64,000 nucleotides of DNA from Planctomycetaceae bacterium (GTDB lineage: Bacteria > Planctomycetota > Planctomycetia > Planctomycetales > Planctomycetaceae): the NCBI GenBank assembly GCA_024742875.1, contig JANSXP010000004.1, positions 1-64,000 on the forward strand, in the 5' to 3' direction. Shown here piece after piece: positions 1 through 64,000 of the stretch. Numbering within the stretch: the stretch's first letter is position 1; every line of letters begins with the position of its first letter. The position numbers and the translations under genes were made by a program. The notes under the pieces were generated by a model. The model ran no database searches, had not been told where the DNA came from, and was given only the letters and a program-made list of their open reading frames with translations.

Positions 1-1
1 C

Positions 2-2698
2 GCGGGCTGGATGACGGGCGGAGACTCAGGGCCGGCGATCGTCCCCGGTCAGCCGGACGACAGTCTGCTGCTGGATGCCATCAGCCACAACGGCAACATG
101 TCGGAGATGCCGCCGACGTCACGATTATCGGCCGCGGTGGTGGCCGACTTTCGCCACTGGATCCACGCCGGGGCCGTGGATCCGCGGGTCGGTGGGGCCC
201 CACCTCCGGAACGAAAGACAATCGACATCGCCGCCGGCCGAAAGTTCTGGGCCTTTCAGCCGCGACGCCCGTTTGAGCCGCGACACTCCATTGATGATCT
301 GGTGCTGCCGCTGGCACCGCGCGCGTCGGCCGCCCAGCTGGTTCGTCGGCTGTATCTCGATCTGATCGGACTGCCGCCCACTCCAACACAGCAGCAAATC
401 TTTCACCGGCTGTATGCGCAGTCCCCGCAGCAGGCGGTCGAGCAAACGACGGACAGGCTGCTGGCCCAGCCGGCATTCGGAGAAAAATGGGCGCGACACT
501 GGCTGGACATTGCCCGCTATGCAGACTCCAACGGGGGCGATTTCAACCTGACGTTTCCGGAGGCCTGGCGATATCGCAACTACGTCATCGACGCCTTCAA
601 CGCGGACATGCCGTACGATCAGTTTCTCCGCGAGCAACTGGCGGGCGACCTGCTGCCAGCGGACACTGCGGCGGATCGTAACCGACAGTTGATTGCCACC
701 GGTTTTCTGATGGTGGCTCCCAAGATGCTGACCGAACGCAACAAACCGAAAATGCATCTGGATATTGCCGACGAGCAGCTGGACACCGTGGGCCGCGCCG
801 TGATGGGGTTGACGATAGGATGTGCGCGGTGCCACGACCACAAATTTGATCCGATCCCCACGACAGACTACTACGCCATGGCGGGGATCTTCCACAGCAC
901 GCGCACGGCTGACGGCATTCTCATGAATAACGTCAACGTCTCCGGCTGGACAGACACACCGCTTGCCGTGGATGCCGCCACCGCACGACGGGCGGCACAG
1001 CGAAATGCAGAGATCCGCCAACTGCAGCAACAGTTGCAGCGCAAAGAGAAACAGCTGGCGGCCACCGCCATCACTGTGGACGACCATCAGGCCGAAACGA
1101 AGGGACGCTGGCGCAAGTCGACCTATCGTCCCAACCATCAGGGCGCCCACTATCTGGCAGGCAGCAAAGGGCAGGGCCCCTTTGCCATCACGTGGCGGGC
1201 CCAACTGCCCCAACCCGGTCAGTATGAAGTGCGTGTCAGTTTTTGCGGCGGTGGTGGACTGGCCAGCAACGCGGAATATGTGGTGCGACATGCCGATGGC
1301 GAAACGGTGCTGCGGGTCGATCAAACACAAACTCCCTCCGTCGCCAATGTCTGGCACCCGCTCGGTCGATTTCGATTCGACGGGGAACCGCAGCCTGTGG
1401 CAGAAGTTCGCCTGACCGATCGCCATGCGGACAACGCCGTCATCGCGGACGCCATTCAACTGGTGCGGGTCGATGACCTGCCGGCAGTCGGCAACGCGCA
1501 GACCACGGCTCTGGCAGCTGAGATTCAACAGCTGCAGCAACGCCTGAAGCAAAAACAGGAGCAGCAACCCGACGCTCAGATGGCCATGGCGGCGCGCGAC
1601 CACACGGAAGAGCGACTGGGAGACCTGCATGTGAGAATCCGCGGAGAAGCCCGCAATCGCGGCCCGCTGGTGCCGCGCGGTTTTTTGCAGGTGGCGGGTG
1701 CGACAGGTGCGGCCGAGATTCCCGACGGGGAATCCGGTCGCCGCCAGCTGGCCGACTGGCTGACACATCCGGACCATCCGCTGACCGCCCGTGTCATGGC
1801 CAACCGAGTGTGGCAACACCTGCTGGGGCAGGGCATCGTCGCCACCAGCGACAACTTCGGTCGTCGTGGCCGTCTGCCAACGCAGCCGGAACTGCTGGAC
1901 CATCTTGCCGGTCAGCTGATCGCTGATCGCTGGTCTGTGAAATCTCTGATTCGCCGCATCGTGTGTTCCCACACGTATCAGCAGGTTGCGATGACCCCCA
2001 CGGACCTCGATCCCGACAACGCCCGACTGAAGCACCAGAATCGTCGCCCGGTGCCGGCCGAGACGCTGCGTGATGCAATGCTGGCAATCGCCGGACAACT
2101 GGATGCCGATCGTCGTGAGTCGGTCGTGCAACAGCTGGGCATGTATGCCATCGCCACGTCGGGCAAGCGACATGCATCGCTGGGCGAAACCGGCAAGCTG
2201 CGACAGCGGAGCATCTATCTGCCCGTCGTGCGAGGCGCCGAGCCGCCTTCGCTGGCCGTATTTGATCTGCCCAATCCCGATCTGGTCACCGGACAGCGGG
2301 CCGCCACGACGGTGCCCGCTCAGGCTTTGTTCATGATGAACTCCCCGTTCGTCCGCGAGATGGCAACAGCGGTGGCAGAATCAGCGATCCGCAACCGCGA
2401 TGCCTCCGGCGCTCAGCTGGACCGCATTGTCTCTGACCTGTACCAGCGGGTGCTGATGCGGCCGCCTTCCCCGGCCGAAGTGGCCGATGCGGTCGCGTTT
2501 CTGCAGGCGGAGCAGACGGCCGAGTCCGAGACAACGGTTTCTGCCGCAACCGATTTTGCGCCAACGAATTCTCCGCCAACCAATCCTGCGACTTCGGCCA
2601 CGGCAACCCCCTCGTCTGCGGCGGACGCCCAAACGCGGGCGGTTGCCGCCCTGGTGCAGGTGCTGTTTTGTTCGACCGAGTTCCGCTTCCTTGAATAG
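2..2698 (+). CDS. PSD1/DUF1549-DUF1553 protein with PSCyt1 remnant and golvesin-like insert (5' truncated by window)
   Basis: The frame is open from base 2, and the first visible residues (GGDSGPAIVPG, then PDDSLLL) are the C-terminal part of a planctomycete cytochrome-like PSCyt1 domain, so the true start lies upstream of the window. Next comes a DUF1549 (PSCyt2) region at about residues 80-310, with a CARCHDHKFDP heme-type CxxCH motif. A short coiled coil follows (about 330-355). A beta-rich domain at about 357-495 (from YRPNHQGAHYL to IADAIQLVRV) resembles the golvesin/Xly carbohydrate-binding fold. A DUF1553 (PSD1) region at about 570-895 contains the family's [16 protein letters not shown]-type block. 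Such proteins are presumed to be secreted or periplasmic and are very common in planctomycetes; their reaction is not established. The stop is 19 bp before a DUF1501 gene, the usual partner, so the two are probably cotranscribed. The domain assignments rest on recalled motifs, and the golvesin-like call is the least certain. Confidence 0.9.
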   Translation, partial: AGWMTGGDSGPAIVPGQPDDSLLLDAISHNGNMSEMPPTSRLSAAVVADFRHWIHAGAVDPRVGGAPPPERKTIDIAAGRKFWAFQPRRPFEPRHSIDDLVLPLAPRASAAQLVRRLYLDLIGLPPTPTQQQIFHRLYAQSPQQAVEQTTDRLLAQPAFGEKWARHWLDIARYADSNGGDFNLTFPEAWRYRNYVIDAFNADMPYDQFLREQLAGDLLPADTAADRNRQLIATGFLMVAPKMLTERNKPKMHLDIADEQLDTVGRAVMGLTIGCARCHDHKFDPIPTTDYYAMAGIFHSTRTADGILMNNVNVSGWTDTPLAVDAATARRAAQRNAEIRQLQQQLQRKEKQLAATAITVDDHQAETKGRWRKSTYRPNHQGAHYLAGSKGQGPFAITWRAQLPQPGQYEVRVSFCGGGGLASNAEYVVRHADGETVLRVDQTQTPSVANVWHPLGRFRFDGEPQPVAEVRLTDRHADNAVIADAIQLVRVDDLPAVGNAQTTALAAEIQQLQQRLKQKQEQQPDAQMAMAARDHTEERLGDLHVRIRGEARNRGPLVPRGFLQVAGATGAAEIPDGESGRRQLADWLTHPDHPLTARVMANRVWQHLLGQGIVATSDNFGRRGRLPTQPELLDHLAGQLIADRWSVKSLIRRIVCSHTYQQVAMTPTDLDPDNARLKHQNRRPVPAETLRDAMLAIAGQLDADRRESVVQQLGMYAIATSGKRHASLGETGKLRQRSIYLPVVRGAEPPSLAVFDLPNPDLVTGQRAATTVPAQALFMMNSPFVREMATAVAESAIRNRDASGAQLDRIVSDLYQRVLMRPPSPAEVADAVAFLQAEQTAESETTVSAATDFAPTNSPPTNPATSATATPSSAADAQTRAVAALVQVLFCSTEFRFLE

Positions 2699-2717
2699 CG
2701 TCCCACGGGCTCAATCT

Positions 2718-4142
2718 ATGAATGCGTGCCACCACTTTTCCTTGTCCTCGGATCGTCGCCGCTGGCTGCAGCAGGCCGGCTGTGGGTTTGCCGCTGTCGC
2801 CTTCCAGGCGTTCGCTCAGCAGGTGGCCGCAGCCGCGGGATCTGCGCGGCAAAGTGGTCTCTCCCAGCATCGGGCACCGGCGAAGCGGGTGATTTTTCTG
2901 TTCATGCACGGCGGTGTGTCTCAGGTCGACTCCTTTGACCCCAAACCGATGCTCAGAAAATTCGCCGGTCAGGACCTGCCCTTCAAAGGGCTCGACGGAC
3001 TGGACGTCGAGCTCAAAGACAAGGCGGGGAACGGACGCGTCCTGGACACCACCTGGCGTTTCCGCCAGCACGGCGACTGCGGCGCCTGGATCAGTGATCT
3101 GTGGCCTCACCTGGCACAGCATGCGGACGACCTGTGCTTTATCAAGTCGATGCACACACGAGGCACATCGCACGGACAGGCGGTGGCCATGATTCATACG
3201 GGCAATGACAATCTGCTGCGGCCCTCCATTGGCTCCTGGGTGAGCTACGGACTGGGGACAGAAAATCACAACCTGCCCGCCTTTGTCAGTATTACGCCGC
3301 CGGCCGGTCACGGAGGAGCGCGCAACTACGGCTCTGCGTTTCTGCCGGCCCACCATCAGGCCACCACGCTGGGACATTCCGGCAGTCGCACGGCCGATGC
3401 CACCATTCCCTTTCTGAACAGCGGCGACGAGAGCCCGGCGCGGCAGCGGCGACAGCTGAATCTGCTGCAGCGGATCAATCAGCGGCATCTGGCCAGCAGT
3501 CAGGATAACCGCATCGATGCCGTGATTCGCAGCTATGAAATGGCGTTTCGCATGCAGCGTATTGCGCCGGAACTGATGGACGTCAGTCGCGAAACGTCCG
3601 CCACTCAGCAGCTGTACGGCATGGACCAGCAACCCACTGCGGACTTTGGTCATCGCTGCCTGCTGGCGCGTCGCTTTTGTGAGGCGGGCGTGCGATATGT
3701 GCAGGTCAGCACGCCGTATGTCTGGGACCAGCACTCCGGGCTGGTCAAAGGACACACCAAAAATGCGCTGGCGGTCGACCGACCGATCGCGGGACTGCTG
3801 ACGGATCTCAAACAGCGGGGACTCCTGGACGACACGCTGATCGTGTGGGGAACAGAATTTGGACGCACGCCCGTGGCGCAGGGAACCAACGGACGCGACC
3901 ACAATCCGGCCGGCTTTACCATCTGGCTCAGCGGTGCGGGCGTGAAACGCGGCTACAGCCATGGCGCGACAGACGACTTTGGTTACTTCGCGCAGCAGGA
4001 GAAAGTGCACATGCACGACCTGCATGCCACCATTCTGCACCTGCTGGGCGTCGACCACGAGCAACTCACCTACCGCTATGCGGGCCGTGATTTTCGCCTG
4101 ACGGATGTCTATGGCACGGTCGTGCAGGACATTCTGGCGTGA
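2718..4142 (+). CDS. DUF1501 family protein (Tat-exported, sulfatase-like fold)
   Basis: This 474-residue protein begins at the ATG 19 bp after the PSD1 stop; the in-frame extension upstream only reads through the PSD1 coding sequence. The N-terminus has an RRR-W twin-arginine-like motif followed by a hydrophobic Ala-rich stretch, suggesting Tat export. DUF1501 hallmarks are visible: IFLFMHGGVSQVDSFDPKP near residue 60, IKSMHTRG, WGTEFGRTPV, GRDHNP and a C-terminal YAGRDFRLTDV. The family belongs to the alkaline-phosphatase/sulfatase superfamily and nearly always sits next to a PSD1 gene, as here. Its substrate is unknown. The gene probably forms one transcript with the upstream PSD1 gene and perhaps with the sulfatase that starts 98 bp downstream. 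Confidence 0.93.
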   Translation: MNACHHFSLSSDRRRWLQQAGCGFAAVAFQAFAQQVAAAAGSARQSGLSQHRAPAKRVIFLFMHGGVSQVDSFDPKPMLRKFAGQDLPFKGLDGLDVELKDKAGNGRVLDTTWRFRQHGDCGAWISDLWPHLAQHADDLCFIKSMHTRGTSHGQAVAMIHTGNDNLLRPSIGSWVSYGLGTENHNLPAFVSITPPAGHGGARNYGSAFLPAHHQATTLGHSGSRTADATIPFLNSGDESPARQRRQLNLLQRINQRHLASSQDNRIDAVIRSYEMAFRMQRIAPELMDVSRETSATQQLYGMDQQPTADFGHRCLLARRFCEAGVRYVQVSTPYVWDQHSGLVKGHTKNALAVDRPIAGLLTDLKQRGLLDDTLIVWGTEFGRTPVAQGTNGRDHNPAGFTIWLSGAGVKRGYSHGATDDFGYFAQQEKVHMHDLHATILHLLGVDHEQLTYRYAGRDFRLTDVYGTVVQDILA

Positions 4143-4240
4143 ATGTGGCCGCGCCCCGATCAAATCGAGCGTCCGTACAGCCATCCGCCCCAGCCTCGGT
4201 CGCAGCTTCCAGCACCTTTGCCACACATTCACCGCACCTC

Positions 4241-5863
4241 ATGATGAGTCTCTCCATGACCGCCAGCCCACCAGCTCCCAGCTCGATCCGCCAACGCTCG
4301 CTCAAACGCGACACACGTCCGGCAGCGAAACATGATTTCTTAACACGCCCGTCACGATTTCTGCTCACCGCTCTCCTGCTGTTGATCGTTGGTGTGGTGC
4401 GGGGCAACGCGGCGGAGCCTCTCAACGTCCTGTTCATTTCCGTCGACGATATGAACTGCGACCTGGGTGCATTCGGACATCCGCAGGTCCGCACGCCTCA
4501 TCTGGATCGCCTGTGCGAGATGGGCGTCCGGTTTGATGCCGCCTACTGTCAGCAGCCGCTGTGCGGTCCCAGCCGGGCCAGTCTGATGACAGGACTGCGG
4601 CCCGACACTCTCGACATGCACACGCTCAAACACGAACTGCGTGACAAGAATCCGGACGTGGTGACGCTGGGTCAGCTGTTCCGTCAGCACGGCTATTTTT
4701 CTGCGCGGGCCGGCAAGATCTATCACTACGGCAACCCCAGTATGATTGGAACGGACGGCAACGACGATCCGGCAACGTGGAACGAACGCTTCAACCCCGT
4801 GGGCATCGATCGTTCTCAGCAGGAAAACATCATCCGCTATGGAGCCGGACAGGAGAACAACACCAACCTCGGCATCAGCATGGCCTGGTGGGACCCCGAC
4901 AGCCCGGATGAGGCCCACACGGACGGCAAGGTCGCAACGGAAATTGTGCGGCTGATTGGCGAAAAGAAGGACACGCCCTTTTTTCTGGCGGCCGGATTCT
5001 TCAATCCGCACTGCCCGTATGTGGCGCCCCGAAAGTACTTCGATCTCTATCCACTGAACGAGATCTCCATGCCCGACCTGGACGCAGCGAAACGCGATCT
5101 GGCCGATGTCCCGCCGATGGCCATTCAGCGTGACAACAGAAACTGGCCCTTCTATTTCAAAGACGTGTCTGTCGACCAGGCACGGAAATGCAAGCAGGCT
5201 TACTACGCCACGCTCTCATTCGTCGATGCGCAGGTAGGCCGTCTGCTGGACGCCCTAAAGGAGCACCAGTTGCTGGACCGCACCATCATCGTGTTTTGGT
5301 CAGACCACGGTTATTTCCTGGGAGAGAAAGGGCTGTGGTACAAACGCAAGGCCTTCGAACGCTCTGCCCGTTCTCCGCTGATCATCGCCGCTCCGGGACT
5401 CACGCAGGGCCGTCACTGCAATCGTCCCGTCGAACTGCTGGACATCTATCCCACACTGGCGGATCTGTGCCAGCTGCCGCCACCCGCCACACTGGAGGGC
5501 CGCTCGCTGCGTCCGCTGCTTCGCGATCCGCAGGCGGCGTGGGACAAGCCGGCCGTCACCCAGATCTGGCACAGCAAAAAGGCGTGGGGCTACTCCCTGA
5601 GAACCCAGCGTTATCGCTACACCGCGTGGCTGAACGGAAAAGCGGGGCAGGAACTGTACGACCACAAGACCGACCCGGAGGAAGTCACCAATCTGGCAAA
5701 TGACCCCCAATACACGGCAGTCGTCCAGCGGCTGTCTCAGCAACTGCAGCCGTTCCAGCAATTGCCGCCCCACAAACGGCAGGCCGGGCAGAACGGCAGC
5801 AAGAGCCGTCAAAACAGTGGCCAGAAGGGAAGTCCCAAGGGTGACGACAAGAGCAGGAAATAA
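4241..5863 (+). CDS. Sulfatase, iduronate-2-sulfatase-like (S1 family)
   Basis: This 540-residue secreted sulfatase starts at one of two tandem ATGs (4241 or 4244). The longer GTG-started frame only overlaps the previous gene's end. A basic N-terminus and a hydrophobic stretch (LLTALLLLIVGVV) look like a signal anchor or signal peptide ending near NAAEP. Active-site features are the metal-binding VDDMN, the formylglycine signature C-G-P-S-R in PLCGPSRASLMTG, GKIYHYG, and FWSDHGYFLGEKGLWYK, which is typical of the IDS-like branch (DHG rather than DNG). The Cys in the signature means that maturation needs a formylglycine-generating enzyme, and none is encoded in this window. The C-terminus is a Gln/Lys/Ser-rich tail. 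Substrate cannot be assigned; the setting suggests a sulfated glycan. Confidence 0.92.
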   Translation: MMSLSMTASPPAPSSIRQRSLKRDTRPAAKHDFLTRPSRFLLTALLLLIVGVVRGNAAEPLNVLFISVDDMNCDLGAFGHPQVRTPHLDRLCEMGVRFDAAYCQQPLCGPSRASLMTGLRPDTLDMHTLKHELRDKNPDVVTLGQLFRQHGYFSARAGKIYHYGNPSMIGTDGNDDPATWNERFNPVGIDRSQQENIIRYGAGQENNTNLGISMAWWDPDSPDEAHTDGKVATEIVRLIGEKKDTPFFLAAGFFNPHCPYVAPRKYFDLYPLNEISMPDLDAAKRDLADVPPMAIQRDNRNWPFYFKDVSVDQARKCKQAYYATLSFVDAQVGRLLDALKEHQLLDRTIIVFWSDHGYFLGEKGLWYKRKAFERSARSPLIIAAPGLTQGRHCNRPVELLDIYPTLADLCQLPPPATLEGRSLRPLLRDPQAAWDKPAVTQIWHSKKAWGYSLRTQRYRYTAWLNGKAGQELYDHKTDPEEVTNLANDPQYTAVVQRLSQQLQPFQQLPPHKRQAGQNGSKSRQNSGQKGSPKGDDKSRK

Positions 5864-6025
5864 GCCCCGTGAGACGCCAGCAATCTTTGACAGACGACGT
5901 CGGAGCAATGTGGAGCACTAAGCCGCTAAGAGCAGCGATCGACGCCGCGTGGTGTGGCACCATGGTCTGACAGCATGACTTGACAACGTGGCCAGCTCGA
6001 TCACACCGCGTCCGGGCAACGCCGC

Positions 6026-7435
6026 TCAGTTGTCGTCAGACGACGACTTGTCCTTATCGCCGGATGGCCGCTTTTCTTTGGCCGCCTTTTTGTCGGTCTG
6101 GCCCTTCTTCCGCTTCTTCTTCGATGCAGGCGGACTGTCCGTACGGTGGTCGTACTGTTGCGGAATGGCCATGAAGTCATCCAGCACCTGCTGCAGTCGC
6201 TGCCTGTGTGCTGCGAACTCCGCCGCACTTGTTTCTCGCTCCGCATAGCGGGCCGCATCGGACGAAACAGGGATGTGATACAGTCGGCCGTCTTCATTCA
6301 GCCGCAGCATCCGATCCCGCACAAAGAAGCCCTGCTTGTAGTTGATCAGCACATGCGGACGATTGTTACCCGTCGTTCCGAGAAGATTGTGGGCCAGATT
6401 CATGCCATCCACATCTCGCTTGAGTGGGATGTCGGCAATCGCGGCGATGGTGGGCAACACGTCCACCAGACACAAAAACTCATCGCGGACACCCGGCGAA
6501 ATCGTCCCCGGCCACCACGCCAGAAAGGGCACGCGACTGCCAGCCTCGGTCATGGTGCCTTTGCCGCCTTTGATTTGCAGACCGGGCAGCCGACTGGTGA
6601 TGGGCCGTCCGGTCCCGTTGTCACCGGTAAACAGCACCAGCGTATTGTCGGCAATTCCGTGCTGCCGCAACCGAGCCAGAATCTGCCCCACCACATCATC
6701 CATGTAGGTGATCATATGGCCGAACGCCTGCGTGGACTTGTCGAGGTCGCCCGGATACTGCGACCGCGCGAGCGTCTCCAGCTGCGGCGGGTGGACAAAA
6801 GGAGAATGCACGAGTGCCATGGGATAGTAGACAAAGAACGGCTCTTCATGATGCCGATCGATGAAGTTCAGCACAAAGTCGCGGAAGGTGTCAGGCCCAA
6901 AGTCCTTCTCGGCGCCGTCGATGATCGTCCCGTTCTGATAGAACTGAGGCTTGTAGTAGCGACTGGATTTCTTTCCACCGTAGAACCAGGACCACAGACA
7001 GTATTCGTCAAAACCATGTTCGGTCGGCTGCCCAGGATGCTCATCGAACTTTCCCAGCTGCCACTTACCGGCAATGGCCGTATGGTACCCGGCGTCCTGA
7101 AAGTCGTTTCCGAAGGTGCGAATCTCGGTCGGCAGTCTCACGCCTGGCTGCTTACTGATCAACGCCCGGAATCCGGTGCGATTGGGATACAGCCCGCTCA
7201 TCAGCATCACGCGAGTGGGCGTGCACAGCGGCGTCGCGTAGGCGTTTTCAAAGCGAGCGCCTTCGCTGGCCATGCGATCCAGATGGGGGGTCGTGTAGAT
7301 CGTGCTGCCGTAGCATCCCAACCCTTCGGCCCCAATATCATCCGCCATGATGACGATCACATTGGGTGAATCCGCCTGACAGATTCCCAGTAACATCAGG
7401 TGGACCATCAGGCCGGCAACACGTTTGGAAATCAT
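6026..7435 (-). CDS. Arylsulfatase-type sulfatase (S1 family) with Lys-rich tail
   Basis: This 469-residue protein uses the ATG at 7435 because MISKRVAGLMVHLMLLGICQA forms a clean signal peptide directly before SPNVIVIMADD; the longer frame upstream is not signal-like. Motifs are MADDIG (metal), C-T-P-T-R in the formylglycine signature, GKWQLG and FTGDNGTGR. The usual GKWHLG has Gln instead of His here, a variant that may mark a subfamily. The last 30 residues are a charged Lys/Ser/Asp tail (SKKKRKK to SSSDDN). The gene converges on the preceding sulfatase with a gap of about 160 bp. It is presumably an exported enzyme acting on a sulfated saccharide; the substrate is not inferable. Confidence 0.92.
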   Translation of the reverse strand: MISKRVAGLMVHLMLLGICQADSPNVIVIMADDIGAEGLGCYGSTIYTTPHLDRMASEGARFENAYATPLCTPTRVMLMSGLYPNRTGFRALISKQPGVRLPTEIRTFGNDFQDAGYHTAIAGKWQLGKFDEHPGQPTEHGFDEYCLWSWFYGGKKSSRYYKPQFYQNGTIIDGAEKDFGPDTFRDFVLNFIDRHHEEPFFVYYPMALVHSPFVHPPQLETLARSQYPGDLDKSTQAFGHMITYMDDVVGQILARLRQHGIADNTLVLFTGDNGTGRPITSRLPGLQIKGGKGTMTEAGSRVPFLAWWPGTISPGVRDEFLCLVDVLPTIAAIADIPLKRDVDGMNLAHNLLGTTGNNRPHVLINYKQGFFVRDRMLRLNEDGRLYHIPVSSDAARYAERETSAAEFAAHRQRLQQVLDDFMAIPQQYDHRTDSPPASKKKRKKGQTDKKAAKEKRPSGDKDKSSSDDN

Positions 7436-7469
7436 CTGGAGTCTCGCCGAAATAACGGGGGCCGGAAGG

Positions 7470-7490
7470 CAGTTTGCACCTTGCAAACTG
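7470..7490. promoter_or_regulatory. Perfect 9-bp inverted repeat upstream of a sulfatase gene
   Basis: CAGTTTGCA and TGCAAACTG are separated by 3 bp, with a further TGCAAAC half-site at about 7495-7501. The element lies 35 bp upstream of the start codon of the sulfatase read leftward. It could be an operator or a 5'-UTR hairpin; nothing in the sequence identifies the factor. Confidence 0.4.
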
Positions 7491-7856
7491 CAATCTGCAA
7501 ACGGGACGAACGATCAGACACAACATCCGCCGCGAACACAACATTCGCCGCAGCCAGACCGCGACGATCGTCGTGCCTCACCGATGCCTGCCTGCCTCCA
7601 GTTATTTCATCCCACCTCGGAAAACGCCAGCGAACAGGCAAATTTCGGTTGAATCGCCCCGGACCAGCCGTGAGGGCGATGCCGGCCTCACGCCACTGAC
7701 AGTGAGCGTGGCCGGCAATTGGAGTGAGCGGTTGGCGTGGCGGGCGGTCGAGGTTAGGGGCGGCGAGGTGATGGGGCGGCCAGATCATCGGGCGCCCGGA
7801 TCGCGGGGCCCGCCGGATCGCGGGGCCTTTACATTTCGCTCACCGCACGGCCGCTG
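7491..7856. other. Intergenic region without convincing gene
   Basis: I see no supported coding region in this stretch between two minus-strand sulfatase genes. It holds the inverted repeat next to the downstream gene's start and a 13-bp direct repeat near its right end. Confidence 0.6.
7798..7827. repeat. Two direct copies of a 13-bp GC-rich unit
   Basis: GGATCGCGGGGCC occurs twice with a 17-bp period, 30 bp beyond the stop codon of the sulfatase on the minus strand. No function can be assigned. Confidence 0.6.
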
Positions 7857-9464
7857 CTACTCCCGTTTTTTTCCTGAGCGACGCCCCATCTGGAAATTGA
7901 CCTGTGGCAGGGCGGTCCGCAACTCATCTCGAACAGCGTGGACGGCCGGTGCAGCGACAATGTTCTGCCACTCCTGTGGGTCCGCCACGATGTCGTACAA
8001 TTCTTCATCTCCGTTCTGGTAGTGAATCAGACGATGATTGGCCGAGATGACGGCGTGATTGCCCAGACCGTGCGTACACACGACAGGCGCTTTGGTCGCA
8101 TCCGGATCCTGCAACTGGGGCACCAGACTGGTGCCTTCCAGCTGGGTGCCGGGCGAGCGAACGTCAATGAGTTCCAGCAGAGTCGGATAGATATCCAGCA
8201 GGCTGGCGGGCTGACGGCACAGGGCGGACTTCGTGATCCCCGGTCCACTAAAGATCAGTGGCACACGCGTGCTTTCGTGCCACAGCGTGTATTTCTCCCA
8301 CGTCTCCTTGTCGCCCAAGTGGGCACCGTGATCGGACCACAGAACCACGATGGTATTGTCCTTATGCGGCGAAGCATCCAGGGCGTCGAGGACTCGCCCC
8401 ACCTGAGCGTCCGCAAAGCTGACAGACGCCAGATAGGCCTGCACGGCTTTCTTCCATTCTCCATGCTCCGCAATCCAGCGATGCCAGCGTCGACGCACAG
8501 CACCGGCCGTCGGGTTCTTTTCAACAGAAGACGGCAGGCGCTGCAGCCAACCCACCGGGTTCTCCGGCAGCCGAATGTCCTCCAGTGGATACAGATCAAA
8601 ATACTTTTGCGGGACGTAGAAGGGGATGTGCGGGCGAAAAATGCCACACGCCAGAAAGAAGGGCTGCGTGTGTTCCTGACCCAACTTCTCGCACGTATGA
8701 CTCACGACTTTGTAGTCCGGCATCGCCTCTTCCGGATGCCCAATGGGGCCCCAGTCCATGAAGCCAGGCAGTTCGCGGCGGTCGGCTGGCTCACCGCGTC
8801 CCAGCGGAGTGTTTTCCGGCATCACCCGCTGGGGCATCTGCCGTGTCATGCTGGGCCAATAGGCATCCCAGGACGGCAGGTCGTTCTTGCCATCGCTGGG
8901 CCCTTTGATCCACTCCAGCGAATGAAAGATCTTCCCGGCCCCCGTGGCCCGATATCCGTGAAACTGCCGCAGATACTGGGGCAACGTCAGTGCGGACTTC
9001 AACACGCTGGAGGCCCGTGCCTGATGTCCGTTCACGTAGATTCCGGATGTGGAAGGCCGCACGCCAAACAGGGTCGCCACGCGGGACGGATTGCAGATCG
9101 GCGCGGCACAATGAGCATTGGTAAAGGCCACACCACGGGCAGCCAGCCGATCCAGGTGCGGCGTTTTTACCCCAGGATAGCCCTGAAGGTGCCCCACGTG
9201 ATCGTTCAGATCATCAATGGCGATGAACAGAATATTGGGCTTGTCACCATAGCGGCGTTCCACAGGAACAGGCAACACGTCAGCCGCGGTTGCGGTCGCA
9301 TCCGCGCTGGCCGTGTTGTCCTGAGGGGGAGCGGCCAGCAGCGGGACGCTCATCGTCGGAACACCCGACAGAACAGCAATGAAAATGGCGACGATCAGCG
9401 ACAGGGCACGACAGACAGAAAATCGGCTGACGAAGATTCGTAAACAGGCAGAGCGAGGTCTCAT
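7857..9464 (-). CDS. Sulfatase, iduronate-2-sulfatase-like (S1 family)
   Basis: This 535-residue protein starts at the ATG at 9464, whose product has a basic N-terminus and a long hydrophobic signal (ALSLIVAIFIAVLSGV). The 40-residue in-frame extension upstream is not signal-like. Motifs are AIDDLNDHVG (metal), the formylglycine signature C-N-P-S-R in APICNPSRVATLFG, AGKIFHS, and LWSDHGAHLGDKETWEKYTLW, which places it in the IDS-like branch. The C-terminal half has VVCTHGLGNHAVISANHRLIHY and a standard GDEELYDI end region. It lies in a block of six sulfatases with similar export signals and probably removes sulfate from a glycan. Confidence 0.92.
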   Translation of the reverse strand: MRPRSACLRIFVSRFSVCRALSLIVAIFIAVLSGVPTMSVPLLAAPPQDNTASADATATAADVLPVPVERRYGDKPNILFIAIDDLNDHVGHLQGYPGVKTPHLDRLAARGVAFTNAHCAAPICNPSRVATLFGVRPSTSGIYVNGHQARASSVLKSALTLPQYLRQFHGYRATGAGKIFHSLEWIKGPSDGKNDLPSWDAYWPSMTRQMPQRVMPENTPLGRGEPADRRELPGFMDWGPIGHPEEAMPDYKVVSHTCEKLGQEHTQPFFLACGIFRPHIPFYVPQKYFDLYPLEDIRLPENPVGWLQRLPSSVEKNPTAGAVRRRWHRWIAEHGEWKKAVQAYLASVSFADAQVGRVLDALDASPHKDNTIVVLWSDHGAHLGDKETWEKYTLWHESTRVPLIFSGPGITKSALCRQPASLLDIYPTLLELIDVRSPGTQLEGTSLVPQLQDPDATKAPVVCTHGLGNHAVISANHRLIHYQNGDEELYDIVADPQEWQNIVAAPAVHAVRDELRTALPQVNFQMGRRSGKKRE

Positions 9465-9733
9465 GGCAGGGTTCCCGGCAGGAGGACAAAGACGCGCAGG
9501 CAACGGGGCGTGCCAGCTGTCAAAGGCAGGCTGGCCGCGGCAGCCGACACTAACGCACCAAACGCGGCCAACAACACGCATCACGACATGAGTCGGCTAA
9601 GTTGGGGTTATCAGCCAGACGGGATCGCCCTGCTGAACTCCGAACGGTCGTGAAATCACCAACCACATCGACACTCGATCCGACCAGCGGCCGCCGAAGC
9701 ATTCTTCCGCGACGCATCGGTCGTACGTTCTGC

Positions 9734-11215
9734 CTATGGCTGTACCGCTTTACCTGCCTGCGGTGCATAGTTGGGATTCGGCTGCATGCGTTCCGCCCTG
9801 ACGGACTGTCGCCACTGTTCGAGTTCGCGGCGCAGAGCGTCCGTGCGCTCCGGGAGTTCGGTCGCCAGGTTGTGGGTCTCACCCAGATCACGGCCGAGGT
9901 GAAACAGTTCCAGGCCCGGTGGGTCGAACGACTCGATCAGCTTCCACTCGCCCTTGCGAATCACGCTGCAGGGCACACTGGAGGGATGGCCGTTGTAGTG
10001 TGGAAAATGCCAGAACAGGCTGCGCTCGCTCGGGATTTCGGTTTCCTCGTGCAGCAGTGGACGCAGATCGATGCCATCACAGTGCTGCGTCGGCAACAGG
10101 GGCAGTCCGGCGGCCGACAGACATGTGGGATACAGATCGTTGCTGATCACCGGTTGATCACACACGCGGCCAGCCTGCGACACTCCCGGCCAGTGTATGA
10201 TCAGCGGCACGCGAATGCCGCCTTCGTAGTACGCCCCCTTGTTGGCCCGCAGCGGATGATTGCTGGTGGCTTTGTAGAATCCGCCGTTGTCCGAAGTAAA
10301 GATCACCACCGTGGGCCGCTGTTGATGGTGCTCCTTCACGGCCGCCAGCACGCGGCCCACACTCTCATCGATACTCTCGACCATCGCCGCATAGGCGGGT
10401 CGCCCCTGGCGTTCGGCTTTCGCCACCTGCTCATAGCAACCGACCATGTCCTGCTTCGCCTGCAGGGGAGCGTGCACACCGTAGTGCGGAAAGTACAGAA
10501 AGAAGGGACGATCATCAGGCTGACGAATCAACTTCACCGCCTCATCGGTCAGGCGATCCGTCAGATACTCTCCCGGCTTGCCGTCCGGGAACACGTTCCA
10601 CCGCGCCCGCAATCCGGTTGTGGGAATCAGCCAGTTGCCCTGATACGGAAAGAAATACTGCCCCGGCGCTCCATGCGCGTTGCCCCCGCGATTAACCTCA
10701 AAACCATGATGCTGCGGCAGGCAGAAGGGCTCGCTGCCCAGATGCCATTTACCCACATGCCACGTGCGATACCCAGCCTCACGCAGCGCTTCGGCCAGCG
10801 TCCACTCTTCGACCGGCAGGCCACGCAACACGCGCCCCTCCCGCAGTCTGGCCTGGGGATTCCAGCGCCCGGACGGCAGCCAGTCGGTCAGCAGCAGCCG
10901 CGCCGGATAGCGGCCCGTCAATATGGAGGCGCGAGTCGGAGAACACACGGCACACGCCGCATAAGCGTTGGTGAATCGCACGCCGTCTTCCGCCAGCCGG
11001 TCGATCTGCGGTGTGTGATAGTAGGTGCTGCCCTGACACCCGAGATCTTTCCAGCCGAGATCATCGATCAGAAACAGCACGATGTTGCAGGCCGTGCTCC
11101 CGACCGGATCGGAGTGCATCGACTTTGACGGTGAAGAAGCGGCCAACGCACCTGGCACACCGCTCGGCAGCCCCCACGCACAGCAACAGAATACGAGCAA
11201 CGTCATTCGAGGCAT
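9734..11215 (-). CDS. Arylsulfatase (S1 family)
   Basis: This 493-residue protein starts at the ATG at 11215, preceded by GGAG at good spacing; a second ATG three codons on is possible. The signal peptide is Cys-rich (TLLVFCCCAWGLPSGVPGALA). Motifs are LIDDLGWKDLGCQG, the signature C-S-P-T-R in AAVCSPTRASILTG, HVGKWHLG, and SDNGG followed by NHPLRANKGAYYEGGIRVP. This is the classical arylsulfatase A/GALNS-like pattern. It is divergent from the next sulfatase, and 151 bp between the two start codons must carry both promoters. The predicted enzyme is exported; the substrate is unknown. Confidence 0.93.
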   Translation of the reverse strand: MPRMTLLVFCCCAWGLPSGVPGALAASSPSKSMHSDPVGSTACNIVLFLIDDLGWKDLGCQGSTYYHTPQIDRLAEDGVRFTNAYAACAVCSPTRASILTGRYPARLLLTDWLPSGRWNPQARLREGRVLRGLPVEEWTLAEALREAGYRTWHVGKWHLGSEPFCLPQHHGFEVNRGGNAHGAPGQYFFPYQGNWLIPTTGLRARWNVFPDGKPGEYLTDRLTDEAVKLIRQPDDRPFFLYFPHYGVHAPLQAKQDMVGCYEQVAKAERQGRPAYAAMVESIDESVGRVLAAVKEHHQQRPTVVIFTSDNGGFYKATSNHPLRANKGAYYEGGIRVPLIIHWPGVSQAGRVCDQPVISNDLYPTCLSAAGLPLLPTQHCDGIDLRPLLHEETEIPSERSLFWHFPHYNGHPSSVPCSVIRKGEWKLIESFDPPGLELFHLGRDLGETHNLATELPERTDALRRELEQWRQSVRAERMQPNPNYAPQAGKAVQP

Positions 11216-11366
11216 CAGCAAGCTCCAGCAGCAGAGGGCAGCGGCAGTTTCTTGTGCCACTGTAAATTGCGACCACCACTTCGTACAGCACCACGACGAA
11301 TGGCGATCACGCAATCGGCCGCTTACAATGCGGCGTTACCTGACTCCCTGCCCCCAGGAGCCGCTT

Positions 11367-12800
11367 ATGTCCCAGCCCATGAAAACTGCCCTGCTGTTGT
11401 GTGTGCTAACGGCCTCCCCTGTTGTCGCAGAGAGGCCCAACATCGTGCTGATTCTGGCGGACGATCTGGGCTGGGCAGACATCGGTTACAACAACAAGGC
11501 GGTGTACAGTCCACATCTGGACGAGCTGGCGAACACCGGCATCACGTTCACGCAGCACTATGTGATGCCGCAGTGCACGCCCACACGGGTCGCACTGATG
11601 ACGGGCCGCTATCCGGGCCGCTTTGGTGGCGCCGCGCTGCAGGCCAGCAACGAACCCGCATTCCCACAGAACACGCCCACGCTGGCCAGCATGCTGCAGC
11701 AGGCAGGCTACCGCACTTACCTGGCGGGAAAGTGGCACCTTGGCTCAAGGGTCGAGCATGGCCCCAATCACTTCGGCTTCGACAGCAGCTACGGCTCTCT
11801 CGCGGGAGCGGTCGGCATGTACGATCACCGTTATCGCACGGGCGATTTTGAACACACGTGGCATCGCGACCACGCGCCCGTTGACGGGGCAGAAAACGGG
11901 GTGCATGCATCCGAACTGGTGGCCCGCGAAGCGGCCCGCGTTATTACGGAAAGCGCTCAGGCCCGAAACACGGGGACGCCCTTCTTTTTGTATCTGCCGT
12001 TTCACTCGGTCCACACGCCACTGGATGAACGCGGCCCATTCGTGGATCGCCCGACACAGCGTGACCCACAGAACAGGCAGCGGTGGCTCAACGAAGATCG
12101 CATTGTCTGGTTCAACGATCCGGACGGAATCATTCAACGGGAGCCCGATCCGGAAAAACGACTGCTGCTGGCCGCCGTGCACCACCTCGACCACATCACC
12201 GGCCGAATCGTGAAACTGCTGGATGAAACGGGCCTGCGCGACAATACGCTGATCCTGTTTTCTTCTGACAACGGGCCGCAGGGATCGTGGCCCGGCAATG
12301 CGTATCCCGACGATCTGAAGCTGACCGATTTTAATCAGCCCCTGCCATTTCGTGGCAAAAAAGTGGACGTCTGGGAGGGCGGCATTCACGTGCCGGGATT
12401 CGTCAACTGGCCCGCTCGGCTACAACCCCGAACTGACAGCACGCCCGTGCATATTGTTGACTGGTACCCCACACTGGCCGCGTTGGCAGAATCGACGGCC
12501 GACGCGCCGGATTGGGATGGCGTGAATCTTGCCACGCTGCTGTTTGAGCAGACGCCATTGCCACAGCGCGACCTGTACTGGACCTGGAACAAGCGAATCA
12601 ACCGCTGGGCGCTGCGACGTGGCCCGTGGAAAATTGTGAAGTACACAAAGCGGCCACCGGAATCTGCGGCGGACTGGGAATTGTATCACCTCGCGGACGA
12701 TCCGAAGGAATCCGACAATGTGGCCGCCAAACACCCCGAGGTACTCGCTGAACTGCACAACGCCTTTCTGAGGCAGCGCAAAAAAGACGCTCAGAAGTAG
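11367..12800 (+). CDS. Arylsulfatase B-like sulfatase (S1 family)
   Basis: This 477-residue protein starts at the ATG at 11367, with AGGAG 6 bp upstream. A short signal peptide (KTALLLCVLTASPVVA) leads directly into ERPNIVLILADDLGWADIG. The formylglycine signature is C-T-P-T-R in PQCTPTRVALMTGRYPGRFG, followed by LAGKWHLGS, SSDNGPQGSW, and FRGKKVDVWEGGIHVP, the arylsulfatase B/choline-sulfatase-like arrangement. The C-terminal block with WTWNKRINRWALRRGPWKIV is normal for this branch. It is divergent from the preceding sulfatase and 190 bp upstream of the next one on the same strand. Confidence 0.94.
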   Translation: MSQPMKTALLLCVLTASPVVAERPNIVLILADDLGWADIGYNNKAVYSPHLDELANTGITFTQHYVMPQCTPTRVALMTGRYPGRFGGAALQASNEPAFPQNTPTLASMLQQAGYRTYLAGKWHLGSRVEHGPNHFGFDSSYGSLAGAVGMYDHRYRTGDFEHTWHRDHAPVDGAENGVHASELVAREAARVITESAQARNTGTPFFLYLPFHSVHTPLDERGPFVDRPTQRDPQNRQRWLNEDRIVWFNDPDGIIQREPDPEKRLLLAAVHHLDHITGRIVKLLDETGLRDNTLILFSSDNGPQGSWPGNAYPDDLKLTDFNQPLPFRGKKVDVWEGGIHVPGFVNWPARLQPRTDSTPVHIVDWYPTLAALAESTADAPDWDGVNLATLLFEQTPLPQRDLYWTWNKRINRWALRRGPWKIVKYTKRPPESAADWELYHLADDPKESDNVAAKHPEVLAELHNAFLRQRKKDAQK

Positions 12801-12883
12801 GAGTTCGACCGCGGAGCCAGCGGGAAAACGCGGCGGAGCAGCCTGCAAAATGGGGGCGATCCAGGCTCCTGACAGGCCTGAAC

Positions 12884-12900
12884 CGCCGGGCAACCCGGCG
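12884..12900. other. Perfect 7-bp hairpin in the gap between two sulfatase genes
   Basis: CGCCGGG and CCCGGCG flank a 3-base loop. There is no T-run, so it is not a standard intrinsic terminator. It may be a transcript-end or leader structure. Confidence 0.4.
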
Positions 12901-12990
12901 CAGACAGCCGGCATCAGAGCTGGCACAGTTAGACACAAAGTGTTGCCGAACAAACGTCTGCTGGCAGCGAGACGCTGTTATGATGACGAC

Positions 12991-15678
12991 ATGAAGCGCG
13001 AATCAAAAACAAATCCCGGGCTGCGTCTGTCACACCTGCTCTGCCTGATGTGTGGCGTGTTTCTTTTCTCCGAGCCGTCGCTGAAGGCCGCTGACCAGCC
13101 GCATCATAAGCCGCCGAATATCGTTTTTGTCCTGGCCGATGACCTGGGCTGGGCAGAACTCGGCTGCTACGGCAACCACTTCAACGAGACACCACACCTG
13201 GATCAACTGGCCGCAGACGGCGTTCGCTTCACGGCAGCCTACGCGGCGGCCCCTGTTTGCTCACCGTATCGCGCGGCGCTGCTGACCGGTCGGCATCCCG
13301 TGCAGACCGGCATTCTGGATTACCTGCGGCCAAATTCTGCCAATGCCCTGTCGACCACGTTTGAAACACTGGCCGAACGGCTAAGCGCCGCTGGCTATCG
13401 CACGGGCATGATCGGCAAGTGGCATTTGACCGGCTACCAATATCACAATGCGGAGTACGAAGTACGACCTGCCAGTCATGGCTTCCACTGGAACATCGGC
13501 AGCGAGGTGAAGGGTGTTGGCAACGGAGCCAACTTCTGGCCGTACCGTTTCCGTGATCAGCCCGTCCGCTGGCTCGACTTTACGGACAACCGACTGGGCG
13601 AAGACGAGTTTCTTGTTGATCGCATGAATCTCGAAGCCGTGGACTTCATCAAACGGAATGCCGCCGGTCCGTTCTTTCTGTATCTGAGCCACTATGCCAC
13701 CCACTCAATCCTGCATGGCAAGCCCGAGCTGGTCAAAAAATACATCGCCAAACATCCGCCTGGAGCCAGTACCCGCACGCGCTGCTATCTGTGCCAGGAC
13801 CGTGGCCTGTCCGGTGACCCTCTGCATCACTGGGCGGGCGATCACAATCCGCATCTGGCGGCCATGCTGGAAAGTATCGATGACGGCATCGGACAGATTC
13901 GCCGCACACTGACAGACCTCGGGCTGGCCGAGAACACCATCATTGTCTTCAGCAGCGACAACGGCGGGGAGACCGGCGTCACGTCCAACCGCCCTCTGCG
14001 AGGTGGCAAGAGCCAGCTGTTTGAAGGAGGCATTCGCGTACCACAAATTGTCTGCTGGCCGGACCGTCTGCCCGCCGGACAGGCGTGTTCCCAGCCGACG
14101 ATCAACACGGACTTCGCTCCCACTTTGCTGGAGGCAGCCAGCCTGCCGAGCGAATCACGGCAATCCGACGGCATTTCGATGCTGGCGTCGTGGTGTGCAC
14201 CGCAGCAGCAGCAACCCGAGCGGGAATTATTCTGGCACTACCCACTCGATCGGCCCCACTTTCTGGGAGGAACGTCTGCGGCCGCCATTCGCCGGGGCGA
14301 CTGGAAACTGATTCACCGCTACGACACGGGAGAGCGACATCTGTTTCATTTGTCTGAGGACATCGGCGAACAGCACGACCTGGCAACCACACACACAGAC
14401 GTTGCCGATCGCCTGCAACATCGCCTGACATCACTGCTGCGGCAGCAGTCAGCCCGCATCCCGTCTCCCCCCGTACTGCGTCAAACCGGCGCCCTGCTGT
14501 TTGCCGATCATTTCTCCAGTGGACGGGCCAGTGATCGGTGGAGTCGCAGCTCTGAGTGGACGGTGGAAGACGATGTGCTGCATCGTGTCTCCGGCGGCAC
14601 GGACTCGACCCGCCTGTTTCTGAAGGACGCTGACTTTGGTGATGTGGTGATCCGCTTCGACTTTCGACTCGATCAGTCTCAGGATGTGCGGCTGGTGACA
14701 GGCAGCGGCGGGCACTACAACTCTGTGCTGCACATACGCCCCGATCACTTCTACCTGCAGACGGCCAAAGATGACGACGCTCCGTATTTCTCCTTTCGAC
14801 ACGGAGAATGTGCGTACGACTTTGAACCGGATCGCTGGTACTCGATGACTGTCGAGTACAACGGCAATCAGCTCGTGGCCCACCTTGATCATGAGCATAC
14901 CGTGCTGGCCGAACATCCGATCATCGATCGCAAGCGGACGTACTTTGCGTTTCAGATCGATCAGCATCCGGCGCAGATTGACAACGTGCAGATTTACGCG
15001 TCTCGAAAAAGTCCGCAGGCCGACGCGCAGCTGGCACGACTTCGCGAACAGACAGGTCAGCACCCGGTTGCCAAAACCCCGGCAGAAGAATTTTCGATTC
15101 TCAAGACCAACGCGCACGAATGGCACTACCAGCGATCGCCCGCTTATCGCGGGCTGGTACAGGAAGTGGAACGGCAGGATGCCGAACTGAAGGCCAGGTT
15201 CCCTGCCGCGTTTCGCTCCATCAAGGAGTTAAAGAAAGACGTTGCCGCAGAGCGAAAACAACTGCTGGCAGAAGACGGCAACTTCAAAGACAGACTGTTT
15301 GCCACTTACCGCGCCCGGCGGGCCATCGAGACGTTCTTGAAAGAGCAGCATGAAGATTTTGACGCCCTGCCGGCCATTCGGCAGGCACGGGAACTGGAAA
15401 AACTGCGTACCCGGTGGAAGTCTTCCGCAGAGTACATCGCGCTGGTGAATGCCGAAGCGTCGGCCCAAAAGACGCTGCAGTCCACGTGGCCACAGTTGTT
15501 TGTCAGTGAAGACCAGATGAGGCAACAGCTGAAAAGCAAACACGAGGCCCTGAAGGATGATCCGGTTTATCAGGCCCTGCGAGCGGACCGCGCGGCGGCC
15601 TGGAGCGCCCGGGAGCAGTTCCTGCTGGAACACGAGCCACGACTCGAAACACTGCGGCAGCAGAAAAGCGGGCGGTAA
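12991..15678 (+). CDS. Sulfatase fused to a beta-sandwich (DUF1080-like) domain and coiled coil
   Basis: This 895-residue protein is nearly twice the usual sulfatase length. It starts at the ATG at 12991, giving a signal peptide (LLCLMCGVFLFSEPSLKA) before PPNIVFVLADDLGWAELGCYG. The catalytic domain covers about residues 40-490, with the formylglycine signature C-S-P-Y-R in APVCSPYRAALLTG, IGKWHLTG, SDNGG and FEGGIRVPQ; Tyr in the fourth signature position is less usual than Thr or Ser. Residues about 500-670 (from LLFADHFSSG to IDNVQIYAS) form a lectin-like jelly roll resembling the 3-keto-disaccharide hydrolase/DUF1080 fold. Residues about 690-895 are Glu/Lys/Arg-rich helices predicted as coiled coil. 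The extra domains may bind glycan and tether the enzyme; this is inference. Confidence 0.9.
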   Translation: MKRESKTNPGLRLSHLLCLMCGVFLFSEPSLKAADQPHHKPPNIVFVLADDLGWAELGCYGNHFNETPHLDQLAADGVRFTAAYAAAPVCSPYRAALLTGRHPVQTGILDYLRPNSANALSTTFETLAERLSAAGYRTGMIGKWHLTGYQYHNAEYEVRPASHGFHWNIGSEVKGVGNGANFWPYRFRDQPVRWLDFTDNRLGEDEFLVDRMNLEAVDFIKRNAAGPFFLYLSHYATHSILHGKPELVKKYIAKHPPGASTRTRCYLCQDRGLSGDPLHHWAGDHNPHLAAMLESIDDGIGQIRRTLTDLGLAENTIIVFSSDNGGETGVTSNRPLRGGKSQLFEGGIRVPQIVCWPDRLPAGQACSQPTINTDFAPTLLEAASLPSESRQSDGISMLASWCAPQQQQPERELFWHYPLDRPHFLGGTSAAAIRRGDWKLIHRYDTGERHLFHLSEDIGEQHDLATTHTDVADRLQHRLTSLLRQQSARIPSPPVLRQTGALLFADHFSSGRASDRWSRSSEWTVEDDVLHRVSGGTDSTRLFLKDADFGDVVIRFDFRLDQSQDVRLVTGSGGHYNSVLHIRPDHFYLQTAKDDDAPYFSFRHGECAYDFEPDRWYSMTVEYNGNQLVAHLDHEHTVLAEHPIIDRKRTYFAFQIDQHPAQIDNVQIYASRKSPQADAQLARLREQTGQHPVAKTPAEEFSILKTNAHEWHYQRSPAYRGLVQEVERQDAELKARFPAAFRSIKELKKDVAAERKQLLAEDGNFKDRLFATYRARRAIETFLKEQHEDFDALPAIRQARELEKLRTRWKSSAEYIALVNAEASAQKTLQSTWPQLFVSEDQMRQQLKSKHEALKDDPVYQALRADRAAAWSAREQFLLEHEPRLETLRQQKSGR

Positions 15679-15714
15679 CAGCCCCCTGCGTGATCGCCAC
15701 ACGCCCGGACTGTG

Positions 15715-16434
15715 TCAGGGGGATAAGTCCGCGGCCCCGGTGTGGGCATCGAGTCGATCGGCCGCTTCGGTAAGCAGACTGTGCATGGCCCGTTCTGAAG
15801 CCTGCGGTCGCCGCCCACAAACAGCCTTCATGACCTTCAGGTGCACAGCCAGAGAGGCTCGGTTTTCTGCCGGCTGTCGATTGGTGATCCGCAGGCTGGA
15901 GACCAGAGAGGCGTCGATCACATTGGCAATTGGCGCAAAAAACGGGTTGCAGGTGGCGTGCAGAATTTCCACATGAAACTGCGTGTCGGCTGTGAGAAAA
16001 CCGGTCACGTCGTCTGCCTGCTGCTCCATCTGCTCGTAGGCCGCTCTGACGCGCTGCAGATCTTCGTCCGTCCCGCGTTCCGCCGCGATTCTCGCTGCAG
16101 CGGGCTCCACGGTGCGGCGCAGTTCCATCAGATGACTCAAAAAGTTGCCGCCCGTGTCCGCGGAAACCTGCCAGTGGAGCACGTCGGGATCAAGGTAGTT
16201 CCAGGAACGGGACGGTCGAACGACTGTGCCGCGGCGAGCGCGGGAATCTACCAGCCCTTTGGCGGCCAGTGACTTCACCGCCTCACGAACGACCGTGCGA
16301 CTCACGCCCAATTCTTCACACAGCGTCCATTCCTGAGGCAGTGGATCACCCGGCTGCAGTTCGCCCGCCATAATCCGACTGCCCAGATCATGCAGCACCT
16401 GTCCGCACAGATTTTTTTTTGACGGCGTCGCCAT
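15715..16434 (-). CDS. GntR-family transcriptional regulator, FadR/FCD subfamily
   Basis: This 239-residue regulator starts at the ATG at 16434; the longer frame uses TTG. An N-terminal winged helix (about residues 8-75) contains PQEWTLCEELGVSRTVVREAVKSLAAKGLV, which matches the GntR consensus when read in its two halves. A C-terminal FCD ligand domain has the expected acidic and histidine residues: D and H in TADTQFHVEIL, H in AVHLKVMKAV and H in AMHSLL, likely metal ligands that position a small acid such as a sugar acid. It is divergent from a glycoside hydrolase gene, and the intergenic region carries an ATTGT-ATG-ACAAT palindrome fitting this subfamily. It probably autoregulates and controls the hydrolase in response to a sugar-acid product. 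Confidence 0.92.
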   Translation of the reverse strand: MATPSKKNLCGQVLHDLGSRIMAGELQPGDPLPQEWTLCEELGVSRTVVREAVKSLAAKGLVDSRARRGTVVRPSRSWNYLDPDVLHWQVSADTGGNFLSHLMELRRTVEPAAARIAAERGTDEDLQRVRAAYEQMEQQADDVTGFLTADTQFHVEILHATCNPFFAPIANVIDASLVSSLRITNRQPAENRASLAVHLKVMKAVCGRRPQASERAMHSLLTEAADRLDAHTGAADLSP

Positions 16435-16470
16435 ACAAGGGAGCTCTGTCAACAGTGGAGGAACTTATTA

Positions 16471-16483
16471 ATTGTATGACAAT
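16471..16483. promoter_or_regulatory. Putative GntR/FCD operator (perfect palindrome)
   Basis: ATTGT-ATG-ACAAT is a perfect 5-bp inverted repeat with 3 central bases. It lies 37 bp upstream of the regulator's ATG and within the divergent promoter region. FCD-type GntR proteins often bind TTGT-N3-ACAA-like sites. Confidence 0.6.
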
Positions 16484-16651
16484 AACCCTCAACACACAAC
16501 GACGAGACTCCGAGGCAAGTGGCACGGGTGCCAATGCGCGGTCATGAGAAGAGGGGACCTCATGCACTTGCTGACGGTGACCACCAGCGACACGTTTCGC
16601 TTCGCAACGCGTGCCCCCTATATTGGCGGCAAGGTCCACCACCTCTGACTG

Positions 16652-16659
16652 TTGTACAA
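16652..16659. promoter_or_regulatory. Second TTGT/ACAA palindrome next to the hydrolase start
   Basis: TTGTACAA lies 8 bp upstream of the hydrolase ATG. It shares the half-sites of the operator 170 bp away but lacks the 3-base centre, so it may be a weaker site or coincidental. Confidence 0.25.
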
Positions 16660-16666
16660 AAGAACC

Positions 16667-18310
16667 ATGAAACGTCTTACTCTCCTGTTCACTGTGATCG
16701 TCTGTCTGTTTCCGCTGGCCCAGCCGGGGCGCTCGGCGGGTGGCGGGCCGTGTGGTGCCGCCAGTTCGGCCCCGGGGCCGCGTTCGTCGTCCGACGCTGC
16801 GCCTGCCGTCTGTCGCGAAGTGACTGAAGTTCGCCTGACGGCGACGCAAAAACGGCAACATCCATGGGACGTTGACCTGGAGGTCGTGTTTGAACATTCC
16901 TCCGGAGAATCGCTGACGGTCCCCGCTTTCTTTGATGGTGACGGCACCTATGTGGCCAGATTCTGCGCCCCTCTGGAAGGAACATGGACGTGGCGGTCAC
17001 GGTCAGACGTTGCCGCCTTGAACAACAAACGGGGACAACTGGATGTGGCCGCATCAGACAGCCCAGGCGGCATTACCATCCCTCCTGAGGCAGCCACACG
17101 TTTTCGCTATCAAAACGGCGAGGCATACTATCCCATCGCTTTTGAATGCGACTGGCTGTTTGCGCTCGATGCTGAGGACGCAGACGACATTCCCCGGACC
17201 CGCAAATTCGTCAGCTCACTGGCGGCCAGTGGATTCAACCAGGTGGTCATGAATGTGTTTGCCTATGACGTCAAATGGCCAAAGGACGGGACACTCGACA
17301 GTCGTTTTGACTACGGCAGCCCGTCCGTCTTCCCGTTTGGCGGCAACAACGACAAGCCCGATTACTCCCGGATCAACGTGACTTACTTTCAGCGGCTCGA
17401 CCGCGTCATTGCCTGCCTGCATGAGCACGGGATCGCCGCTCATCTGATGATCTACGTATGGAACAAGCGGGTGAACTGGCCGGAAGCCGGATCAGAAGCC
17501 GACAACCGCTATTTCGACTACGTCGTTAAACGCTATCAGGCGTATCCCAATTTGATCTGGGACATCTCCAAAGAGGCGCTGGGGTATGGCCACACGGACG
17601 TCCACTACATCACCGATCGTATCGAACGACTGCGGCAGCTGGACGTCTATGACCGACTCATCACCGTGCACGATTACAGCTATTGCCGCCGCTTTACGGA
17701 CAAGGTCGACTTTGTCTCCGTGCAGCTGTGGAGTTCGGAACTGTACGGCGTGATGCGAAAAGTCTGCAGTGATATGCCTGGCAAACCCATCCTCAACATT
17801 GAGCATGGCGGTTATGAGCGGGGCCCATACGTGGTATTCACCGGCAACTACACATCAGCGGAAACCTGTCTGGCGCGCGCCTGGCAGTGCGTTTTCGCAG
17901 GCACTTACCCGACACATTACTGGCAGGGAGCCGCGTGGAACGTGGTCATCCCGGACCTCAGCGAACTGCCGGCAGAGCAGCGACCGCAACTGCAGTACTA
18001 CCGGCACATGCAGCAGTTCATTGAGCGGTACAACATCGACAGCCTGAAAGCGGGTGACAAAAAAAGCAACGCGGGATTTTGTCTGCACAACGGCACGGAT
18101 CGCTTTGTCTATTACGTGCCGGCCGAATGCGAATTCATAGGACTGCGGCTGCCGAAGCAGTTGCAGGGCGGAACAATGACGGCCACATGGTTCAATCCGT
18201 ACGAAGGCACCTACTCGCCGCCGTCTTCAAAACCCATCGTTCAGTGGCCCGCCTGGGAAGTGCCGGGAGGCGACGGCTTCCGGCTGCTGGTGATTGACGT
18301 GAAGGGCTAA
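16667..18310 (+). CDS. Secreted glycoside-hydrolase-like protein, DUF5060 plus DUF4038-type barrel
   Basis: This 547-residue protein begins at the ATG at 16667, giving a signal peptide (KRLTLLFTVIVCLFPLAQPG). Residues about 45-125 (REVTEVRLTATQ, then FDGDGTYVARFCAPLEGTWTW) match the DUF5060 immunoglobulin-like domain found before GH barrels. Residues about 130-450 look like a TIM barrel of the apiosidase-like DUF4038 type, with YYPIAFECDWLFAL, an NQVVMNVFAYDVKW block, LIWDISKEALGYGH (candidate acid/base region) and ILNIEHGGYE (candidate nucleophile region). The rest is a beta-rich C-terminal domain. It is divergent from an FCD-type GntR gene and flanked by sulfatases, so it is likely to act on the backbone of the same glycan. 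Confidence 0.85.
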   Translation: MKRLTLLFTVIVCLFPLAQPGRSAGGGPCGAASSAPGPRSSSDAAPAVCREVTEVRLTATQKRQHPWDVDLEVVFEHSSGESLTVPAFFDGDGTYVARFCAPLEGTWTWRSRSDVAALNNKRGQLDVAASDSPGGITIPPEAATRFRYQNGEAYYPIAFECDWLFALDAEDADDIPRTRKFVSSLAASGFNQVVMNVFAYDVKWPKDGTLDSRFDYGSPSVFPFGGNNDKPDYSRINVTYFQRLDRVIACLHEHGIAAHLMIYVWNKRVNWPEAGSEADNRYFDYVVKRYQAYPNLIWDISKEALGYGHTDVHYITDRIERLRQLDVYDRLITVHDYSYCRRFTDKVDFVSVQLWSSELYGVMRKVCSDMPGKPILNIEHGGYERGPYVVFTGNYTSAETCLARAWQCVFAGTYPTHYWQGAAWNVVIPDLSELPAEQRPQLQYYRHMQQFIERYNIDSLKAGDKKSNAGFCLHNGTDRFVYYVPAECEFIGLRLPKQLQGGTMTATWFNPYEGTYSPPSSKPIVQWPAWEVPGGDGFRLLVIDVKG

Positions 18311-18315
18311 CGCAG

Positions 18316-18371
18316 CATAGCGGCCTTTGCATAACGGCCTTTGCATAACGGCCTTTGCATAACGGCCTTTG
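18316..18371. repeat. Four tandem copies of a 14-bp unit
   Basis: CATAACGGCCTTTG is repeated four times (first copy CATAGCGG...) directly after the hydrolase stop, in a convergent intergenic region. Each copy begins with CATAAC, but there is no attC-like pairing partner. Confidence 0.85.
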
Positions 18372-18421
18372 CAAGGGGGGCGACCGCCGGGCGATCCCAG
18401 GCCCGGCGGGCTCACACTTCC

Positions 18422-18473
18422 CAGCCTCACAGCGCAGCCTCACAGCGCAGCCTCACTGCGCAGCCTCACTTCC
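18422..18473. repeat. Four tandem copies of a 13-bp unit running into the ThuA gene end
   Basis: CAGCCTCACAGCG is repeated four times with drift in the last two copies. The array overlaps the stop end of the ThuA-like gene, so repeat-length change could alter its C-terminus. Confidence 0.8.
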
Positions 18474-19278
18474 CAGCCGCCCATTTGATGGCTTCGGTCA
18501 TGTGCTGCCGTCCGAAAGAGGTCTCCAGTGAACGCACATCGTGCCCCAGTTCTGTGTAAAAGAACCGGCCTCCATCGTTGGTGTGCAGCCAGGCGATCGG
18601 GTGATCGTCACCCATCGCTTTTCCGCCCCGCGTTTTAAAATAGTCCCGCACCGGCTCAAACGTCGATTCATCCACCCGCAGCAGCACCTGAAAACCGGGC
18701 AGACCGGTCACGGACCGCGTGTGATTGGTCCAGTCGGCTGTATACGTAAAACTCGTGCCGTGCCCCTTGACGGCGGGATGATCAACGGCCGACTCATCAA
18801 CGGTCACTCGAGCTTCCAGATATTCCGAATCACTGTTGAAGTCACATCCGCCGATCTCGCGGAACCATTTCCATTCGGTCTGACGGACCAGCGCTGCGTG
18901 CAATGCCACGATGCCGCCGCCTTTGCGATACCAGTCGCGAATGCGGTTGCGCTGCGGTTCGTTGAGCAGTTTCGTGAGCTCGTTGGAATTGTTCAGTACC
19001 AGCACGTCATAGCGATCCAGCAGCTGCACAATATCTTTGGGGCTTTCGGTCACATCCACCTGCATTTTTAAATCGGTGGACAGACGGGCCAGCCAGCCAT
19101 TGATCGCTGCAGTTTCCGGATGGCGATACCAGCCGGTGCCGCTGAAGACGAGGACAGCGCCCGTCCGTTTGGGTCCGCGACTGGGCTTGAGTTTGGGTTG
19201 GAGCTTTGGTTCATCGCCACACGCGGTCGCGGCAGTGGCAGCCAGCAACACACAGGACGTCAGCAGTCTTAGCGTCAT
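18466..19278 (-). CDS. ThuA-like domain protein (secreted)
   Basis: This 270-residue protein starts at the ATG at 19278, followed by a signal sequence (TLRLLTSCVLLAATAATAC), so it is exported and may be lipid-modified, although the box ATAC is not ideal. Residues about 35-270 match the ThuA fold, a class I glutamine-amidotransferase-like flavodoxin fold. The visible blocks are VLVFSGTGWYRHPETAAIN, DVLVLNNSN, YRKGGGIVALHAALV, WFREIGGCDFNSD and WLHTNDGGRFFYTELGHD. ThuA proteins are linked to sugar (trehalose, keto-sugar) use, but the reaction here is not known. It follows the PAS-AraC gene on the same strand by 73 bp, so the two may be cotranscribed. Confidence 0.88.
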   Translation of the reverse strand: MTLRLLTSCVLLAATAATACGDEPKLQPKLKPSRGPKRTGAVLVFSGTGWYRHPETAAINGWLARLSTDLKMQVDVTESPKDIVQLLDRYDVLVLNNSNELTKLLNEPQRNRIRDWYRKGGGIVALHAALVRQTEWKWFREIGGCDFNSDSEYLEARVTVDESAVDHPAVKGHGTSFTYTADWTNHTRSVTGLPGFQVLLRVDESTFEPVRDYFKTRGGKAMGDDHPIAWLHTNDGGRFFYTELGHDVRSLETSFGRQHMTEAIKWAAGK

Positions 19279-19351
19279 CACAGTCTTTCCGTTCACAGCC
19301 GGACCGCGCAGCTCGGCTGCCTGAAGACGGTCGTGGCCCACCGGTTTCAGG

Positions 19352-20092
19352 TTAGCGTTTTCTCTGCTTGCGACGGTAGGCACTGGGCGAAGTTTTCATC
19401 AATCGCTGAAAGCTGCGGCTAAAATGGGCGTGATCATAAAAGCCACAGTTCAACCCGATTTGCGTTATGGTCTGATCTGATTCCCGCAGTTGCCGCGCCG
19501 CGTTCTCCACCCGCACGCGTATCAGATACTGACGGGGCGAAGCGCCAAACGCGAGGCGAAACCGGCGTTCAAAGTGGCTGACCGAAAGCCCCGCCATATC
19601 GGCCAGTTCATCGGCCGATATGTTTTCACTGAACCGCTCGTGCAGATGAGCAATCACGGCCGCCAGGGCGTCCGCGGAGCCGGATTGAATTCGCTGAATC
19701 TGTCGTGAAAATCCGGCCACACCAATCACACGTCGCCGGACGTCCCGCAGCGGAACCTTGGTGGTGGCCACCAGTCGGGGAGACAGCTCGTCCTCGGGCG
19801 CACTTTCAATGCGGTTCAGGATGGCCTTGCCGCTTTGCATCACACGCTCATCGTCGCGGCGGTATTCGTCGGCGCGAGGCCGGGGAAAAAAGTCATGATC
19901 CGTGCGTCCAATGGCTTCCTCTTCCGAATTGATGCCGCAGTACTCGCAGCCCCGCTGATTGAGCAGCATAAACCGTCCGCGACGATCCTTGACGAAAAAT
20001 GACACATCCGGCAGGTGATCGAACAGCACCAGCATTTGCTCAGCCGGTGCGACCCGATCAAAAAAACGACGCGTGAGCTCTGTGTTTTTCAT
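19352..20092 (-). CDS. AraC-family regulator with N-terminal PAS domain
   Basis: This 246-residue protein starts at the ATG at 20092, with AAGAAG just upstream. Residues about 18-135 form a PAS sensor (LFDHLPDVSFFVKDRRGRFMLLN, IGRTDHDFFP). Residues about 145-245 are two AraC helix-turn-helix units (ISADELADMAGLSVSHFERRF and ITQIGLNCGFYDHAHFSRSF, both complete). It is divergent from the PSD1 gene starting at 20193, so it is a candidate regulator of the PSD1/DUF1501 pair and of the ThuA gene downstream. The PAS ligand is unknown. This PAS-AraC combination is common in planctomycetes. Confidence 0.92.
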   Translation of the reverse strand: MKNTELTRRFFDRVAPAEQMLVLFDHLPDVSFFVKDRRGRFMLLNQRGCEYCGINSEEEAIGRTDHDFFPRPRADEYRRDDERVMQSGKAILNRIESAPEDELSPRLVATTKVPLRDVRRRVIGVAGFSRQIQRIQSGSADALAAVIAHLHERFSENISADELADMAGLSVSHFERRFRLAFGASPRQYLIRVRVENAARQLRESDQTITQIGLNCGFYDHAHFSRSFQRLMKTSPSAYRRKQRKR

Positions 20093-20192
20093 GCTTCTTT
20101 TTTACACAGAATTAGCAGAGTGGTGCAAGACGCCACACGGCCGGTCGTCAAAATACGCAGGACGTTTCCCAAGCCTGTTTCCGGTAACCGCC

Positions 20193-23100
20193 ATGTCCCT
20201 GTTCGTGAAATTGCTGCTGCCACTGGGTCTGACCGCCACCGTGACCGCCGGCGACCCGCCCGTTGACTTCAATCAGCATGTGCGCCCCATCCTTTCGGAC
20301 AAATGCTACTACTGCCACGGACCGGACGCGGAAACGCGGCAGGCCGACCTGCGACTCGACACCGCAGACGGTGCCCGTGACATCATCGACTCCGGCGACT
20401 TTCTGGATCGCGTCAGCAGCAGCGATCCCGATGTCCACATGCCGCCTCCGGATTCCAAACTGACTCTCAGCAGTGAGGAAAAACGTGTCCTGAAAGCGTG
20501 GGTCGAGCAGGGCGCGCAATACGACGTGCACTGGGCCTTCAAACAACTGCCAGCGCAGGTGGACGTTCCCGCGACAGATGGCGACTGGCCGCAGTCTGCT
20601 GTCGACTCTTTCACACTGCAGCGGATGCAGCAGCAGGGGCTGCAGCCGTCACCGGCCGTTGATCCGAAGTTGTGGCTGCGTCGTGCGACGCTGGACCTGA
20701 CCGGCCTGCCCCCCACACTGCCTGAGCTGGAAGCTTTTGCCGCCGCCATTGAGGTCGGCAGCAGGCAGCTGGCCTGCGAACAGGCCGTTGACCGGCTGCT
20801 CAGCTCTCCCGCCTTCGGCGAACACATGGCGGTCGCGTGGCTGGACGCCGCCCGCTATGCCGATTCCTACGGCTATCAGTCTGACAAGCTGAACACTCAG
20901 TGGCCCTACCGGGACTGGGTCGTGCGGGCATTCAACGACAACCTGCCGTACGACGATTTCCTCACCTGGCAGCTGGCGGGAGACCTGCTGCCCAACCCCA
21001 GCGTCGATCAGCTGACGGCCACGGCATTCAACCGCATTCATCGGCTCAACAACGAAGGGGGAGCCGTATTTGAGGAGTGGCGAATCGAGAATGTGTCGGA
21101 CCGTGTGCACACGTTCGGAACAGCGGTGCTCGGCCTGACGATGGAGTGTTGTCGCTGTCACGATCACAAATATGACCCGCTGTCGATGCGTGAGTACTAC
21201 TCGCTGTCGGCGTTCTTCAATTCCATCGACGAAAGTGGCGTTTACGATCGCACGCAGAAAGTGCCGTGCCCGTCTTTACTGCTGCCCACCGGTGAGCAGC
21301 AACGACAGAAAACCGCCGCTTTGCAGCGAATCGAAACTCTCCTGCAACAGCAGCAGGCCATCAGCAAAGACGTCAGCCGTCGATTCACCGCATGGAAAAC
21401 CACGGATGCGTTTGACGCGCCTGCTCTGCTTCCCGATCTGCGACTGGCGCTCAGCTTTGACCGTGCGTTCGACAACTCGCTGAAAAAGATCTACCACCCG
21501 TCGCAGTCCGATCGCAGCTGGGCGCCCGCTCTGGATCTGATCGAAGTGACCGACAGTCCTATCCGTCGACTGCCGGACAGAGAGGCGGCCGATTCCGGGG
21601 CGAGCACAGCAAAATCCAGTGACGACGCTTCCACCGAGGGAGCATCGGCCGGTGGGCGGCTGACCGGATTGCCCCCACGCCAGGCACTCGTGCTCGACGG
21701 TGAACGCGGCATCACCACGTCCGGTATCGAACCATTCGATCGCTGGACGCCGTTTTCCGTGGTAATCACCCTCAAAGAACGAAAGCGAGTGCAGCAGCGA
21801 AGTCTGATCGCTCATCACACCCGTGGAACAGACTGTGGCTACAACGGCTGGGATCTGACCATCGTCGACGGTCATCTGGAGTCGCGCCTGTATCGCGTCT
21901 GGCCGGGTAATGCCATTGGCGTGCGGACTGAGCAGCCGATCCCGGCAGACCAGTGGCAGCAGATTGCCGCCACGTATGACGGATCGTCCACTGCGGCCGG
22001 CCTGCAGCTGTTTCTGAATGGCCAGCCACTGAGAACCACCATCCTGCGTGACAGTGTCAAAAAGAGTGCAAACGTCAAGGTGGATCACGGCGGTGAGTTT
22101 GTTATCGGACAGCGGTTTCGCGCTCGTGGACTTGACGGGGGACTCATCGACGATGTGCGAGTGTACTCTCGCGACCTGACGACCACAGAACTGTCGTGGC
22201 TGGCAGGGGGACCGTGGCAGGCTGACAGTCTGGACTACTACCGATCCGCCATCGATGCCCCCGCGCGGGAACTCGCCGCCCAGCTGCAGACCGCCCGTCA
22301 GGCACTTGTTATGGCCGAAGAAGCCATGACAGAAATTCCCGTCATGAAAGAGAGGGCCCCGCGTCCCACCCACGTTCTGGCCCGCGGCCAGTATGACGCC
22401 CCCACCGATGAATCCACACGCGTGGAACGCAGCGTGCCGGCCGCGCTGGGAATCCCGTTTCCTGCCGCCGGAGCCCGCAATCGACTCGGACTGGCTGAGT
22501 GGGTGACCCACCCGGATCATCCGCTGACCGCGCGAGTCGCCGTCAACCGTCTCTGGGGCCAGTTCTTTGCATCGTCCCTGGTGACGACGCCGGAGAATTT
22601 TGGACGCCAGGGAGCCCTGCCCACCCATCCGGAATTGCTGGACTGGCTGGCCCGTGATTTTGTCAATCACGGGTGGGACGTGAAACGATTCTGTCGTCAG
22701 CTCGTGCTGTCGGCGACGTATCAGCAGGCTTCCACCTTTCCTCAGGGCGAGGCGAAGGATCCGGAGAATCGCTATCTGGCGCGTGGCTCGGCCTACCGAC
22801 TGTCAGCAGAGCAGATTCGTGATATCGCGCTGGCCGCCTCCGGTTTGCTGGATGATCGGCAGGGCGGCCCGCCCGTTTCCCCTTATCAGCCGGGCAAAGA
22901 TCTGTGGCGTGAATCCAACGGGATGTCGCCTCCGTTTGAGCAGTCGGTGGGGCGTGACCTGTATCGACGGTCGCTGTACTCCGTCTGGAAGCGAACAGTG
23001 CCGCTGCCCAACATGATGGCCTTTGACGCCTCCACGCGGGAAGTGTGTGCCATGAAGCGTGCCCGTACCAATACGCCCCTGCAGGCGCTCGTGCTGCTCA

Positions 23101-23411
23101 ACGATGTGCAGTTTGTCGAAGCGTGTCGTCAGCTGGCGGCTCGCTCTCTGGCCGCCGCCGAAACCCCGGAAGCACAGATCCGCATCGCCTTCACAGCGCT
23201 GACGGCACGAACGCCGGACGCTGAGGAACTGCGGCTGCTGCGGCAGCTGCGGGATTCGCAGATGCAATGGTTCCGGAAGCATCCGGACAACGCCGGCGAG
23301 CTGCTGAGCATAGGAGATACGCCGGCTGCGGCTGCCAGTGCGGAACTGGCCGCCATGACCATCACCTGCCAGACGATTCTCAACCTGGACGCCACCATCT
23401 GGAAACGCTGA
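20193..23411 (+). CDS. PSD1 protein: PSCyt1-DUF1549-LamG-DUF1553
   Basis: This 1072-residue protein starts at the ATG at 20193, giving a short signal ([20 protein letters not shown]). Domains in order: PSCyt1 (about 20-110) with heme motif CYYCH at residues 38-42; DUF1549 (about 125-370) with a second [10 protein letters not shown] motif; a LamG/concanavalin-like jelly roll (about 420-680, ending in [15 protein letters not shown]); and DUF1553 (about 760-1060) with [16 protein letters not shown] and an [16 protein letters not shown] block. It is expected outside the cytoplasm, with c-type heme attachment. The LamG module suggests glycan binding. It is followed after 43 bp by its DUF1501 partner and is divergent from the PAS-AraC regulator. 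Confidence 0.93.
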
Positions 23412-23454
23412 CACGGTCAGCCCTCTCTCCACCACTTCTCACGGACATCACTTC

Positions 23455-24885
23455 ATGTCACCCTGCCACCCTCAAACGCCGGCTGATCCGTTCGCGACTA
23501 GTCGCCGCGTCTTCTTCCAGCGATCAGCTGCCGGCATTGGCGCCGCCGCTCTGTCGTCGCTGCTCAGCGAATCACGGGCCGAGCAGTCCGCGCAGCATCA
23601 CGAAGCGAAGGCCAGACGCGTCATCTATTTGTTTCAGTCCGGCGGTCCCGCGCAGCAGGATCTGTTTGACCACAAGCCGGAATTGAACCGGCTGAATGGT
23701 CAACAGCTGCCCCCGTCGGTGCGCGGTGAGCAGCGGCTGACGGGAATGTCGGCCAACCAGTCCTCATTGCCGCTGGCAGGATCACACTTCGGGTTCGCAC
23801 AGCACGGAGAATCGGGCGCGTGGCTGAGCGACCTGCTCCCATATCACCGTGAGATTGCCGACGATGTGTGCTTTATCAAATCAATGCACACCGAAGCCAT
23901 CAACCATGACCCCGCCATTACGATGTTTCAGACAGGTTCGCAGATCGCCGGCCGACCGTCGCTGGGAGCGTGGCTGTCGTATGGTCTGGGCAGCGAAAAC
24001 AGAGATCTGCCGGCGTTTATCGTGCTGGCGTCAGCCGGGCAGGGCGGACAGCCACTGTATTCACGGCTGTGGGGCAGCGGCTTTCTGGACTCCCGCTATC
24101 AGGGCGTGCGATTTCGCAGCGGGAAAGATGCGGTGCTTTATCTGTCCCGTCCCAGCGGCGTAACGCGGGAACTGCGACGACGCCAGCTGGACACCATCAA
24201 CGCGCTCAATCAGCGTCAGTTCAATAAGGAACTGGACCCGGAAATCGAATCCCGCATCGCCCAGTATGAGATGTCCTATCGCATGCAGTCGAGCGTGCCG
24301 GAAGCCACGGACTTTTCTGACGAGCCCAAATCCACGTTTGATTTGTACGGGGAAGATGCCGGAACACCGGGGACCTTTGCTGCCAACTGCCTGCTGGCCC
24401 GTCGCCTGGCCGAACGTGATGTGCGGTTTATCCAGCTGTACCATCAGGGCTGGGATCAGCATTCCAATCTGCCCAAAGGCATCAAAGGGCAGGCGGCCGA
24501 AACTGATCAGGCGTCAGCCGCACTGGTGAAAGACCTGAAACAGCGCGGTCTGCTGAAGGACACGCTGGTGATCTGGGGGGGAGAATTCGGCCGCACGTCG
24601 TATTCTCAGGGTGTGCTCACCAAAACAAACTACGGCCGCGATCACCACCCCCGCTGTTTCACGACATGGATGGCAGGTGGCGGCATCAAGCCGGGGATGA
24701 CATGGGGAGCCACCGATGAGTTTGGCTACAACGTCGCGGAAAACGGCGTCCACGTACACGATTTTAATGCCACCATTCTGCACCTGCTGGGGATCGACCA
24801 TGAACGCCTGACGTTCAAATACCAGGGGCGGCGGTTCCGCCTGACCGATGTCCACGGTCATGTATTGGACGACATTCTGGCCTGA
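23455..24885 (+). CDS. DUF1501 family protein (Tat-exported)
   Basis: This 476-residue protein starts at the ATG at 23455, 43 bp after the PSD1 gene. An [18 protein letters not shown] stretch at about residues 16-33 is a clear twin-arginine signal. DUF1501 blocks follow: [70 protein letters not shown] and a C-terminal [13 protein letters not shown]. It differs from the first DUF1501 protein of the window in the central part, so the two pairs are paralogous rather than a recent duplication. Function beyond partnership with PSD1 is unknown. Confidence 0.93.
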
Positions 24886-24902
24886 TGTGAGCTGTTCGGC
24901 TC

Positions 24903-25916
24903 TCAATCGGCCAACAGATGGGATACCGCTGTATGCACTCCGTTTGCGTAAGGGGCGCAAGGCGGTCGACGGCCTGTCGCCAGGGCCTGCTGCACATGCT
25001 GGAACAGTGAATCGGCAGTCACGGTCAGCACGCCCGTGTCATGCAGCCGCTGCTGCTGACCGTCATACCGTCGATCTCGCGCGATGCCCAACAGCTGCGT
25101 GCCCGTCAGTCGGGCTTCATGAACGCAGTTGTAGCCACCACCGGCGATCATCACATCGACACCGGGCAGGAGCTCGAGCAAAGGCCAGTGGCAGATGACC
25201 TGCAGTCCGGTCTCCTCCTGGCGGCTGACTTCAGCCGCTGCGTCCAGCAGGCATACGTGGGCCTGTTCGCCGAGCTGGTCGGCCATATTTCGGGCCCAGC
25301 CGCGCAGCTCTGACACCTCTGCCGTCGTGCCGCAGCCAACAAAGACAACGACAGGCCCATCGTCAGCCCCCAGAACATCGGCAGCCGCTGCTGGCGACAG
25401 CAGTTCGTCAAAGTCACGCACCACCCATGGCAAACAGAGCACCGCACATTCAGACATTTGCGGGAATGGTTCCCCGGGGACGAAAACGTGATCGTAGCGG
25501 GCCACCGCCGACACAACCGTCGAACGGCCAGCGTAATCCGCGTTCATCGCCCGCTGCACGAGCACCTTTCGTACAGGCAGCCGCGGCAGCAAATCCGCCA
25601 GTTCGCCGCCCAGGCCCCGGGGGAACGTATCGACGATGAGCGTTGTGGCATCGGTGGTCTGCAGCCAGTCGTGAACAGCCGACACGGTCTGACGTTTGTC
25701 CGCATGGGCGGGCAGGACGCGAATCCGAATCGCGGACTCCGCGACAAAACGACACACCAGTTGCGCAAACGGACTGTTGGTCAGCACATCAATCTGCAGT
25801 GGTCGACCGTGCCGACGGGCAGACTGGACGGCGGCTCGCGCCACGGCCATCGCGCGGGTGAGGTGTCCCAGGCCACCCCCCAGAGCATAGATGGCCCAGC
25901 GTTCTGCAGAGCCCAT
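24903..25916 (-). CDS. MurG/GT28-like glycosyltransferase
   Basis: This 337-residue protein uses the ATG at 25916, which overlaps the stop of the upstream gene (TGATG), implying translational coupling. The N-terminus IYALGGGLGHLTRAMAVARA is the Gly-rich loop of GT-B transferases of the MurG/UGT type. The C-terminal half has VVVFVGCGTTAEV and the donor-binding block VDVMIAGGGYNCVHEARLTG. It has no membrane segment and is probably a cytosolic or peripheral sugar transferase using a nucleotide-sugar donor. It is last in a four-gene operon and precedes two GT4 genes, suggesting a glycan assembly locus. Acceptor and donor are unknown. Confidence 0.8.
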   Translation of the reverse strand: MGSAERWAIYALGGGLGHLTRAMAVARAAVQSARRHGRPLQIDVLTNSPFAQLVCRFVAESAIRIRVLPAHADKRQTVSAVHDWLQTTDATTLIVDTFPRGLGGELADLLPRLPVRKVLVQRAMNADYAGRSTVVSAVARYDHVFVPGEPFPQMSECAVLCLPWVVRDFDELLSPAAAADVLGADDGPVVVFVGCGTTAEVSELRGWARNMADQLGEQAHVCLLDAAAEVSRQEETGLQVICHWPLLELLPGVDVMIAGGGYNCVHEARLTGTQLLGIARDRRYDGQQQRLHDTGVLTVTADSLFQHVQQALATGRRPPCAPYANGVHTAVSHLLAD

Positions 25917-26278
25917 CAACTGGCACTCATGTCGTTCTCGAAGTCATCGTCCATCTCGGCCCGCAGCCCGGCTGCATCACCTTCCGTGAAGTCATGGGGG
26001 TCGTGGCGGTGAAAGAAAAATCCACCGCGGGAATGCCCATAACCTGTGCCGCCATAAAAATACGGATCGTAGTCGTCATACGAATCACGCGCACCCCGCC
26101 CCGCGCGTTTGCGAGCACACGTCGTGCACAGAATGCGTCCCACGTCATGCTGTGCGTGATCCTCGCAAATAGGCCGACCACACTTGCTGCACTGATGAAC
26201 GCACAGCTGGTCGCACGGGTGGCTGAACAGAAAGCCGGACGTTTCGTTGCAGATTCCAGGTTCCCACGTTTTCGGCAT
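25916..26278 (-). CDS. Small Cys/His-rich zinc-binding protein
   Basis: This 120-residue protein starts at the ATG at 26278. Residues about 9-60 contain spaced C-x2-C and C-H pairs (CDQLC, CSKCGRPICEDH, CTTCARKR), fitting a treble-clef or B-box-like zinc fold. The rest is Tyr/Gly/Asp-rich (YDDYDPYFYGG) with an acidic tail. Its stop overlaps the ATG of the MurG-like gene, and it lies 21 bp after the lipoprotein gene, so it is an operon member. I do not recognise a named family; a scaffold or regulatory role is guesswork. Confidence 0.75.
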   Translation of the reverse strand: MPKTWEPGICNETSGFLFSHPCDQLCVHQCSKCGRPICEDHAQHDVGRILCTTCARKRAGRGARDSYDDYDPYFYGGTGYGHSRGGFFFHRHDPHDFTEGDAAGLRAEMDDDFENDMSAS

Positions 26279-26299
26279 AAGGCTCTCTTTTCGACTCGA

Positions 26300-27070
26300 C
26301 TATCGGCTGGGAAATTTGATCAGCATCAGTGTCGCCAGTCCCATCCGAACGGACTGCGATTCCACCGGCTCCAGCGCCAAACAGGCGGCGGCGGCGGGCG
26401 ACATCCTGTCTTTTGTATACAGATAGGTTTCCTCGGATTTTCGCAGGGACAGCTTGCCATCTTTCAGTTTGACCTTCTGCAGGCTGGTGTCATCCGGCTT
26501 TTCAATCTCGAAACCGTAGTCACGCTTCTTCACACGGCAAACCATGGTGCCCTTGGCATCTTCCAGCTTCCAGTCGCCATCCGACTGACGACGCAGCTGC
26601 CACAGGTCGTTTTTCTGCTGGGCATCTTTGACCTTCAGACGATCCGGATACGCCACGATGTATCCGAGCGTCTCATCAGCCGCATTTTTGATTTTCAGCT
26701 TGTCTCCACGGAGTGTGTAGCGAGCCAGCTCGCGTTCGTCCGCATCCACCAGTTTGGCCCCGTCGGCGGCCGGCTTCAGCGACATGCTGACCTGACCGTC
26801 CGCGGTCTTAAATTTGATTTTGGTCAACGCAACTGCAGGAGGCTGGGGATGACTGGACGGGCCGCCTGCCGGCTGGCTGTCTGATTGTGCTTCTGCAGGA
26901 AGGTCGGAACGCTCTGTCACCCGAGGCGTGTCATGGGGATTGCTCAAAACCGCAGTGGAGCCCGATGCGCCGCCGACAGGGTCGGCCGGCACGTCCTCAG
27001 CCGCACATCCCGAAAACAGGCCGCAGACGGGCAACAGCATTACCACCGTGAGTGAACGAACTGTGGTCAT
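26300..27070 (-). CDS. Lipoprotein of unknown function
   Basis: This 256-residue protein starts at the ATG at 27070, four bases after the preceding stop. The signal TTVRSLTVVMLLPVCGLFSGC ends in a good lipobox (FSGC), so it should be lipid-anchored. A Pro/Ser-rich linker follows. Residues about 80-250 are beta-rich, with repeated short strands ending in K/D turns (KIKFKTADGQVSMSLKP, ELARYTLRGDKLKIKNA, RLKVKDAQQKNDLWQLR). This looks like a beta-sheet-type fold with no family I can name. It sits third from the end of the operon; its role is unknown. Confidence 0.75.
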   Translation of the reverse strand: MTTVRSLTVVMLLPVCGLFSGCAAEDVPADPVGGASGSTAVLSNPHDTPRVTERSDLPAEAQSDSQPAGGPSSHPQPPAVALTKIKFKTADGQVSMSLKPAADGAKLVDADERELARYTLRGDKLKIKNAADETLGYIVAYPDRLKVKDAQQKNDLWQLRRQSDGDWKLEDAKGTMVCRVKKRDYGFEIEKPDDTSLQKVKLKDGKLSLRKSEETYLYTKDRMSPAAAACLALEPVESQSVRMGLATLMLIKFPSR

Positions 27071-27074
27071 CGAT

Positions 27075-27944
27075 TTATGCCTGACTTGAATGCAAAAGAC
27101 CGTACAGATACACCAGTTTGGAAGCCGCCCAGCCCACCGCATCCTGCCGCTGACCGGAAGTCTCTTTCGTGACGTGCCAACCGGCTTTGGTGGTGCTGCG
27201 AAATTCCAGAACGCCGTTCGTGACCGCCAGATTTTTGACAGTCGCCCAGGCCGGCAACGCCTCATCACAGTCCTGAGGCGGAACAACCTCCGCAGCCGCC
27301 GGATAACGCTTTGGCTTCGGCCGCAGGGCGATCACCAGCTCACTGGCGTTTTTGGTCTTGTATTTGGTTTTGAGTTTGCCGCTGGCACTACGCTTCGTGC
27401 GATGACGATCCTGCTGCTTTTCGACCATGGACACCACAAATTTGGTGCCATCCTGCAGACGCCCGCGCAGCACCAGCCAGGGATCAACAAAGAAACTGGC
27501 TTTCCAGCGACCCGCTGTGCCTTTGCGATCGAACTTGCTGCGATCGTTGTGTGGCCGGATATCCAGCTGCAGAAACAGGGATTCGTCTTTGCCAATGTCG
27601 CGGCGGAGATAGTCCAGCAGGCCAGCCACAAATTCGTAGCGGCGATTTTCAACATCCAGACGGCCATGCTGCGAAGCTTTGACCAGGCCGGTTACCGCAG
27701 TGGCCACGCCCGCGACCATCAGAATTCCGCCGGGAACAATCAGTTCCTGGGCAGCGAGAAACACACCGCCGACGAGACCGAAGATCGACAGACAACCAAT
27801 CGTCCGCCACTTTTTGACACCCGCTTCCGCGGCCTGATCGAGCGTCTCCAGTTCCTTCAGTGTGGCGACAACGGTCGAGACGGGGGCCTGGCAAATCAGT
27901 TTTCCCTGCTTCTGTAAGGCCACCTGGTCGATCAGCGAAGTCAT
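27075..27944 (-). CDS. Membrane protein of unknown function, first gene of operon
   Basis: This 289-residue protein starts at the ATG at 27944. Two hydrophobic segments (about 50-67, IGCLSIFGLVGGVFLAA, and 72-88, PGGILMVAGVATAVTGL) are separated by a short turn, giving a hairpin anchor with a soluble C-terminal domain. That domain is basic (KTKYKTKNASELVIALRPKPKRYP). No known family is recognised. It is followed after 4 bp by the lipoprotein gene and appears to open the operon that ends with the MurG-like gene. Confidence 0.75.
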   Translation of the reverse strand: MTSLIDQVALQKQGKLICQAPVSTVVATLKELETLDQAAEAGVKKWRTIGCLSIFGLVGGVFLAAQELIVPGGILMVAGVATAVTGLVKASQHGRLDVENRRYEFVAGLLDYLRRDIGKDESLFLQLDIRPHNDRSKFDRKGTAGRWKASFFVDPWLVLRGRLQDGTKFVVSMVEKQQDRHRTKRSASGKLKTKYKTKNASELVIALRPKPKRYPAAAEVVPPQDCDEALPAWATVKNLAVTNGVLEFRSTTKAGWHVTKETSGQRQDAVGWAASKLVYLYGLLHSSQA

Positions 27945-28254
27945 AGACGCTCCGATTTCGGGGGGAGTCGAACATTCTCACTCGCAGCGACCAGAGTGCA
28001 GGTCGGCGGGCGAATTGTAGAAGGTGACCACGTAAACTGTCACGTGCCTTCAGAAATTGGCCCTGTGGGTTGCCGAGGCGTGATCGGCAAACCGCAAAAA
28101 CCACGTTCGCACCGTGTTTACGGTGATCTGTGTCGTTGCAACAGCGTTAACGCAGACAGCCTCTGCCAGGATCACACAAATTCGACACCACTCACATTAA
28201 TCGCACCTGCCACTCACTATCCTGCACCGCCCGCCCCCTGCAACTTGTCCCGAT
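27945..28254. other. Divergent intergenic region
   Basis: This 310-bp region separates the membrane-protein operon from a GT4 gene read the other way, so it should hold both promoters. It contains a CACCGT/ACGGTG hairpin near 28110-28125 and the 10-bp palindrome GCGTTAACGC at 28144-28153. I see no gene. Confidence 0.5.
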
Positions 28255-29517
28255 ATGCACACCGCCCGCCTGGTTTATGCGTCTTTCGATCGATTCCCTT
28301 CTGCCAAGGGAGCCGCCACGCACATCAATGCGTTTCTGCGGGGACTGGGCCGGCATTTTGGCCAGGTGGACCTGGTCACGATTGAATCGGAAGCTACCGC
28401 TATCGGCGGCCTGCCGACGGCACACGGTGTTGCCCAGTCCATTCCGGCGACCACCGATCTGGCAGCGCTGCCGTGGTCAGCCGTGGGCGTCACACAACAC
28501 GGCCTGCCGGCCGTCGGACGCAATCTGTTCGAACGCGTGCTCAGCTTTCGCGCCCAGTTGGGGCGCTGGTGGGAGCAGCATCTGGGGGCCGAACCAGCCG
28601 ACATCTTTCACTTTCGCTCCATCTATGAAGCCTACCCTCTGGCCCGGGAGAAATCTCGCTTCTGCCGCCGCATGATCTACGAGGTCAACGGGCTTCCGTC
28701 CATAGAGCTGAAGTACCACTATCCGGCAGTGGCCCAGGACCGGGAACTGCTGGCCAAGCTTCACCATCAGGAACAGGTCTGCCTGGAAGCCGCCGATCAG
28801 ATTATCACGGTTAGCGACATCAATGCCGCGCACATTGTCGGTCGTGGTATTGACGAACGGCGAATTCGCGTCATTCGCAATGGCGTGGATCCGAGCATCT
28901 TTCGCTGCGGCCCACCGACCCACATTTCCCCCACACGGCCGCTGCAGGTGCTGTACTCCGGCACGCTGTCTGCCTGGCAGGGAGTGCAGTATGCCATTGA
29001 AGCTGTGGCACTGCTGCGACGTGACTTTGATGCGCAACTCACACTGGTCGGGCCCGGTCGGCCACGGCAGAAAAAGGCGATCGAAGAACTGATCTGGAAA
29101 CAGGATCTGTGTGATCATGTCAGTCTGCGGCCCGCCGTTCCGCAGTCAGAACTGAATTTGCTGCAGCAGCAGGCGGACGTGATTGTGGCCCCACTGACAC
29201 GAAACGATCGCAATCTGGTGCAGGGCTGCTGCCCGCTCAAGGTGATTGAAGCGATGGCCTCCGGCACTCCCGTGATTGCCAGTGATCTGCCCGTCGTGCG
29301 CGAGCTGGCGTCTGAAGGCGAGGTGCTGTTTGCCAAACCGGGTTCTGCCAAGTCGATCAAGGACGCCATGCTGCAGTTACTGCAGCAGCCACAGCGGGCC
29401 AGAGCTCTGGGACAGGCGGCCGCTCGCAAAGCCCACACACAGTTCGGGTGGCAGCGCGCCGTGGATCAATTGCTCGAGGTGTACGAACGGCTGCTGCAGG
29501 AGCCGGCATCTGTCTGA
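28255..29517 (+). CDS. Glycosyltransferase family 4
   Basis: This 420-residue protein starts at the ATG at 28255. The N-terminal Rossmann half has FPSAKGAATHINAFLRGL, and the C-terminal GT4 half shows RIRVIRNGVDPSIF, LYSGTLSAWQGVQYAIEA, and the donor-site E-x7-E region KVIEAMASGTPVIASDLPVVREL. No membrane segment or signal is visible, so it is cytosolic. It is convergent with the next GT4 gene, with a 21-bp gap. Together with the MurG-like enzyme it suggests exopolysaccharide or surface-glycan synthesis. The sugar is not inferable. Confidence 0.9.
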   Translation: MHTARLVYASFDRFPSAKGAATHINAFLRGLGRHFGQVDLVTIESEATAIGGLPTAHGVAQSIPATTDLAALPWSAVGVTQHGLPAVGRNLFERVLSFRAQLGRWWEQHLGAEPADIFHFRSIYEAYPLAREKSRFCRRMIYEVNGLPSIELKYHYPAVAQDRELLAKLHHQEQVCLEAADQIITVSDINAAHIVGRGIDERRIRVIRNGVDPSIFRCGPPTHISPTRPLQVLYSGTLSAWQGVQYAIEAVALLRRDFDAQLTLVGPGRPRQKKAIEELIWKQDLCDHVSLRPAVPQSELNLLQQQADVIVAPLTRNDRNLVQGCCPLKVIEAMASGTPVIASDLPVVRELASEGEVLFAKPGSAKSIKDAMLQLLQQPQRARALGQAAARKAHTQFGWQRAVDQLLEVYERLLQEPASV

Positions 29518-29538
29518 AAAAACCTTGTGGGGCGACAG

Positions 29539-30714
29539 TTAAGAGTTGTTGAGTTGCCGCATCACGTCTGACAGCCGCTGCCGCTCATTGTCGGCGTGAA
29601 ACCGGCTGCGGACACTGTCAACGGCCCGGGCGGCCAGCTGCTGTCGCTGGAGGTCAGGCATCGCCAGCACTTCATTGACCGCTGTGGCCAGGTGGTTGAG
29701 CTGCGCCCGAGGCACCAGAAAACCGGTTTCGCCGTGCTCAATGATTTCCGGAATTCCCCCAGCATCGCTGGCAATCACCAGGCAGCCGCACGCCATCGCT
29801 TCCAGCACGGAGTTGGGCATGCCGTCCCACACGGACGGCTGCAGCACCAAATCACACAGCGACAGCGCGGCGGCAACATCCGTCGATTCCACGAGGTGCC
29901 CGGTCACCACGATGCGATCGGCGGCTTCCGGGTGATCAACAGCAAAGGTCGCCAGCTGGGCCCGTTCTCGGGGGCGCACTTCGCCGATGACCAGCAGGCG
30001 GGCCGGACGCTGTGAACAGATGTCGGCAAGTGCCGTCAGCAAAAACGGGAGCCCCTTTTTGTGCCGCAGTTCCCCGCAGAAACCCAGCACCACTTCGCCA
30101 TCCGCAATTTGCCAGCGATCCCGCAGACTCGCCAGAAGATTGGCGTCCGTGGTCCGCTGGAAAGTGTCCGTGTCCACGACATTGGCCAGCACCAGCACAG
30201 ACTGCTGTCGGGGGACCAGCACGCTGATCTTCTGCTGCAGCTCCGATGACACGCAGGTCACCAGATCCGCGTTTTCCAGAGTCCAGTGCAGCCGGGAGAA
30301 ATCGCCCGGTGGAAACATCAGTCGGTCCACATCGTTGCCTCGAGCGCTGACCGTGCAGGCAAGATTATGCAGTCGGGCAAAGAGCACCGCCAGATAGCCT
30401 GCCGGGAACAGATAGTGCCCCCAAACAGCAGTGAAGGTGTGCGCCTCGTGGAGCCATTGCAGCACATTCAGAGAATGCTGCATGGAATAGTCCCAGTTGG
30501 AAAACAGGCCCACGCGATGAACGGTCAGACCGGAGTCATTCGACTCGGTGATCATGCCTCCCGGATCCACCGTACGCGTCCACGCCACCACATGCACGTC
30601 CCAGCCCAGCCCGGCAATCGCGGCTGCCGTGCGATAGGCGCTGCGCGCCACGCCTCCCAGATCCGGAGGGAAGCGTTCAACCAGAAACAGCAGAACAGGG
30701 CGAGGTGCAGACAT
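29539..30714 (-). CDS. Glycosyltransferase family 4
   Basis: This 391-residue protein starts at the ATG at 30714. Motifs are FPPDLGGVARSAYRTA (N-terminal GT4 loop), ARGNDVDRL, VVLGFCGELRHKKGLPFLL and the donor-site block SVLEAMACGCLVIASDAGGIPEI. It is expected to be cytosolic. It converges with the preceding GT4 gene and is 26 bp downstream of a membrane-anchored protein gene on the same strand. Glycan assembly is the likely role; the substrate is unknown. Confidence 0.9.
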   Translation of the reverse strand: MSAPRPVLLFLVERFPPDLGGVARSAYRTAAAIAGLGWDVHVVAWTRTVDPGGMITESNDSGLTVHRVGLFSNWDYSMQHSLNVLQWLHEAHTFTAVWGHYLFPAGYLAVLFARLHNLACTVSARGNDVDRLMFPPGDFSRLHWTLENADLVTCVSSELQQKISVLVPRQQSVLVLANVVDTDTFQRTTDANLLASLRDRWQIADGEVVLGFCGELRHKKGLPFLLTALADICSQRPARLLVIGEVRPRERAQLATFAVDHPEAADRIVVTGHLVESTDVAAALSLCDLVLQPSVWDGMPNSVLEAMACGCLVIASDAGGIPEIIEHGETGFLVPRAQLNHLATAVNEVLAMPDLQRQQLAARAVDSVRSRFHADNERQRLSDVMRQLNNS

Positions 30715-30740
30715 CGAGTCCTTTCAAAACAGTGGGCAGG

Positions 30741-32150
30741 TCATGGGACAAGAGCGGGCAGACGAATGCCGATGTCCGTTGGCGGCTGAAGATCGTCACC
30801 ATCAGACTTTCGATCAATCTGCCCGCCATCATCTTTGCCATCACGTCCCGAGCTGTAAATCAGCAAAGACGCGTCCGTCGCCGAAAACACGAGCGGCTGC
30901 TCTGTGCAGGGGTCAGTCAACAGGTCATCGCCTGTGTCCGATGGCAACCAGGCGGCCAGTTGGGTGACGCTGTGTGGCAATTGCCCTTCATGCAGCTGAA
31001 ACCGTCGTGCGGCCAGAGCCAGCAGTCCGACTCGGCGTCGCGCCTCCATCTCACGCATGGATTCCATGGATTGCTGCAGCGCCGGGGCCAGCAACCGGAG
31101 GGCAAAAAACCGCTGTCGGCCGAAAATTCGATTCTGCCCCAGTAAAAGCACGTCCTGCAATTCCAGCAGCGCAGGGTCATCAGGATTCTGGAGGAGCCTT
31201 TCGTGATACTCGAAGTAATCCAGATAAGCCCGACGGGATTCCACCGTCAGGGGTGAACGAATCACCTCCAGTTCCGTGAGTCCCATGGCGCGTTCCCCAC
31301 GCAGCGCACGCAGCATCTGTTCTTCGAAGTCGATCTCCAGCAGCCACTGCTGCATCTTCACGCAGTCCCGTTCCGCCAGCGGACACAGCCTTGACGCGCG
31401 CCGCGTGCTGTCGAACCACTGGCTGAACACAGCCCCATTCACTAACGCCGAAATCAGCACGGGATCATTCTGATTGGCTCGGCTCAGACTCAACAGTGCC
31501 GTCAGATCGTCTCCCAGCTGAGGTCCGTCACTCTGCCACGCGTGCCAAACGGCCGACAGGGAAAGCCAGCGGGCAGCGTTGCGGATTCGCGGCAGGTGAC
31601 TGAGCTTGGCCTGCAGTGGACGAGGCGCGAAATCCACGTCGAATCGCGTGTATCCACCGCGCAAAGCCACTGTCCTGAGTTCGGAAACGGCAGCGGAGTG
31701 CTCCTCCAGCAAGTCTGCGACATCTGCCTGCTGCGACCAGTCACCGCCGGGCTGCAGGCATTCCAGCGGACTCAACCCCACCACAGGCAAACGCTCCAGT
31801 CGCTCGCGAGGCAGATCAATCTCCATCAGCCTCTTCTGGATCGCCTCCCATGCGACGGTATCGTCGATGCCTCCCGGTGGAATCACATAATAGTCGTTCA
31901 GCTCGCGGCCGTTAGTTGGCAGGCCCTGTGCCTGCAGCGTCTGAATTCGCTGAGCGGACGTGCCCTGCATGCCCCCCAGATGCATCCAGACTCCACCAGC
32001 GAGCAGCAGGACACACAAGGTTCCGGCGACCAGAACCCGCAGGACCCAGCGGCGGACCGTTTCGTTTTCCGTCAGGGCGCGGGTGCTGAAATACACAATC
32101 GCCGCAGCAATCAAGGTGCCGGCGAAAATCACAGAAACGATCGCATTCAT
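30741..32150 (-). CDS. Membrane-anchored planctomycete protein with pseudopilin-like C-terminal motif
   Basis: This 469-residue protein starts at the ATG at 32150; a longer in-frame start exists but adds a Cys-rich stretch without signal character. Two N-terminal hydrophobic segments (about 3-22 and 37-55) anchor a large soluble domain rich in Leu/Gln/Arg helices. The end contains LIYSSGRDGKDDGGQ, similar to the C-terminal YSxGxDGKDDGG turn seen in planctomycete type II secretion pseudopilin-like proteins. I do not recognise the rest. The gene lies 26 bp upstream of a GT4 gene on the same strand, hinting at cotranscription. Confidence 0.7.
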   Translation of the reverse strand: MNAIVSVIFAGTLIAAAIVYFSTRALTENETVRRWVLRVLVAGTLCVLLLAGGVWMHLGGMQGTSAQRIQTLQAQGLPTNGRELNDYYVIPPGGIDDTVAWEAIQKRLMEIDLPRERLERLPVVGLSPLECLQPGGDWSQQADVADLLEEHSAAVSELRTVALRGGYTRFDVDFAPRPLQAKLSHLPRIRNAARWLSLSAVWHAWQSDGPQLGDDLTALLSLSRANQNDPVLISALVNGAVFSQWFDSTRRASRLCPLAERDCVKMQQWLLEIDFEEQMLRALRGERAMGLTELEVIRSPLTVESRRAYLDYFEYHERLLQNPDDPALLELQDVLLLGQNRIFGRQRFFALRLLAPALQQSMESMREMEARRRVGLLALAARRFQLHEGQLPHSVTQLAAWLPSDTGDDLLTDPCTEQPLVFSATDASLLIYSSGRDGKDDGGQIDRKSDGDDLQPPTDIGIRLPALVP

Positions 32151-32345
32151 AACGACATCCCACGCCCAGTGGTCCGATTTCTTCCGGGCTGGAGAATAAT
32201 CCTCGCAGCCTGACCGTTTCTCCGAAATCCGGCAACTCCGGCAGACAATCAACGCCACAGCTGGGCGATCGGATCACGGAAATCTGATGGGGGCGGCCCA
32301 GGCCGCAGGATGTCACCTCCTGACACCATCTGGAAGGGAGTGACG

Positions 32346-33002
32346 TCAGGCCGACGGCTGCTGTTTTGCTCGACGCAAATAAATCGCCAGCCCCGCCAGG
32401 CAGATGACCACCAGCAGCAGTCCACTGCCGGCTTCCGGAATGGCGGCCGCCTGGGCCGTGATGACGCCCGAACTGCCGGTAAACGCGACAAAGGACACAG
32501 GATCAAAGGAGTCCGCCAGCAGGGCCGTATCGGCATCCACCAGCGAAATCGTAAACTGGTCACCGGCTGCCAGGCTGGGGTCGACGCCGCCGGGCAACAA
32601 ATGCTCCACCTCCAGTCGGGCAAACAGCCGGTCGGTTGCGTCGACGGCCACAGGGCCAAACAGACTCAGGTCGGTGCCAAACACCTCGTCAAAGGCCGGC
32701 CCGTTTTCAGCCGTCGATGTCGGGCCCAGTGTGCCAAACGCAAACACATAGTCCGGATCAATGGCTTCATCATCCAGCTGCGGATCGGCAAACCGCAGCG
32801 TGCCCACGTTGGTCGCTGCACCGGAAATCTGGAAGCGGTACTGAAAAAAATCGAGCGGATCAACGGCCGTGCTGCGAATCTGCACATCCACACGGGTGCT
32901 CGTGCCCGCCGTGATGATCGTGTCCTGAACGTCAATAATGACGTCGGCACGGCCAGTCGCCGCCAGCCAGACGACCAGCGCCGTTCCCAAAACCAATCGC
33001 AT
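32346..33002 (-). CDS. PEP-CTERM-sorted secreted protein
   Basis: This 218-residue protein starts at the ATG at 33002, with GGAG upstream; a long in-frame extension lacks signal features. The signal peptide is RLVLGTALVVWLAATGRA. The mature domain (about 20-185) is beta-rich and acidic, cohesin- or Ig-like in look (DVIIDVQDTIITAGTSTRVD). The C-terminus IPEAGSGLLL, a hydrophobic stretch and YLRRAK is a PEP-CTERM sorting tag, implying processing by an exosortase/archaeosortase-type system and surface or EPS association. No exosortase is in the window. It lies directly downstream of the giant exoprotein gene on the same strand. Confidence 0.85.
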   Translation of the reverse strand: MRLVLGTALVVWLAATGRADVIIDVQDTIITAGTSTRVDVQIRSTAVDPLDFFQYRFQISGAATNVGTLRFADPQLDDEAIDPDYVFAFGTLGPTSTAENGPAFDEVFGTDLSLFGPVAVDATDRLFARLEVEHLLPGGVDPSLAAGDQFTISLVDADTALLADSFDPVSFVAFTGSSGVITAQAAAIPEAGSGLLLVVICLAGLAIYLRRAKQQPSA

Positions 33003-33179
33003 ATCAAGATCTCCGGCACAGAGAGTCAGGGGGATTCTGGGCGTCACAGGACGCCTGAGCGTCACAGACAATCTGTGTCGGCCTCCCCCGAGGTGTGTTT
33101 GCACAGGCTGATTCTGTGCCAGGTGCCGGAATCCAACACTGACTTTCGCAATTGCCCCAAATTGCTCCCATTTGCTCAG

Positions 33180-33213
33180 AAAAAGGGCCTGTCCCCGAAT
33201 GACACAGGGCCCG
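33180..33213 (-). terminator. Probable intrinsic terminator of the giant gene
   Basis: On the minus strand GGGCC-C-TGT pairs with ACAGGCCC over an 11-base loop and is followed by five T. It begins 36 bp after the giant gene's stop. A direct repeat of CACAGGGCCCG at 33203-33213 and 33219-33229 adds a second copy of one arm. Confidence 0.6.
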
Positions 33214-33248
33214 AATGGCACAGGGCCCGTCCGCGATATCGATCTCAG

Positions 33249-36200
33249 CTAATCATCCAGCAGGTCAAACAGGCCGTCGTCCAGCCGTTTGCCGAGCAGT
33301 GACTCACGGGCGGTGAACAGCACATCGAGGAAATTCACACGACCGTCGCCGTTGATATCGAATTCCCGCGGATTGCGGCGACGCAAGCCCCGCAGCACGC
33401 GAAACAGATCACGACGATCGGCATCGCCATCGCCGTCCGCGTCTCCAAAAATACGGTGGAACTCAAACGACTGATTGGCCTGACCATCGCCACTTGTGTC
33501 CAGCAGGATGCGATAAAACCCATCGCCAACACGCGAGTTCCGATTACCACCGATCCCCTGGGCCCCAAAGTCCAGACGAATGCCCGTGTCGGTCACCGTG
33601 AAGTTCGTGCCGCTTAAATCCACCACATCACCGGTTCCCGGCGTCACGTCGGTGGAATCAATATCGAATCGTTCCAGCGAAATCTGCCCGCCGTCGATCA
33701 GCTGCTGCAGGTCGTCGGTCGACGTGAAGTCGATATCCAGAAAACGCACGAACGATCGCTGCGTGGAGCCGTCCTGCACGTCGATGCCGGTCGCCTCAAT
33801 ATCGACAGGCGGTGCAAACGTGGCTGTCAGCGTCTGGTCAGGATCAGCGGGAGCATCCTCGACGTTACCCGCTCCATCGCGGCCGATGGTGAAGAAGTCA
33901 TACATGTGTTCCAGGCCATCGGTCAGGGCCTGGAATGTTGTGGACACCGAATGAACTCCGGCGGCCGCAGGACCCGCATCGACCGTCGCGATCAACGACG
34001 GTGCACCGCCATCAATCGCCACAAACACATCGAACGAAGCCAGTCCCTGACCGCCGGAGTCCGTGCCGATCAGATTGAGCCCGATCAGTCCGCTGTCCGC
34101 TGTTTCCAAAGAATCCACACGTGTTTCCGGAGCGTCAAAGTCACCCACGATGACAATCGCCTCGGGAGCCAGCGGCTTGTTCTCAACATTGCCAGCGATA
34201 TCAACGGCGACCGTGCGGAACCAGTAAATCCGATTGCTCTGTCCATTGAAGACAAACGCGTCTTCGCCCGGTGCCAGGCTTCGCAGGAAGGCAAACTCAC
34301 CTTCATCCTCGGCCACAAACACGTCCACACGACGCAGCCCTGAAGGCGGCTGTCCGTCAGGACCAATCGGGTCTTCCGCCGCCACCGTGACTTCAAAATC
34401 CACGGCAACGGCGTCGCGGACAGCCGCAGGCTCACTTACCGGTGCGGTGCCATCTTCGACGGCAGCGGTTGCCAGCGTGGAGGCATCAAAGCCGTTGGGC
34501 GCCAGTTCGCGATTGCCCGCGTTGTCAATCGCCACGCTGAAGAAGCGATAGGTGTGCTCCAGTTCCGCCTGAAACGGAGCAGACGTCGCCGTGGTGCCGA
34601 TCAGGAACGGCTCAAACGGCCCATCATCTTTGCTGACGAACACGTCGAACGCCGCGATGCCGGATCCTCCGTCGTCATCGTCACCCGTCCAGCTGACCTC
34701 AAAGAACTCTCCGCTGAGTTCCGGCAGAGCGTTCACACGACTGGTGGGCACTCCGGAATCGATTGTGTTGACAAAGATGTTGGTGTCGATGGGCGCGTTC
34801 TGATCAAAGAAAATCGTCGCCTGCGAGGTTACTTCGGTGCCGGACGGCACATCGGTGTCCGCCACGATGGAGTAGTTGGCAAACCCTTCACCCACGCCGT
34901 CTTCACCCACATTCGGTGGCAGGAATCCGAGTGTGGGGTCCTCTGGCGGCAGGCCGGTGGCCGGATCAATGGCCGTAAACAGCCACGTCACTTCACGGTC
35001 ACGCGGATCCACGGCCGCCTGCACATCCACCAGGATGCCGGCCGACTCCACAAAGTCGAAGCGTTCCTCGATGAAGGTGGCATCGTCCGCCACATCAAAC
35101 AGAAAATCGCCGAAACCGAAATCGCCAAAGCGGAAGCTGCGAATGTCAATATCGCGGTCGACCTTCGTGTTGATCAGCACACGCTGCGCGGGGGCCGTGG
35201 CTTCGGCCACATTTTCAAAACGAATGGTAAACGGCAGTCGCTCACCCGCCGCCACCCAGCGTTCGTCGCCAAAGCCCTCTGGCCCGGTGATGTCATTGGG
35301 GTCTTTGGACCGCAGAAAACGCACGAAAATACTCTCAGCCAGCTCACTGAGTGCGTTGAATGCCAGCACTGCGTCTTTCGCCACGTCAATGATCTGACCG
35401 AATTCGTCAATGACAAACTGCACGGGGCCGTCTTTGACGAACCGAAAGGTTTTGTCCACGAGGTTGAAGCGCTTGAACACCTTGCTGCCGATTCCCTTGG
35501 CGACGTCTTCCAGCTTCTCAAACGCTTTTTCTTCCAGTCGGGCCACCGCTCGGTCGATGTCGCTCTGGAATCCGGCGTCCGCCAGTGATTCCTGCTGAGC
35601 GCTGCCGTCCGCAAACCCGAAGTCGTCCGGGCCGCTGTTGCCAAACCCATCCATCGAGGCTGACTCAAAGGCGAGAGCCGGAGCCGACATGGCCAGTTGT
35701 CCAAACACACTTTCAAAGGTCTGCTGCTGCGGGCTCACCTGGGCGTTCACCGGATTCTGAGCGTTGCCATTGATCGCCTGAGAAAAGACCTGGGCAAGCG
35801 AGCGATTGGTGGCCGTGGCATTGACCCCGGGGTTGTTGCCACCAGGGGTTGGTGTCCGCAGGATGTCCCTGGCAGAATTGGGTCGTGGCAGACTTTCGGT
35901 CAGGCGGCGTCCCTCCGCAGGTCGGAAACTCTCCGCCAGTCCGCCGCCCAGGCCGCTGACGGTCCCCGTGGAATCTGTGGCAGCCCCGAACTGCCCATTC
36001 ACGCGGAAACGATTCGCCACCGTTTCCACCGCCCGCAGCACCTCACCGAACGGCAGAATGTCGTACTCATTCAGCGTGCCGCCCACGGCATCATTGACCT
36101 TGACCGTGTTGCCCAGACCGTCAAACTCAAAGAACTGCTCGTTGCCCGCGACGTCCACCGCCGCGGCCAGACCATTCCCGTGAATAAACCGGCCGGACAC

Positions 36201-39200
36201 ACTGCCATCGTCGGCAAACTCGGCAACAGGCAGGCCCAGACCAAAGGGATCGGTCAGGACCTCCACACGCACCCCACCTCGCGATTCCCCGATCTTTCGT
36301 CCGACAGCGTCGTATTCAAACTTTGTCACATCGCCGTCCTGGCTGGTCATCACGAGTCGGCCACGTTCGTCGTAGGCAAATTCGGTGACCACCCCGTTCT
36401 CCTCAGTTCGAGTCAGGCGACCGCTGGCGTCATAGGTGGACGTCTGATCGCCGATCTGCGTGTAGCGGCCCGCCTCATCGATGGTGTAGCTGGTCACGAC
36501 GCCATCATCCGTGACGGCCGTGCGGTTTCCGGCGGCGTCATAGTCATACTCCAGCACCCGCCCAGTGGGAGTTTCCACTCGCGCCAACTGACCGCTGCCG
36601 TCGTACTCAAACCGCGTTACCCCGTCCAGCGTGGTCAGCGTCTGCTGCCGGCCCAGTCGATCGTACGTGTAGCGGAAGCTGGAGGACACGCTGCCATCCG
36701 ACGCATGATTGATCCGGGACAGCAGGCGATCGAGATGATCGTAGCTGTAGGTGGTAAACGCTCCATTGCCGTTGTCCTCTCGTACCAGCCTGCCCAGGTC
36801 GTCGTGCTGATACTGCACGATCGCAGTGCCATCTCCCCGCCGCACGGCCGACAGCCGATTGGCCGCATCATACTCGTACTTCGTGGCAAAGCCCGTGCTG
36901 TCAATGGATGACGTGCGGCGACCAAACGCATCATACGTGAAATCCAGAAAGCGTCCGCCCGGATAGGTGATTCGTGCCAGACGATCCTCAGCGTCCCACG
37001 TGTTGGTCACCGTGCCGGAACTGTCTGTGGCAGTGAGCAGGTTGCCGCGGGCATCGTATGTGTAACTGACCACCTCACCACTGGAGTACTCAATTTCTGT
37101 GATCTGTCCCAGGGCGTTGCGAGAGTAGGTTTGCGAGATTCCGGACGGATCCGTCAGCGTCCGCAGCTCTCCGTTCTCGTTGTATGTGGCCGCATATCGA
37201 GTGCCGTCCGCGTACGTCAGACTCGTCAGATTGCCACTGTCATCGTAATCGTACTGGTGAGCCACACCCACAGCATCCACAGCGCGAGTCAGTAACCCGC
37301 TGTCGCTATAGCTCAGCGTAGTCTGTCCGCCGCCGGGGTCGGTGAGGGACGTCACGAGCCCCCGCTCATCGTGCTCCAGGTCGTAAATCACGCCTCCCGG
37401 CGATACCGTCTGATCCACCAGACCAGCCTCATCGAAGACAGCGCTGACCGACTCGCCCGTGTCGTCGAACGTGAGCCCCACAGCCCCGCCTTCGGTCAGC
37501 AGCACCGTCTGGGTACGACCATTCGGATCCACGACTGTCACACCGCCAGACCCGTCATAGCGGAATTCGCGGCGTTCGGCCGCCGTTCCCCGTGACGTAG
37601 CAGAGAAGCGCCCCAGTTCGTCGTACTCAAAACGTCGTTCCACGCCGCTGGCATCACGGACACGGGTCAGCAGCCCCTGAGAGAACACCCCTTCGGTGTC
37701 GTACTCGTACAGTGTCTGCTCACCGGGACCATCCACCTGCTGCAACAACTCTCCCGCAGCGTCATAGGTGTACGTTGTCACGCGTCCCACGTGATCGGTC
37801 AGTTCCCGCACGGTGCCATCCGCGTTGTAGGTCAGCTGCAACTGGGCACCGTTAGAATGCTGCAGCGACACCAGCTGCAGATTGTCGTAGGTCAGATCCA
37901 CACGCTGACCATCACGGTCCTCCACTCGAACCAGCAGACCATTGGGATCGAACGAACGGCGAAAGCCCTGCCGGTCCACATGCACAAAACGATTGCCCTC
38001 CTGCAGCAGAACAGACGGATGACCGGGGCGGCTGCGGAACGTGCCGCCCTCGAGTCGCTCAAAACTTTCTGTTTGCCCCCCGAAGTCAATCGTCACGCTG
38101 TTCTCGTCTTCCGCCAGAACAACGTCCCAGTTGTGTGTCCAGCCGCGACCAAAGATGCCAAATTCTCCCACGCGGGCACTGTTGATCGCGAACCCACGCT
38201 CCAGATACAGAGCGACGCCTGGAGCGGGGGCCGCCGCATCCACCTGAATCACGGGCGCCACCAGGGAAGCGACATTCTCCAGTTGAGAGAGTTCAAACAG
38301 CAGCAGCCGCAGCACGTCGGCCGTGTGGAAACCGAGCTGGCTCAGATGGGTGGCGTTCTGTGCCAGAGCCAGTTCCAGCCCTGCGGGCGTGCCGTCGACG
38401 CTGGCCAGCAGCCGGTCGCTCAAAGACTGTCGCAGATCCGCCTCATCAATGGCCACATCCAGCAGCGAAGCGATCAGCGATGCGGGATCCAGTTCAATCG
38501 GCACGACATCGATGCGTGCGATGTCGCGGATGGCATCGCTCTCTCCGCCCAGACCACCGGGGGCTCCCATGCGGCCAATAAAGGTCTGCGTGTTGGATGC
38601 TCCCGGCGCGAGAATACCGGCCGGTCCCTCGCCCTCACGATTGACGGCCACGAACTGCTGGTCCTGGCGGAAGACGCCATCCAGACCCGGCGTTTGAATG
38701 TCGGCTCCGGCGGCCGTCAGATTGAAGATCGGAGCGATCACGTCCGTATCGCCCACGTTCTCATATTCCACCTGGAACTGAAAGACGGGATCCCGTCGGG
38801 CCGTGCCACCCACCACCTCCGGAGCGCGAATGTTGATCCGCAGTTCGCCGGCCGGTCCATCCGTCACCGTAAAACTATTCTCCAGCGCGGCCACCTGATT
38901 GCCGTCTTCCACCGTGATGTCGTACAGACCTATATCCGCGCCGGCCAAATCAAACGTGGCCCAGACTTCTGCCTGGCTGACGAAGCGCGTGCGACTGGCG
39001 ACAATCTCTGAACCGTCTTCCGCCTGCAGCGCCACGCGAGTGACGGGTGTCAGCTTCGCACCGATCAGCGGTATGGTCACCTGACCAACGTTGGAGCCAC
39101 GCGTCACGCGAGTGCTCAGCGCGGAGAATTCCAGCGTTTCCGCCACAATGGAGAACGCGGGGGCGACCTGCTCCACACTGACGCCATTGGCCAGAATGAA

Positions 39201-42200
39201 GTACGTGCCGGTGCGGGTGACGGGGATCAGTATCTCCTGATCGGGGCCCAGATCCTCATTGGCCGTCTGATCAAAGTCCGCACGGCTGGGCACACGATCG
39301 AACGCCACAAACAGCTGATTGAAGGCGTCCGGCGAATCACTGTCCAGGCGAATTCGCAGCGTCTCACCGGCCGTGACATCCACCTTAAAGAAGGTGAAAT
39401 CGCCCTCGCTGAGCGTGCCGTCAGTGGGCACACCCAGTTCGAGGGCGGGCACGTCCACTTCCACATCGTCCAAAGACGCGCGGATATTGTTCGCTTCGCT
39501 GATTTCCGGCAGCTGATTGCGAATATCGCTGCGGACGATCACAAAATACTCGCCCGGATCCACACCCGGCAGCGAAAGCGTGACGGTTTCGGTGTAACTC
39601 TCGCCTGGGGCCAGGTCGCCGATGTGGGGCACCTCTGCAAGGAATACATCGTCGCCACCAAATGCTTCATCGCGCGACAGAAACAGCGAATCACTCCAGC
39701 GACCGCGGGCCGTGTCATCGCCCTCATTGCGAACGGTGAACGTAATCGTCGCGTCCTGCCCAGGAGTCGCATTGGACGGCACAGGAATCTCGCCCACCAC
39801 CAGATCGGCCGGCGGAATCAGTTCCACGCTCAGTCCATCGCCGTCATGTCCCACGTTGTTGGTCAAATCGGATTCGAGCACCCGGGTGCTGCTGTTGGCA
39901 CTGTTGGCCCTCACAAACACAAAAAAGTCGCCCGCAATACCGCGTGGCAGATCGGCGGACGCCTGGAAGGTCTGCGTTTGGCCACTGCCAATGCTCTGCT
40001 GATTACGGAAGACGGTTCGCAGCACCGTATCTCGCGAGTCAAACACCTCGTCCAGTGACAGAAAAATCGTGTCGAACCATGACTGGTTGACCGCCTCACC
40101 GCCCGTGTTGGTCACGTCGTACGTCAGATCGATCTGCTGTCCACTGGCCGCGTTGTCCGGCCCATCCACCCGGGTCACCTGAAAATCAGGTCGCACTTCG
40201 TCCGGCGTGGCCTGCAGAGGAATCGTGGTCGCGGTCGCAAACACGTTGTTGGCTTCACTGGTTTCCACCACGTCATCCTGAGCGTCGGCCACAATCAGCA
40301 GATGAAAATTGCCGCCGATATCCGGAATACGCACGCTCTTTCGCAACGTGTAGGTTTCACCGGCGGCAATCGCACCGCTGCGGAAGGCACTGCCCAGAAG
40401 TACGTCACCATCATCCAGCGTGGTGTCGGTCGACAGGTAGATTTCGTCCCGCCAGATGTTGGAACTGGTCAAACCGATTCCCTGATTGATGCCCGTCCAG
40501 GTCAGCGTGAGCAGATCACCTTCGCGGAATGTTCCGACAGCCGGCGTCTCGGTTTGCTCGGTAATTTCAGCGATCTGCAGGTCAGCCCGATCGGCCGTTA
40601 CGTTGATGGTGGCCAGTGACGACACATTATTGTCACGATCACTTTCAAAAACTTCCGCCCTGTCATTGGTACGCACGAACAGCTTCAGTGCTCCCACCAC
40701 GTCCACGGGAATCTGCACCGTCTGGCTGATGGTGACACTCTCTCCGGGCGCCAGTTTGGGTCCGTGTCGCAGTGAGCCCACGCTGCGATCGTCCGCATTG
40801 CCGCTGATATCATCGGCAGACAACACAATCAGATCCCGGAACTGCTCGACGATGGTGTCGCCCGTGCCGTCGTTTCTCACGGTCCATTCCACCTTGATCA
40901 GATCCCCATTGGACGCCTCGGCGGGTACCTGAATGTCGGTGACCACCAGGTCGGCCGGCAGGGACTCGAAGGTGACTTTCTGGGGCGACGTCAGGGCGTT
41001 GTTATCTTCAAACACACTTTCAAACACCGCCTCGCCGCCGTCGGAAACCACAATCACAAAAAAGTCGCCAACCAGATCGTTGGGCACGGCCCGGGTGAAT
41101 GTCTCTTCGTAGGTTGCGTCAACGCCCACCGCACCGCGATGCCCCACCTGCCCAAACAGCAGGTCGTCGTCATCCAGTGTTTCGTCGGCCGACAGGAAGA
41201 TCTGATCCAGCCAGGACGTGTTGGGCGTGCCGCCCAGACCACGATTGGCGGCCGTGTAGGTCACACTGATGGACGTACCGGAACGAACCGTCGCGGGTGC
41301 CTCAATGTCCTCCACCACGAGGTCGGGCGACGGGCTCAAAAACACGTTCACAGGACGAGAGGAGACGTTGTTCTCTTCGTTGGCATGTTCGAAGGTGTCG
41401 TCCAGCACATCGGTTTGCACCAGGAAAAACAGGTCCAGCCCCTGAATGTCGACCGGCACTGTCGCGGTGGCCGTCTGTGTGAAACTCTCGCCCGGCTGCA
41501 GCACACCGCGATGTGTGCTGGTGGTCAGCAGAAAGTCGTTCGCTGAGATTGTCTCATCGGGCGACAGGAACACGCGGTCCACCACCGTATCCGCGTCGGT
41601 GGGGCCATCGCCGTTGTTGGTCACCGTCCAGGAAATCACAAATTCCTGTTCACTGAACACAGCCTGCGGAGCGCTGATGTCTGTGACCTGCAAATCCGCG
41701 GCGGGCGGCAGCGTGATCTGAATGGGCGACGAAATCCGCACATTGTCGTCTTCGTTGCCACGCTCGTTGACTCGATTGGGGCGATCCGTCACGGCAAACA
41801 CAAAGAAGTTGCCATCCAGATTGTCGGGCAGCACCACCTCCAGCGTATTCGTGTAGCTTTCGCCAGGATTGAGGAAACTGACATTTGCGGCGGTCCCCAG
41901 CGTCACATCGGCCCCTTCGGACAGACTGACCGGATCAAACGTTTGATCCACCGACAGAAACAGTCCATCAAACCATTGCGGCACACTGGTGGGGGCACCG
42001 CCCGTATTCGTCACGGTCCACTGAATCTCAGTCGTCTGACCGGCGACGGCCGTTTCGGGCACCTGCACGTCACTGACAATCAGATTGGGAAACTCCCGAA
42101 TCGACAGCTCAAACGTATCATCATCCACAAAGCGATTGTCATCGTCGCCGGCGTGCTCGAAAACGCGATTACCGGTATCCACCTGCACAACCACTCGGGC

Positions 42201-45200
42201 CGGCCCCTCGAATCCGGTTTCCACGGGAATGGTCACCAGCTGTCGACGGACAATCGTCTGGCCGGGAGCCAGCGTCCCGTTGAAGTCCACGCTGCCCAGT
42301 GAACGAGCGGCCACCGTGTCGTCGCCATCCACCACTGAGAGACTGGTGGACCAGGGTCCCGTGGCCACTGCGTCACCGTTGTTGGTGATCGTCCATTCGA
42401 CTTCCAGCTGATCCCCGCTGTTGGCCCGCGAAACCGGAATGCTGATATCCGACACGACAATATCCGGCAGCGGCGGCAGGGTCAGATCAATGGCCGCACT
42501 GCCCGTGTTGTTGGCTTCGTTCTGCTCAGCAACACGATTGCCGACATCAGTACGAGCCACGACAAAGAACGCCCCCGTCTGACTGCTGCGGTTCAGTGGC
42601 AGTGTGGCGGCGAACGTCTGCGTGTAGCTTTCGCCAGGAGCGAGCGGCACCAGATCGTCCGCGTTTTGTGAGAGCAGTGTGATGGGTGACTGGGTGCCGG
42701 CCGCGTTCTGCGACAGCACGATCTGATCCAGCACATTGGCGTTCACCGTGTCCGTGCCCGTGTTGCGAATCGTCCACGACACGCTGATTTCGTCACCAAA
42801 CTCGGCCGCTGCCGGCACATCAACAGATTCCACAATCAGATCAGCCCCGTCGATACGAATCGGACGTGCAAGGAGGTTGTTGGTTTCGTCGCCTTCAAAC
42901 TCCCGCAGATTCTCATCAGCAATGAACAGCAGGAAGTAGTCTCCCGCGGCAATCTGCAGCGGAATATTGGCGTCACCGGAGATCGACAGCGATTCCCCCG
43001 GGGCCAGTGGTGCGTCGCTGTTGGAAGATCGCAGCAGCAGCTGTCGGTCGCCCGCGTCAGCAACGGCGTCTTCAGAAAACAGCACACGATCCAGACGCGG
43101 AGCGGCCGCCGCCGCATCCCCCTGATTGAGAACGTCAAACGACAGACTGATCTGTTCGCCCAGCACAGCCGCCTCGGGCGCGTCGGCTGTGGAAATGACA
43201 AGATCGGGCGCCTGAACGGTGATTGCTCGCGTCAGCAGATTGTTGTCTTCGTCTGTCTCGAACTGCACCTGACCATCATCAGCGCTGAAGATCAGGAAGT
43301 ACTGACCGGGCGCCGTTTCGGGAATTTCGATGCGGGCCGTCAGTGTTTCCTCTGTGCCGGCATTCAAACGACTGCCTGCCTGAGAATTCAGCCGCGTGTC
43401 CTGCTCATCCAGCACATTGTCCGCAGAGAAGTACACCGCGTGGGAGGGCAGCCGGTCCACATCGCCTGCACCCGCATTGCTGATGACGAACTCCACATTC
43501 ACGTCGATCCCGGCGGCGGCTTCCGCAGGCGCTGTGCTTTGTGTGACCACCAGATCGGGGGACACCACCGTGATTGGCTCAGCCAGCGTGTTATTGTCGT
43601 CATCGTCTTCTGTAATCTGCCCGGCCGCGTCCGTCACAAAAATCAGAAAGTAGTCTCCCGGATCAACGTCCGGCAGATTGACGTTTGCTGCTGCCGTAAA
43701 CGAAGCGCCGGCCGCCAGCGGCAGATCGGCCGTGGCATTGCGACTGGTCAGCAGCGTGTCACCGGCGTCCAGTTCGCCGTCTGCTGAGAAGAACACGCGA
43801 TCCAGCATCGCGCCCACGGCGTCGCCCTGACCATCGTTGCGAACGATCCATTCCACGGCGATCTGCTCTCCCCGATTGGCCACATCGGGACTGTCTGATG
43901 AGGCGACCACCAGGTCCGGATGGAAATCGTTGTCGTCAATGGTGACCGTGGACGTGCCATCACCGATGGATGATCGCACAGCGTTCGACAGCGTCAGTTC
44001 AATTGTCTCCGCACCTTCGACCAGCGCGTCTTCACGGATCGGCACGACAATCTCGCCCACCCGTTCATCGGCGGCGAAAGTGAGCGTACCACTCACGGTA
44101 TCAAAGTCGGCTCCGGCAGTGGCTGATCCACCTGTCACGGCAAAATCAACGGCTGTCGTGACACCCGACGCGCGATCCAGCTCGACCCGCAGTGTGATGG
44201 ACTCACCGTCTTCGCCCACGCGGGCTGTGGTTTCAGAAAAACTGGCGATCGGCTGCGGATCCTCGCCATCCAGAATCGTGCCGATTCCTTCCGGATCCGG
44301 AATGGCGGCGTTGGTGGCATTGCTCAGCAGCACGCGAAATGTCTCGTCATCTTCGTCCCGCAAATCTCCCACGATGGGCACGGTGATGGTCTGCTGTGTC
44401 TGATTGGAGGCAAAGTTTAGTGTGCCGCTGGTGGCCAAAAAGTCGTCTCCTTCGCGGGCCGTCTGGGCCTCGGTCGTAAAATCGACAGAAACCGGATTGC
44501 CATTGGCTTCCAGATCCACTGTGAAGACCGCATTGACGGTCCCATCATCTCCTTCCACCACCGTCACATCGCTGATGGTCAGACCAGGAGGTGCGATCAC
44601 ACCGAGCGTCACGTTGTCAGCATTGACTTCTTTTTCCAGCAGCCCTCCGTTGCCAATGTTCGTGCCGGTGACAGTGGCAAAATCGCCCTGCACCGAAGGA
44701 AAGGTGATCACTTCGAATGTCTGGCCGGCGGTGGCTGCAAATCCATCAATCACCGACAGTCGCAATTCACCGGCCAGCGTGGTGTCATGATCCACCTCCA
44801 GGCGGTCGAACTGCGTGCCAGGTTCAACGCCCCCCACCTCGATGGCCACCACACTAGTGGATTCGAGCACAAGGTCCGCGTCGATGTTGAGCCGTCCGGG
44901 AGAGAGTCCGGGGGCCAGAGTGCCGGCACTGGTCAGCACTGACGCACGAACTTCTCCCGTGCCGCCAATCAGACCGGAGGCCTCATTTCTCAGCGAACTA
45001 ATGCCGTTGCCGGACTGCACGACAGCACGCCCCGTAGTCGCGGCGGATTCGTCGAGAACAATTTCCCCCTCATTGGCAAAGTCGGCCGGCAGTCGCAGCG
45101 TGGCATTCAGGCCATCGACAGCAGCCACCTCGATGCGCTGCTCGGCCGAAAGTGTCCCCAGCAGATCCACCGTGCCTTCGGCCCGAAAGCGGCCCGCCGA

Positions 45201-48200
45201 CTGATTGCCCGCGGCGACGTCCAGGTCCGCGTTTTTCAGCACGATCGGCTGGTCACCATCCAGCACGCCTCCCTGAAACTCAAAGAGGCCCGTGTTCTCC
45301 ACGACAAAGCGGCCATCACTGGTCAGTCGGCCGGTAGCCTGCTGCGTAAACACGGGATTGGAAAATGCGCTGGTGCTGCCCAGCGTGAGCACGCCGTCCG
45401 GCCCCACTGTGACATCGCCCGTGTTGTCGATGGCGATGTCACCGTCAAGCACCAGATCGTCCCCGGCCACAATCGCGCCCGCGTTATTCAGCTGCCCCGT
45501 CAGCACACGACCGTTACCGGAAGTGGATTCCAGCCGCCCCGTGTTGGTGATCACACCAGCGGACGGGGACGATGTCTGCAGATTGGCCAGACCCGTCTGC
45601 CCGGCAGCCGCATCAAACAAGATGGTGCCGGAGTTCTGAAAATCATTGCCAACCGTAAGCGTGACCTGCGAAGTGGACTGCGGCGTAATGCGAATCGTCT
45701 GGTTGGCGTTCAGGTCGGAGTTAAGCGTTACGCTGCGAGGCACCTCAAAAGTGACGGGCGCGTCGTTGCCGGGACTGATCGCAAGTGTGCCGCCCAGCAG
45801 CACGGGGTTCTCTGACCCCGCAATCGTCCCGCCATTGAAAAGAAAGTTGGCCCCTTCCGAAGAAAATGCCCCGTCGATGACGAGGGTGCCTTCATTCTGA
45901 TTGAACGTGGAGCGTGACGCGTTGAACGCTGGCATCGTCAGCGTCGCTCCTGCCTCGATATTCAGCTCACCGGAATTGTTCAGCACGGCAGAACTCTGCA
46001 CGGCCAGGTCCTGTCGCAGATGGAACTGGCCTTCGTTATTGAATGTAGCAAAGCCCATCGCAAACTGCGTCGTCCCCGCAGAAACGTCAATCACACCGCC
46101 GACCGCGTTTGTGATCGTGCCGCCAAAGCTGTCCAGTGACAGCCGTCCCGTCGCGCCGTCTGCGGCCAGCAGGTCAATCCGCCCGCTGTTCACAAACCCA
46201 TTGTCCAGGCGGACGGATGTCTGGGTCGCCCCCACGCCTTCAATCTGAACGCGCTGCCCGGCCGCCAGATTTCCCGAAATATCAGCCAGCCCCCGGAGCG
46301 AAACATCGAAGGCTGTCTGGTTGCCGGCCTCAATCTCCAGATCACCGTTTTGAATCAAAATCGTGCCGGCACCGGCGAACGCTCCGCCGCCCGATTTCAG
46401 CAGTCCCTGTGTGGTCAAACTGCCGGCCACATCAATGACGCCCGCTTCGTTGAGCAGCTGGGCGGCGCCGAATCCGGTATTCTGAATCTCCAGCGAAGCA
46501 TCGGCCCCAATGTCCAGTCGCCCTTCGTTGATCAGGCGACCATTGGAACTGCGGAACAGCACGTCCGTGGCCACATCCAGCGTGCCGCGGTTCCGCAGCG
46601 TTGTCAGCGTAAAGGGCGCTTCGCCACCAGCCGCCAGTTCCAGTGATCCGCCTGCCGCGATTTCCAGTGTGCCATTGCCCGCTCCTGCCTGAATGCGGCC
46701 TGTCTGGGCAGATCCGGCTTCCCGTTCGATTCGAATGGTGCCACTGCCGAGAAAGCCATCGTCCACCAGCAGCGTGGCGGCGAATGCCCCTGGCTGAACG
46801 ATGAGCGTCTGACTGGCCGGCAAATCCGTTTCCAGATCCACAGTCCGCCGCGCGATGATGGTTTCTGCATTGGGCAGACTGGCCGCGTACCTCAGATCGC
46901 CACTCTCCACGACGGGCGCGTTGCCGGTCAGATCACCGCCGTTGAACTCGAAGTCACCTGCTGCAACGAACTGGCCGGCCACATTCAGAGACCCGGCGTT
47001 TTGACGAAACGTCGTCGTGGCGCTGAACTCTGCCAGCACGCCCGCGGCCACCGTCAGCGTTCCCGAGTTCTCCACCTCCATGTTGTTGAGGGTGAAGTCA
47101 ATGTCCGCGCGCACATCAAATGTGCCGGTGTTTGTCAGAAGATCAACAAAGACGCTCACGGTATCAGCGATATCCAGTGTGCCGGCGTTGATCAGCTCAT
47201 CGGCCGTAAACGAACCGATGTTGTCGGTCGCCAGAATGGAGCCGCCCGCCGCATTGGTCAGCCGGCCATTGGCAACCCGCAACTTCGAACGCCGCGCCGC
47301 GGCCGAATCCGGATCCGCCTCAAAGCGAATCGTCCCCTCATTGGTAAAACCGTTGGCTGACAGCAGTTCGCTTTCCGCGAAGCCGTCGTTCTGCACGCGG
47401 ACAATCTGATCAGCGCCGATATCACCGGCCAACGACACTGTGCGTTCCACGACTACATCCACCGCGCCGGCGGCGGGGTCCAGATCCAGTGTGCCGCCGT
47501 TGATGACGGGACGATCTCCGGTGACTGTGCCCCCGATAAATCGAAAGGTGTCGGCGTCCGTGCGGAAGGCCCCATCGATGGTCAGCTGCCCCGACTCCTG
47601 CACAAACGTCAGGACCGAGACATCACCCACAACCGTGGATGTGCCGGCCGCGATATCGATCGCACCGCGGTTGGTGACGGTCGCAGCGGCGCCGTCGAAT
47701 TCAAAATTGGCATCAATGTCCAGCGTGCCTTCATTCACCACCTCACCAGTGATCTCGGCCGTACCGGTGGCTGCAGCCAGCACATTGAGGACTCCGCCGG
47801 CCGCATTGCTCAGCGTCTGTCCGTTATTCACCACCAGTCGGGGCAACGTGCTGTCGGCCGCTCCCAACTGAATCTGCCCGCTGTTGGCCAGATCGTTGAC
47901 CGTCAGTCGAGGACTGGCAACGCCGCCCGCAATGCCCACATTCAACTGCCCCTGCTGTGTCAAATTGTTGAGAATCGACGTCGAAGTGCCATTCACATTG
48001 ATGACGCCGCTGTTTGTCAAGGTGCCTGCCCCCTGAATGCGGCCGGAGCCATTGAGCTGGACAGTTCCGGCATCGATCCGGGATGCCTCGGCGACCGTCA
48101 GACTGCGGCCGGATTCCACATCCAAAGTCGCGTCTGCGGAGTTGATGGTGAGGCTGCGAATGGAGGCGTTGACATTCAGATCAACTTCAAACGGCACACC

Positions 48201-48449
48201 GTCGTCGGCATCGATGATCACGTCATCGTCTGCTCCAGGCACAAAAGTGGGCGACCAGTTGGCCGGATTACTCCAGTCACCGTCAATATTTCCTCCCCAC
48301 TCGATCACTGTCAGCAACTGCTTTTGTTCGAGCAGTTCGCTGGCAGCATTCAGTGGTGTCCGCTGCCGGCCATGACGTTTTCGGCGTGATCCTGCGGTGG
48401 AAACTCGTCGTTGTCGAAAAACGCGAAGCAGTTGGGAAAGACGTGACAT
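33249..48449 (-). CDS. Giant 5066-aa modular exoprotein: beta-repeats, Calx-beta, CARDB, RHS/YD, dockerin-like end
   Basis: This is one uninterrupted 15.2-kb frame from the ATG at 48449. The N-terminus is very basic (RKRHGRQR) and ends in LLEQKQLLTVIEWGG, resembling the LEPR-XLL export region of large planctomycete proteins. Residues about 60-1285 hold five modules of roughly 220 residues built on GGTVTGDRPV-, NAGTL- and NSGTI-like strands, probably a beta-helix. Two Calx-beta domains occupy about 1287-1505. Twelve CARDB-like repeats (P/ADLVV to V-WTV) run from about 1510 to 2995. A PPC-like domain (about 3003-3110) and Ig-like regions follow. RHS/YD repeats lie at about 3425-4155, then a conserved RHS-linked domain (about 4380-4590). 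Three SGIAAFDVFVS-type repeats cover about 4599-4870. The end (about 5004-5054) has two DxDxDG loops (DADGDGDADRRD, DINGDGRVNFLD), a dockerin type I pattern. It is probably surface-bound, acting in adhesion or matrix; no catalytic motif is seen. Confidence 0.93.
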   Translation of the reverse strand: MSRLSQLLRVFRQRRVSTAGSRRKRHGRQRTPLNAASELLEQKQLLTVIEWGGNIDGDWSNPANWSPTFVPGADDDVIIDADDGVPFEVDLNVNASIRSLTINSADATLDVESGRSLTVAEASRIDAGTVQLNGSGRIQGAGTLTNSGVINVNGTSTSILNNLTQQGQLNVGIAGGVASPRLTVNDLANSGQIQLGAADSTLPRLVVNNGQTLSNAAGGVLNVLAAATGTAEITGEVVNEGTLDIDANFEFDGAAATVTNRGAIDIAAGTSTVVGDVSVLTFVQESGQLTIDGAFRTDADTFRFIGGTVTGDRPVINGGTLDLDPAAGAVDVVVERTVSLAGDIGADQIVRVQNDGFAESELLSANGFTNEGTIRFEADPDSAAARRSKLRVANGRLTNAAGGSILATDNIGSFTADELINAGTLDIADTVSVFVDLLTNTGTFDVRADIDFTLNNMEVENSGTLTVAAGVLAEFSATTTFRQNAGSLNVAGQFVAAGDFEFNGGDLTGNAPVVESGDLRYAASLPNAETIIARRTVDLETDLPASQTLIVQPGAFAATLLVDDGFLGSGTIRIEREAGSAQTGRIQAGAGNGTLEIAAGGSLELAAGGEAPFTLTTLRNRGTLDVATDVLFRSSNGRLINEGRLDIGADASLEIQNTGFGAAQLLNEAGVIDVAGSLTTQGLLKSGGGAFAGAGTILIQNGDLEIEAGNQTAFDVSLRGLADISGNLAAGQRVQIEGVGATQTSVRLDNGFVNSGRIDLLAADGATGRLSLDSFGGTITNAVGGVIDVSAGTTQFAMGFATFNNEGQFHLRQDLAVQSSAVLNNSGELNIEAGATLTMPAFNASRSTFNQNEGTLVIDGAFSSEGANFLFNGGTIAGSENPVLLGGTLAISPGNDAPVTFEVPRSVTLNSDLNANQTIRITPQSTSQVTLTVGNDFQNSGTILFDAAAGQTGLANLQTSSPSAGVITNTGRLESTSGNGRVLTGQLNNAGAIVAGDDLVLDGDIAIDNTGDVTVGPDGVLTLGSTSAFSNPVFTQQATGRLTSDGRFVVENTGLFEFQGGVLDGDQPIVLKNADLDVAAGNQSAGRFRAEGTVDLLGTLSAEQRIEVAAVDGLNATLRLPADFANEGEIVLDESAATTGRAVVQSGNGISSLRNEASGLIGGTGEVRASVLTSAGTLAPGLSPGRLNIDADLVLESTSVVAIEVGGVEPGTQFDRLEVDHDTTLAGELRLSVIDGFAATAGQTFEVITFPSVQGDFATVTGTNIGNGGLLEKEVNADNVTLGVIAPPGLTISDVTVVEGDDGTVNAVFTVDLEANGNPVSVDFTTEAQTAREGDDFLATSGTLNFASNQTQQTITVPIVGDLRDEDDETFRVLLSNATNAAIPDPEGIGTILDGEDPQPIASFSETTARVGEDGESITLRVELDRASGVTTAVDFAVTGGSATAGADFDTVSGTLTFAADERVGEIVVPIREDALVEGAETIELTLSNAVRSSIGDGTSTVTIDDNDFHPDLVVASSDSPDVANRGEQIAVEWIVRNDGQGDAVGAMLDRVFFSADGELDAGDTLLTSRNATADLPLAAGASFTAAANVNLPDVDPGDYFLIFVTDAAGQITEDDDDNNTLAEPITVVSPDLVVTQSTAPAEAAAGIDVNVEFVISNAGAGDVDRLPSHAVYFSADNVLDEQDTRLNSQAGSRLNAGTEETLTARIEIPETAPGQYFLIFSADDGQVQFETDEDNNLLTRAITVQAPDLVISTADAPEAAVLGEQISLSFDVLNQGDAAAAAPRLDRVLFSEDAVADAGDRQLLLRSSNSDAPLAPGESLSISGDANIPLQIAAGDYFLLFIADENLREFEGDETNNLLARPIRIDGADLIVESVDVPAAAEFGDEISVSWTIRNTGTDTVNANVLDQIVLSQNAAGTQSPITLLSQNADDLVPLAPGESYTQTFAATLPLNRSSQTGAFFVVARTDVGNRVAEQNEANNTGSAAIDLTLPPLPDIVVSDISIPVSRANSGDQLEVEWTITNNGDAVATGPWSTSLSVVDGDDTVAARSLGSVDFNGTLAPGQTIVRRQLVTIPVETGFEGPARVVVQVDTGNRVFEHAGDDDNRFVDDDTFELSIREFPNLIVSDVQVPETAVAGQTTEIQWTVTNTGGAPTSVPQWFDGLFLSVDQTFDPVSLSEGADVTLGTAANVSFLNPGESYTNTLEVVLPDNLDGNFFVFAVTDRPNRVNERGNEDDNVRISSPIQITLPPAADLQVTDISAPQAVFSEQEFVISWTVTNNGDGPTDADTVVDRVFLSPDETISANDFLLTTSTHRGVLQPGESFTQTATATVPVDIQGLDLFFLVQTDVLDDTFEHANEENNVSSRPVNVFLSPSPDLVVEDIEAPATVRSGTSISVTYTAANRGLGGTPNTSWLDQIFLSADETLDDDDLLFGQVGHRGAVGVDATYEETFTRAVPNDLVGDFFVIVVSDGGEAVFESVFEDNNALTSPQKVTFESLPADLVVTDIQVPAEASNGDLIKVEWTVRNDGTGDTIVEQFRDLIVLSADDISGNADDRSVGSLRHGPKLAPGESVTISQTVQIPVDVVGALKLFVRTNDRAEVFESDRDNNVSSLATINVTADRADLQIAEITEQTETPAVGTFREGDLLTLTWTGINQGIGLTSSNIWRDEIYLSTDTTLDDGDVLLGSAFRSGAIAAGETYTLRKSVRIPDIGGNFHLLIVADAQDDVVETSEANNVFATATTIPLQATPDEVRPDFQVTRVDGPDNAASGQQIDLTYDVTNTGGEAVNQSWFDTIFLSLDEVFDSRDTVLRTVFRNQQSIGSGQTQTFQASADLPRGIAGDFFVFVRANSANSSTRVLESDLTNNVGHDGDGLSVELIPPADLVVGEIPVPSNATPGQDATITFTVRNEGDDTARGRWSDSLFLSRDEAFGGDDVFLAEVPHIGDLAPGESYTETVTLSLPGVDPGEYFVIVRSDIRNQLPEISEANNIRASLDDVEVDVPALELGVPTDGTLSEGDFTFFKVDVTAGETLRIRLDSDSPDAFNQLFVAFDRVPSRADFDQTANEDLGPDQEILIPVTRTGTYFILANGVSVEQVAPAFSIVAETLEFSALSTRVTRGSNVGQVTIPLIGAKLTPVTRVALQAEDGSEIVASRTRFVSQAEVWATFDLAGADIGLYDITVEDGNQVAALENSFTVTDGPAGELRINIRAPEVVGGTARRDPVFQFQVEYENVGDTDVIAPIFNLTAAGADIQTPGLDGVFRQDQQFVAVNREGEGPAGILAPGASNTQTFIGRMGAPGGLGGESDAIRDIARIDVVPIELDPASLIASLLDVAIDEADLRQSLSDRLLASVDGTPAGLELALAQNATHLSQLGFHTADVLRLLLFELSQLENVASLVAPVIQVDAAAPAPGVALYLERGFAINSARVGEFGIFGRGWTHNWDVVLAEDENSVTIDFGGQTESFERLEGGTFRSRPGHPSVLLQEGNRFVHVDRQGFRRSFDPNGLLVRVEDRDGQRVDLTYDNLQLVSLQHSNGAQLQLTYNADGTVRELTDHVGRVTTYTYDAAGELLQQVDGPGEQTLYEYDTEGVFSQGLLTRVRDASGVERRFEYDELGRFSATSRGTAAERREFRYDGSGGVTVVDPNGRTQTVLLTEGGAVGLTFDDTGESVSAVFDEAGLVDQTVSPGGVIYDLEHDERGLVTSLTDPGGGQTTLSYSDSGLLTRAVDAVGVAHQYDYDDSGNLTSLTYADGTRYAATYNENGELRTLTDPSGISQTYSRNALGQITEIEYSSGEVVSYTYDARGNLLTATDSSGTVTNTWDAEDRLARITYPGGRFLDFTYDAFGRRTSSIDSTGFATKYEYDAANRLSAVRRGDGTAIVQYQHDDLGRLVREDNGNGAFTTYSYDHLDRLLSRINHASDGSVSSSFRYTYDRLGRQQTLTTLDGVTRFEYDGSGQLARVETPTGRVLEYDYDAAGNRTAVTDDGVVTSYTIDEAGRYTQIGDQTSTYDASGRLTRTEENGVVTEFAYDERGRLVMTSQDGDVTKFEYDAVGRKIGESRGGVRVEVLTDPFGLGLPVAEFADDGSVSGRFIHGNGLAAAVDVAGNEQFFEFDGLGNTVKVNDAVGGTLNEYDILPFGEVLRAVETVANRFRVNGQFGAATDSTGTVSGLGGGLAESFRPAEGRRLTESLPRPNSARDILRTPTPGGNNPGVNATATNRSLAQVFSQAINGNAQNPVNAQVSPQQQTFESVFGQLAMSAPALAFESASMDGFGNSGPDDFGFADGSAQQESLADAGFQSDIDRAVARLEEKAFEKLEDVAKGIGSKVFKRFNLVDKTFRFVKDGPVQFVIDEFGQIIDVAKDAVLAFNALSELAESIFVRFLRSKDPNDITGPEGFGDERWVAAGERLPFTIRFENVAEATAPAQRVLINTKVDRDIDIRSFRFGDFGFGDFLFDVADDATFIEERFDFVESAGILVDVQAAVDPRDREVTWLFTAIDPATGLPPEDPTLGFLPPNVGEDGVGEGFANYSIVADTDVPSGTEVTSQATIFFDQNAPIDTNIFVNTIDSGVPTSRVNALPELSGEFFEVSWTGDDDDGGSGIAAFDVFVSKDDGPFEPFLIGTTATSAPFQAELEHTYRFFSVAIDNAGNRELAPNGFDASTLATAAVEDGTAPVSEPAAVRDAVAVDFEVTVAAEDPIGPDGQPPSGLRRVDVFVAEDEGEFAFLRSLAPGEDAFVFNGQSNRIYWFRTVAVDIAGNVENKPLAPEAIVIVGDFDAPETRVDSLETADSGLIGLNLIGTDSGGQGLASFDVFVAIDGGAPSLIATVDAGPAAAGVHSVSTTFQALTDGLEHMYDFFTIGRDGAGNVEDAPADPDQTLTATFAPPVDIEATGIDVQDGSTQRSFVRFLDIDFTSTDDLQQLIDGGQISLERFDIDSTDVTPGTGDVVDLSGTNFTVTDTGIRLDFGAQGIGGNRNSRVGDGFYRILLDTSGDGQANQSFEFHRIFGDADGDGDADRRDLFRVLRGLRRRNPREFDINGDGRVNFLDVLFTARESLLGKRLDDGLFDLLDD

Positions 48450-48470
48450 AGTGGCGGCTGCAGCAAAACG

Positions 48471-48522
48471 AAAAAAGAAAGAGGACTCAGGCTCGGCATG
48501 TCCCGAGTCAGTCGCTCTTTCT
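48471..48522 (-). terminator. Long hairpin plus T-run between tRNA-Lys and the giant gene
   Basis: On the minus strand, arms starting AGAAAGAG and ending CTCTTTCT enclose GACT/AGTC and CTCGG/CCGAG pairs, followed by TTTTTT. It lies 22 bp upstream of the giant gene's ATG. It would end the tRNA-Lys transcript or act as a leader attenuator of the giant gene. Confidence 0.75.
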
Positions 48523-48637
48523 TGCTGCCGTCACGATGTCTAACACCGAATCTGGTATTTGGCCCAAATCCCACGAGAATTGGGGACATTCGTGGCCACA
48601 ACGCACAGTCCGCCAGGATTCCCGTGCGTAGCGGGGA

Positions 48638-48709
48638 TGAGGTCGACAGGATTCGAACCTGCGCCCGTCTGGTTAAAAGCCAGAGATGCTGCCGTTACAC
48701 CACAACCTC
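48638..48709 (-). tRNA. tRNA-Lys (anticodon UUU)
   Basis: A 72-nt cloverleaf: acceptor GAGGTTG/CGACCTC, anticodon stem TCTGG/CCAGA with loop CTTTTAA, T-arm GCAGG-TTCGAAT-CCTGT, discriminator A. U8 and U33 are present. CCA is not encoded. A terminator-like hairpin follows at 48471-48522. Confidence 0.9.
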
Positions 48710-48885
48710 AGTCTCAGGTTGAGGCCGTTGGTTTTCTTCCATCCCTGCGTATCACGATCTCTCCGGTGTGCCGGCAAACCCGGCGGAAAATGGGAAAGGG
48801 AAAAGGGGAATCGACAGGCAGACCCGCATTGCGCATCTGATCGTCAGCAGGACAACATCGGGACAACCGGGGGCAGATTGCCCAG

Positions 48886-48957
48886 CGGGTCGAGAGGCGC
48901 TCGAATCCTCGTCTGCGGTGCTTCAAACCGCCGCTAATCCATCTCAGCTACCGACCC
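48886..48957 (-). tRNA. tRNA-Phe-like (anticodon GAA)
   Basis: A 72-nt cloverleaf: acceptor GGGTCGG/TCGACCC, D-stem GCT/AGC, anticodon stem GCGGT/ACCGC with loop TTGAAGC, T-arm GAGGA-TTCGAGC-GCCTC with an A-G mismatch at the loop-closing pair (53-61). The discriminator is G rather than the A expected for Phe. CCA is not encoded. Confidence 0.8.
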
Positions 48958-48991
48958 GGAATTTGTGCTATTTGTGCAGGTGCGTGGGCAC

Positions 48992-49021
48992 AAAAAAACC
49001 TCACATCTGTGCGATGCGAGG
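48992..49021 (-). terminator. Intrinsic terminator downstream of the ECF-kinase gene
   Basis: On the minus strand CCTCGCAT pairs with ATGTGAGG (one G-T) over a 7-base loop, followed by seven T. It lies 230 bp after the kinase stop and just before tRNA-Phe. The stretch 49022-49251 between kinase stop and this hairpin shows no gene. Confidence 0.75.
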
Positions 49022-49251
49022 TGGCTGCGGACACACGTCGGACAGTCAATACCTCAACATCGATGCACCATAAACTGCACCGCCAGCGTAAATGCGGCGG
49101 CAAGTTTTTTCTGGATGCGGGCAGTTTTTCGATCGCGGCACACGGTATTGACCTTTGTCTGAAAACGTGGAGAACGAACGCAAAGACGTTTCCTGTGCGC
49201 GAAGGTTCGCCGTTTTTTCAGATTCCCGCGGAACCTGCAGATGCTGTTCGG

Positions 49252-50682
49252 TCAGTCGGCCAGATCAACTTCAAGACAGTCGGCTTCCCGGTTGGAAAAT
49301 CGGGCCAGATCACGACAGACGTCGGAGAGAGCAGGGCGGTTGTCCGGCGCTGCGTCGGCCCACTTCAGACACATCTGTCGCCAGGTGCGCATCGGGGCGG
49401 ACAGGTTGCCTGGTTTTTGCCACAGGTCGCTGGCAGAAACCAGCTGCCAGGCAAGTACGCCCACCGCATAGACGTCCGCGGCCGGCGAGGGGGGCTGCCC
49501 GGCGAGAACTTCCGGTGCCACATAGCCGCTCGTGCCACCAATGGACTTCACAGACAGGGCCGCTGCAGGGTCCTGTCGCAACGACCAGGCGAAGCCAAAA
49601 TCGGTGACCACCGGTTCACCTGAGGGACGCAGCAGAATGTTGGCCGGCTTCAGATCGCAGTGCACCACACCGCACCGATGCACGTGCTCCACGGCCTGAG
49701 CCGTCAGATTCATCAGCTCCGCCGCGCGCGCCAGGGCAAATCGCCGCTCGGCCAGTCGAGTTTGCAGATTGGGGCCGTCCACATATTCGCACACCAGAAA
49801 CAACCCACCTGCCGGAAACTGCCCGAGGCCAGTCACTGCGGTCACACCAGGATGCTCAATCGCCAGCAGTGTCTGTGCTTCATGCACGAATCGCTCAACA
49901 GCTCGCACGTCCGACTGCCAGTGCTTACGAAGGGCCTTCACGGCCACCGTCCGCTGCGTGCTCAGTTCCGTGGCACGAAACACGCGGCCCATCGCGCCGG
50001 CCCCAATCATCTGGTGCAGTCGGTAGTCGTCGCTGTGCAGCAAAGGTCGGGTGTTGTCAGTCCCGACACGGTCCCAGACAGTCTTTGGGACGATGTCCTG
50101 CGACGGCTGTTGAAGCCTGTCCTCGATCGTCTGCCGAGCCTGCTGCAGCAACCGCCGCGCGGTCCGCACAGAGCGTCCTGATTGTGTGGCCAGTTGCTCG
50201 AGCGACAATCCGGCCAATACGCCTTCGATCACACCGCGCTGTGCAGTTGGCAGGTCGGCGAGCGCCAGTTGCAGCAGTTCGGCAGCCGCCACCACATCGA
50301 CCACGGCGGGCTGACGCTCGACCATGGCGGCCGGCTCCGTGCTGAACTCCTGGCGTACGTCGCGCTTGGCGGCGGTGTGACGTTCCAGTTGTCGCCCCAG
50401 CTTATGCATCGTGATCTTCGCCAGCAGCCGCCACAGATCTCCTGCCTGCGACGTTTCAAAGCGGCCGCCGCGAGAATGCAGAAAAAAACTTCTCCAGGCA
50501 GACTGCGTCACGTCCTCCGCCGATGCCCGCGCTCGAAATTTATTGCCCAGTCTTTGCTCGGCCAGTGCCAGCAATCGAGCCGAATAGCGTTCATACACGA
50601 CCACTTCCGCAGCACCGTCGCCGCGTGCCACACGATTGAGAAGTTCGGCCGATCGCGGCGATTGCGGGCCTGTCGCATTCAT
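49252..50682 (-). CDS. ECF sigma factor fused to a Ser/Thr protein kinase
   Basis: This 476-residue protein starts at the ATG at 50682; a longer in-frame extension is not sigma-like. Residues about 8-95 match an ECF sigma-2 region (SAEDVTQSAWRSFFLHSRGGRFE). About 130-190 match sigma-4 (LPTAQRGVIEGVLAGLSLEQLATQSGRS in two blocks). About 215-475 form a Hanks-type kinase: Gly-rich GAGAMGRVFRA, VAVKAL lysine, catalytic HCDLKPANILL (Cys replaces Arg of HRD), DFG, and a GTSGYVAPEV activation segment. No transmembrane or PASTA region follows. Planctomycetes encode ECF factors of kinase-associated groups, usually as separate neighbours. Here one polypeptide carries both, so promoter choice could be controlled by autophosphorylation. 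That is inference. Confidence 0.9.
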   Translation of the reverse strand: MNATGPQSPRSAELLNRVARGDGAAEVVVYERYSARLLALAEQRLGNKFRARASAEDVTQSAWRSFFLHSRGGRFETSQAGDLWRLLAKITMHKLGRQLERHTAAKRDVRQEFSTEPAAMVERQPAVVDVVAAAELLQLALADLPTAQRGVIEGVLAGLSLEQLATQSGRSVRTARRLLQQARQTIEDRLQQPSQDIVPKTVWDRVGTDNTRPLLHSDDYRLHQMIGAGAMGRVFRATELSTQRTVAVKALRKHWQSDVRAVERFVHEAQTLLAIEHPGVTAVTGLGQFPAGGLFLVCEYVDGPNLQTRLAERRFALARAAELMNLTAQAVEHVHRCGVVHCDLKPANILLRPSGEPVVTDFGFAWSLRQDPAAALSVKSIGGTSGYVAPEVLAGQPPSPAADVYAVGVLAWQLVSASDLWQKPGNLSAPMRTWRQMCLKWADAAPDNRPALSDVCRDLARFSNREADCLEVDLAD

Positions 50683-50867
50683 GGCCTGTCTCCGAGTCAG
50701 AGGAATTTCTGAATTCTGACCGGAATTGCTGACCGCCCTTATCCCAAAATCGCATTGGCAGGCGGAATTCCGGCCTTCCGAGAAAGAATTTCTCAGCCGG
50801 AGATCGGAACCGGCGTGCCCCGCCGTGTTCGCCCTGATGCTGCGCACTGTTTACTGGAGCGACCCTC

Positions 50868-51149
50868 ATGACTTTCGTTGTCACAGAACCCTGTTTTGGC
50901 TGCAAATACACAGACTGCGTTGTGGTCTGCCCGTGCGAGAGTTTTCGGGAAGGCGAGCAGATCCTGTTCATTGATCCGAATGACTGCATCGACTGCGACG
51001 CCTGCCGACCCGAATGTCCGGTGGAAGCCATCTTTTTCGAAGACAACGTGCCTGCTCAGTGGCAGGAATATATCGCGCTCAATCGTGAAATGGCGGCCGT
51101 CTGCCCACCCATCACCGAATCAAAGCCGCCACTGGCTGACAAAGCGTGA
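50868..51149 (+). CDS. fdxA: 7Fe-type (3Fe-4S/4Fe-4S) ferredoxin
   Basis: This 93-residue cytosolic ferredoxin starts at the ATG at 50868, with GGAG upstream. Cys spacing PCFGCKYTDCVVVCPCESF near residues 9-25 and CIDCDACRPECPVEAI near 40-55 matches the 7Fe ferredoxin family (Azotobacter FdI type), in which one site holds 3Fe-4S. It carries low-potential electrons; the partner is not given by the context. It is divergent from the ECF-kinase gene (185 bp). Confidence 0.92.
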   Translation: MTFVVTEPCFGCKYTDCVVVCPCESFREGEQILFIDPNDCIDCDACRPECPVEAIFFEDNVPAQWQEYIALNREMAAVCPPITESKPPLADKA

Positions 51150-51152
51150 CAG

Positions 51153-51175
51153 TGACGTCAGTGATCGTGACGTCA
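51153..51175. repeat. Two TGACGTCA palindromes
   Basis: The perfect 8-bp palindrome TGACGTCA occurs at 51153-51160 and 51168-51175, just after the ferredoxin stop. It may be an operator pair for whatever starts to the right; nothing else supports this. Confidence 0.35.
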
Positions 51176-51320
51176 TCAATGGTCGCGTTATGCGGAAATG
51201 TGACAGCCTGTGAGCCACGTTGATTTGTTCGCTTTTGTGAAAAAGCGGGCACTGTGTGTGAACCAAATTCGCCGCACCACGTCTTACTTCCTGATGACCC
51301 AATCCGGTCAGCCAACTCTG

Positions 51321-51356
51321 CAACAACTTCTGCAACAACTTCTGCAACAACTTCTG
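51321..51356. repeat. Three tandem copies of a 12-bp unit
   Basis: CAACAACTTCTG is repeated three times exactly, preceded by a partial copy (CAACTCTG), 15 bp upstream of a small ORF and 170 bp upstream of the tRNA array. The surrounding 51176-51371 shows no other feature. Confidence 0.9.
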
Positions 51357-51371
51357 CCTTCAGGTGGTTTC

Positions 51372-51461
51372 ATGTCTTTCGCCTTCTTCAATCCGTCTTT
51401 TGCCAATTCCGGCCATCGGGATATGGGCGGCGATATGCCCACAGGCAATAGCAATACATGA
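51372..51461 (+). CDS. Possible 29-aa small ORF ahead of a terminator
   Basis: ATG at 51372 with AGGTGG about 4 bp upstream opens a 29-residue peptide rich in Asn/Gly/Phe, followed 26 bp later by a strong terminator. It could be a leader peptide or small protein. No family is recognised and the coding signal is weak. Confidence 0.35.
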   Translation: MSFAFFNPSFANSGHRDMGGDMPTGNSNT

Positions 51462-51487
51462 CACCTGAATTCTGCGGAAACTCCAGC

Positions 51488-51520
51488 AGCCCGGTGTCAT
51501 GCGACACCGGGCTTTTTTTT
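51488..51520 (+). terminator. Strong intrinsic terminator
   Basis: AGCCCGGTGTC and GACACCGGGCT form an 11-bp perfect stem over a short loop, followed by eight T. It lies 2 bp before the first tRNA of the array, so the array must have its own promoter within or after it, or the terminator is read through. Confidence 0.9.
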
Positions 51521-51522
51521 GT

Positions 51523-51593
51523 GCACCTGTGGTCCAGTGGGAAGACTCCGCTTTCGTAAAGCGGTAACGAGGGTTCGACTCCCTCCGGGTGCT
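51523..51593 (+). tRNA. tRNA-Thr (anticodon CGU)
   Basis: A 71-nt cloverleaf: acceptor GCACCTG/CGGGTGC, D-stem GTC/GAC, anticodon stem CCGCT/AGCGG with loop TTCGTAA, T-arm GAGGG-TTCGACT-CCCTC. Discriminator T; no encoded CCA. Confidence 0.9.
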
Positions 51594-51632
51594 CTGGCCT
51601 GACAATGGCAACATAACGACGACAAAAACGAT

Positions 51633-51703
51633 GCGCCCATGATGTAGCGGTAGCCTGCTGCCTTGCCATGGCGGAAGTGTGGGTTCGACTCCCACTGGGC
51701 GCT
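51633..51703 (+). tRNA. tRNA-Gly (anticodon GCC)
   Basis: Acceptor GCGCCCA/TGGGCGC is perfect, anticodon stem CTGCC/GGCGG has one G-T pair with loop TTGCCAT, and the T-arm is GTGGG-TTCGACT-CCCAC. The D-stem is poor. Discriminator T; no encoded CCA. Confidence 0.85.
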
Positions 51704-51709
51704 TTGATT

Positions 51710-51784
51710 CAGGATGTGGGAAAGTCTGGCTAATCCGCGTGCCCTGGGAGCACGAGATCGCTGGTTCAAATCCAGCCATCCTGA
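51710..51784 (+). tRNA. tRNA-Pro-like (anticodon UGG) with C33
   Basis: Acceptor CAGGATG/CATCCTG, D-stem GGA/TCC, anticodon stem CGTGC/GCACG with loop CCTGGGA, T-arm GCTGG-TTCAAAT-CCAGC, discriminator A. Position 33 is C, whereas U33 is nearly universal, so decoding ability is uncertain. Confidence 0.8.
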
Positions 51785-51786
51785 CT

Positions 51787-51806
51787 GGCAGCCTTAACAG
51801 GCTGCC
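51787..51806 (+). other. Spacer hairpin between tRNA genes
   Basis: GGCAGCC and GGCTGCC form a perfect 7-bp stem with a 6-base loop, followed by CTTTATT. It may be a processing element or weak terminator. Confidence 0.6.
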
Positions 51807-51812
51807 CTTTAT

Positions 51813-51887
51813 TGCGGTGGGGTCTGTGCTGGTACGGGCAGGCGGCTGTTAACCGTCGTGACGCAGGTTCGATTCCTGCCACCGCAG
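51813..51887 (+). tRNA. tRNA-Asn (anticodon GUU)
   Basis: Acceptor TGCGGTG/CACCGCA, anticodon stem GGCGG/CCGTC (one G-T) with loop CTGTTAA, T-arm GCAGG-TTCGATT-CCTGC, discriminator G. Position 8 is G instead of the conserved U. Confidence 0.85.
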
Positions 51888-51901
51888 CTTATCAACATTT
51901 T

Positions 51902-51976
51902 GGCGGGATCGCTGCTGCTGGATGTGGCGCCTGGTTCTGAGCCAGGAGGACGTCGGTTCGATTCCGACTCCCGCAA
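51902..51976 (+). tRNA. tRNA-Gln (anticodon CUG)
   Basis: Acceptor GGCGGGA/TCCCGCA has an open first pair (G1-A72), which resembles the weak first pair of normal tRNA-Gln. Anticodon stem CCTGG/CCAGG, loop TTCTGAG, T-arm GTCGG-TTCGATT-CCGAC, discriminator A. Confidence 0.85.
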
Positions 51977-51979
51977 CTT

Positions 51980-52076
51980 GTGGAACGCCGCCGTGGATCA
52001 TGAATGGTCAGGGCCCTGATGATGCAGCGATGCCGCGGTTCAATCCTCCGCGGCGCATCGCCCCGGCGGCTTCCAC
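51980..52076 (+). ncRNA. Structured RNA inside the tRNA array (not a normal tRNA)
   Basis: GTGGAA-(C)-GCCGCCG at 51980-51993 pairs with CGGCGGC-TTCCAC at 52064-52076 to close a 13-bp stem. Inside lie an ATCAT/ATGAT hairpin region (51997-52023) and a long hairpin, GCGATGCCGCGG against CCGCGG-CG-CATCGC, with loop TTCAATCCT (52027-52061). The loop sequence GGTTCAATCC recalls a T-arm, but I could not build acceptor, D and anticodon arms. It may be a decayed tRNA or another RNA. Confidence 0.45.
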
Positions 52077-52087
52077 CAATACAACTT

Positions 52088-52158
52088 ACGTCTCTGGTGT
52101 AATGGCAGCACGACTGATTCCAAACCAGTCGGTCGGGGTTCGATTCCCTGGGGATGTG
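52088..52158 (+). tRNA. tRNA-Trp (anticodon CCA)
   Basis: Acceptor ACGTCTC/GGGATGT (with G-T pairs), D-stem GTG/CAC, anticodon stem ACTGA/CCAGT with an A-C mismatch closing loop TTCCAAA, T-arm CGGGG-TTCGATT-CCCTG, discriminator G. U8 is present. Confidence 0.85.
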
Positions 52159-52191
52159 CTCGTGACGGATCGATTCGGCCCGTCTCAATTC

Positions 52192-52264
52192 GCCCTCGCG
52201 GAGCAGTGGAGTGCTCGCCTGCTTGTCAAGCAGTAGATCGCCGGTTCGAATCCGGTCGAGGGCG
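52192..52264 (+). tRNA. tRNA-Asp (anticodon GUC)
   Basis: Acceptor GCCCTCG/CGAGGGC perfect, D-stem GAGC/GCTC, anticodon stem CCTGC/GCAGT (outer pair C-T open), loop TTGTCAA, T-arm GCCGG-TTCGAAT-CCGGT, discriminator G as expected for Asp. Position 8 is C. Confidence 0.87.
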
Positions 52265-52266
52265 CT

Positions 52267-52286
52267 GGTCGCGTACGAACGCGACC
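52267..52286 (+). other. Spacer hairpin between tRNA genes
   Basis: GGTCGCGT and ACGCGACC form a perfect 8-bp stem with a 4-base loop, immediately after tRNA-Asp. No T-run follows. Confidence 0.6.
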
Positions 52287-52293
52287 GACGGAA

Positions 52294-52363
52294 TGCAGGT
52301 GCGACAGGTGTCCAGCTGGCTTTCATAAGGCCGGCCCGCTCGGCTCGATACCGAGACCTGCAA
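52294..52363 (+). tRNA. tRNA-Met-like (anticodon CAU), atypical
   Basis: Acceptor TGCAGGT/ACCTGCA is perfect. The anticodon stem TGGCT/GGCCG has G-T pairs with loop TTCATAA (elongator-like). The T-arm is CTCGG-CTCGATA-CCGAG, with C instead of T at position 54. The D region is short and position 8 is G. It may be diverged or non-functional. Confidence 0.7.
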
Positions 52364-52399
52364 CTGAATCATCCGGTCATCAGGACGGGATGAGCCAAT

Positions 52400-52471
52400 G
52401 GGCCTGCATGCCGCTGGGGGCGACTGATCTTCGCATGATCGGTGCGGTCGGTTCGACTCCGATCAGGTCCA
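52400..52471 (+). tRNA. tRNA-Ala-like (anticodon CGC)
   Basis: Acceptor GGGCCTG/CAGGTCC, D-stem GCC/GGC, anticodon stem TGATC/GATCG with loop TTCGCAT, T-arm GTCGG-TTCGACT-CCGAT, discriminator A. Position 8 is C. The normal Ala determinant G3-U70 is present: G3 faces T70 in the acceptor. Confidence 0.8.
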
Positions 52472-52474
52472 CTG

Positions 52475-52498
52475 CGGCAGGTGTGATATCACCTGCCG
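52475..52498 (+). other. Spacer hairpin between tRNA genes
   Basis: CGGCAGGTG and CACCTGCCG form a perfect 9-bp stem with a 6-base loop between tRNA-Ala and tRNA-Ser. No T-run follows. Confidence 0.65.
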
Positions 52499-52503
52499 TC
52501 AAC

Positions 52504-52595
52504 GGAAGGGCAACCCGACTGGCGACGGGGTCCGGTTGGAAGCCGGTTGAGCGAGAACTCACCTTGCCTTGAGGGTTCGACTCCCTCTCCTTCCG
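52504..52595 (+). tRNA. tRNA-Ser (anticodon GGA), class II
   Basis: A 92-nt tRNA with acceptor GGAAGGG/TCCTTCC, anticodon stem TCCGG/CCGGT (outer T-T open) and loop TTGGAAG, a long variable arm with GAG/CTC pairing, T-arm GAGGG-TTCGACT-CCCTC and discriminator G. The long variable arm is the Ser hallmark. Position 8 is C. Confidence 0.87.
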
Positions 52596-52597
52596 CT

Positions 52598-52651
52598 GTG
52601 TCGGTGTAACTGACCGTGTCAGTGCAACTGACCGTGTCAGTGCAACTGACA
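52598..52651 (+). repeat. Three tandem 18-bp hairpin-forming units
   Basis: GTGTCAGTGCAACTGACC is repeated three times with small changes in the first and last copies. Each unit can fold as GTCAGT/ACTGAC. The block separates tRNA-Ser from tRNA-His. Confidence 0.85.
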
Positions 52652-52661
52652 CACACAATTT

Positions 52662-52735
52662 GGTGTCCGTGGTGTACGTGGTAGGCACATCTGCCTGTGA
52701 AGCAGAAGGTATGGGTTCAACTCCCTTCGGTCACC
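52662..52735 (+). tRNA. tRNA-His (anticodon GUG) with encoded G-1
   Basis: G at 52662 precedes acceptor GTGTCCG/CGGTCAC (one T-T mismatch) and faces discriminator C73, the His identity pair. D-stem GTG/CAC, anticodon stem TCTGC/GCAGA with loop CTGTGAA, T-arm ATGGG-TTCAACT-CCCTT. Confidence 0.85.
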
Positions 52736-52743
52736 CCTTCGAA

Positions 52744-52761
52744 GCCCCCTGTTTTGGGGGC
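52744..52761 (+). terminator. GC hairpin at the end of the tRNA array
   Basis: GCCCCC and GGGGGC pair over a 6-base loop 8 bp after tRNA-His. There is no following T-run, so termination here is only suggested by position. Confidence 0.4.
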
Positions 52762-52970
52762 CAAACGCCCATTCCGGGCAACATGAAGCAGTTCCAATCG
52801 TTCCGAAATCAGGTGTTCTTAAGCCATGATCGGACAGGAATTGCGCCTCAACGCATTCAGCCACCCTCTACGGAGCGGTGGCTATTCTGATGCGCAGATT
52901 TTGGACATAGGCGACCTGGCAAATCTGATGTCAGAAGCAGCCGCTGTGGTATCGGGCTGACGATCTACTG

Positions 52971-53321
52971 ATGGAAATCTCTCAGGCACGAGCTGGGAAG
53001 GCATCGGTGAGAGTTCAGGCCATAAGCGACTACGGCGAGTCTCGCACTGTGGCCGTTTCATACGATCGATTCTCACTTCGCGTGCAGACTTGCTCCGCTC
53101 TTTTCCTGGATGACCTCGGAATCCGGAAGCCATCCGAAGCCGTCTACCAAACGCTCTTCGATCTGTTGGAGTGGCGGAAAGGCAAACCGCTGATTATCAC
53201 CACCAACAAGGCAATCAGCGATCTGGCGAAGATGTACGACGACCGAATCGTGGACCGACTCACGGCAGGGACGGTGGTCAAATTTGAGGGCCGCTCACGA
53301 CGGCAGAATAAGAAACCGTAG
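52971..53321 (+). pseudogene. Remnant of a DnaC/IstB-like helicase-loader ATPase
   Basis: The frame encodes about 116 residues. Only the C-terminal part is recognisable: a Walker-B-like LFLDDLG, then LLEWRKGKPLIITTNKAI and DDRIVDRLTAGTVVKFEG, typical of DnaC/IstB AAA+ loaders. The N-terminal half with the Walker A motif is missing and the first 30 residues look unrelated. Intact family members are about 230-270 residues, so this is a truncated fragment from a phage or mobile element. It abuts the tRNA array and the attC cassette region. Confidence 0.7.
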
Positions 53322-53479
53322 CGAATCAGGAACGGGCAAGACGACAGCGACGAGTAAGCCGCCGGGGCGATCGCATAGTGCCAAACACCCCCGGGGCCGA
53401 GCCTGATAGCGACCAGCCGCGTGCACACTGTCGAGTGCAACCAGAAGAAGGACCGATGCCATGATTAAGTAACCCCCAC

Positions 53480-53609
53480 AACCAACGCCAGACGCCCCTG
53501 CAGCGAATAGTCGTTGCAGGCGCGCTTCTTTGATCAGAAGACAATCAGACGCAGCCCTGCCGAGGCAGGCCAGCACCGTCCACGCCCGGGGCAGAAATTG
53601 GCGTTAGTA
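53480..53609 (-). repeat. Doubtful attC-like site (site 0)
   Basis: AACCAAC at 53480 and GTTAGTA at 53603 bracket a stem AACGCCA/TGGCGTT and inner pairs (GCCCCTGC region). It has attC-like ends but a longer and less regular interior than the other sites. It may be a degraded array end. Confidence 0.4.
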
Positions 53610-53828
53610 TCTGGTGCCGTGGAGCCTTTGCCGATTCCCGCCACGGAACAACACTAGACGCGGCAGGAATAGCCAGCAGCCACTACCGCGATTGAATGTG
53701 CTGCGAGCGGGTCAAGTCTCCAAACTCGATGCCTTGCTAATTCCGATTCTCTGTTACAGGGGAATCGGTGCGCAGCCAGCCTGATGTTTGCTAAATCGAA
53801 GGGACTGGCGCCGGGACTTCGGTGGTTG

Positions 53829-53918
53829 GGATAACGAACAGCGTAACCCGGTTGTGGCGAGTGACGCTGACTCCTAAACACGGCCCGACCACAACTCGGG
53901 TTCACGCAATTGTTATGT
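53829..53918 (-). repeat. attC-like site 1
   Basis: Ends GGATAAC and GTTATGT; inner arms GCGT-AACCCG-GTTGTGG and CCACAAC-TCGGGTT-CACGC pair with single unpaired bases. It follows the 53950-54300 ORF by 31 bp on the minus strand. Confidence 0.75.
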
Positions 53919-53949
53919 GGCGTGTTTCAAGTTGTGACAATCATGGTGT

Positions 53950-54300
53950 CTACGTCTGCGGGTCGTTCGCTCGCACGGCGTCACTGATGTCGAATACAAC
54001 GTCATGAAGATTCAGCTCATGAGCTCTTTCAAGAGGGTCGTAAGAGCGCTCAAGCACGGCAAATTCAATCACGCGGCGGACAATTCTATTTGTTATGACG
54101 ATTTGGTCGCCAGCTGACCTCCAACGCCCTTCCCCCTGCGGGATCCATGTTTCACAGTAAGGAAAGGAGCATCGAATCCGGCCGCCGAGATTGTTAGCCG
54201 GACGAATCGCCAAGGTGATGCAGCCATCGTCACCTTTTGCGCGCCACAGGTACGCCACACCACCAACCGTGATTCGGCAAGAGTTCTTACTGCGAGACAT
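53950..54300 (-). CDS. Cassette ORF, 116 aa, unknown function
   Basis: ATG at 54300 opens a 116-residue soluble protein with no signal or membrane segment. The N-terminal half is basic and Cys/Trp-containing (CRITVGGVAYLWRAKGDDG, then CSFPYCETWIPQGEGRW), and the C-terminal half is acidic. I recognise no family. It is framed by attC-like sites 1 and 2, which supports its being a gene cassette. Confidence 0.7.
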   Translation of the reverse strand: MSRSKNSCRITVGGVAYLWRAKGDDGCITLAIRPANNLGGRIRCSFPYCETWIPQGEGRWRSAGDQIVITNRIVRRVIEFAVLERSYDPLERAHELNLHDVVFDISDAVRANDPQT

Positions 54301-54378
54301 GTGATTGCATGTATGAAAACATGGGGAAAGGTGTTAATCACAAACAGAACAGTGAAGTGACCCAAATTGAGAGTTGCC

Positions 54379-54469
54379 GCATAACGTCACGGATCACGCG
54401 GTCGCCGCGAGCGATCTTCCACTTCAACAATCACGACTCGGCGACTCGTCGTGCATCCGATGGTTACCC
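54379..54469 (-). repeat. attC-like site 2
   Basis: Ends GCATAAC and GTTACCC; arms ACGGAT-CACGCGGTCGCCG and CGGCGACTCGTCGTGCATCCG pair with bulges. It differs in sequence from sites 3-5 while keeping the fold. It follows the 54475-54876 ORF by 5 bp. Confidence 0.75.
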
Positions 54470-54474
54470 CATTA

Positions 54475-54876
54475 CTACTTCCATGCACCTACAAAGTCTA
54501 ACACGCCTTGACGCGTTGCAATGAATCTCTCAGGCGACAGATTGAAGGAAGTGTGGAGTGTCCAACGATGGAAATCGAGCAGCGAATTCAGTGTAGAGGA
54601 AACAGCGAGGATACCGTCGTGGTTCCGTTCAATCTGTAGTTGCCATTCTCCCGCGGTTGATATCCACGCCGCTGAACCAAAAGTTTCATAGTCGTGCGTG
54701 AAAAGTCGGACGAAACCCGCCCAGTCTTTTGTGTCGACACTTAGTCCTGCTACACAATCAGAGCATCGAATATGCACACGAACACCGGTTATTGGACGCG
54801 AACAATCAGCTGGATTTCGTTGCATAATCCGCAGCGAAGTAAGTCCCTCATCACAGACGAAATCGTAGTGCTCCAT
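54475..54876 (-). CDS. Cassette ORF, 133 aa, DUF6228-like
   Basis: The ATG at 54876 is chosen because codons upstream in the same frame only translate attC site 3. The 133-residue soluble protein shows an alternating beta pattern (VRVHIRCSDCVAGLSVDTKDW, TAGEWQLQIERNHDGILAVS when split) that resembles the DUF6228 family of small bacterial proteins; this is a weak match from memory. Function unknown. It lies between sites 2 and 3 of the cassette array. Confidence 0.7.
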   Translation of the reverse strand: MEHYDFVCDEGLTSLRIMQRNPADCSRPITGVRVHIRCSDCVAGLSVDTKDWAGFVRLFTHDYETFGSAAWISTAGEWQLQIERNHDGILAVSSTLNSLLDFHRWTLHTSFNLSPERFIATRQGVLDFVGAWK

Positions 54877-54892
54877 CAACGCTCTTCTATTG

Positions 54893-54982
54893 GGGTAACG
54901 ACTACCATCACCGGGCCGTGTCTGGTGATGATCCAATTTGAAAGCACCGCTGACACGGCTCCGGTGCATGGTTTTGTTACGC
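54893..54982 (-). repeat. attC-like site 3
   Basis: Ends GGGTAAC and GTTACGC; almost identical in its interior to sites 4 and 5, with the same CCAT/ATGG and GCCGTG/CACGGC arms and the same two unpaired bases. Confidence 0.8.
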
Positions 54983-54987
54983 GGCGA

Positions 54988-55689
54988 TCACGGATGCCAA
55001 TCACCAACGGTGTCCCCAGCGTTGATTGTGAGCAATGGCGAAAGTACTTCAGTCGGTACTCCGTTAGCAGCACAGTTAACTGTACCATCTGCAGTGACGA
55101 GAAATACATCTGAAGACAGATCCAGATCCTCGTTGTTGATTGTCAGCTTGCCGGACTCGTTGACCATTGCGTCCACGGGCTCGTGCCATGCACAGTTAGA
55201 ACGTGGGACAGCAATCAGGAAGATGGTGTTGCTCGTGCCATCTGAAAAATCGGCCAGGGATCGGGTGCGTGTTGGGTGCCAAGCGGCGTTTTCGCCGACG
55301 ACCGCCAAAATCCGATAGGGGTGCGAACCAAATCGGTGCTGCGAACTGGAGGTCCGGTTGGTCGGCGCATCCCAAGGTTGAGACAAATCGTAGGCGTCAA
55401 ATCGGTCCTCGGTTTTGGCGACGTTTCTCAACTCGTCTTGAATCACTGAACGCCAGGAGTGCATCGCTGAACCGTCGTCGTCACGAATGACTGGTGGCGG
55501 AAAGTGACCGTGAGCATCATGATAGTCATGCAGCGCGATAACGATCCACTTGAGGTCGTTGTGCGTTTGCATCATCATCTTCCCGTGACGGACGCGAGCG
55601 GCCACGTCCACCACCAGAACGCAAACGCAGATTCCGATGACGCCGAACAAGACAGCGACCAACCAGTTCTTCCGTGTCGACGGCTCCAT
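54988..55689 (-). CDS. Cassette ORF with DUF1559-like core and N-terminal membrane anchor
   Basis: ATG at 55689 opens a 233-residue protein. One N-terminal hydrophobic segment (LVAVLFGVIGICVCVLVVDVA) is followed by a pseudopilin-like HNDLKWIVIALHDYHDAHGHFPP and, later, FSDGTSNTIFLIAV, both typical of planctomycete DUF1559 proteins. It is shorter than the usual DUF1559 protein of about 300 residues. Its stop is 6 bp from attC-like site 3, so it appears to travel as a cassette. Carriage of a planctomycete-specific family suggests the cassette was formed within this phylum. Confidence 0.8.
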   Translation of the reverse strand: MEPSTRKNWLVAVLFGVIGICVCVLVVDVAARVRHGKMMMQTHNDLKWIVIALHDYHDAHGHFPPPVIRDDDGSAMHSWRSVIQDELRNVAKTEDRFDAYDLSQPWDAPTNRTSSSQHRFGSHPYRILAVVGENAAWHPTRTRSLADFSDGTSNTIFLIAVPRSNCAWHEPVDAMVNESGKLTINNEDLDLSSDVFLVTADGTVNCAANGVPTEVLSPLLTINAGDTVGDWHP

Positions 55690-55707
55690 AGGTGATCTTC
55701 TTTTGCC

Positions 55708-55823
55708 GCATAACGATCGCCATCACCAGGCCGTGACTGGTGATGATCCAATTTGAAGGCACCGCTGGCACGGCTTCGGTGCATGGTTTTGGTGCATGGT
55801 TTTGGTGCATGGTTTTGTTATGC
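55708..55823 (-). repeat. attC-like site 4 with triplicated 13-bp segment
   Basis: Ends GCATAAC and GTTATGC. The interior matches sites 3 and 5, but GGTGCATGGTTTT occurs three times in tandem, making the site 116 bp instead of 90. Confidence 0.8.
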
Positions 55824-55883
55824 GGCTTTCGCGATTCGGCTTGGGATTCTTGCCAAGTGGCATTCTATCCGGTCTACGACAGC

Positions 55884-56270
55884 CTACGTATAAGATTGTG
55901 AGTTGTTCTGTCTGCGGTCGAGGTTTTTCTGTGTTCCTGACTTCTCACGTCCCGGACGAACCCATGCGATGTCGGTGTCAGAAACGGCAGTCATCTCCCG
56001 ATCACGTTCTTCGTCTGTTTCAAATCCACCGATCGTCTTGAACCCGGCATTATTTCGCGGACTCGAAAACATGTGGTAAACGACAACGTCGTCAGTCTTA
56101 CCATGGAGATAGTTTTGCGCCATAGCGTCTGTGCCGCGTGCGTCGCCCACCACGAACGAATCACCATTCGCCAACGCTCGATCGAGTAGTCGCCGATAGT
56201 GCTCGTCGAACTCGGCGTCAGTAAGCGTGAGATGGCCACTGATGAAGTGGATGATGGGCGAGGTGTTCAT
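55884..56270 (-). CDS. Cassette ORF, 128 aa, SLOG/Rossmann-like
   Basis: ATG at 56270 opens a 128-residue soluble protein. HFISGHLTLTDAEFDEHYRRL followed (in pieces) by SFVVGDARGTDAMAQNYL resembles the Gly-rich strand-loop-helix of SLOG (DprA/LOG-like) nucleotide-binding proteins. SLOG domains occur in signalling and defence systems as well as in cassettes. The tail is charged. It is flanked by attC sites 4 and 5. Substrate unknown. Confidence 0.7.
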   Translation of the reverse strand: MNTSPIIHFISGHLTLTDAEFDEHYRRLLDRALANGDSFVVGDARGTDAMAQNYLHGKTDDVVVYHMFSSPRNNAGFKTIGGFETDEERDREMTAVSDTDIAWVRPGREKSGTQKNLDRRQNNSQSYT

Positions 56271-56291
56271 TTTTCAGGCGACATCTTTGAG

Positions 56292-56381
56292 GCATAACGA
56301 CTGCCATCACCGGGCCGTGACTGGTGATGATCCAATTTGAAAGCACCGCTGACACGGCTCCGGTGCATGGTTTTGTTATGC
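56292..56381 (-). repeat. attC-like site 5
   Basis: Ends GCATAAC and GTTATGC; the cleanest copy of the array, with the CCAT-G-CACCGG-A-GCCGTG arm against CACGGCCCGGTGATGG. It follows the 56427-56813 ORF by 46 bp. Confidence 0.85.
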
Positions 56382-56426
56382 GGCTGTGTTGACGTTGGAA
56401 GTGTAAGTCGACAGTGCCAAAGTAGA

Positions 56427-56813
56427 TCAAGTGAAGTGAATGTCCAATTCGTACTCAAGGCAAAGCTCAACGAACGCCTTGCAGACTACGTGGTTAGAGT
56501 ACTCTGAGCACTCCCAAGGCTCTGTGCCACGCTGCAGATCATTGAAGTCGGGCCATTTCACGTTTCCGAATAGTTGCTTTACCTGCGCGGAATCAAACCA
56601 CCCGCTGGGTTTGGGGAGTCCCGTTACAGTTGCGAGAATTCGGCAGCAGTAAGATGAGTCGAGCCAACCAGTAGCGAAGTCGCCAGAAACGGGTATCTGC
56701 TGATCGCGCAACTGTTGCGCTGTAGCGGCAAACGCAGCAACCACATCGGGCGCGTCAACACCGTCCGTTCCGATGTAGCCTTGCCCCGGGATGTAAGCAT
56801 CGGCGTCAACCAA
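56427..56813 (-). CDS. Cassette ORF, about 128 aa, unknown function
   Basis: A TTG at 56813 is the likely start. An ATG at 56897 would add 28 residues that only translate the upstream repeat. The soluble acidic product has several Cys and Trp (YCCRILATVTGLPKPSGWF, TEPWECSEYSNHVVCKAF). No family recognised. It lies between attC site 5 and the long repeat at 56835-56945. Confidence 0.6.
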   Translation of the reverse strand: MVDADAYIPGQGYIGTDGVDAPDVVAAFAATAQQLRDQQIPVSGDFATGWLDSSYCCRILATVTGLPKPSGWFDSAQVKQLFGNVKWPDFNDLQRGTEPWECSEYSNHVVCKAFVELCLEYELDIHFT

Positions 56814-56834
56814 TGATTCGCACCTGCCTGCGCC

Positions 56835-56945
56835 GCATAACGTTGCTTTTAACCCGCCTACAGGCGGTGATAATGTGAATATCACCGGGATTATCACGGT
56901 GTATCACGCATTTTATCGCCGCCTAGCCAAATGGCAATAATGCGG
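56835..56945. repeat. Long imperfect inverted repeat, copy A
   Basis: The ends are CCGCATAACGTTGC-like and GCAATAATGCGG-like, and GGCGG-GATAA pairs with TTATC-CCGCC inside. It shares about 110 bp of similarity with copy B at 57593-57702, including ATGTGAATATCACCGGGA. It may be a second attC family or a separate element. Confidence 0.6.
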
Positions 56946-57115
56946 TTTTATCACGGTCTGGCGAAAGAACGCTTCAGCTGACCGCTCTGACTGGCCAGAA
57001 CGCCCATTGACAACGCCATCGCGGTGCGTACTCTTTGGGCGTCACTTGGCTGCCCGCACTGCTTCTGCAGTGTCATTGCTGACCTCATTAACCACCACGT
57101 TTTTGAGGTTTTGCT

Positions 57116-57436
57116 ATGTCGAACGAACAATTCATTCAATCACTGGTCCAGCGTCTGAACCTGCAGCTGGACATCCCTTTCGTTGGAGAGAGATCCGAAG
57201 CCCAAATGCTTGATTGGGCCGTCCGCAGAATTGTGCCGATGATCCCGGATTCCATTCGTGAATTCGTTTTGTCCGCCGCTGATGGAATCGATCTTCACCC
57301 ATTATGCGGAGTGTTCCGTCAGCGTTCGTCTCAATGCCAACAGGCAAATGCCCAAATGCAGATTCGTAATTGTGCATTGCCAGAACGATTTGACGCAATC
57401 CGTTTTGCCAGGACGTGCAGCGAGCGGCCTCTCTGA
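57116..57436 (+). CDS. Small ORF, probably 3' truncated, unknown function
   Basis: ATG at 57116 is preceded by GAGG at good spacing. The first about 58 residues (SNEQFIQSLVQRLNLQLDIP and on to FVLSAADGI) look protein-like. The remainder to the stop at 57436 is antisense to a DUF1559 fragment and is probably not native. I infer a gene cut at about 57300, next to a CATTATGCGG sequence like a cassette core. No family recognised. Confidence 0.4.
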   Translation: MSNEQFIQSLVQRLNLQLDIPFVGERSEAQMLDWAVRRIVPMIPDSIREFVLSAADGIDLHPLCGVFRQRSSQCQQANAQMQIRNCALPERFDAIRFARTCSERPL

Positions 57437-57524
57437 AGCGCAGGACGGCTGGACACACCGTTGCAGGAATGGCCGCGCAGGTGACGAAGGCCAGCATCAG
57501 ATTTCGCGATCCAGACTTTGGCAT
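57132..57524 (-). pseudogene. Truncated DUF1559 protein fragment
   Basis: From the ATG at 57524 the first about 75 residues are a DUF1559 N-terminus: a hydrophobic segment, then RCTSWQNGLRQIVLAMHNY and FGHLPVGIETNADG. At about 57305, next to CCGCATAA, the similarity ends and the frame runs antisense through the plus-strand ORF. Intact proteins continue for about 200 more residues. Confidence 0.6.
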
Positions 57525-57592
57525 TGAGATTTGCAACGGCAAATAACGACTATGATCAGCGGGCAGTGGCGGCTGATGGGATTTCCGGTTAC

Positions 57593-57702
57593 GCATATCG
57601 TTGCTTTGGCCCGCCCGCAGACCCGGGATCATGTGAATATCACCGGGACCAGCACGACCTTGCAGGAATTTTGTCGCCGCCAGACCAGAAGGCAATCAGC
57701 GC
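57593..57702. repeat. Long imperfect inverted repeat, copy B
   Basis: This is a diverged copy of the 56835-56945 element (GCATATCGTTGCTTT, ATGTGAATATCACCGGGA, GTCGCCGCCAGACC). The two copies flank the truncated genes at 57116-57524. The rest of 57703-57806 shows nothing. Confidence 0.6.
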
Positions 57703-57806
57703 GTCGTATCACCGTCGAGCCGTCCTGATCAAGTTAGCCTGAAACTGCCCAGTAATCTGTCACAGCCACATCCACAGCGATGCTCGCACAGTCTTCCAGC
57801 CAACAG

Positions 57807-58355
57807 TCACCGCTGAGAACCTCTCTCGTTCAACCAGGCAGCGATCAGCGACGCGTGTGACAGCGGACGTGTTGTGTCTTCGATGTCAGCATTGGTCTCG
57901 TAGTCCAGCAGCACGACGGGGCCGCTTTCCGCCAGTGCCTGCAGTTGCCGCAATTCCTCCTGGAGGCAGTATGTCAGCACCCAGTGGTACGCAGGCAGGT
58001 AGATTTGCTTTCTGGCCTCCACATACGTCAGCAGTTCCGTGGCCCCCTGATGTCCCAGGCAGGGACCGAAACGACGCACCGTGCGTTTGATGTTTTTCAT
58101 GGTGTCATTGGCCAGCATTGGGAAGTCCGCCGGCGCTGTCTCGAAGACCTTCAATGCCTGCCAGATCGCTTCCACGCACGCCCCCGTTTTTCCATCATGC
58201 AATGGCACAGGAATATTTCGGTGCGGCCAGAACGGCGAAAAACGAACCCACGGCTCAGGACCTTTGCTGGTGACATCGATAAACACTGCGCCCGGAAACT
58301 CACGTTCCAGCGTGGTCCGTTTTTTCCGTCGGGAGGCAGTCAAAACCATCTCCAT
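57807..58355 (-). CDS. DUF6939-like protein
   Basis: The ATG at 58355 overlaps the stop of the upstream membrane-protein gene (TGATG), giving a 182-residue soluble protein. Conserved-looking blocks are GAVFIDVTSKGPEPWVRFSPFWPH, read in two parts, and IKRTVRRFGPCLGHQGA, which I associate with the DUF6939 family of small proteins of unknown function. The family name is from memory. Coupled translation with a membrane protein suggests a two-gene unit. Confidence 0.75.
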   Translation of the reverse strand: MEMVLTASRRKKRTTLEREFPGAVFIDVTSKGPEPWVRFSPFWPHRNIPVPLHDGKTGACVEAIWQALKVFETAPADFPMLANDTMKNIKRTVRRFGPCLGHQGATELLTYVEARKQIYLPAYHWVLTYCLQEELRQLQALAESGPVVLLDYETNADIEDTTRPLSHASLIAAWLNERGSQR

Positions 58356-58783
58356 CACGCCGCCTCCGTTTCCTTTGGGGTCCCTTGAGAAGACTGCAAA
58401 CGAGCTCTGGCCGCCCGCTGCCGCCACCACCACTGCGCGACATTGATCAGCAGCAGCGGCCCCCAGATCATCCAGTGATATACGGCGGCGGTCAGGCCAG
58501 ACGACTGGAAACTCACCAGACCGAACCAGTGCAGCTTATCTCTCATCAGATTTTTGTCGAAGACGATGCCGGTGCTCAGCTGATCGTCTTCCTGGTAGTT
58601 TCGCATGCCGCCGAACACCGAGCCTCCAAAGTCGTCGGTGAACAGGATCCAACCGTGTGGATCGGACGTCACGACCACGCTCAGACCACCAAACGTCACC
58701 TTGCGGTACTGAATCAGGACGGTGAGGACAAGACCTGCCACCAGCAACAGACGAAGGGCGATTTTCAAAACAACGGCCGGCAT
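58355..58783 (-). CDS. Small membrane protein, two transmembrane segments
   Basis: ATG at 58783 opens 142 residues with hydrophobic segments at about 6-25 (IALRLLLVAGLVLTVLIQ) and 98-116 (WMIWGPLLLINVAQWWW). The loop between has an Asp/Gly-rich stretch (LFTDDFGGSVFGG). The C-terminus is basic. No family recognised. Its stop overlaps the start of the DUF6939-like gene. Confidence 0.75.
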   Translation of the reverse strand: MPAVVLKIALRLLLVAGLVLTVLIQYRKVTFGGLSVVVTSDPHGWILFTDDFGGSVFGGMRNYQEDDQLSTGIVFDKNLMRDKLHWFGLVSFQSSGLTAAVYHWMIWGPLLLINVAQWWWRQRAARARLQSSQGTPKETEAA

Positions 58784-59047
58784 CTGCCCCCCGCTGTTAA
58801 GCCCCGATACGCTGCCAGCATAGCGGGATGTTATGGCGCGGGATAGCCGACACGGAATACGACTAATCGATCACTGTGGTGAGACAGCAATCGGTCGGAG
58901 AAGCTGGGGCAGTGTGTCAGGTGTGCGGCCCTTCGAATGGTGGGCGTACCAGCGCGAACCCACCGGGGCCAAACCAGGACAGGAACACGTCAGCCATCCA
59001 GACAGACGTGCTCTCGGGAATTGACCACGACATCGATCAGCCCTCGC

Positions 59048-59791
59048 TCAGCCCTCGCTCATATCGGCTTCCACGACCGCCGTGGCGAAATTCTCGTAAG
59101 CGGTGCCGACCTGCTGGGCCATTGTGCCGGCCCATGCGTGGAATCGGCCATCCTGCAGGGCATCGACGATGGCATCCGCCACGAGGCTGGCTGGTTCTGC
59201 GATCTCCGTCAGACCGGCCGCGTCGCCCATGTCGGTCGCGATCGGGCCAGGGTGCACGCTGACCACCTGGGTTCCCTGTTCCCGCAGTTCGTTTCGCAGC
59301 GACTGCGTGATGTTATAAGCGGCCGCTTTTGAGGCAGAGTAGGTGGCAAACTGCTCAAACGCCTTCACAGAAACCACAGAATTCAACTGCACAAATGCGC
59401 CGCCGCCGTTGTTCTTCAGCACTGGCGCGAATGCCCGCGCCATTCGCAGCAGCCCCAGCAGGTTACCGTTCAGTTCAAATTCCAATGACTCCAGTGCATC
59501 CTCGCTGAGGACCGAAGAGGTTCTCAGGACACCCGCGTTGTTGACTACCAAATCAACATCCGAGGCGACCTGGGCGGCAGCGACGATAGAATCAGGCTGC
59601 GTCAGATCAAGCTGCACAGGCACCACTTTGTCCCCATGTGTTGCTACCAGTTCGCTGACCGAATCAGAACTACGAACGGCCGCGTAGACCTTCGCCGCCC
59701 CCCGTTCCAGGAGTGATTCCACAATCACACGGCCAATCCCCCGATTGGCGCCGGTTACCAAAGCAACTTTTTCACTGACTGCAAATGACAT
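59048..59791 (-). CDS. Short-chain dehydrogenase/reductase (SDR)
   Basis: This 247-residue classical SDR starts at the ATG at 59791, with AGGAG upstream. The cofactor motif TGANRGIG is near residue 14, NNAG near 88, catalytic Ser in QLNSVVS, and YSASK (Tyr-x3-Lys) near 155. The AVRSS following beta-2 lacks an acidic residue, suggesting NADP(H). It is cytosolic and the substrate is unknown. A near-perfect TetR-type operator lies 92 bp upstream, and a TetR gene precedes it on the same strand, so induction by an aldehyde, quinone or similar electrophile is plausible. Confidence 0.93.
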
Positions 59792-59882
59792 GGGATTCTC
59801 CTGTGGGCCGACCCGGCCGAGAACGGGGAAAATTGAGAAATCCAGAACCCGGTCAACGGCCTGGTGCTGTGAAGACGAAACC

Positions 59883-59898
59883 TAGACCGATCGGTTTA
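59883..59898. promoter_or_regulatory. Putative TetR-type operator
   Basis: TAGACCGATCGGTTTA is a 16-bp palindrome with one mismatch, matching the TAGACCG-N2-CGGTCTA class bound by NemR/AcuR-like TetR regulators. It sits between the TetR gene and the SDR gene start. Confidence 0.65.
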
Positions 59899-60080
59899 CA
59901 AAAAAGATCGGAGCTTTCCGGTATTTGCTCAAATTCATCGCCTGCGTGCCTGGAGAGACTCTGCCAGACGCACAACAGCAGTCCATTCCGCCCCGTCAGC
60001 CGGCACTCACAACCAAGAAAGAACGCCAGCCCCTGCAATCAAACAGCGAGGCTCGGACACAGCGTGTCAAAGAAGCCGTG

Positions 60081-60668
60081 TCACGCTTCCAGCAATCGCA
60101 GCACGGCGGCCACAGGCGCCTGAAAAGCGCTGGTTTCACCAGACACGCGACTCAGCAGTGCCATTCCCTGTGACAGGCACACAATCATGCGGGCCGCTTC
60201 GCGCGGCTGCACGGCCGGATTGAGCTCACCGTTCTGCCGGGCAGCCCGCAGCGTGCTGCAGATGGCATCTTCGACCTGCTTCACATAGCCGAAAATCTGT
60301 TCTGAGGTGGCGGCATCCACCGGACCGAAGCCCGGCATATTGTTGCCGAACAAGCAGCCTTTGCTGTTCGGCTGAGCGCTGTCTTTTTCCCAGTGCCGCA
60401 GGAGAGCCCGGATATTGGCCAGCGGCCGGCGATCCGCCGTCAGGATCTGGTGAATGGTGGCAAACTGTGTCTCGGCATAGCGGGCCATAGCGGCCTGAAA
60501 CAAATCGTGTTTGCTGCCAAACGTGTCGTACAGGCTCTTGCGACCAATCTTCATGGCCTGCAGCAACTCTGCGAGGCTGGCTGACTCGTAACCCCGCGCC
60601 CAAAACACATCGACCGCCTGATCGAGCGCTTCCTGAGGATCGAACTGTTTGGCAGGTCCGCGACTCAC
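60081..60668 (-). CDS. TetR/AcrR-family transcriptional regulator
   Basis: The GTG at 60668 is chosen: GGGAG lies about 9 bp upstream and the product begins MSRGPAKQFDPQEALDQA, a canonical start for this subfamily. In-frame ATGs further upstream add unrelated residues. The 195-residue protein has an N-terminal TetR helix-turn-helix (YESASLAELLQAMKIGRKSLYDTFGSK, split) and a C-terminal ligand domain with a conserved GCLFGNN block, as in the NemR-like branch that senses electrophiles. It probably represses the downstream SDR gene through the 59883 operator and itself. Confidence 0.9.
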   Translation of the reverse strand: MSRGPAKQFDPQEALDQAVDVFWARGYESASLAELLQAMKIGRKSLYDTFGSKHDLFQAAMARYAETQFATIHQILTADRRPLANIRALLRHWEKDSAQPNSKGCLFGNNMPGFGPVDAATSEQIFGYVKQVEDAICSTLRAARQNGELNPAVQPREAARMIVCLSQGMALLSRVSGETSAFQAPVAAVLRLLEA

Positions 60669-60761
60669 CCGTGGTTTCTCCCAAAGACAAAACGGCATCA
60701 TAGTCGCCGCCAGCTGGCGGGGAACCGGCAATTTCGCGATGCGTCCGCACACTCACCATGC

Positions 60762-62180
60762 CTACTTCTGTTTCCGCTGATGCGGCGCCTGTCGGCGATC
60801 TTTTTCAATCAGTGTGCGGTCGAAAATTTCACCCGGCCGGATGGGCGTGTGACTGGATTTGGCAAGCTCCGCCAGTTGTCGCACTGTCTGCGGATGCTGA
60901 TCCGCGACAGACTTCATTTCCTGCAGATCCTGTGACAGATCATACAGTTCCCAGACGGCCGACGGCTTTTTGCGATAGAGCTTCCACTGCTTCCAGCGCA
61001 CAGCGGTCTGCGTGCCATATTCCCAGTAGAGAAATTCATGAGTGGCTTGTGATGGCTGTCCTCTGAGGATTGGCAGAATGGACAGTCCGTCCGTTGGCGG
61101 ACAGTCGGCCCCCGTTAGTTCCGCCAGCGTGGGCATGACGTCCGGAAAATATGTCAAATGGTCGGTCACACTGCCGGCCGCCACTTTGCCCGGCCAGCGC
61201 ACCAGAAAAGGAATCCGCAGTCCGCCTTCATACAGCGACCCTTTGCCGGCACGAAATCGCTCCCCGGTGACAGGATTCAGATTGGGAGCAAAGAAGCCAT
61301 GGGGACGCTTGGGGGTTTTAAAATAGTCCTGCCCACCGTTGTCTCCACACAGAAAGATGAGCGTGTTGTCATCGATACCGGACTTCTTCAGCAGCGCCAG
61401 AATCTCTCCCAGTTGTCGATCCACCATATGCAGGAACGCGGCATAAACTCGCGCATCCCGATCTGTCCGCTGACCGGCCGTCCAGGGTTTGTCTTTAAAC
61501 AACTGCCAGGAGGGATCATCTTCATCGATCCCCCACAGCCCATGCGGAGGTGTCCACGGGAGATAGCAAAAGAATGGGCGATTGGAATTGGCCCTGATGA
61601 ACGCCAGGGACTCCTCAAAGATGGCCGTCTGTGCGTGAGTCTGACCATCGTAGAAGGTTTTCGAGTCATTGCCCGGCAGCGCAACTTCTTTGCTGTTTCG
61701 GATCAGGTACTGTGGATAATAGGTGTGGGCGTGGACCTGATCGTAGTAGCCGAAAAACGTGTCAAAGCCATGCCGCTCCGGGACCCCAGACGTCCCACGA
61801 CCACCAATGCCCCATTTGCCAAAGCCACCAGTGGCGTATCCCTGCTGTTTCAGCAGACTGGCCAGAGTTGGTTCGTCCGCACGAATGGGTGCGTAGCCGT
61901 TATTGGCCCTCATGGAAGTATGTCCGGTGTGCAGGCCAGTCAGCAGGGTGCAGCGGGTCGGACCGCAAACAGGGGCTCCCGCATAAGCACGCGTGAACCG
62001 CATACCTTCTGCAGCAAACTGATCGATGTGGGGGGTCTGCAGTTCAGGATGCTGCATATGAGAAGACTCAAAATAGCCCCACTCATCCATCATCAGATAG
62101 ATAATATTGGGCCGATCCGCCTCGGCAGAAGCGCGACATACAGCGATCAGGCACAGCAGAAACAATGGAAGTCGGTTCAC
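60762..62180 (-). CDS. Arylsulfatase-type sulfatase (S1 family)
   Basis: The GTG at 62180 is preferred: GGAG lies upstream, and NRLPLFLLCLIAVCRASA is a clean signal peptide. An ATG at 62222 would add 14 residues. This gives 472 residues. Motifs are YLMMDEWGYF (Asp-Glu replacing the usual Asp-Asp), the formylglycine signature C-G-P-T-R in APVCGPTRCTLLTG, FGKWGIGG (Gly for the usual His) and CGDNGGQDYF. These variants mark a subfamily rather than decay, since the rest is intact. It is exported; the substrate is unknown. Confidence 0.92.
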   Translation of the reverse strand: MNRLPLFLLCLIAVCRASAEADRPNIIYLMMDEWGYFESSHMQHPELQTPHIDQFAAEGMRFTRAYAGAPVCGPTRCTLLTGLHTGHTSMRANNGYAPIRADEPTLASLLKQQGYATGGFGKWGIGGRGTSGVPERHGFDTFFGYYDQVHAHTYYPQYLIRNSKEVALPGNDSKTFYDGQTHAQTAIFEESLAFIRANSNRPFFCYLPWTPPHGLWGIDEDDPSWQLFKDKPWTAGQRTDRDARVYAAFLHMVDRQLGEILALLKKSGIDDNTLIFLCGDNGGQDYFKTPKRPHGFFAPNLNPVTGERFRAGKGSLYEGGLRIPFLVRWPGKVAAGSVTDHLTYFPDVMPTLAELTGADCPPTDGLSILPILRGQPSQATHEFLYWEYGTQTAVRWKQWKLYRKKPSAVWELYDLSQDLQEMKSVADQHPQTVRQLAELAKSSHTPIRPGEIFDRTLIEKDRRQAPHQRKQK

Positions 62181-62364
62181 GGGAATCTCCACACAACTCT
62201 CTATACAGAAAAAGGATCCCATCAAAACACCCGGAGAGTGTGCACAATCAGCACACGGAAGTATCAGCTCGTTTACGCCTGGTGGTCGAGGCCTGAAGGC
62301 GCAGGGTTGTTCAAGGGCAATTGCAGGCCAGCCTGCGTGATATCTACACAATCAGGAGTATCAC

Positions 62365-62574
62365 ATGGCGAAGTCCAAAACCGACATTATCAAAGAGTAT
62401 CTGGAAAAGAATCCCAGCGCGAAGGGCAAAGAGGCAGAAGCTGCGCTCAAAAAGCATGGGATCAGTGCTCAGTACTTCTACACCATCAAGAGCAGTCTCT
62501 CCAACCGTAAGAAACGCGCCGGTAAAAAGAAGGCGGGGCGCAAGCCCGTGGTTGCCTCTGGCTATTCAACCTGA
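62365..62574 (+). CDS. Small basic protein, 69 aa
   Basis: ATG at 62365 with AGGAG upstream. The N-terminal 45 residues form an HTH-like helical set (KSKTDIIKEYLEKNPSAKG, then GISAQYFYTIKSSL), and the tail is Lys/Arg-rich (RKKRAGKKKAGRK). A DNA- or RNA-binding role is likely from composition and pattern; no named family. It is divergent from the sulfatase gene on its left. Confidence 0.8.
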   Translation: MAKSKTDIIKEYLEKNPSAKGKEAEAALKKHGISAQYFYTIKSSLSNRKKRAGKKKAGRKPVVASGYST

Positions 62575-62774
62575 ATGTGCCGCCTGCGCAATGCTCTCTG
62601 TCGTGCTCAGTGCTCACATCGGACCGGTTGCCGTTTCTCGCACTCCCCGGGTTGCGTGAAGCGTGCCTGTTTCTCCCGGCAGACCATGCAGTTGCCCATT
62701 CGCCTGGGTCCGACTACGCTCGTGGCCTGAAACGCAGGCCGCCGCCTGTGCCATGACCGCCGGAGAACCCAATC

Positions 62775-64000
62775 ATGTGCTGCCGTCTCGCCCTGTGTGT
62801 TCTGTCCATCATGCCGCCACTGACAGCGGTCTGCCGTGCTGAAGATCGGCGGGCGCCCAACATCCTCTGGATTGTGGCAGAAAACCTCTCCAACGACCTG
62901 GCCTGCTACGGCCAGGCCAACGTCCGCACGCCGGTGCTGGACAAACTGGCCGCCGAAGGAGTTCGCTACACCCACGCTTTTGCCACGTCCCCCGTGTGTG
63001 CGCCCAGCCGCTCGTGCTTTATGCTGGGGATGTATCAGACGACCACTGACACGCACCACATGCGGTCTCACCGAGACGATGACTTTCGACTGCCGGCCGG
63101 CATCCGTCCGCTCACACACCGCCTGCGCGACGCCGGCTACTTTACGGCAAATGTGACACACCTGACGGACGAGCGGACAGGTACCGGCAAGCTGGATCTG
63201 AATTTCGTCAACGAAGGACGGCTGTATGACTCCAAACAGTGGGACGACCTGAAAAGCCATCAGCCATTCTTCGCACAGATCAATTTGCCGGAGGCCGAAT
63301 ACGATATCTACGACCGTAAGTCGGCCGAAAAGCTAAGGGTGCCGTGGGTGGGAGAGGAATGGCATCCACAGATCGCGACAGAAGACAATGTCAATCCGCC
63401 GCCGTTCTACCCGGATCATCCCATCGCCCGCCAGGAATGGGCTCGCTACCTGAACTCGATCAGCGGCATCGATATCCGTGTCGGAAAGATCCTCGACAGG
63501 CTTAAGCAGGACGGGCTGGCAGACAATACCATCATTATCTTCTTCGCTGACAACGGCCGACTGACGGCCCGTGGAATCCACTGGCCGTTTGATCAGGGTC
63601 TGCGGGTGCCTCTCATCGTCAAAGATACGACCAGCCTTCCTTTTCTCAAATCCACTGGACAGCGGGGCACTGTCAGCAATCAGATTGTCAGCCTGCTGGA
63701 TTTAACAGCCACCACTCTCTGGATGGCGGGCATTGAACGTCCGGCCGGTATGCAGAGCCGCGTGTTTGTGGGGCCCAGAGCAGACCCGCCACGCAGATAT
63801 GCGTTTGCCGCTCGTGATCGCATTGACGAAACGCAGGTCCGTATGCGGGCCGCCTACAATCAGCGATTTCACTATATCCGCAACTACACCCCCGGCGCCG
63901 GCTTTGAAACGCTGAACCGCTATAAGGAAAAGTGCTTTCTGGTCAAACCCCTGATGCGACGCTTAAAGGCGGAAGGCAAACTGACAGGCGCTGCGCTGCA
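62775..64000 (+). CDS. Sulfatase, heparan-N-sulfatase-like (3' end beyond window)
   Basis: ATG at 62775 opens a frame that stays open to the window edge (408 codons visible). A signal peptide (CRLALCVLSIMPPLTAVCRA) precedes APNILWIVAENLSNDLACYG. In the metal site Glu-Asn stands where most sulfatases have Asp-Asp, a form seen in the SGSH-like branch. The formylglycine signature is C-A-P-S-R in SPVCAPSRSCFMLG, and FFADNGRLTARGIHWPFDQGLRVP gives the C-terminal metal ligands. It is likely exported and acts on a sulfated or N-sulfated saccharide. Confidence 0.88.
   Translation, partial: MCCRLALCVLSIMPPLTAVCRAEDRRAPNILWIVAENLSNDLACYGQANVRTPVLDKLAAEGVRYTHAFATSPVCAPSRSCFMLGMYQTTTDTHHMRSHRDDDFRLPAGIRPLTHRLRDAGYFTANVTHLTDERTGTGKLDLNFVNEGRLYDSKQWDDLKSHQPFFAQINLPEAEYDIYDRKSAEKLRVPWVGEEWHPQIATEDNVNPPPFYPDHPIARQEWARYLNSISGIDIRVGKILDRLKQDGLADNTIIIFFADNGRLTARGIHWPFDQGLRVPLIVKDTTSLPFLKSTGQRGTVSNQIVSLLDLTATTLWMAGIERPAGMQSRVFVGPRADPPRRYAFAARDRIDETQVRMRAAYNQRFHYIRNYTPGAGFETLNRYKEKCFLVKPLMRRLKAEGKLTGAAL

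Follow-up and report, generated by a model that had tools for sequence, protein, structure and literature searches.

Why bacteria and phages carry whole extra sets of tRNA genes is an old open question, and it is raised again by a stretch of 64,000 nucleotides from a contig of a Planctomycetaceae bacterium (the window in the following), in which a dense array of tRNA genes was noticed. A conserved switch in front of such a set would make the question testable, since the timing of tRNA production and the molecular event behind it could then be predicted.

A second tRNA set beside the housekeeping set

The initial annotation had described eleven adjacent tRNA genes on one strand, with Lys and Phe genes 3 kb away on the other. 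Ten of the eleven genes were called by ARAGORN on the plus strand (51,523-52,737), and the eleventh, Met, which was not called, was recovered by homology, as a second genome of the genus has a tRNA-Met(CAT) gene with 97% identity to the DNA at about 52,293-52,364. Lys (TTT) and Phe (GAA) were also called by ARAGORN (minus strand, 48,635-48,957). Every specificity occurs only once in the window array and no CCA is found 3' of any of its genes (by eye), both as proposed; among the array loci examined, 15 distinct array sequences have a CCA within 5 bases of the called end. The genes of the window array are:

48635-48710, minus strand, tRNA-Lys (TTT), ARAGORN and Rfam
48885-48957, minus strand, tRNA-Phe (GAA), of the array lineage, ARAGORN
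51523-51594, plus strand, tRNA-Thr (CGT), ARAGORN and Rfam
51633-51703, plus strand, tRNA-Gly (GCC), ARAGORN and Rfam
51710-51785, plus strand, tRNA-Pro (TGG), ARAGORN
51813-51888, plus strand, tRNA-Asn (GTT), ARAGORN and Rfam
51902-51977, plus strand, tRNA-Gln (CTG), ARAGORN and Rfam
52088-52159, plus strand, tRNA-Trp (CCA), ARAGORN and Rfam
52192-52265, plus strand, tRNA-Asp (GTC), ARAGORN and Rfam
52293-52364, plus strand, tRNA-Met (CAT), short D-arm form, 97% identical to the tRNA-Met of G006:C274
52400-52472, plus strand, tRNA-Ala (CGC), ARAGORN, G3:U70 kept (by eye)
52504-52596, plus strand, tRNA-Ser (GGA), ARAGORN
52663-52737, plus strand, tRNA-His (GTG), ARAGORN, G-1 and C73 kept (by eye)

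Most of them are reported by the Rfam tRNA model with moderate scores, e.g., 38 bits for Gln and 29 bits for Asn. Ser and Ala are absent from the tRNA-model matches of the genome; in the Rfam table, which holds the best of overlapping matches, they appear only under tRNA-Sec and below its cut-off. Judged from their sequences, some window tRNAs look worn. In tRNA-Pro a C precedes the anticodon (T at this deviating column in 78 of 86 relatives), tRNA-Gln deviates at three conserved columns, and tRNA-Phe has A.G at position 53:61 and G as discriminator (A in 48 of 50 other array copies). A hairpin resembling a T-arm was seen by eye between Gln and Trp (about 52,032-52,054); it may be a further degenerate tRNA gene.

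The window array is a real, second tRNA set. The genome contains 54 Rfam tRNA matches, including a separate housekeeping set, as had been suspected, and when isoacceptors were listed elsewhere in the genome (98.1% complete), a housekeeping copy was found for every array anticodon with the sole exception of Ala-CGC. Three array units are present in the genome, namely Phe-Lys (unit A, minus strand) and Thr to His (unit B, plus strand) in the window, and Glu-Arg-Tyr-Leu-Leu-Ser on contig C33, and they have no anticodon in common. The third unit, which lies outside the window, and the leader regions treated below are additions to the initial annotation. The partition between units is also visible in the statistics over 16 genomes: only 24 anticodons are common to units of one genome, compared to 54.5 +- 4.9 expected, and none in the genome studied here (G000). 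Different genomes keep different array subsets, and the largest array seen in a relative comprises 38 tRNAs.

Of 148 genomes of the class, 87 have a match to related arrays. An exact Gly marker, present in 17 of 40 genomes inside the class, was absent from all 302 genomes of the phylum outside it. Within some genera the locus is stable; G001, G002, and G007 have one common neighborhood, and G048 and G056 another. Synteny across related planctomycetes, which together with a lack of other tRNAs for these amino acids would have spoken against an accessory array, is in general not conserved, as few flanking ORF families recur in at least 3 of 22 array loci. Of the mobile or accessory origin that had been suggested, the accessory second set holds, and a recent mobile arrival is not supported: the few recurring flanking families notwithstanding, a mobile-element origin was given up as the main story because many genomes of the class carry arrays and some genera keep them at a stable locus.

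Further observations concern mobility. The suggested helicase-loader remnant did yield a weak IstB/IS21 match, but below the Pfam cut-off, and a simple hairpin scan with a strict pattern detected no attC sites. Signs of mobility are present in a viral collection and at two array loci. A Gly marker pattern matched seven contigs of the viral collection, two of which, one of them 94 kb long, carry arrays with leaders: L211 encodes a DNA topoisomerase, and two of its genes match invertase/integrase families, and L214 looks chromosomal by eye. This evidence is insufficient for a viral (phage) origin, which was rejected. At two array loci, L066 and L083, a phage-type integrase gene adjoins an array tRNA, and therefore arrays may be integration sites.

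Leader regions upstream of the array units

The units have a common leader plan, comprised of a promoter, a short ORF, and an intrinsic terminator, the 5' arm of which can pair around the stop codon of the ORF. The predicted elements in the window are:

49184-49210, minus strand, unit A ECF-type promoter, GCGAACC (49210-49204) and CGTCT (49188-49184)
49054-49143, minus strand, unit A leader ORF VCRDRKTARIQKKLAAAFTLAVQFMVHRC, GTG start, 29 codons, stop TGA at 49056-49054
48998-49022, minus strand, unit A intrinsic terminator ACCTCGCATC...GATGTGAGGT followed by T7
51258-51284, plus strand, unit B ECF-type promoter, GTGAACC (51258-51264) and CGTCT (51280-51284)
51294-51461, plus strand, unit B leader ORF MTQSGQPTLQQLLQQLLQQLLPSGGFMSFAFFNPSFANSGHRDMGGDMPTGNSNT, 55 codons, TGA at 51459-51461
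51457-51465, plus strand, unit B antiterminator strand CATGACACC, overlapping the leader stop
51488-51521, plus strand, unit B intrinsic terminator AGCCCGGTGTCATGCGACACCGGGCT with T-run, ending directly before the first tRNA

In unit A the terminator 5' arm is able to pair with the stop region GATGTTGAGGT; its leader ORF is not counted among the ATG ORFs below, because it starts with GTG. In unit B the strand CATGACACC pairs with GGTGTCATG (51493-51501), and the leader ORF contains a further in-frame ATG at 51372.

The promoter motif consists of GAAC at -35 and CGTC at -10, 16-17 nt apart, which we take, from the motif, to be an ECF-type sigma promoter. In the 45 leaders used, the spacing is 16 nt in 23, 17 nt in 21, and 15 nt in one. 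The motif letters are not found in one review (PMC8103513). An ECF-kinase fusion gene is situated between the two window units; in the neighborhoods of the array loci no such gene was seen as a rule. A strict scan for GAAC-N15-18-[CG]GTC with a terminator behind it was positive for 46 of 90 array clusters. Among the controls it was positive for 3 of 36 upstreams of housekeeping tRNAs, 81 of 2912 random segments (which could contain leaders missed by the scan), and none of 78 downstream sides or 90 shuffles; four clusters with less than 300 nt upstream (L067, L089, L119, and one of L129) were left out.

A promoter matrix, the training set of which comprised 45 of these leaders, was applied to the array clusters, the housekeeping upstreams, 500 random segments from the housekeeping loci of this genome, and the downstream sides. 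On its own it detected 76/90, 4/36, 26/500, and 11/78, respectively, together with a terminator 64/90, 0/36, 7/500, and 3/78, and with the ORF added 60/90, 0/36, 0/500, and 1/78. The 26 clusters without promoter and terminator at the thresholds used include, by eye, some recognizable leaders and others that are worn. A quantile threshold was not used because its random segments could contain real leaders. Among 42 held-out clusters, from genomes that share genera with the training leaders, the promoter is present in 40, promoter and terminator together in 39, and all three parts in 37 (control 0/43); this set excludes one-tRNA clusters, upstreams shorter than 330 nt, and upstreams already seen, and it includes L211 and L214. 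Cultured relatives in which a long array is combined with a leader are Lacipirellula limnantheis and Stieleria sedimenti.

A loose promoter pattern is too noisy in this genome (at least 124 matches versus 51 for the reversed control), and a tight one has two matches, one at the C33 unit and the other at a site where no tRNA was called. In ten array genomes a near-consensus pattern has 11 matches, ten of which are at array genes or a leader and one before a lone tRNA-Ala(CGC); the reversed pattern is equally frequent (11), and therefore only the placement, inspected for the forward pattern, counts. Ten genomes without an array match, some of them with weak matches, contain two near-consensus sites, one at a lone tRNA-Ala(CGC) and one without tRNA, and two reversed ones.

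Of the 64 leaders in which both promoter and terminator were detected, 60 contain an ATG ORF of at least 18 codons that ends 8-62 nt before the terminator, compared to a mean of 14.3 and a maximum of 23 after shuffling (200 rounds). Terminator and antiterminator are mutually exclusive and covary, as judged by sequence statistics. In 35 of 60 leaders (5.3 expected) the stop codon overlaps with the segment that pairs best with the terminator 5' arm, and in 25 this segment lies elsewhere; in held-out leaders the overlap occurs in 26 of 37 (3.2 expected). Leaders pair better with their own than with swapped terminators (-18.1 vs. -14.6 kcal/mol, 55 unique leaders, 0/5000 permutations). The antiterminator is formed in the nascent RNA fold of 54 of 60 leaders, and the terminator is kept in only 43 of 60 minimum-energy folds from just before the stop to the terminator end.

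Control codons for one amino acid are lacking, as the pooled leaders are enriched for no single amino acid (largest values Cys 1.9 and Ser 1.8), and specific amino acid sensing was rejected as the function of the leader. The number of distinct amino acids per leader is marginally higher than the background (15.2 vs. 14.8 +- 0.25). The leaders also have no trp-like protective 1:2 hairpin, which would restore termination without translation (mean z -0.2; 4/60 below -2). A codon-position test revealed no excess of third-position substitutions between related leader ORFs, and hence no sign of peptide selection outside the C-terminus.

A proposed switch for stalled translation and its alternatives

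The array is probably a stand-by tRNA set for translational stress that is gated by a codon-agnostic leader-peptide attenuator. The window would contain two of three transcription units that make one second, non-redundant set, each starting at an ECF-type promoter and gated by its leader. Sequence statistics show the components, from promoter motif, ORF, and terminator to the mutually exclusive, covarying pairing, the conserved tRNA folds, and the division of specificities among units. Which way the switch works, that the leader is translated and the tRNAs become charged, and what the set does for the cell we infer as follows. A ribosome that finishes the leader ORF would sit on the stop codon and mask the strand that pairs with the terminator 5' arm, so that the terminator would form and no tRNAs would be made. 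Were the ribosome to stall within the ORF, or never to start, the stop region would pair with the 5' arm, no terminator would form, and the tRNA genes would be transcribed. Because there is neither a favored amino acid nor a 1:2 hairpin, failure to finish the leader for whatever cause should open the switch, and the output would be stand-by tRNAs for translational stress.

It could well be, more tentatively, that a dedicated sigma factor and the codon-agnostic attenuator together form a general stalled-translation sensor of an emergency kit of the Planctomycetia. Near-consensus sites would then occur almost only at arrays, the leader would be a short ORF whose sole job is being finished, and any depletion of charged tRNAs or block of ribosomes would release a nearly complete second set at once. 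If the switch works as proposed, planctomycetes would respond with tRNAs to the state of translation itself and not to a single amino acid.

It is possible, if not the reading we favor, that the array tRNAs replace host tRNAs cut by anticodon nucleases of phage defense systems or toxins, and that the attenuator senses the resulting stall. Such a replacement has been suggested for the tRNAs of phages (PMC10264068) and likewise for arrays of mycobacteria (PMC12803027). The anticodon loops, compared by eye, differ from those of the housekeeping isoacceptors in 7 of 11 specificities, but those of Thr, Asn, Trp, and Lys are identical, and starvation or antibiotics fit the same switch. This explanation has the switch in common with the stand-by set and differs in purpose.

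The leaders frequently end in Leu-Arg-X-stop (LR at -3,-2 in 27 of 56 unique leaders vs. 1.5% of 6094 short ORFs), and the Leu codons of this motif vary, which indicates selection at the peptide level near the stop. That the leader is an arrest peptide, whose conserved C-terminus senses a particular drug or metabolite and not general slowing, is nevertheless unlikely. LR is missing in 29 of 56 leaders, including that of window unit B. A ribosome stalled at the stop codon would cover the antiterminator, with the array kept silent, and this suits a role in holding the ribosome there equally well.

Planctomycete tRNA clusters have been called degenerate and perhaps dispensable (Kim et al., 2016; PMC4807772), and we consider it quite unlikely that the array is such a decaying, horizontally acquired relic without function. 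The low scores, the deviations at conserved sites in several window genes, and the different subsets in different genomes would agree with decay. However, stem covariation exceeds 500 shuffles, which ignore relatedness, on every measure in Gly (45 of 75 sequences aligned, the divergent L071 being among those left out) and Phe (47 of 51 aligned), and tRNA identity is 0.77-0.84 compared to 0.39-0.53 for the spacers in four neighbor pairs. In addition, the leaders are kept and co-vary, and units of one genome have fewer anticodons in common than expected. A supplement for the codon use of acquired genes, proposed for tRNA-Ile(UAU) (Kim et al., 2016; PMC4807772), is very improbable, as Ile(TAT) is present in arrays of relatives but was not called in the three units of this genome, in which only Ala-CGC is new and the other array anticodons have housekeeping copies.

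Comparison with known tRNA arrays and attenuators

We found no published description of an emergency tRNA kit controlled by a switch of the kind proposed here. Leader-peptide attenuators of the trp, his, and ilv type have a short ORF, a mutually exclusive antiterminator and terminator, and a stop codon at the pairing strand, all of which recur in the planctomycete leaders. In contrast to them, the planctomycete leaders contain neither control codons for one amino acid nor a 1:2 hairpin, and the output would be a tRNA set instead of enzymes.

tRNA array units, defined by at least 20 tRNAs and at least two per kb (as cited in PMC5966550), are similarly dense, mostly single-copy, and located beside a housekeeping set. 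The main window unit has the density (10 in 1.2 kb), but with 10 genes called by ARAGORN plus Met it remains below the number; 45 of 155 clusters examined, some loci being twice in that set, reach both values.

The window array appears to be one of the clusters reported by Kim et al. (2016; PMC4807772), i.e., the same kind of locus in the same phylum; that study regards such clusters as degraded in part, frequently of horizontal origin, and perhaps dispensable. It is extra to the housekeeping set and has partly degraded members, as seen from low scores and deviations, with the folds of Gly and Phe conserved. Planctomycete tRNA clusters are therefore already in print, and the new part is the upstream leader switch, which the available text of that study does not mention and which, if it holds, puts these supposedly degenerate clusters in a different light.

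A functional precedent with a different switch may be, by analogy, the trn operon of Anabaena sp. PCC 7120, which contains 26 tRNAs on a megaplasmid and is repressed by TrcR (PMC10272220). Like the planctomycete set, this long operon forms a second tRNA set next to the housekeeping one; it is reported to be silent in normal growth, is induced by translation-targeting antibiotics, and favors survival (PMC10272220). In Anabaena an RHH repressor controls initiation, whereas the planctomycete units, in another phylum, are preceded by an ECF-type promoter and by a predicted switch made up of leader ORF and terminator, and their set can be split over several units, each with its own switch.

The array tRNAs as a second set

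The initial annotation had described an eleven-gene array. Ten of these tRNA genes were called by ARAGORN on the + strand of the window (51,523-52,737), while the tRNA-Met received no ARAGORN call and rests on DNA at ~52,293-52,364 with 97% identity to the tRNA-Met(CAT) gene of another genome of the genus. On the - strand near 48.6-48.9 kb, ARAGORN also called the genes of tRNA-Phe and tRNA-Lys. Contig C33 carries a third piece of the array, with tRNAs for Glu, Arg, Tyr, Leu, Leu, and Ser. The proposal that the array tRNAs are a second set, distinct from the housekeeping tRNAs, was borne out by a genome-wide listing of the other isoacceptors. The assembly, 98.1% complete with 8.18 Mb in 168 contigs, gave 54 Rfam tRNA matches, and 41 distinct housekeeping tRNA sequences were read from it. 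The only array anticodon for which no housekeeping copy was found is Ala-CGC.

The three units have no anticodon in common and together cover 17 amino acids, Met included; no tRNA for Ile, Val, or Cys was called in any of them. Across the 16 genomes with at least two units, 24 anticodons are common between units of one genome, compared to 54.5 +- 4.9 in random draws. Units share no anticodon at all in 11 of these genomes, and sharing is close to the expectation in two (G078 and G087).

The covariation of the cloverleaf stems (45 Gly and 47 Phe sequences) was far above that of slid versions of the structure and, on every measure, above all 500 shuffles, which do not preserve the relatedness of the sequences. 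Identity between loci was 0.77-0.84 for tRNAs versus 0.39-0.53 for spacers at four neighbouring gene pairs, with 0.34-0.47 for shuffled spacers. Positions 53:61 of the array tRNA-Phe form a standard pair in 0/47 sequences of alignment A2 (A.G in 36, G.A in 8, A.A in 3), a conserved peculiarity rather than random decay. A D-stem pair of the array tRNA-Gly is broken at 42/45 loci (alignment A1). In the window, tRNA-Pro has a C before the anticodon, where 78/86 relatives have a T, tRNA-Gln departs from its relatives at three conserved columns, and tRNA-Phe has the discriminator G instead of A. These array genes nevertheless look worn.

The leader and its putative switch

Reading of 450 nt upstream of the arrays revealed a common layout: a promoter with GAAC...CGTC precedes a short ORF, behind which lies a terminator, for example GCCCGGTGTCA...TGACACCGGGC followed by a T-run. 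The stop region of the ORF (TGACACC) and the 5' arm of the terminator are reverse complements of each other. The C33 unit has a layout identical to that of the two window units:

Leader elements of the window units
51,258-51,284, + strand: promoter of unit B (Thr to His)
51,294-51,461, + strand: leader ORF of unit B
51,488-51,521, + strand: terminator of unit B
from 51,523, + strand: first tRNA of unit B
49,210-49,184, - strand: promoter of unit A (Phe-Lys)
49,143-49,054, - strand: leader ORF of unit A, GTG start
49,022-48,998, - strand: terminator of unit A, with the Phe and Lys tRNAs behind

Rfam had no match at E <= 1 in the window leader regions. The promoter consensus is GCGAACC-N-CGTCT, which we take to be an ECF sigma promoter, and the gap between GAAC and CGTC is 16 or 17 nt for 44/45 leaders examined. 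A strict scan found promoter plus terminator at 46/90 array clusters versus 3/36 housekeeping upstreams, 81/2912 random segments, 0/78 downstream sides, and 0/90 shuffles. The results with a promoter matrix were as follows:

Promoter matrix: promoter; plus terminator; all three parts
Array clusters: 76/90; 64/90; 60/90
Housekeeping upstreams: 4/36; 0/36; 0/36
Random segments of the genome's housekeeping loci: 26/500; 7/500; 0/500
Downstream sides: 11/78; 3/78; 1/78

Hence, where promoter and terminator are both present (64 leaders), 60 leaders also contain an ATG ORF with a minimum length of 18 codons, whose end lies 8-62 nt upstream of the terminator; among shuffled leaders the mean was 14.3 and the maximum 23 (200 rounds). 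In 35/60 leaders (5.3 expected), the sequence that pairs best with the terminator 5' arm overlaps with the stop codon. For 55 unique leaders the pairing energy was -18.1 kcal/mol with their own versus -14.6 kcal/mol with swapped terminators, and the former value was reached by 0/5000 permutations. The match is kept in variants, namely, TGACGCC/GGCGTC, TGACGACC/GGTCGTC, and TGACCACCCCC/GGGGGT. In computed folds, this antiterminator forms in 54/60 nascent leader RNAs in which the 3' arm has not yet been made, and the terminator is kept in 43/60 leaders when the 3' arm is included. A competing 1:2 hairpin was not found in the leaders, and therefore a leader without translation should read through into the tRNA genes.

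A held-out set of 42 previously unused clusters, two of them viral-collection loci and the other 40 from named genomes, has genera in common with the first set and is thus incompletely independent; it contained the promoter in 40/42, also the terminator in 39/42, and also the ORF in 37/42 cases. Overlap between pairing window and stop was seen in 26/37 of these (3.2 expected), and downstream sides gave 0/43.

The leader peptides have a median of 34 codons, no dominant amino acid when pooled, about as many distinct amino acids as the background (15.2 vs. 14.8 +- 0.25), and no third-position substitution excess between related leaders. Their end, in contrast, is Leu-Arg at -3,-2 in 27/56 unique leaders versus 1.5% of 6094 short ORFs, with all six Leu codons used at -3. 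We read this pattern as selection on the peptide level at the leader's very end. As a guess, the Leu-Arg end may keep the switch shut by retaining the ribosome at the stop codon.

Distribution and surroundings

An array query with 32 tRNAs (L065) matched 87/148 class genomes at E <= 1e-8. The exact Gly marker is present in 17/40 class genomes and in 0/302 other genomes of the phylum, and its longer form occurs in 67 stretches in named genomes, labelled as planctomycete taxa, PVC group, or just 'bacterium'.

The near-consensus promoter pattern has 11 matches in 10 array-bearing genomes, nine before called array tRNAs, one at a leader without called tRNA, and one directly before a lone tRNA-Ala(CGC). 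Ten genomes without an L065 match have two, one of them before a lone tRNA-Ala(CGC). The reversed pattern gave equal counts (11 and 2), so that the evidence is in the placement of the matches only. At both lone tRNA-Ala(CGC) loci, L228 (G067) and L231 (G020, a genome without L065 match), neither leader nor terminator is visible between promoter and tRNA. At locus L230 (G082), the leader looks complete and no tRNA was called in the 1.5 kb behind it; the locus is possibly a unit after loss of its tRNAs.

Array neighbourhoods are common to genomes inside genera, and few flanking ORF families recur at at least 3 of 22 loci. A 94 kb contig of the viral collection (L211) carries a 25-tRNA array with full leader (peptide end HPLRL); a DNA topoisomerase gene and two genes with matches to invertase/integrase families are nearby, and the contig is possibly a mobile element with the whole array package. 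Phage-integrase-family genes (Pfam) overlap or adjoin array tRNAs at L066 (8814-10127, -) and L083 (3391-4980, -); arrays may serve as integration sites. In the window, an IstB-like fragment with a Pfam match below cut-off lies just 3' of the array (52971-53321, +), a possible IS21 remnant. A repeat-rich ORF of 5066 residues (33249-48449, -) is directly downstream of the Phe-Lys unit, and a fusion of an ECF sigma domain with a Ser/Thr kinase (49252-50847, -) is encoded between both units; a general link of this fusion to arrays was not seen.

Comparison with known systems

In the excerpts considered here, Kim et al. (2016, PMC4807772) portray planctomycete tRNA clusters as degenerate, in many cases acquired, and perhaps dispensable. 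A putative function in antidefence is discussed for mycobacterial tRNA arrays (PMC12803027), and evasion of anticodon nucleases for phage tRNAs (PMC10264068). Among the matches listed, in a search with most subscription journals outside its scope, titles and abstract openings mention no attenuated tRNA array. The nearest functional precedent is the Anabaena trn operon, which is silent until translational stress and controlled by the repressor TrcR (PMC10272220), a switch that differs from the planctomycete leader. The kind of locus is already known, while the switch, as far as seen, is undescribed. With the leader switch, the function of second tRNA sets becomes directly testable.
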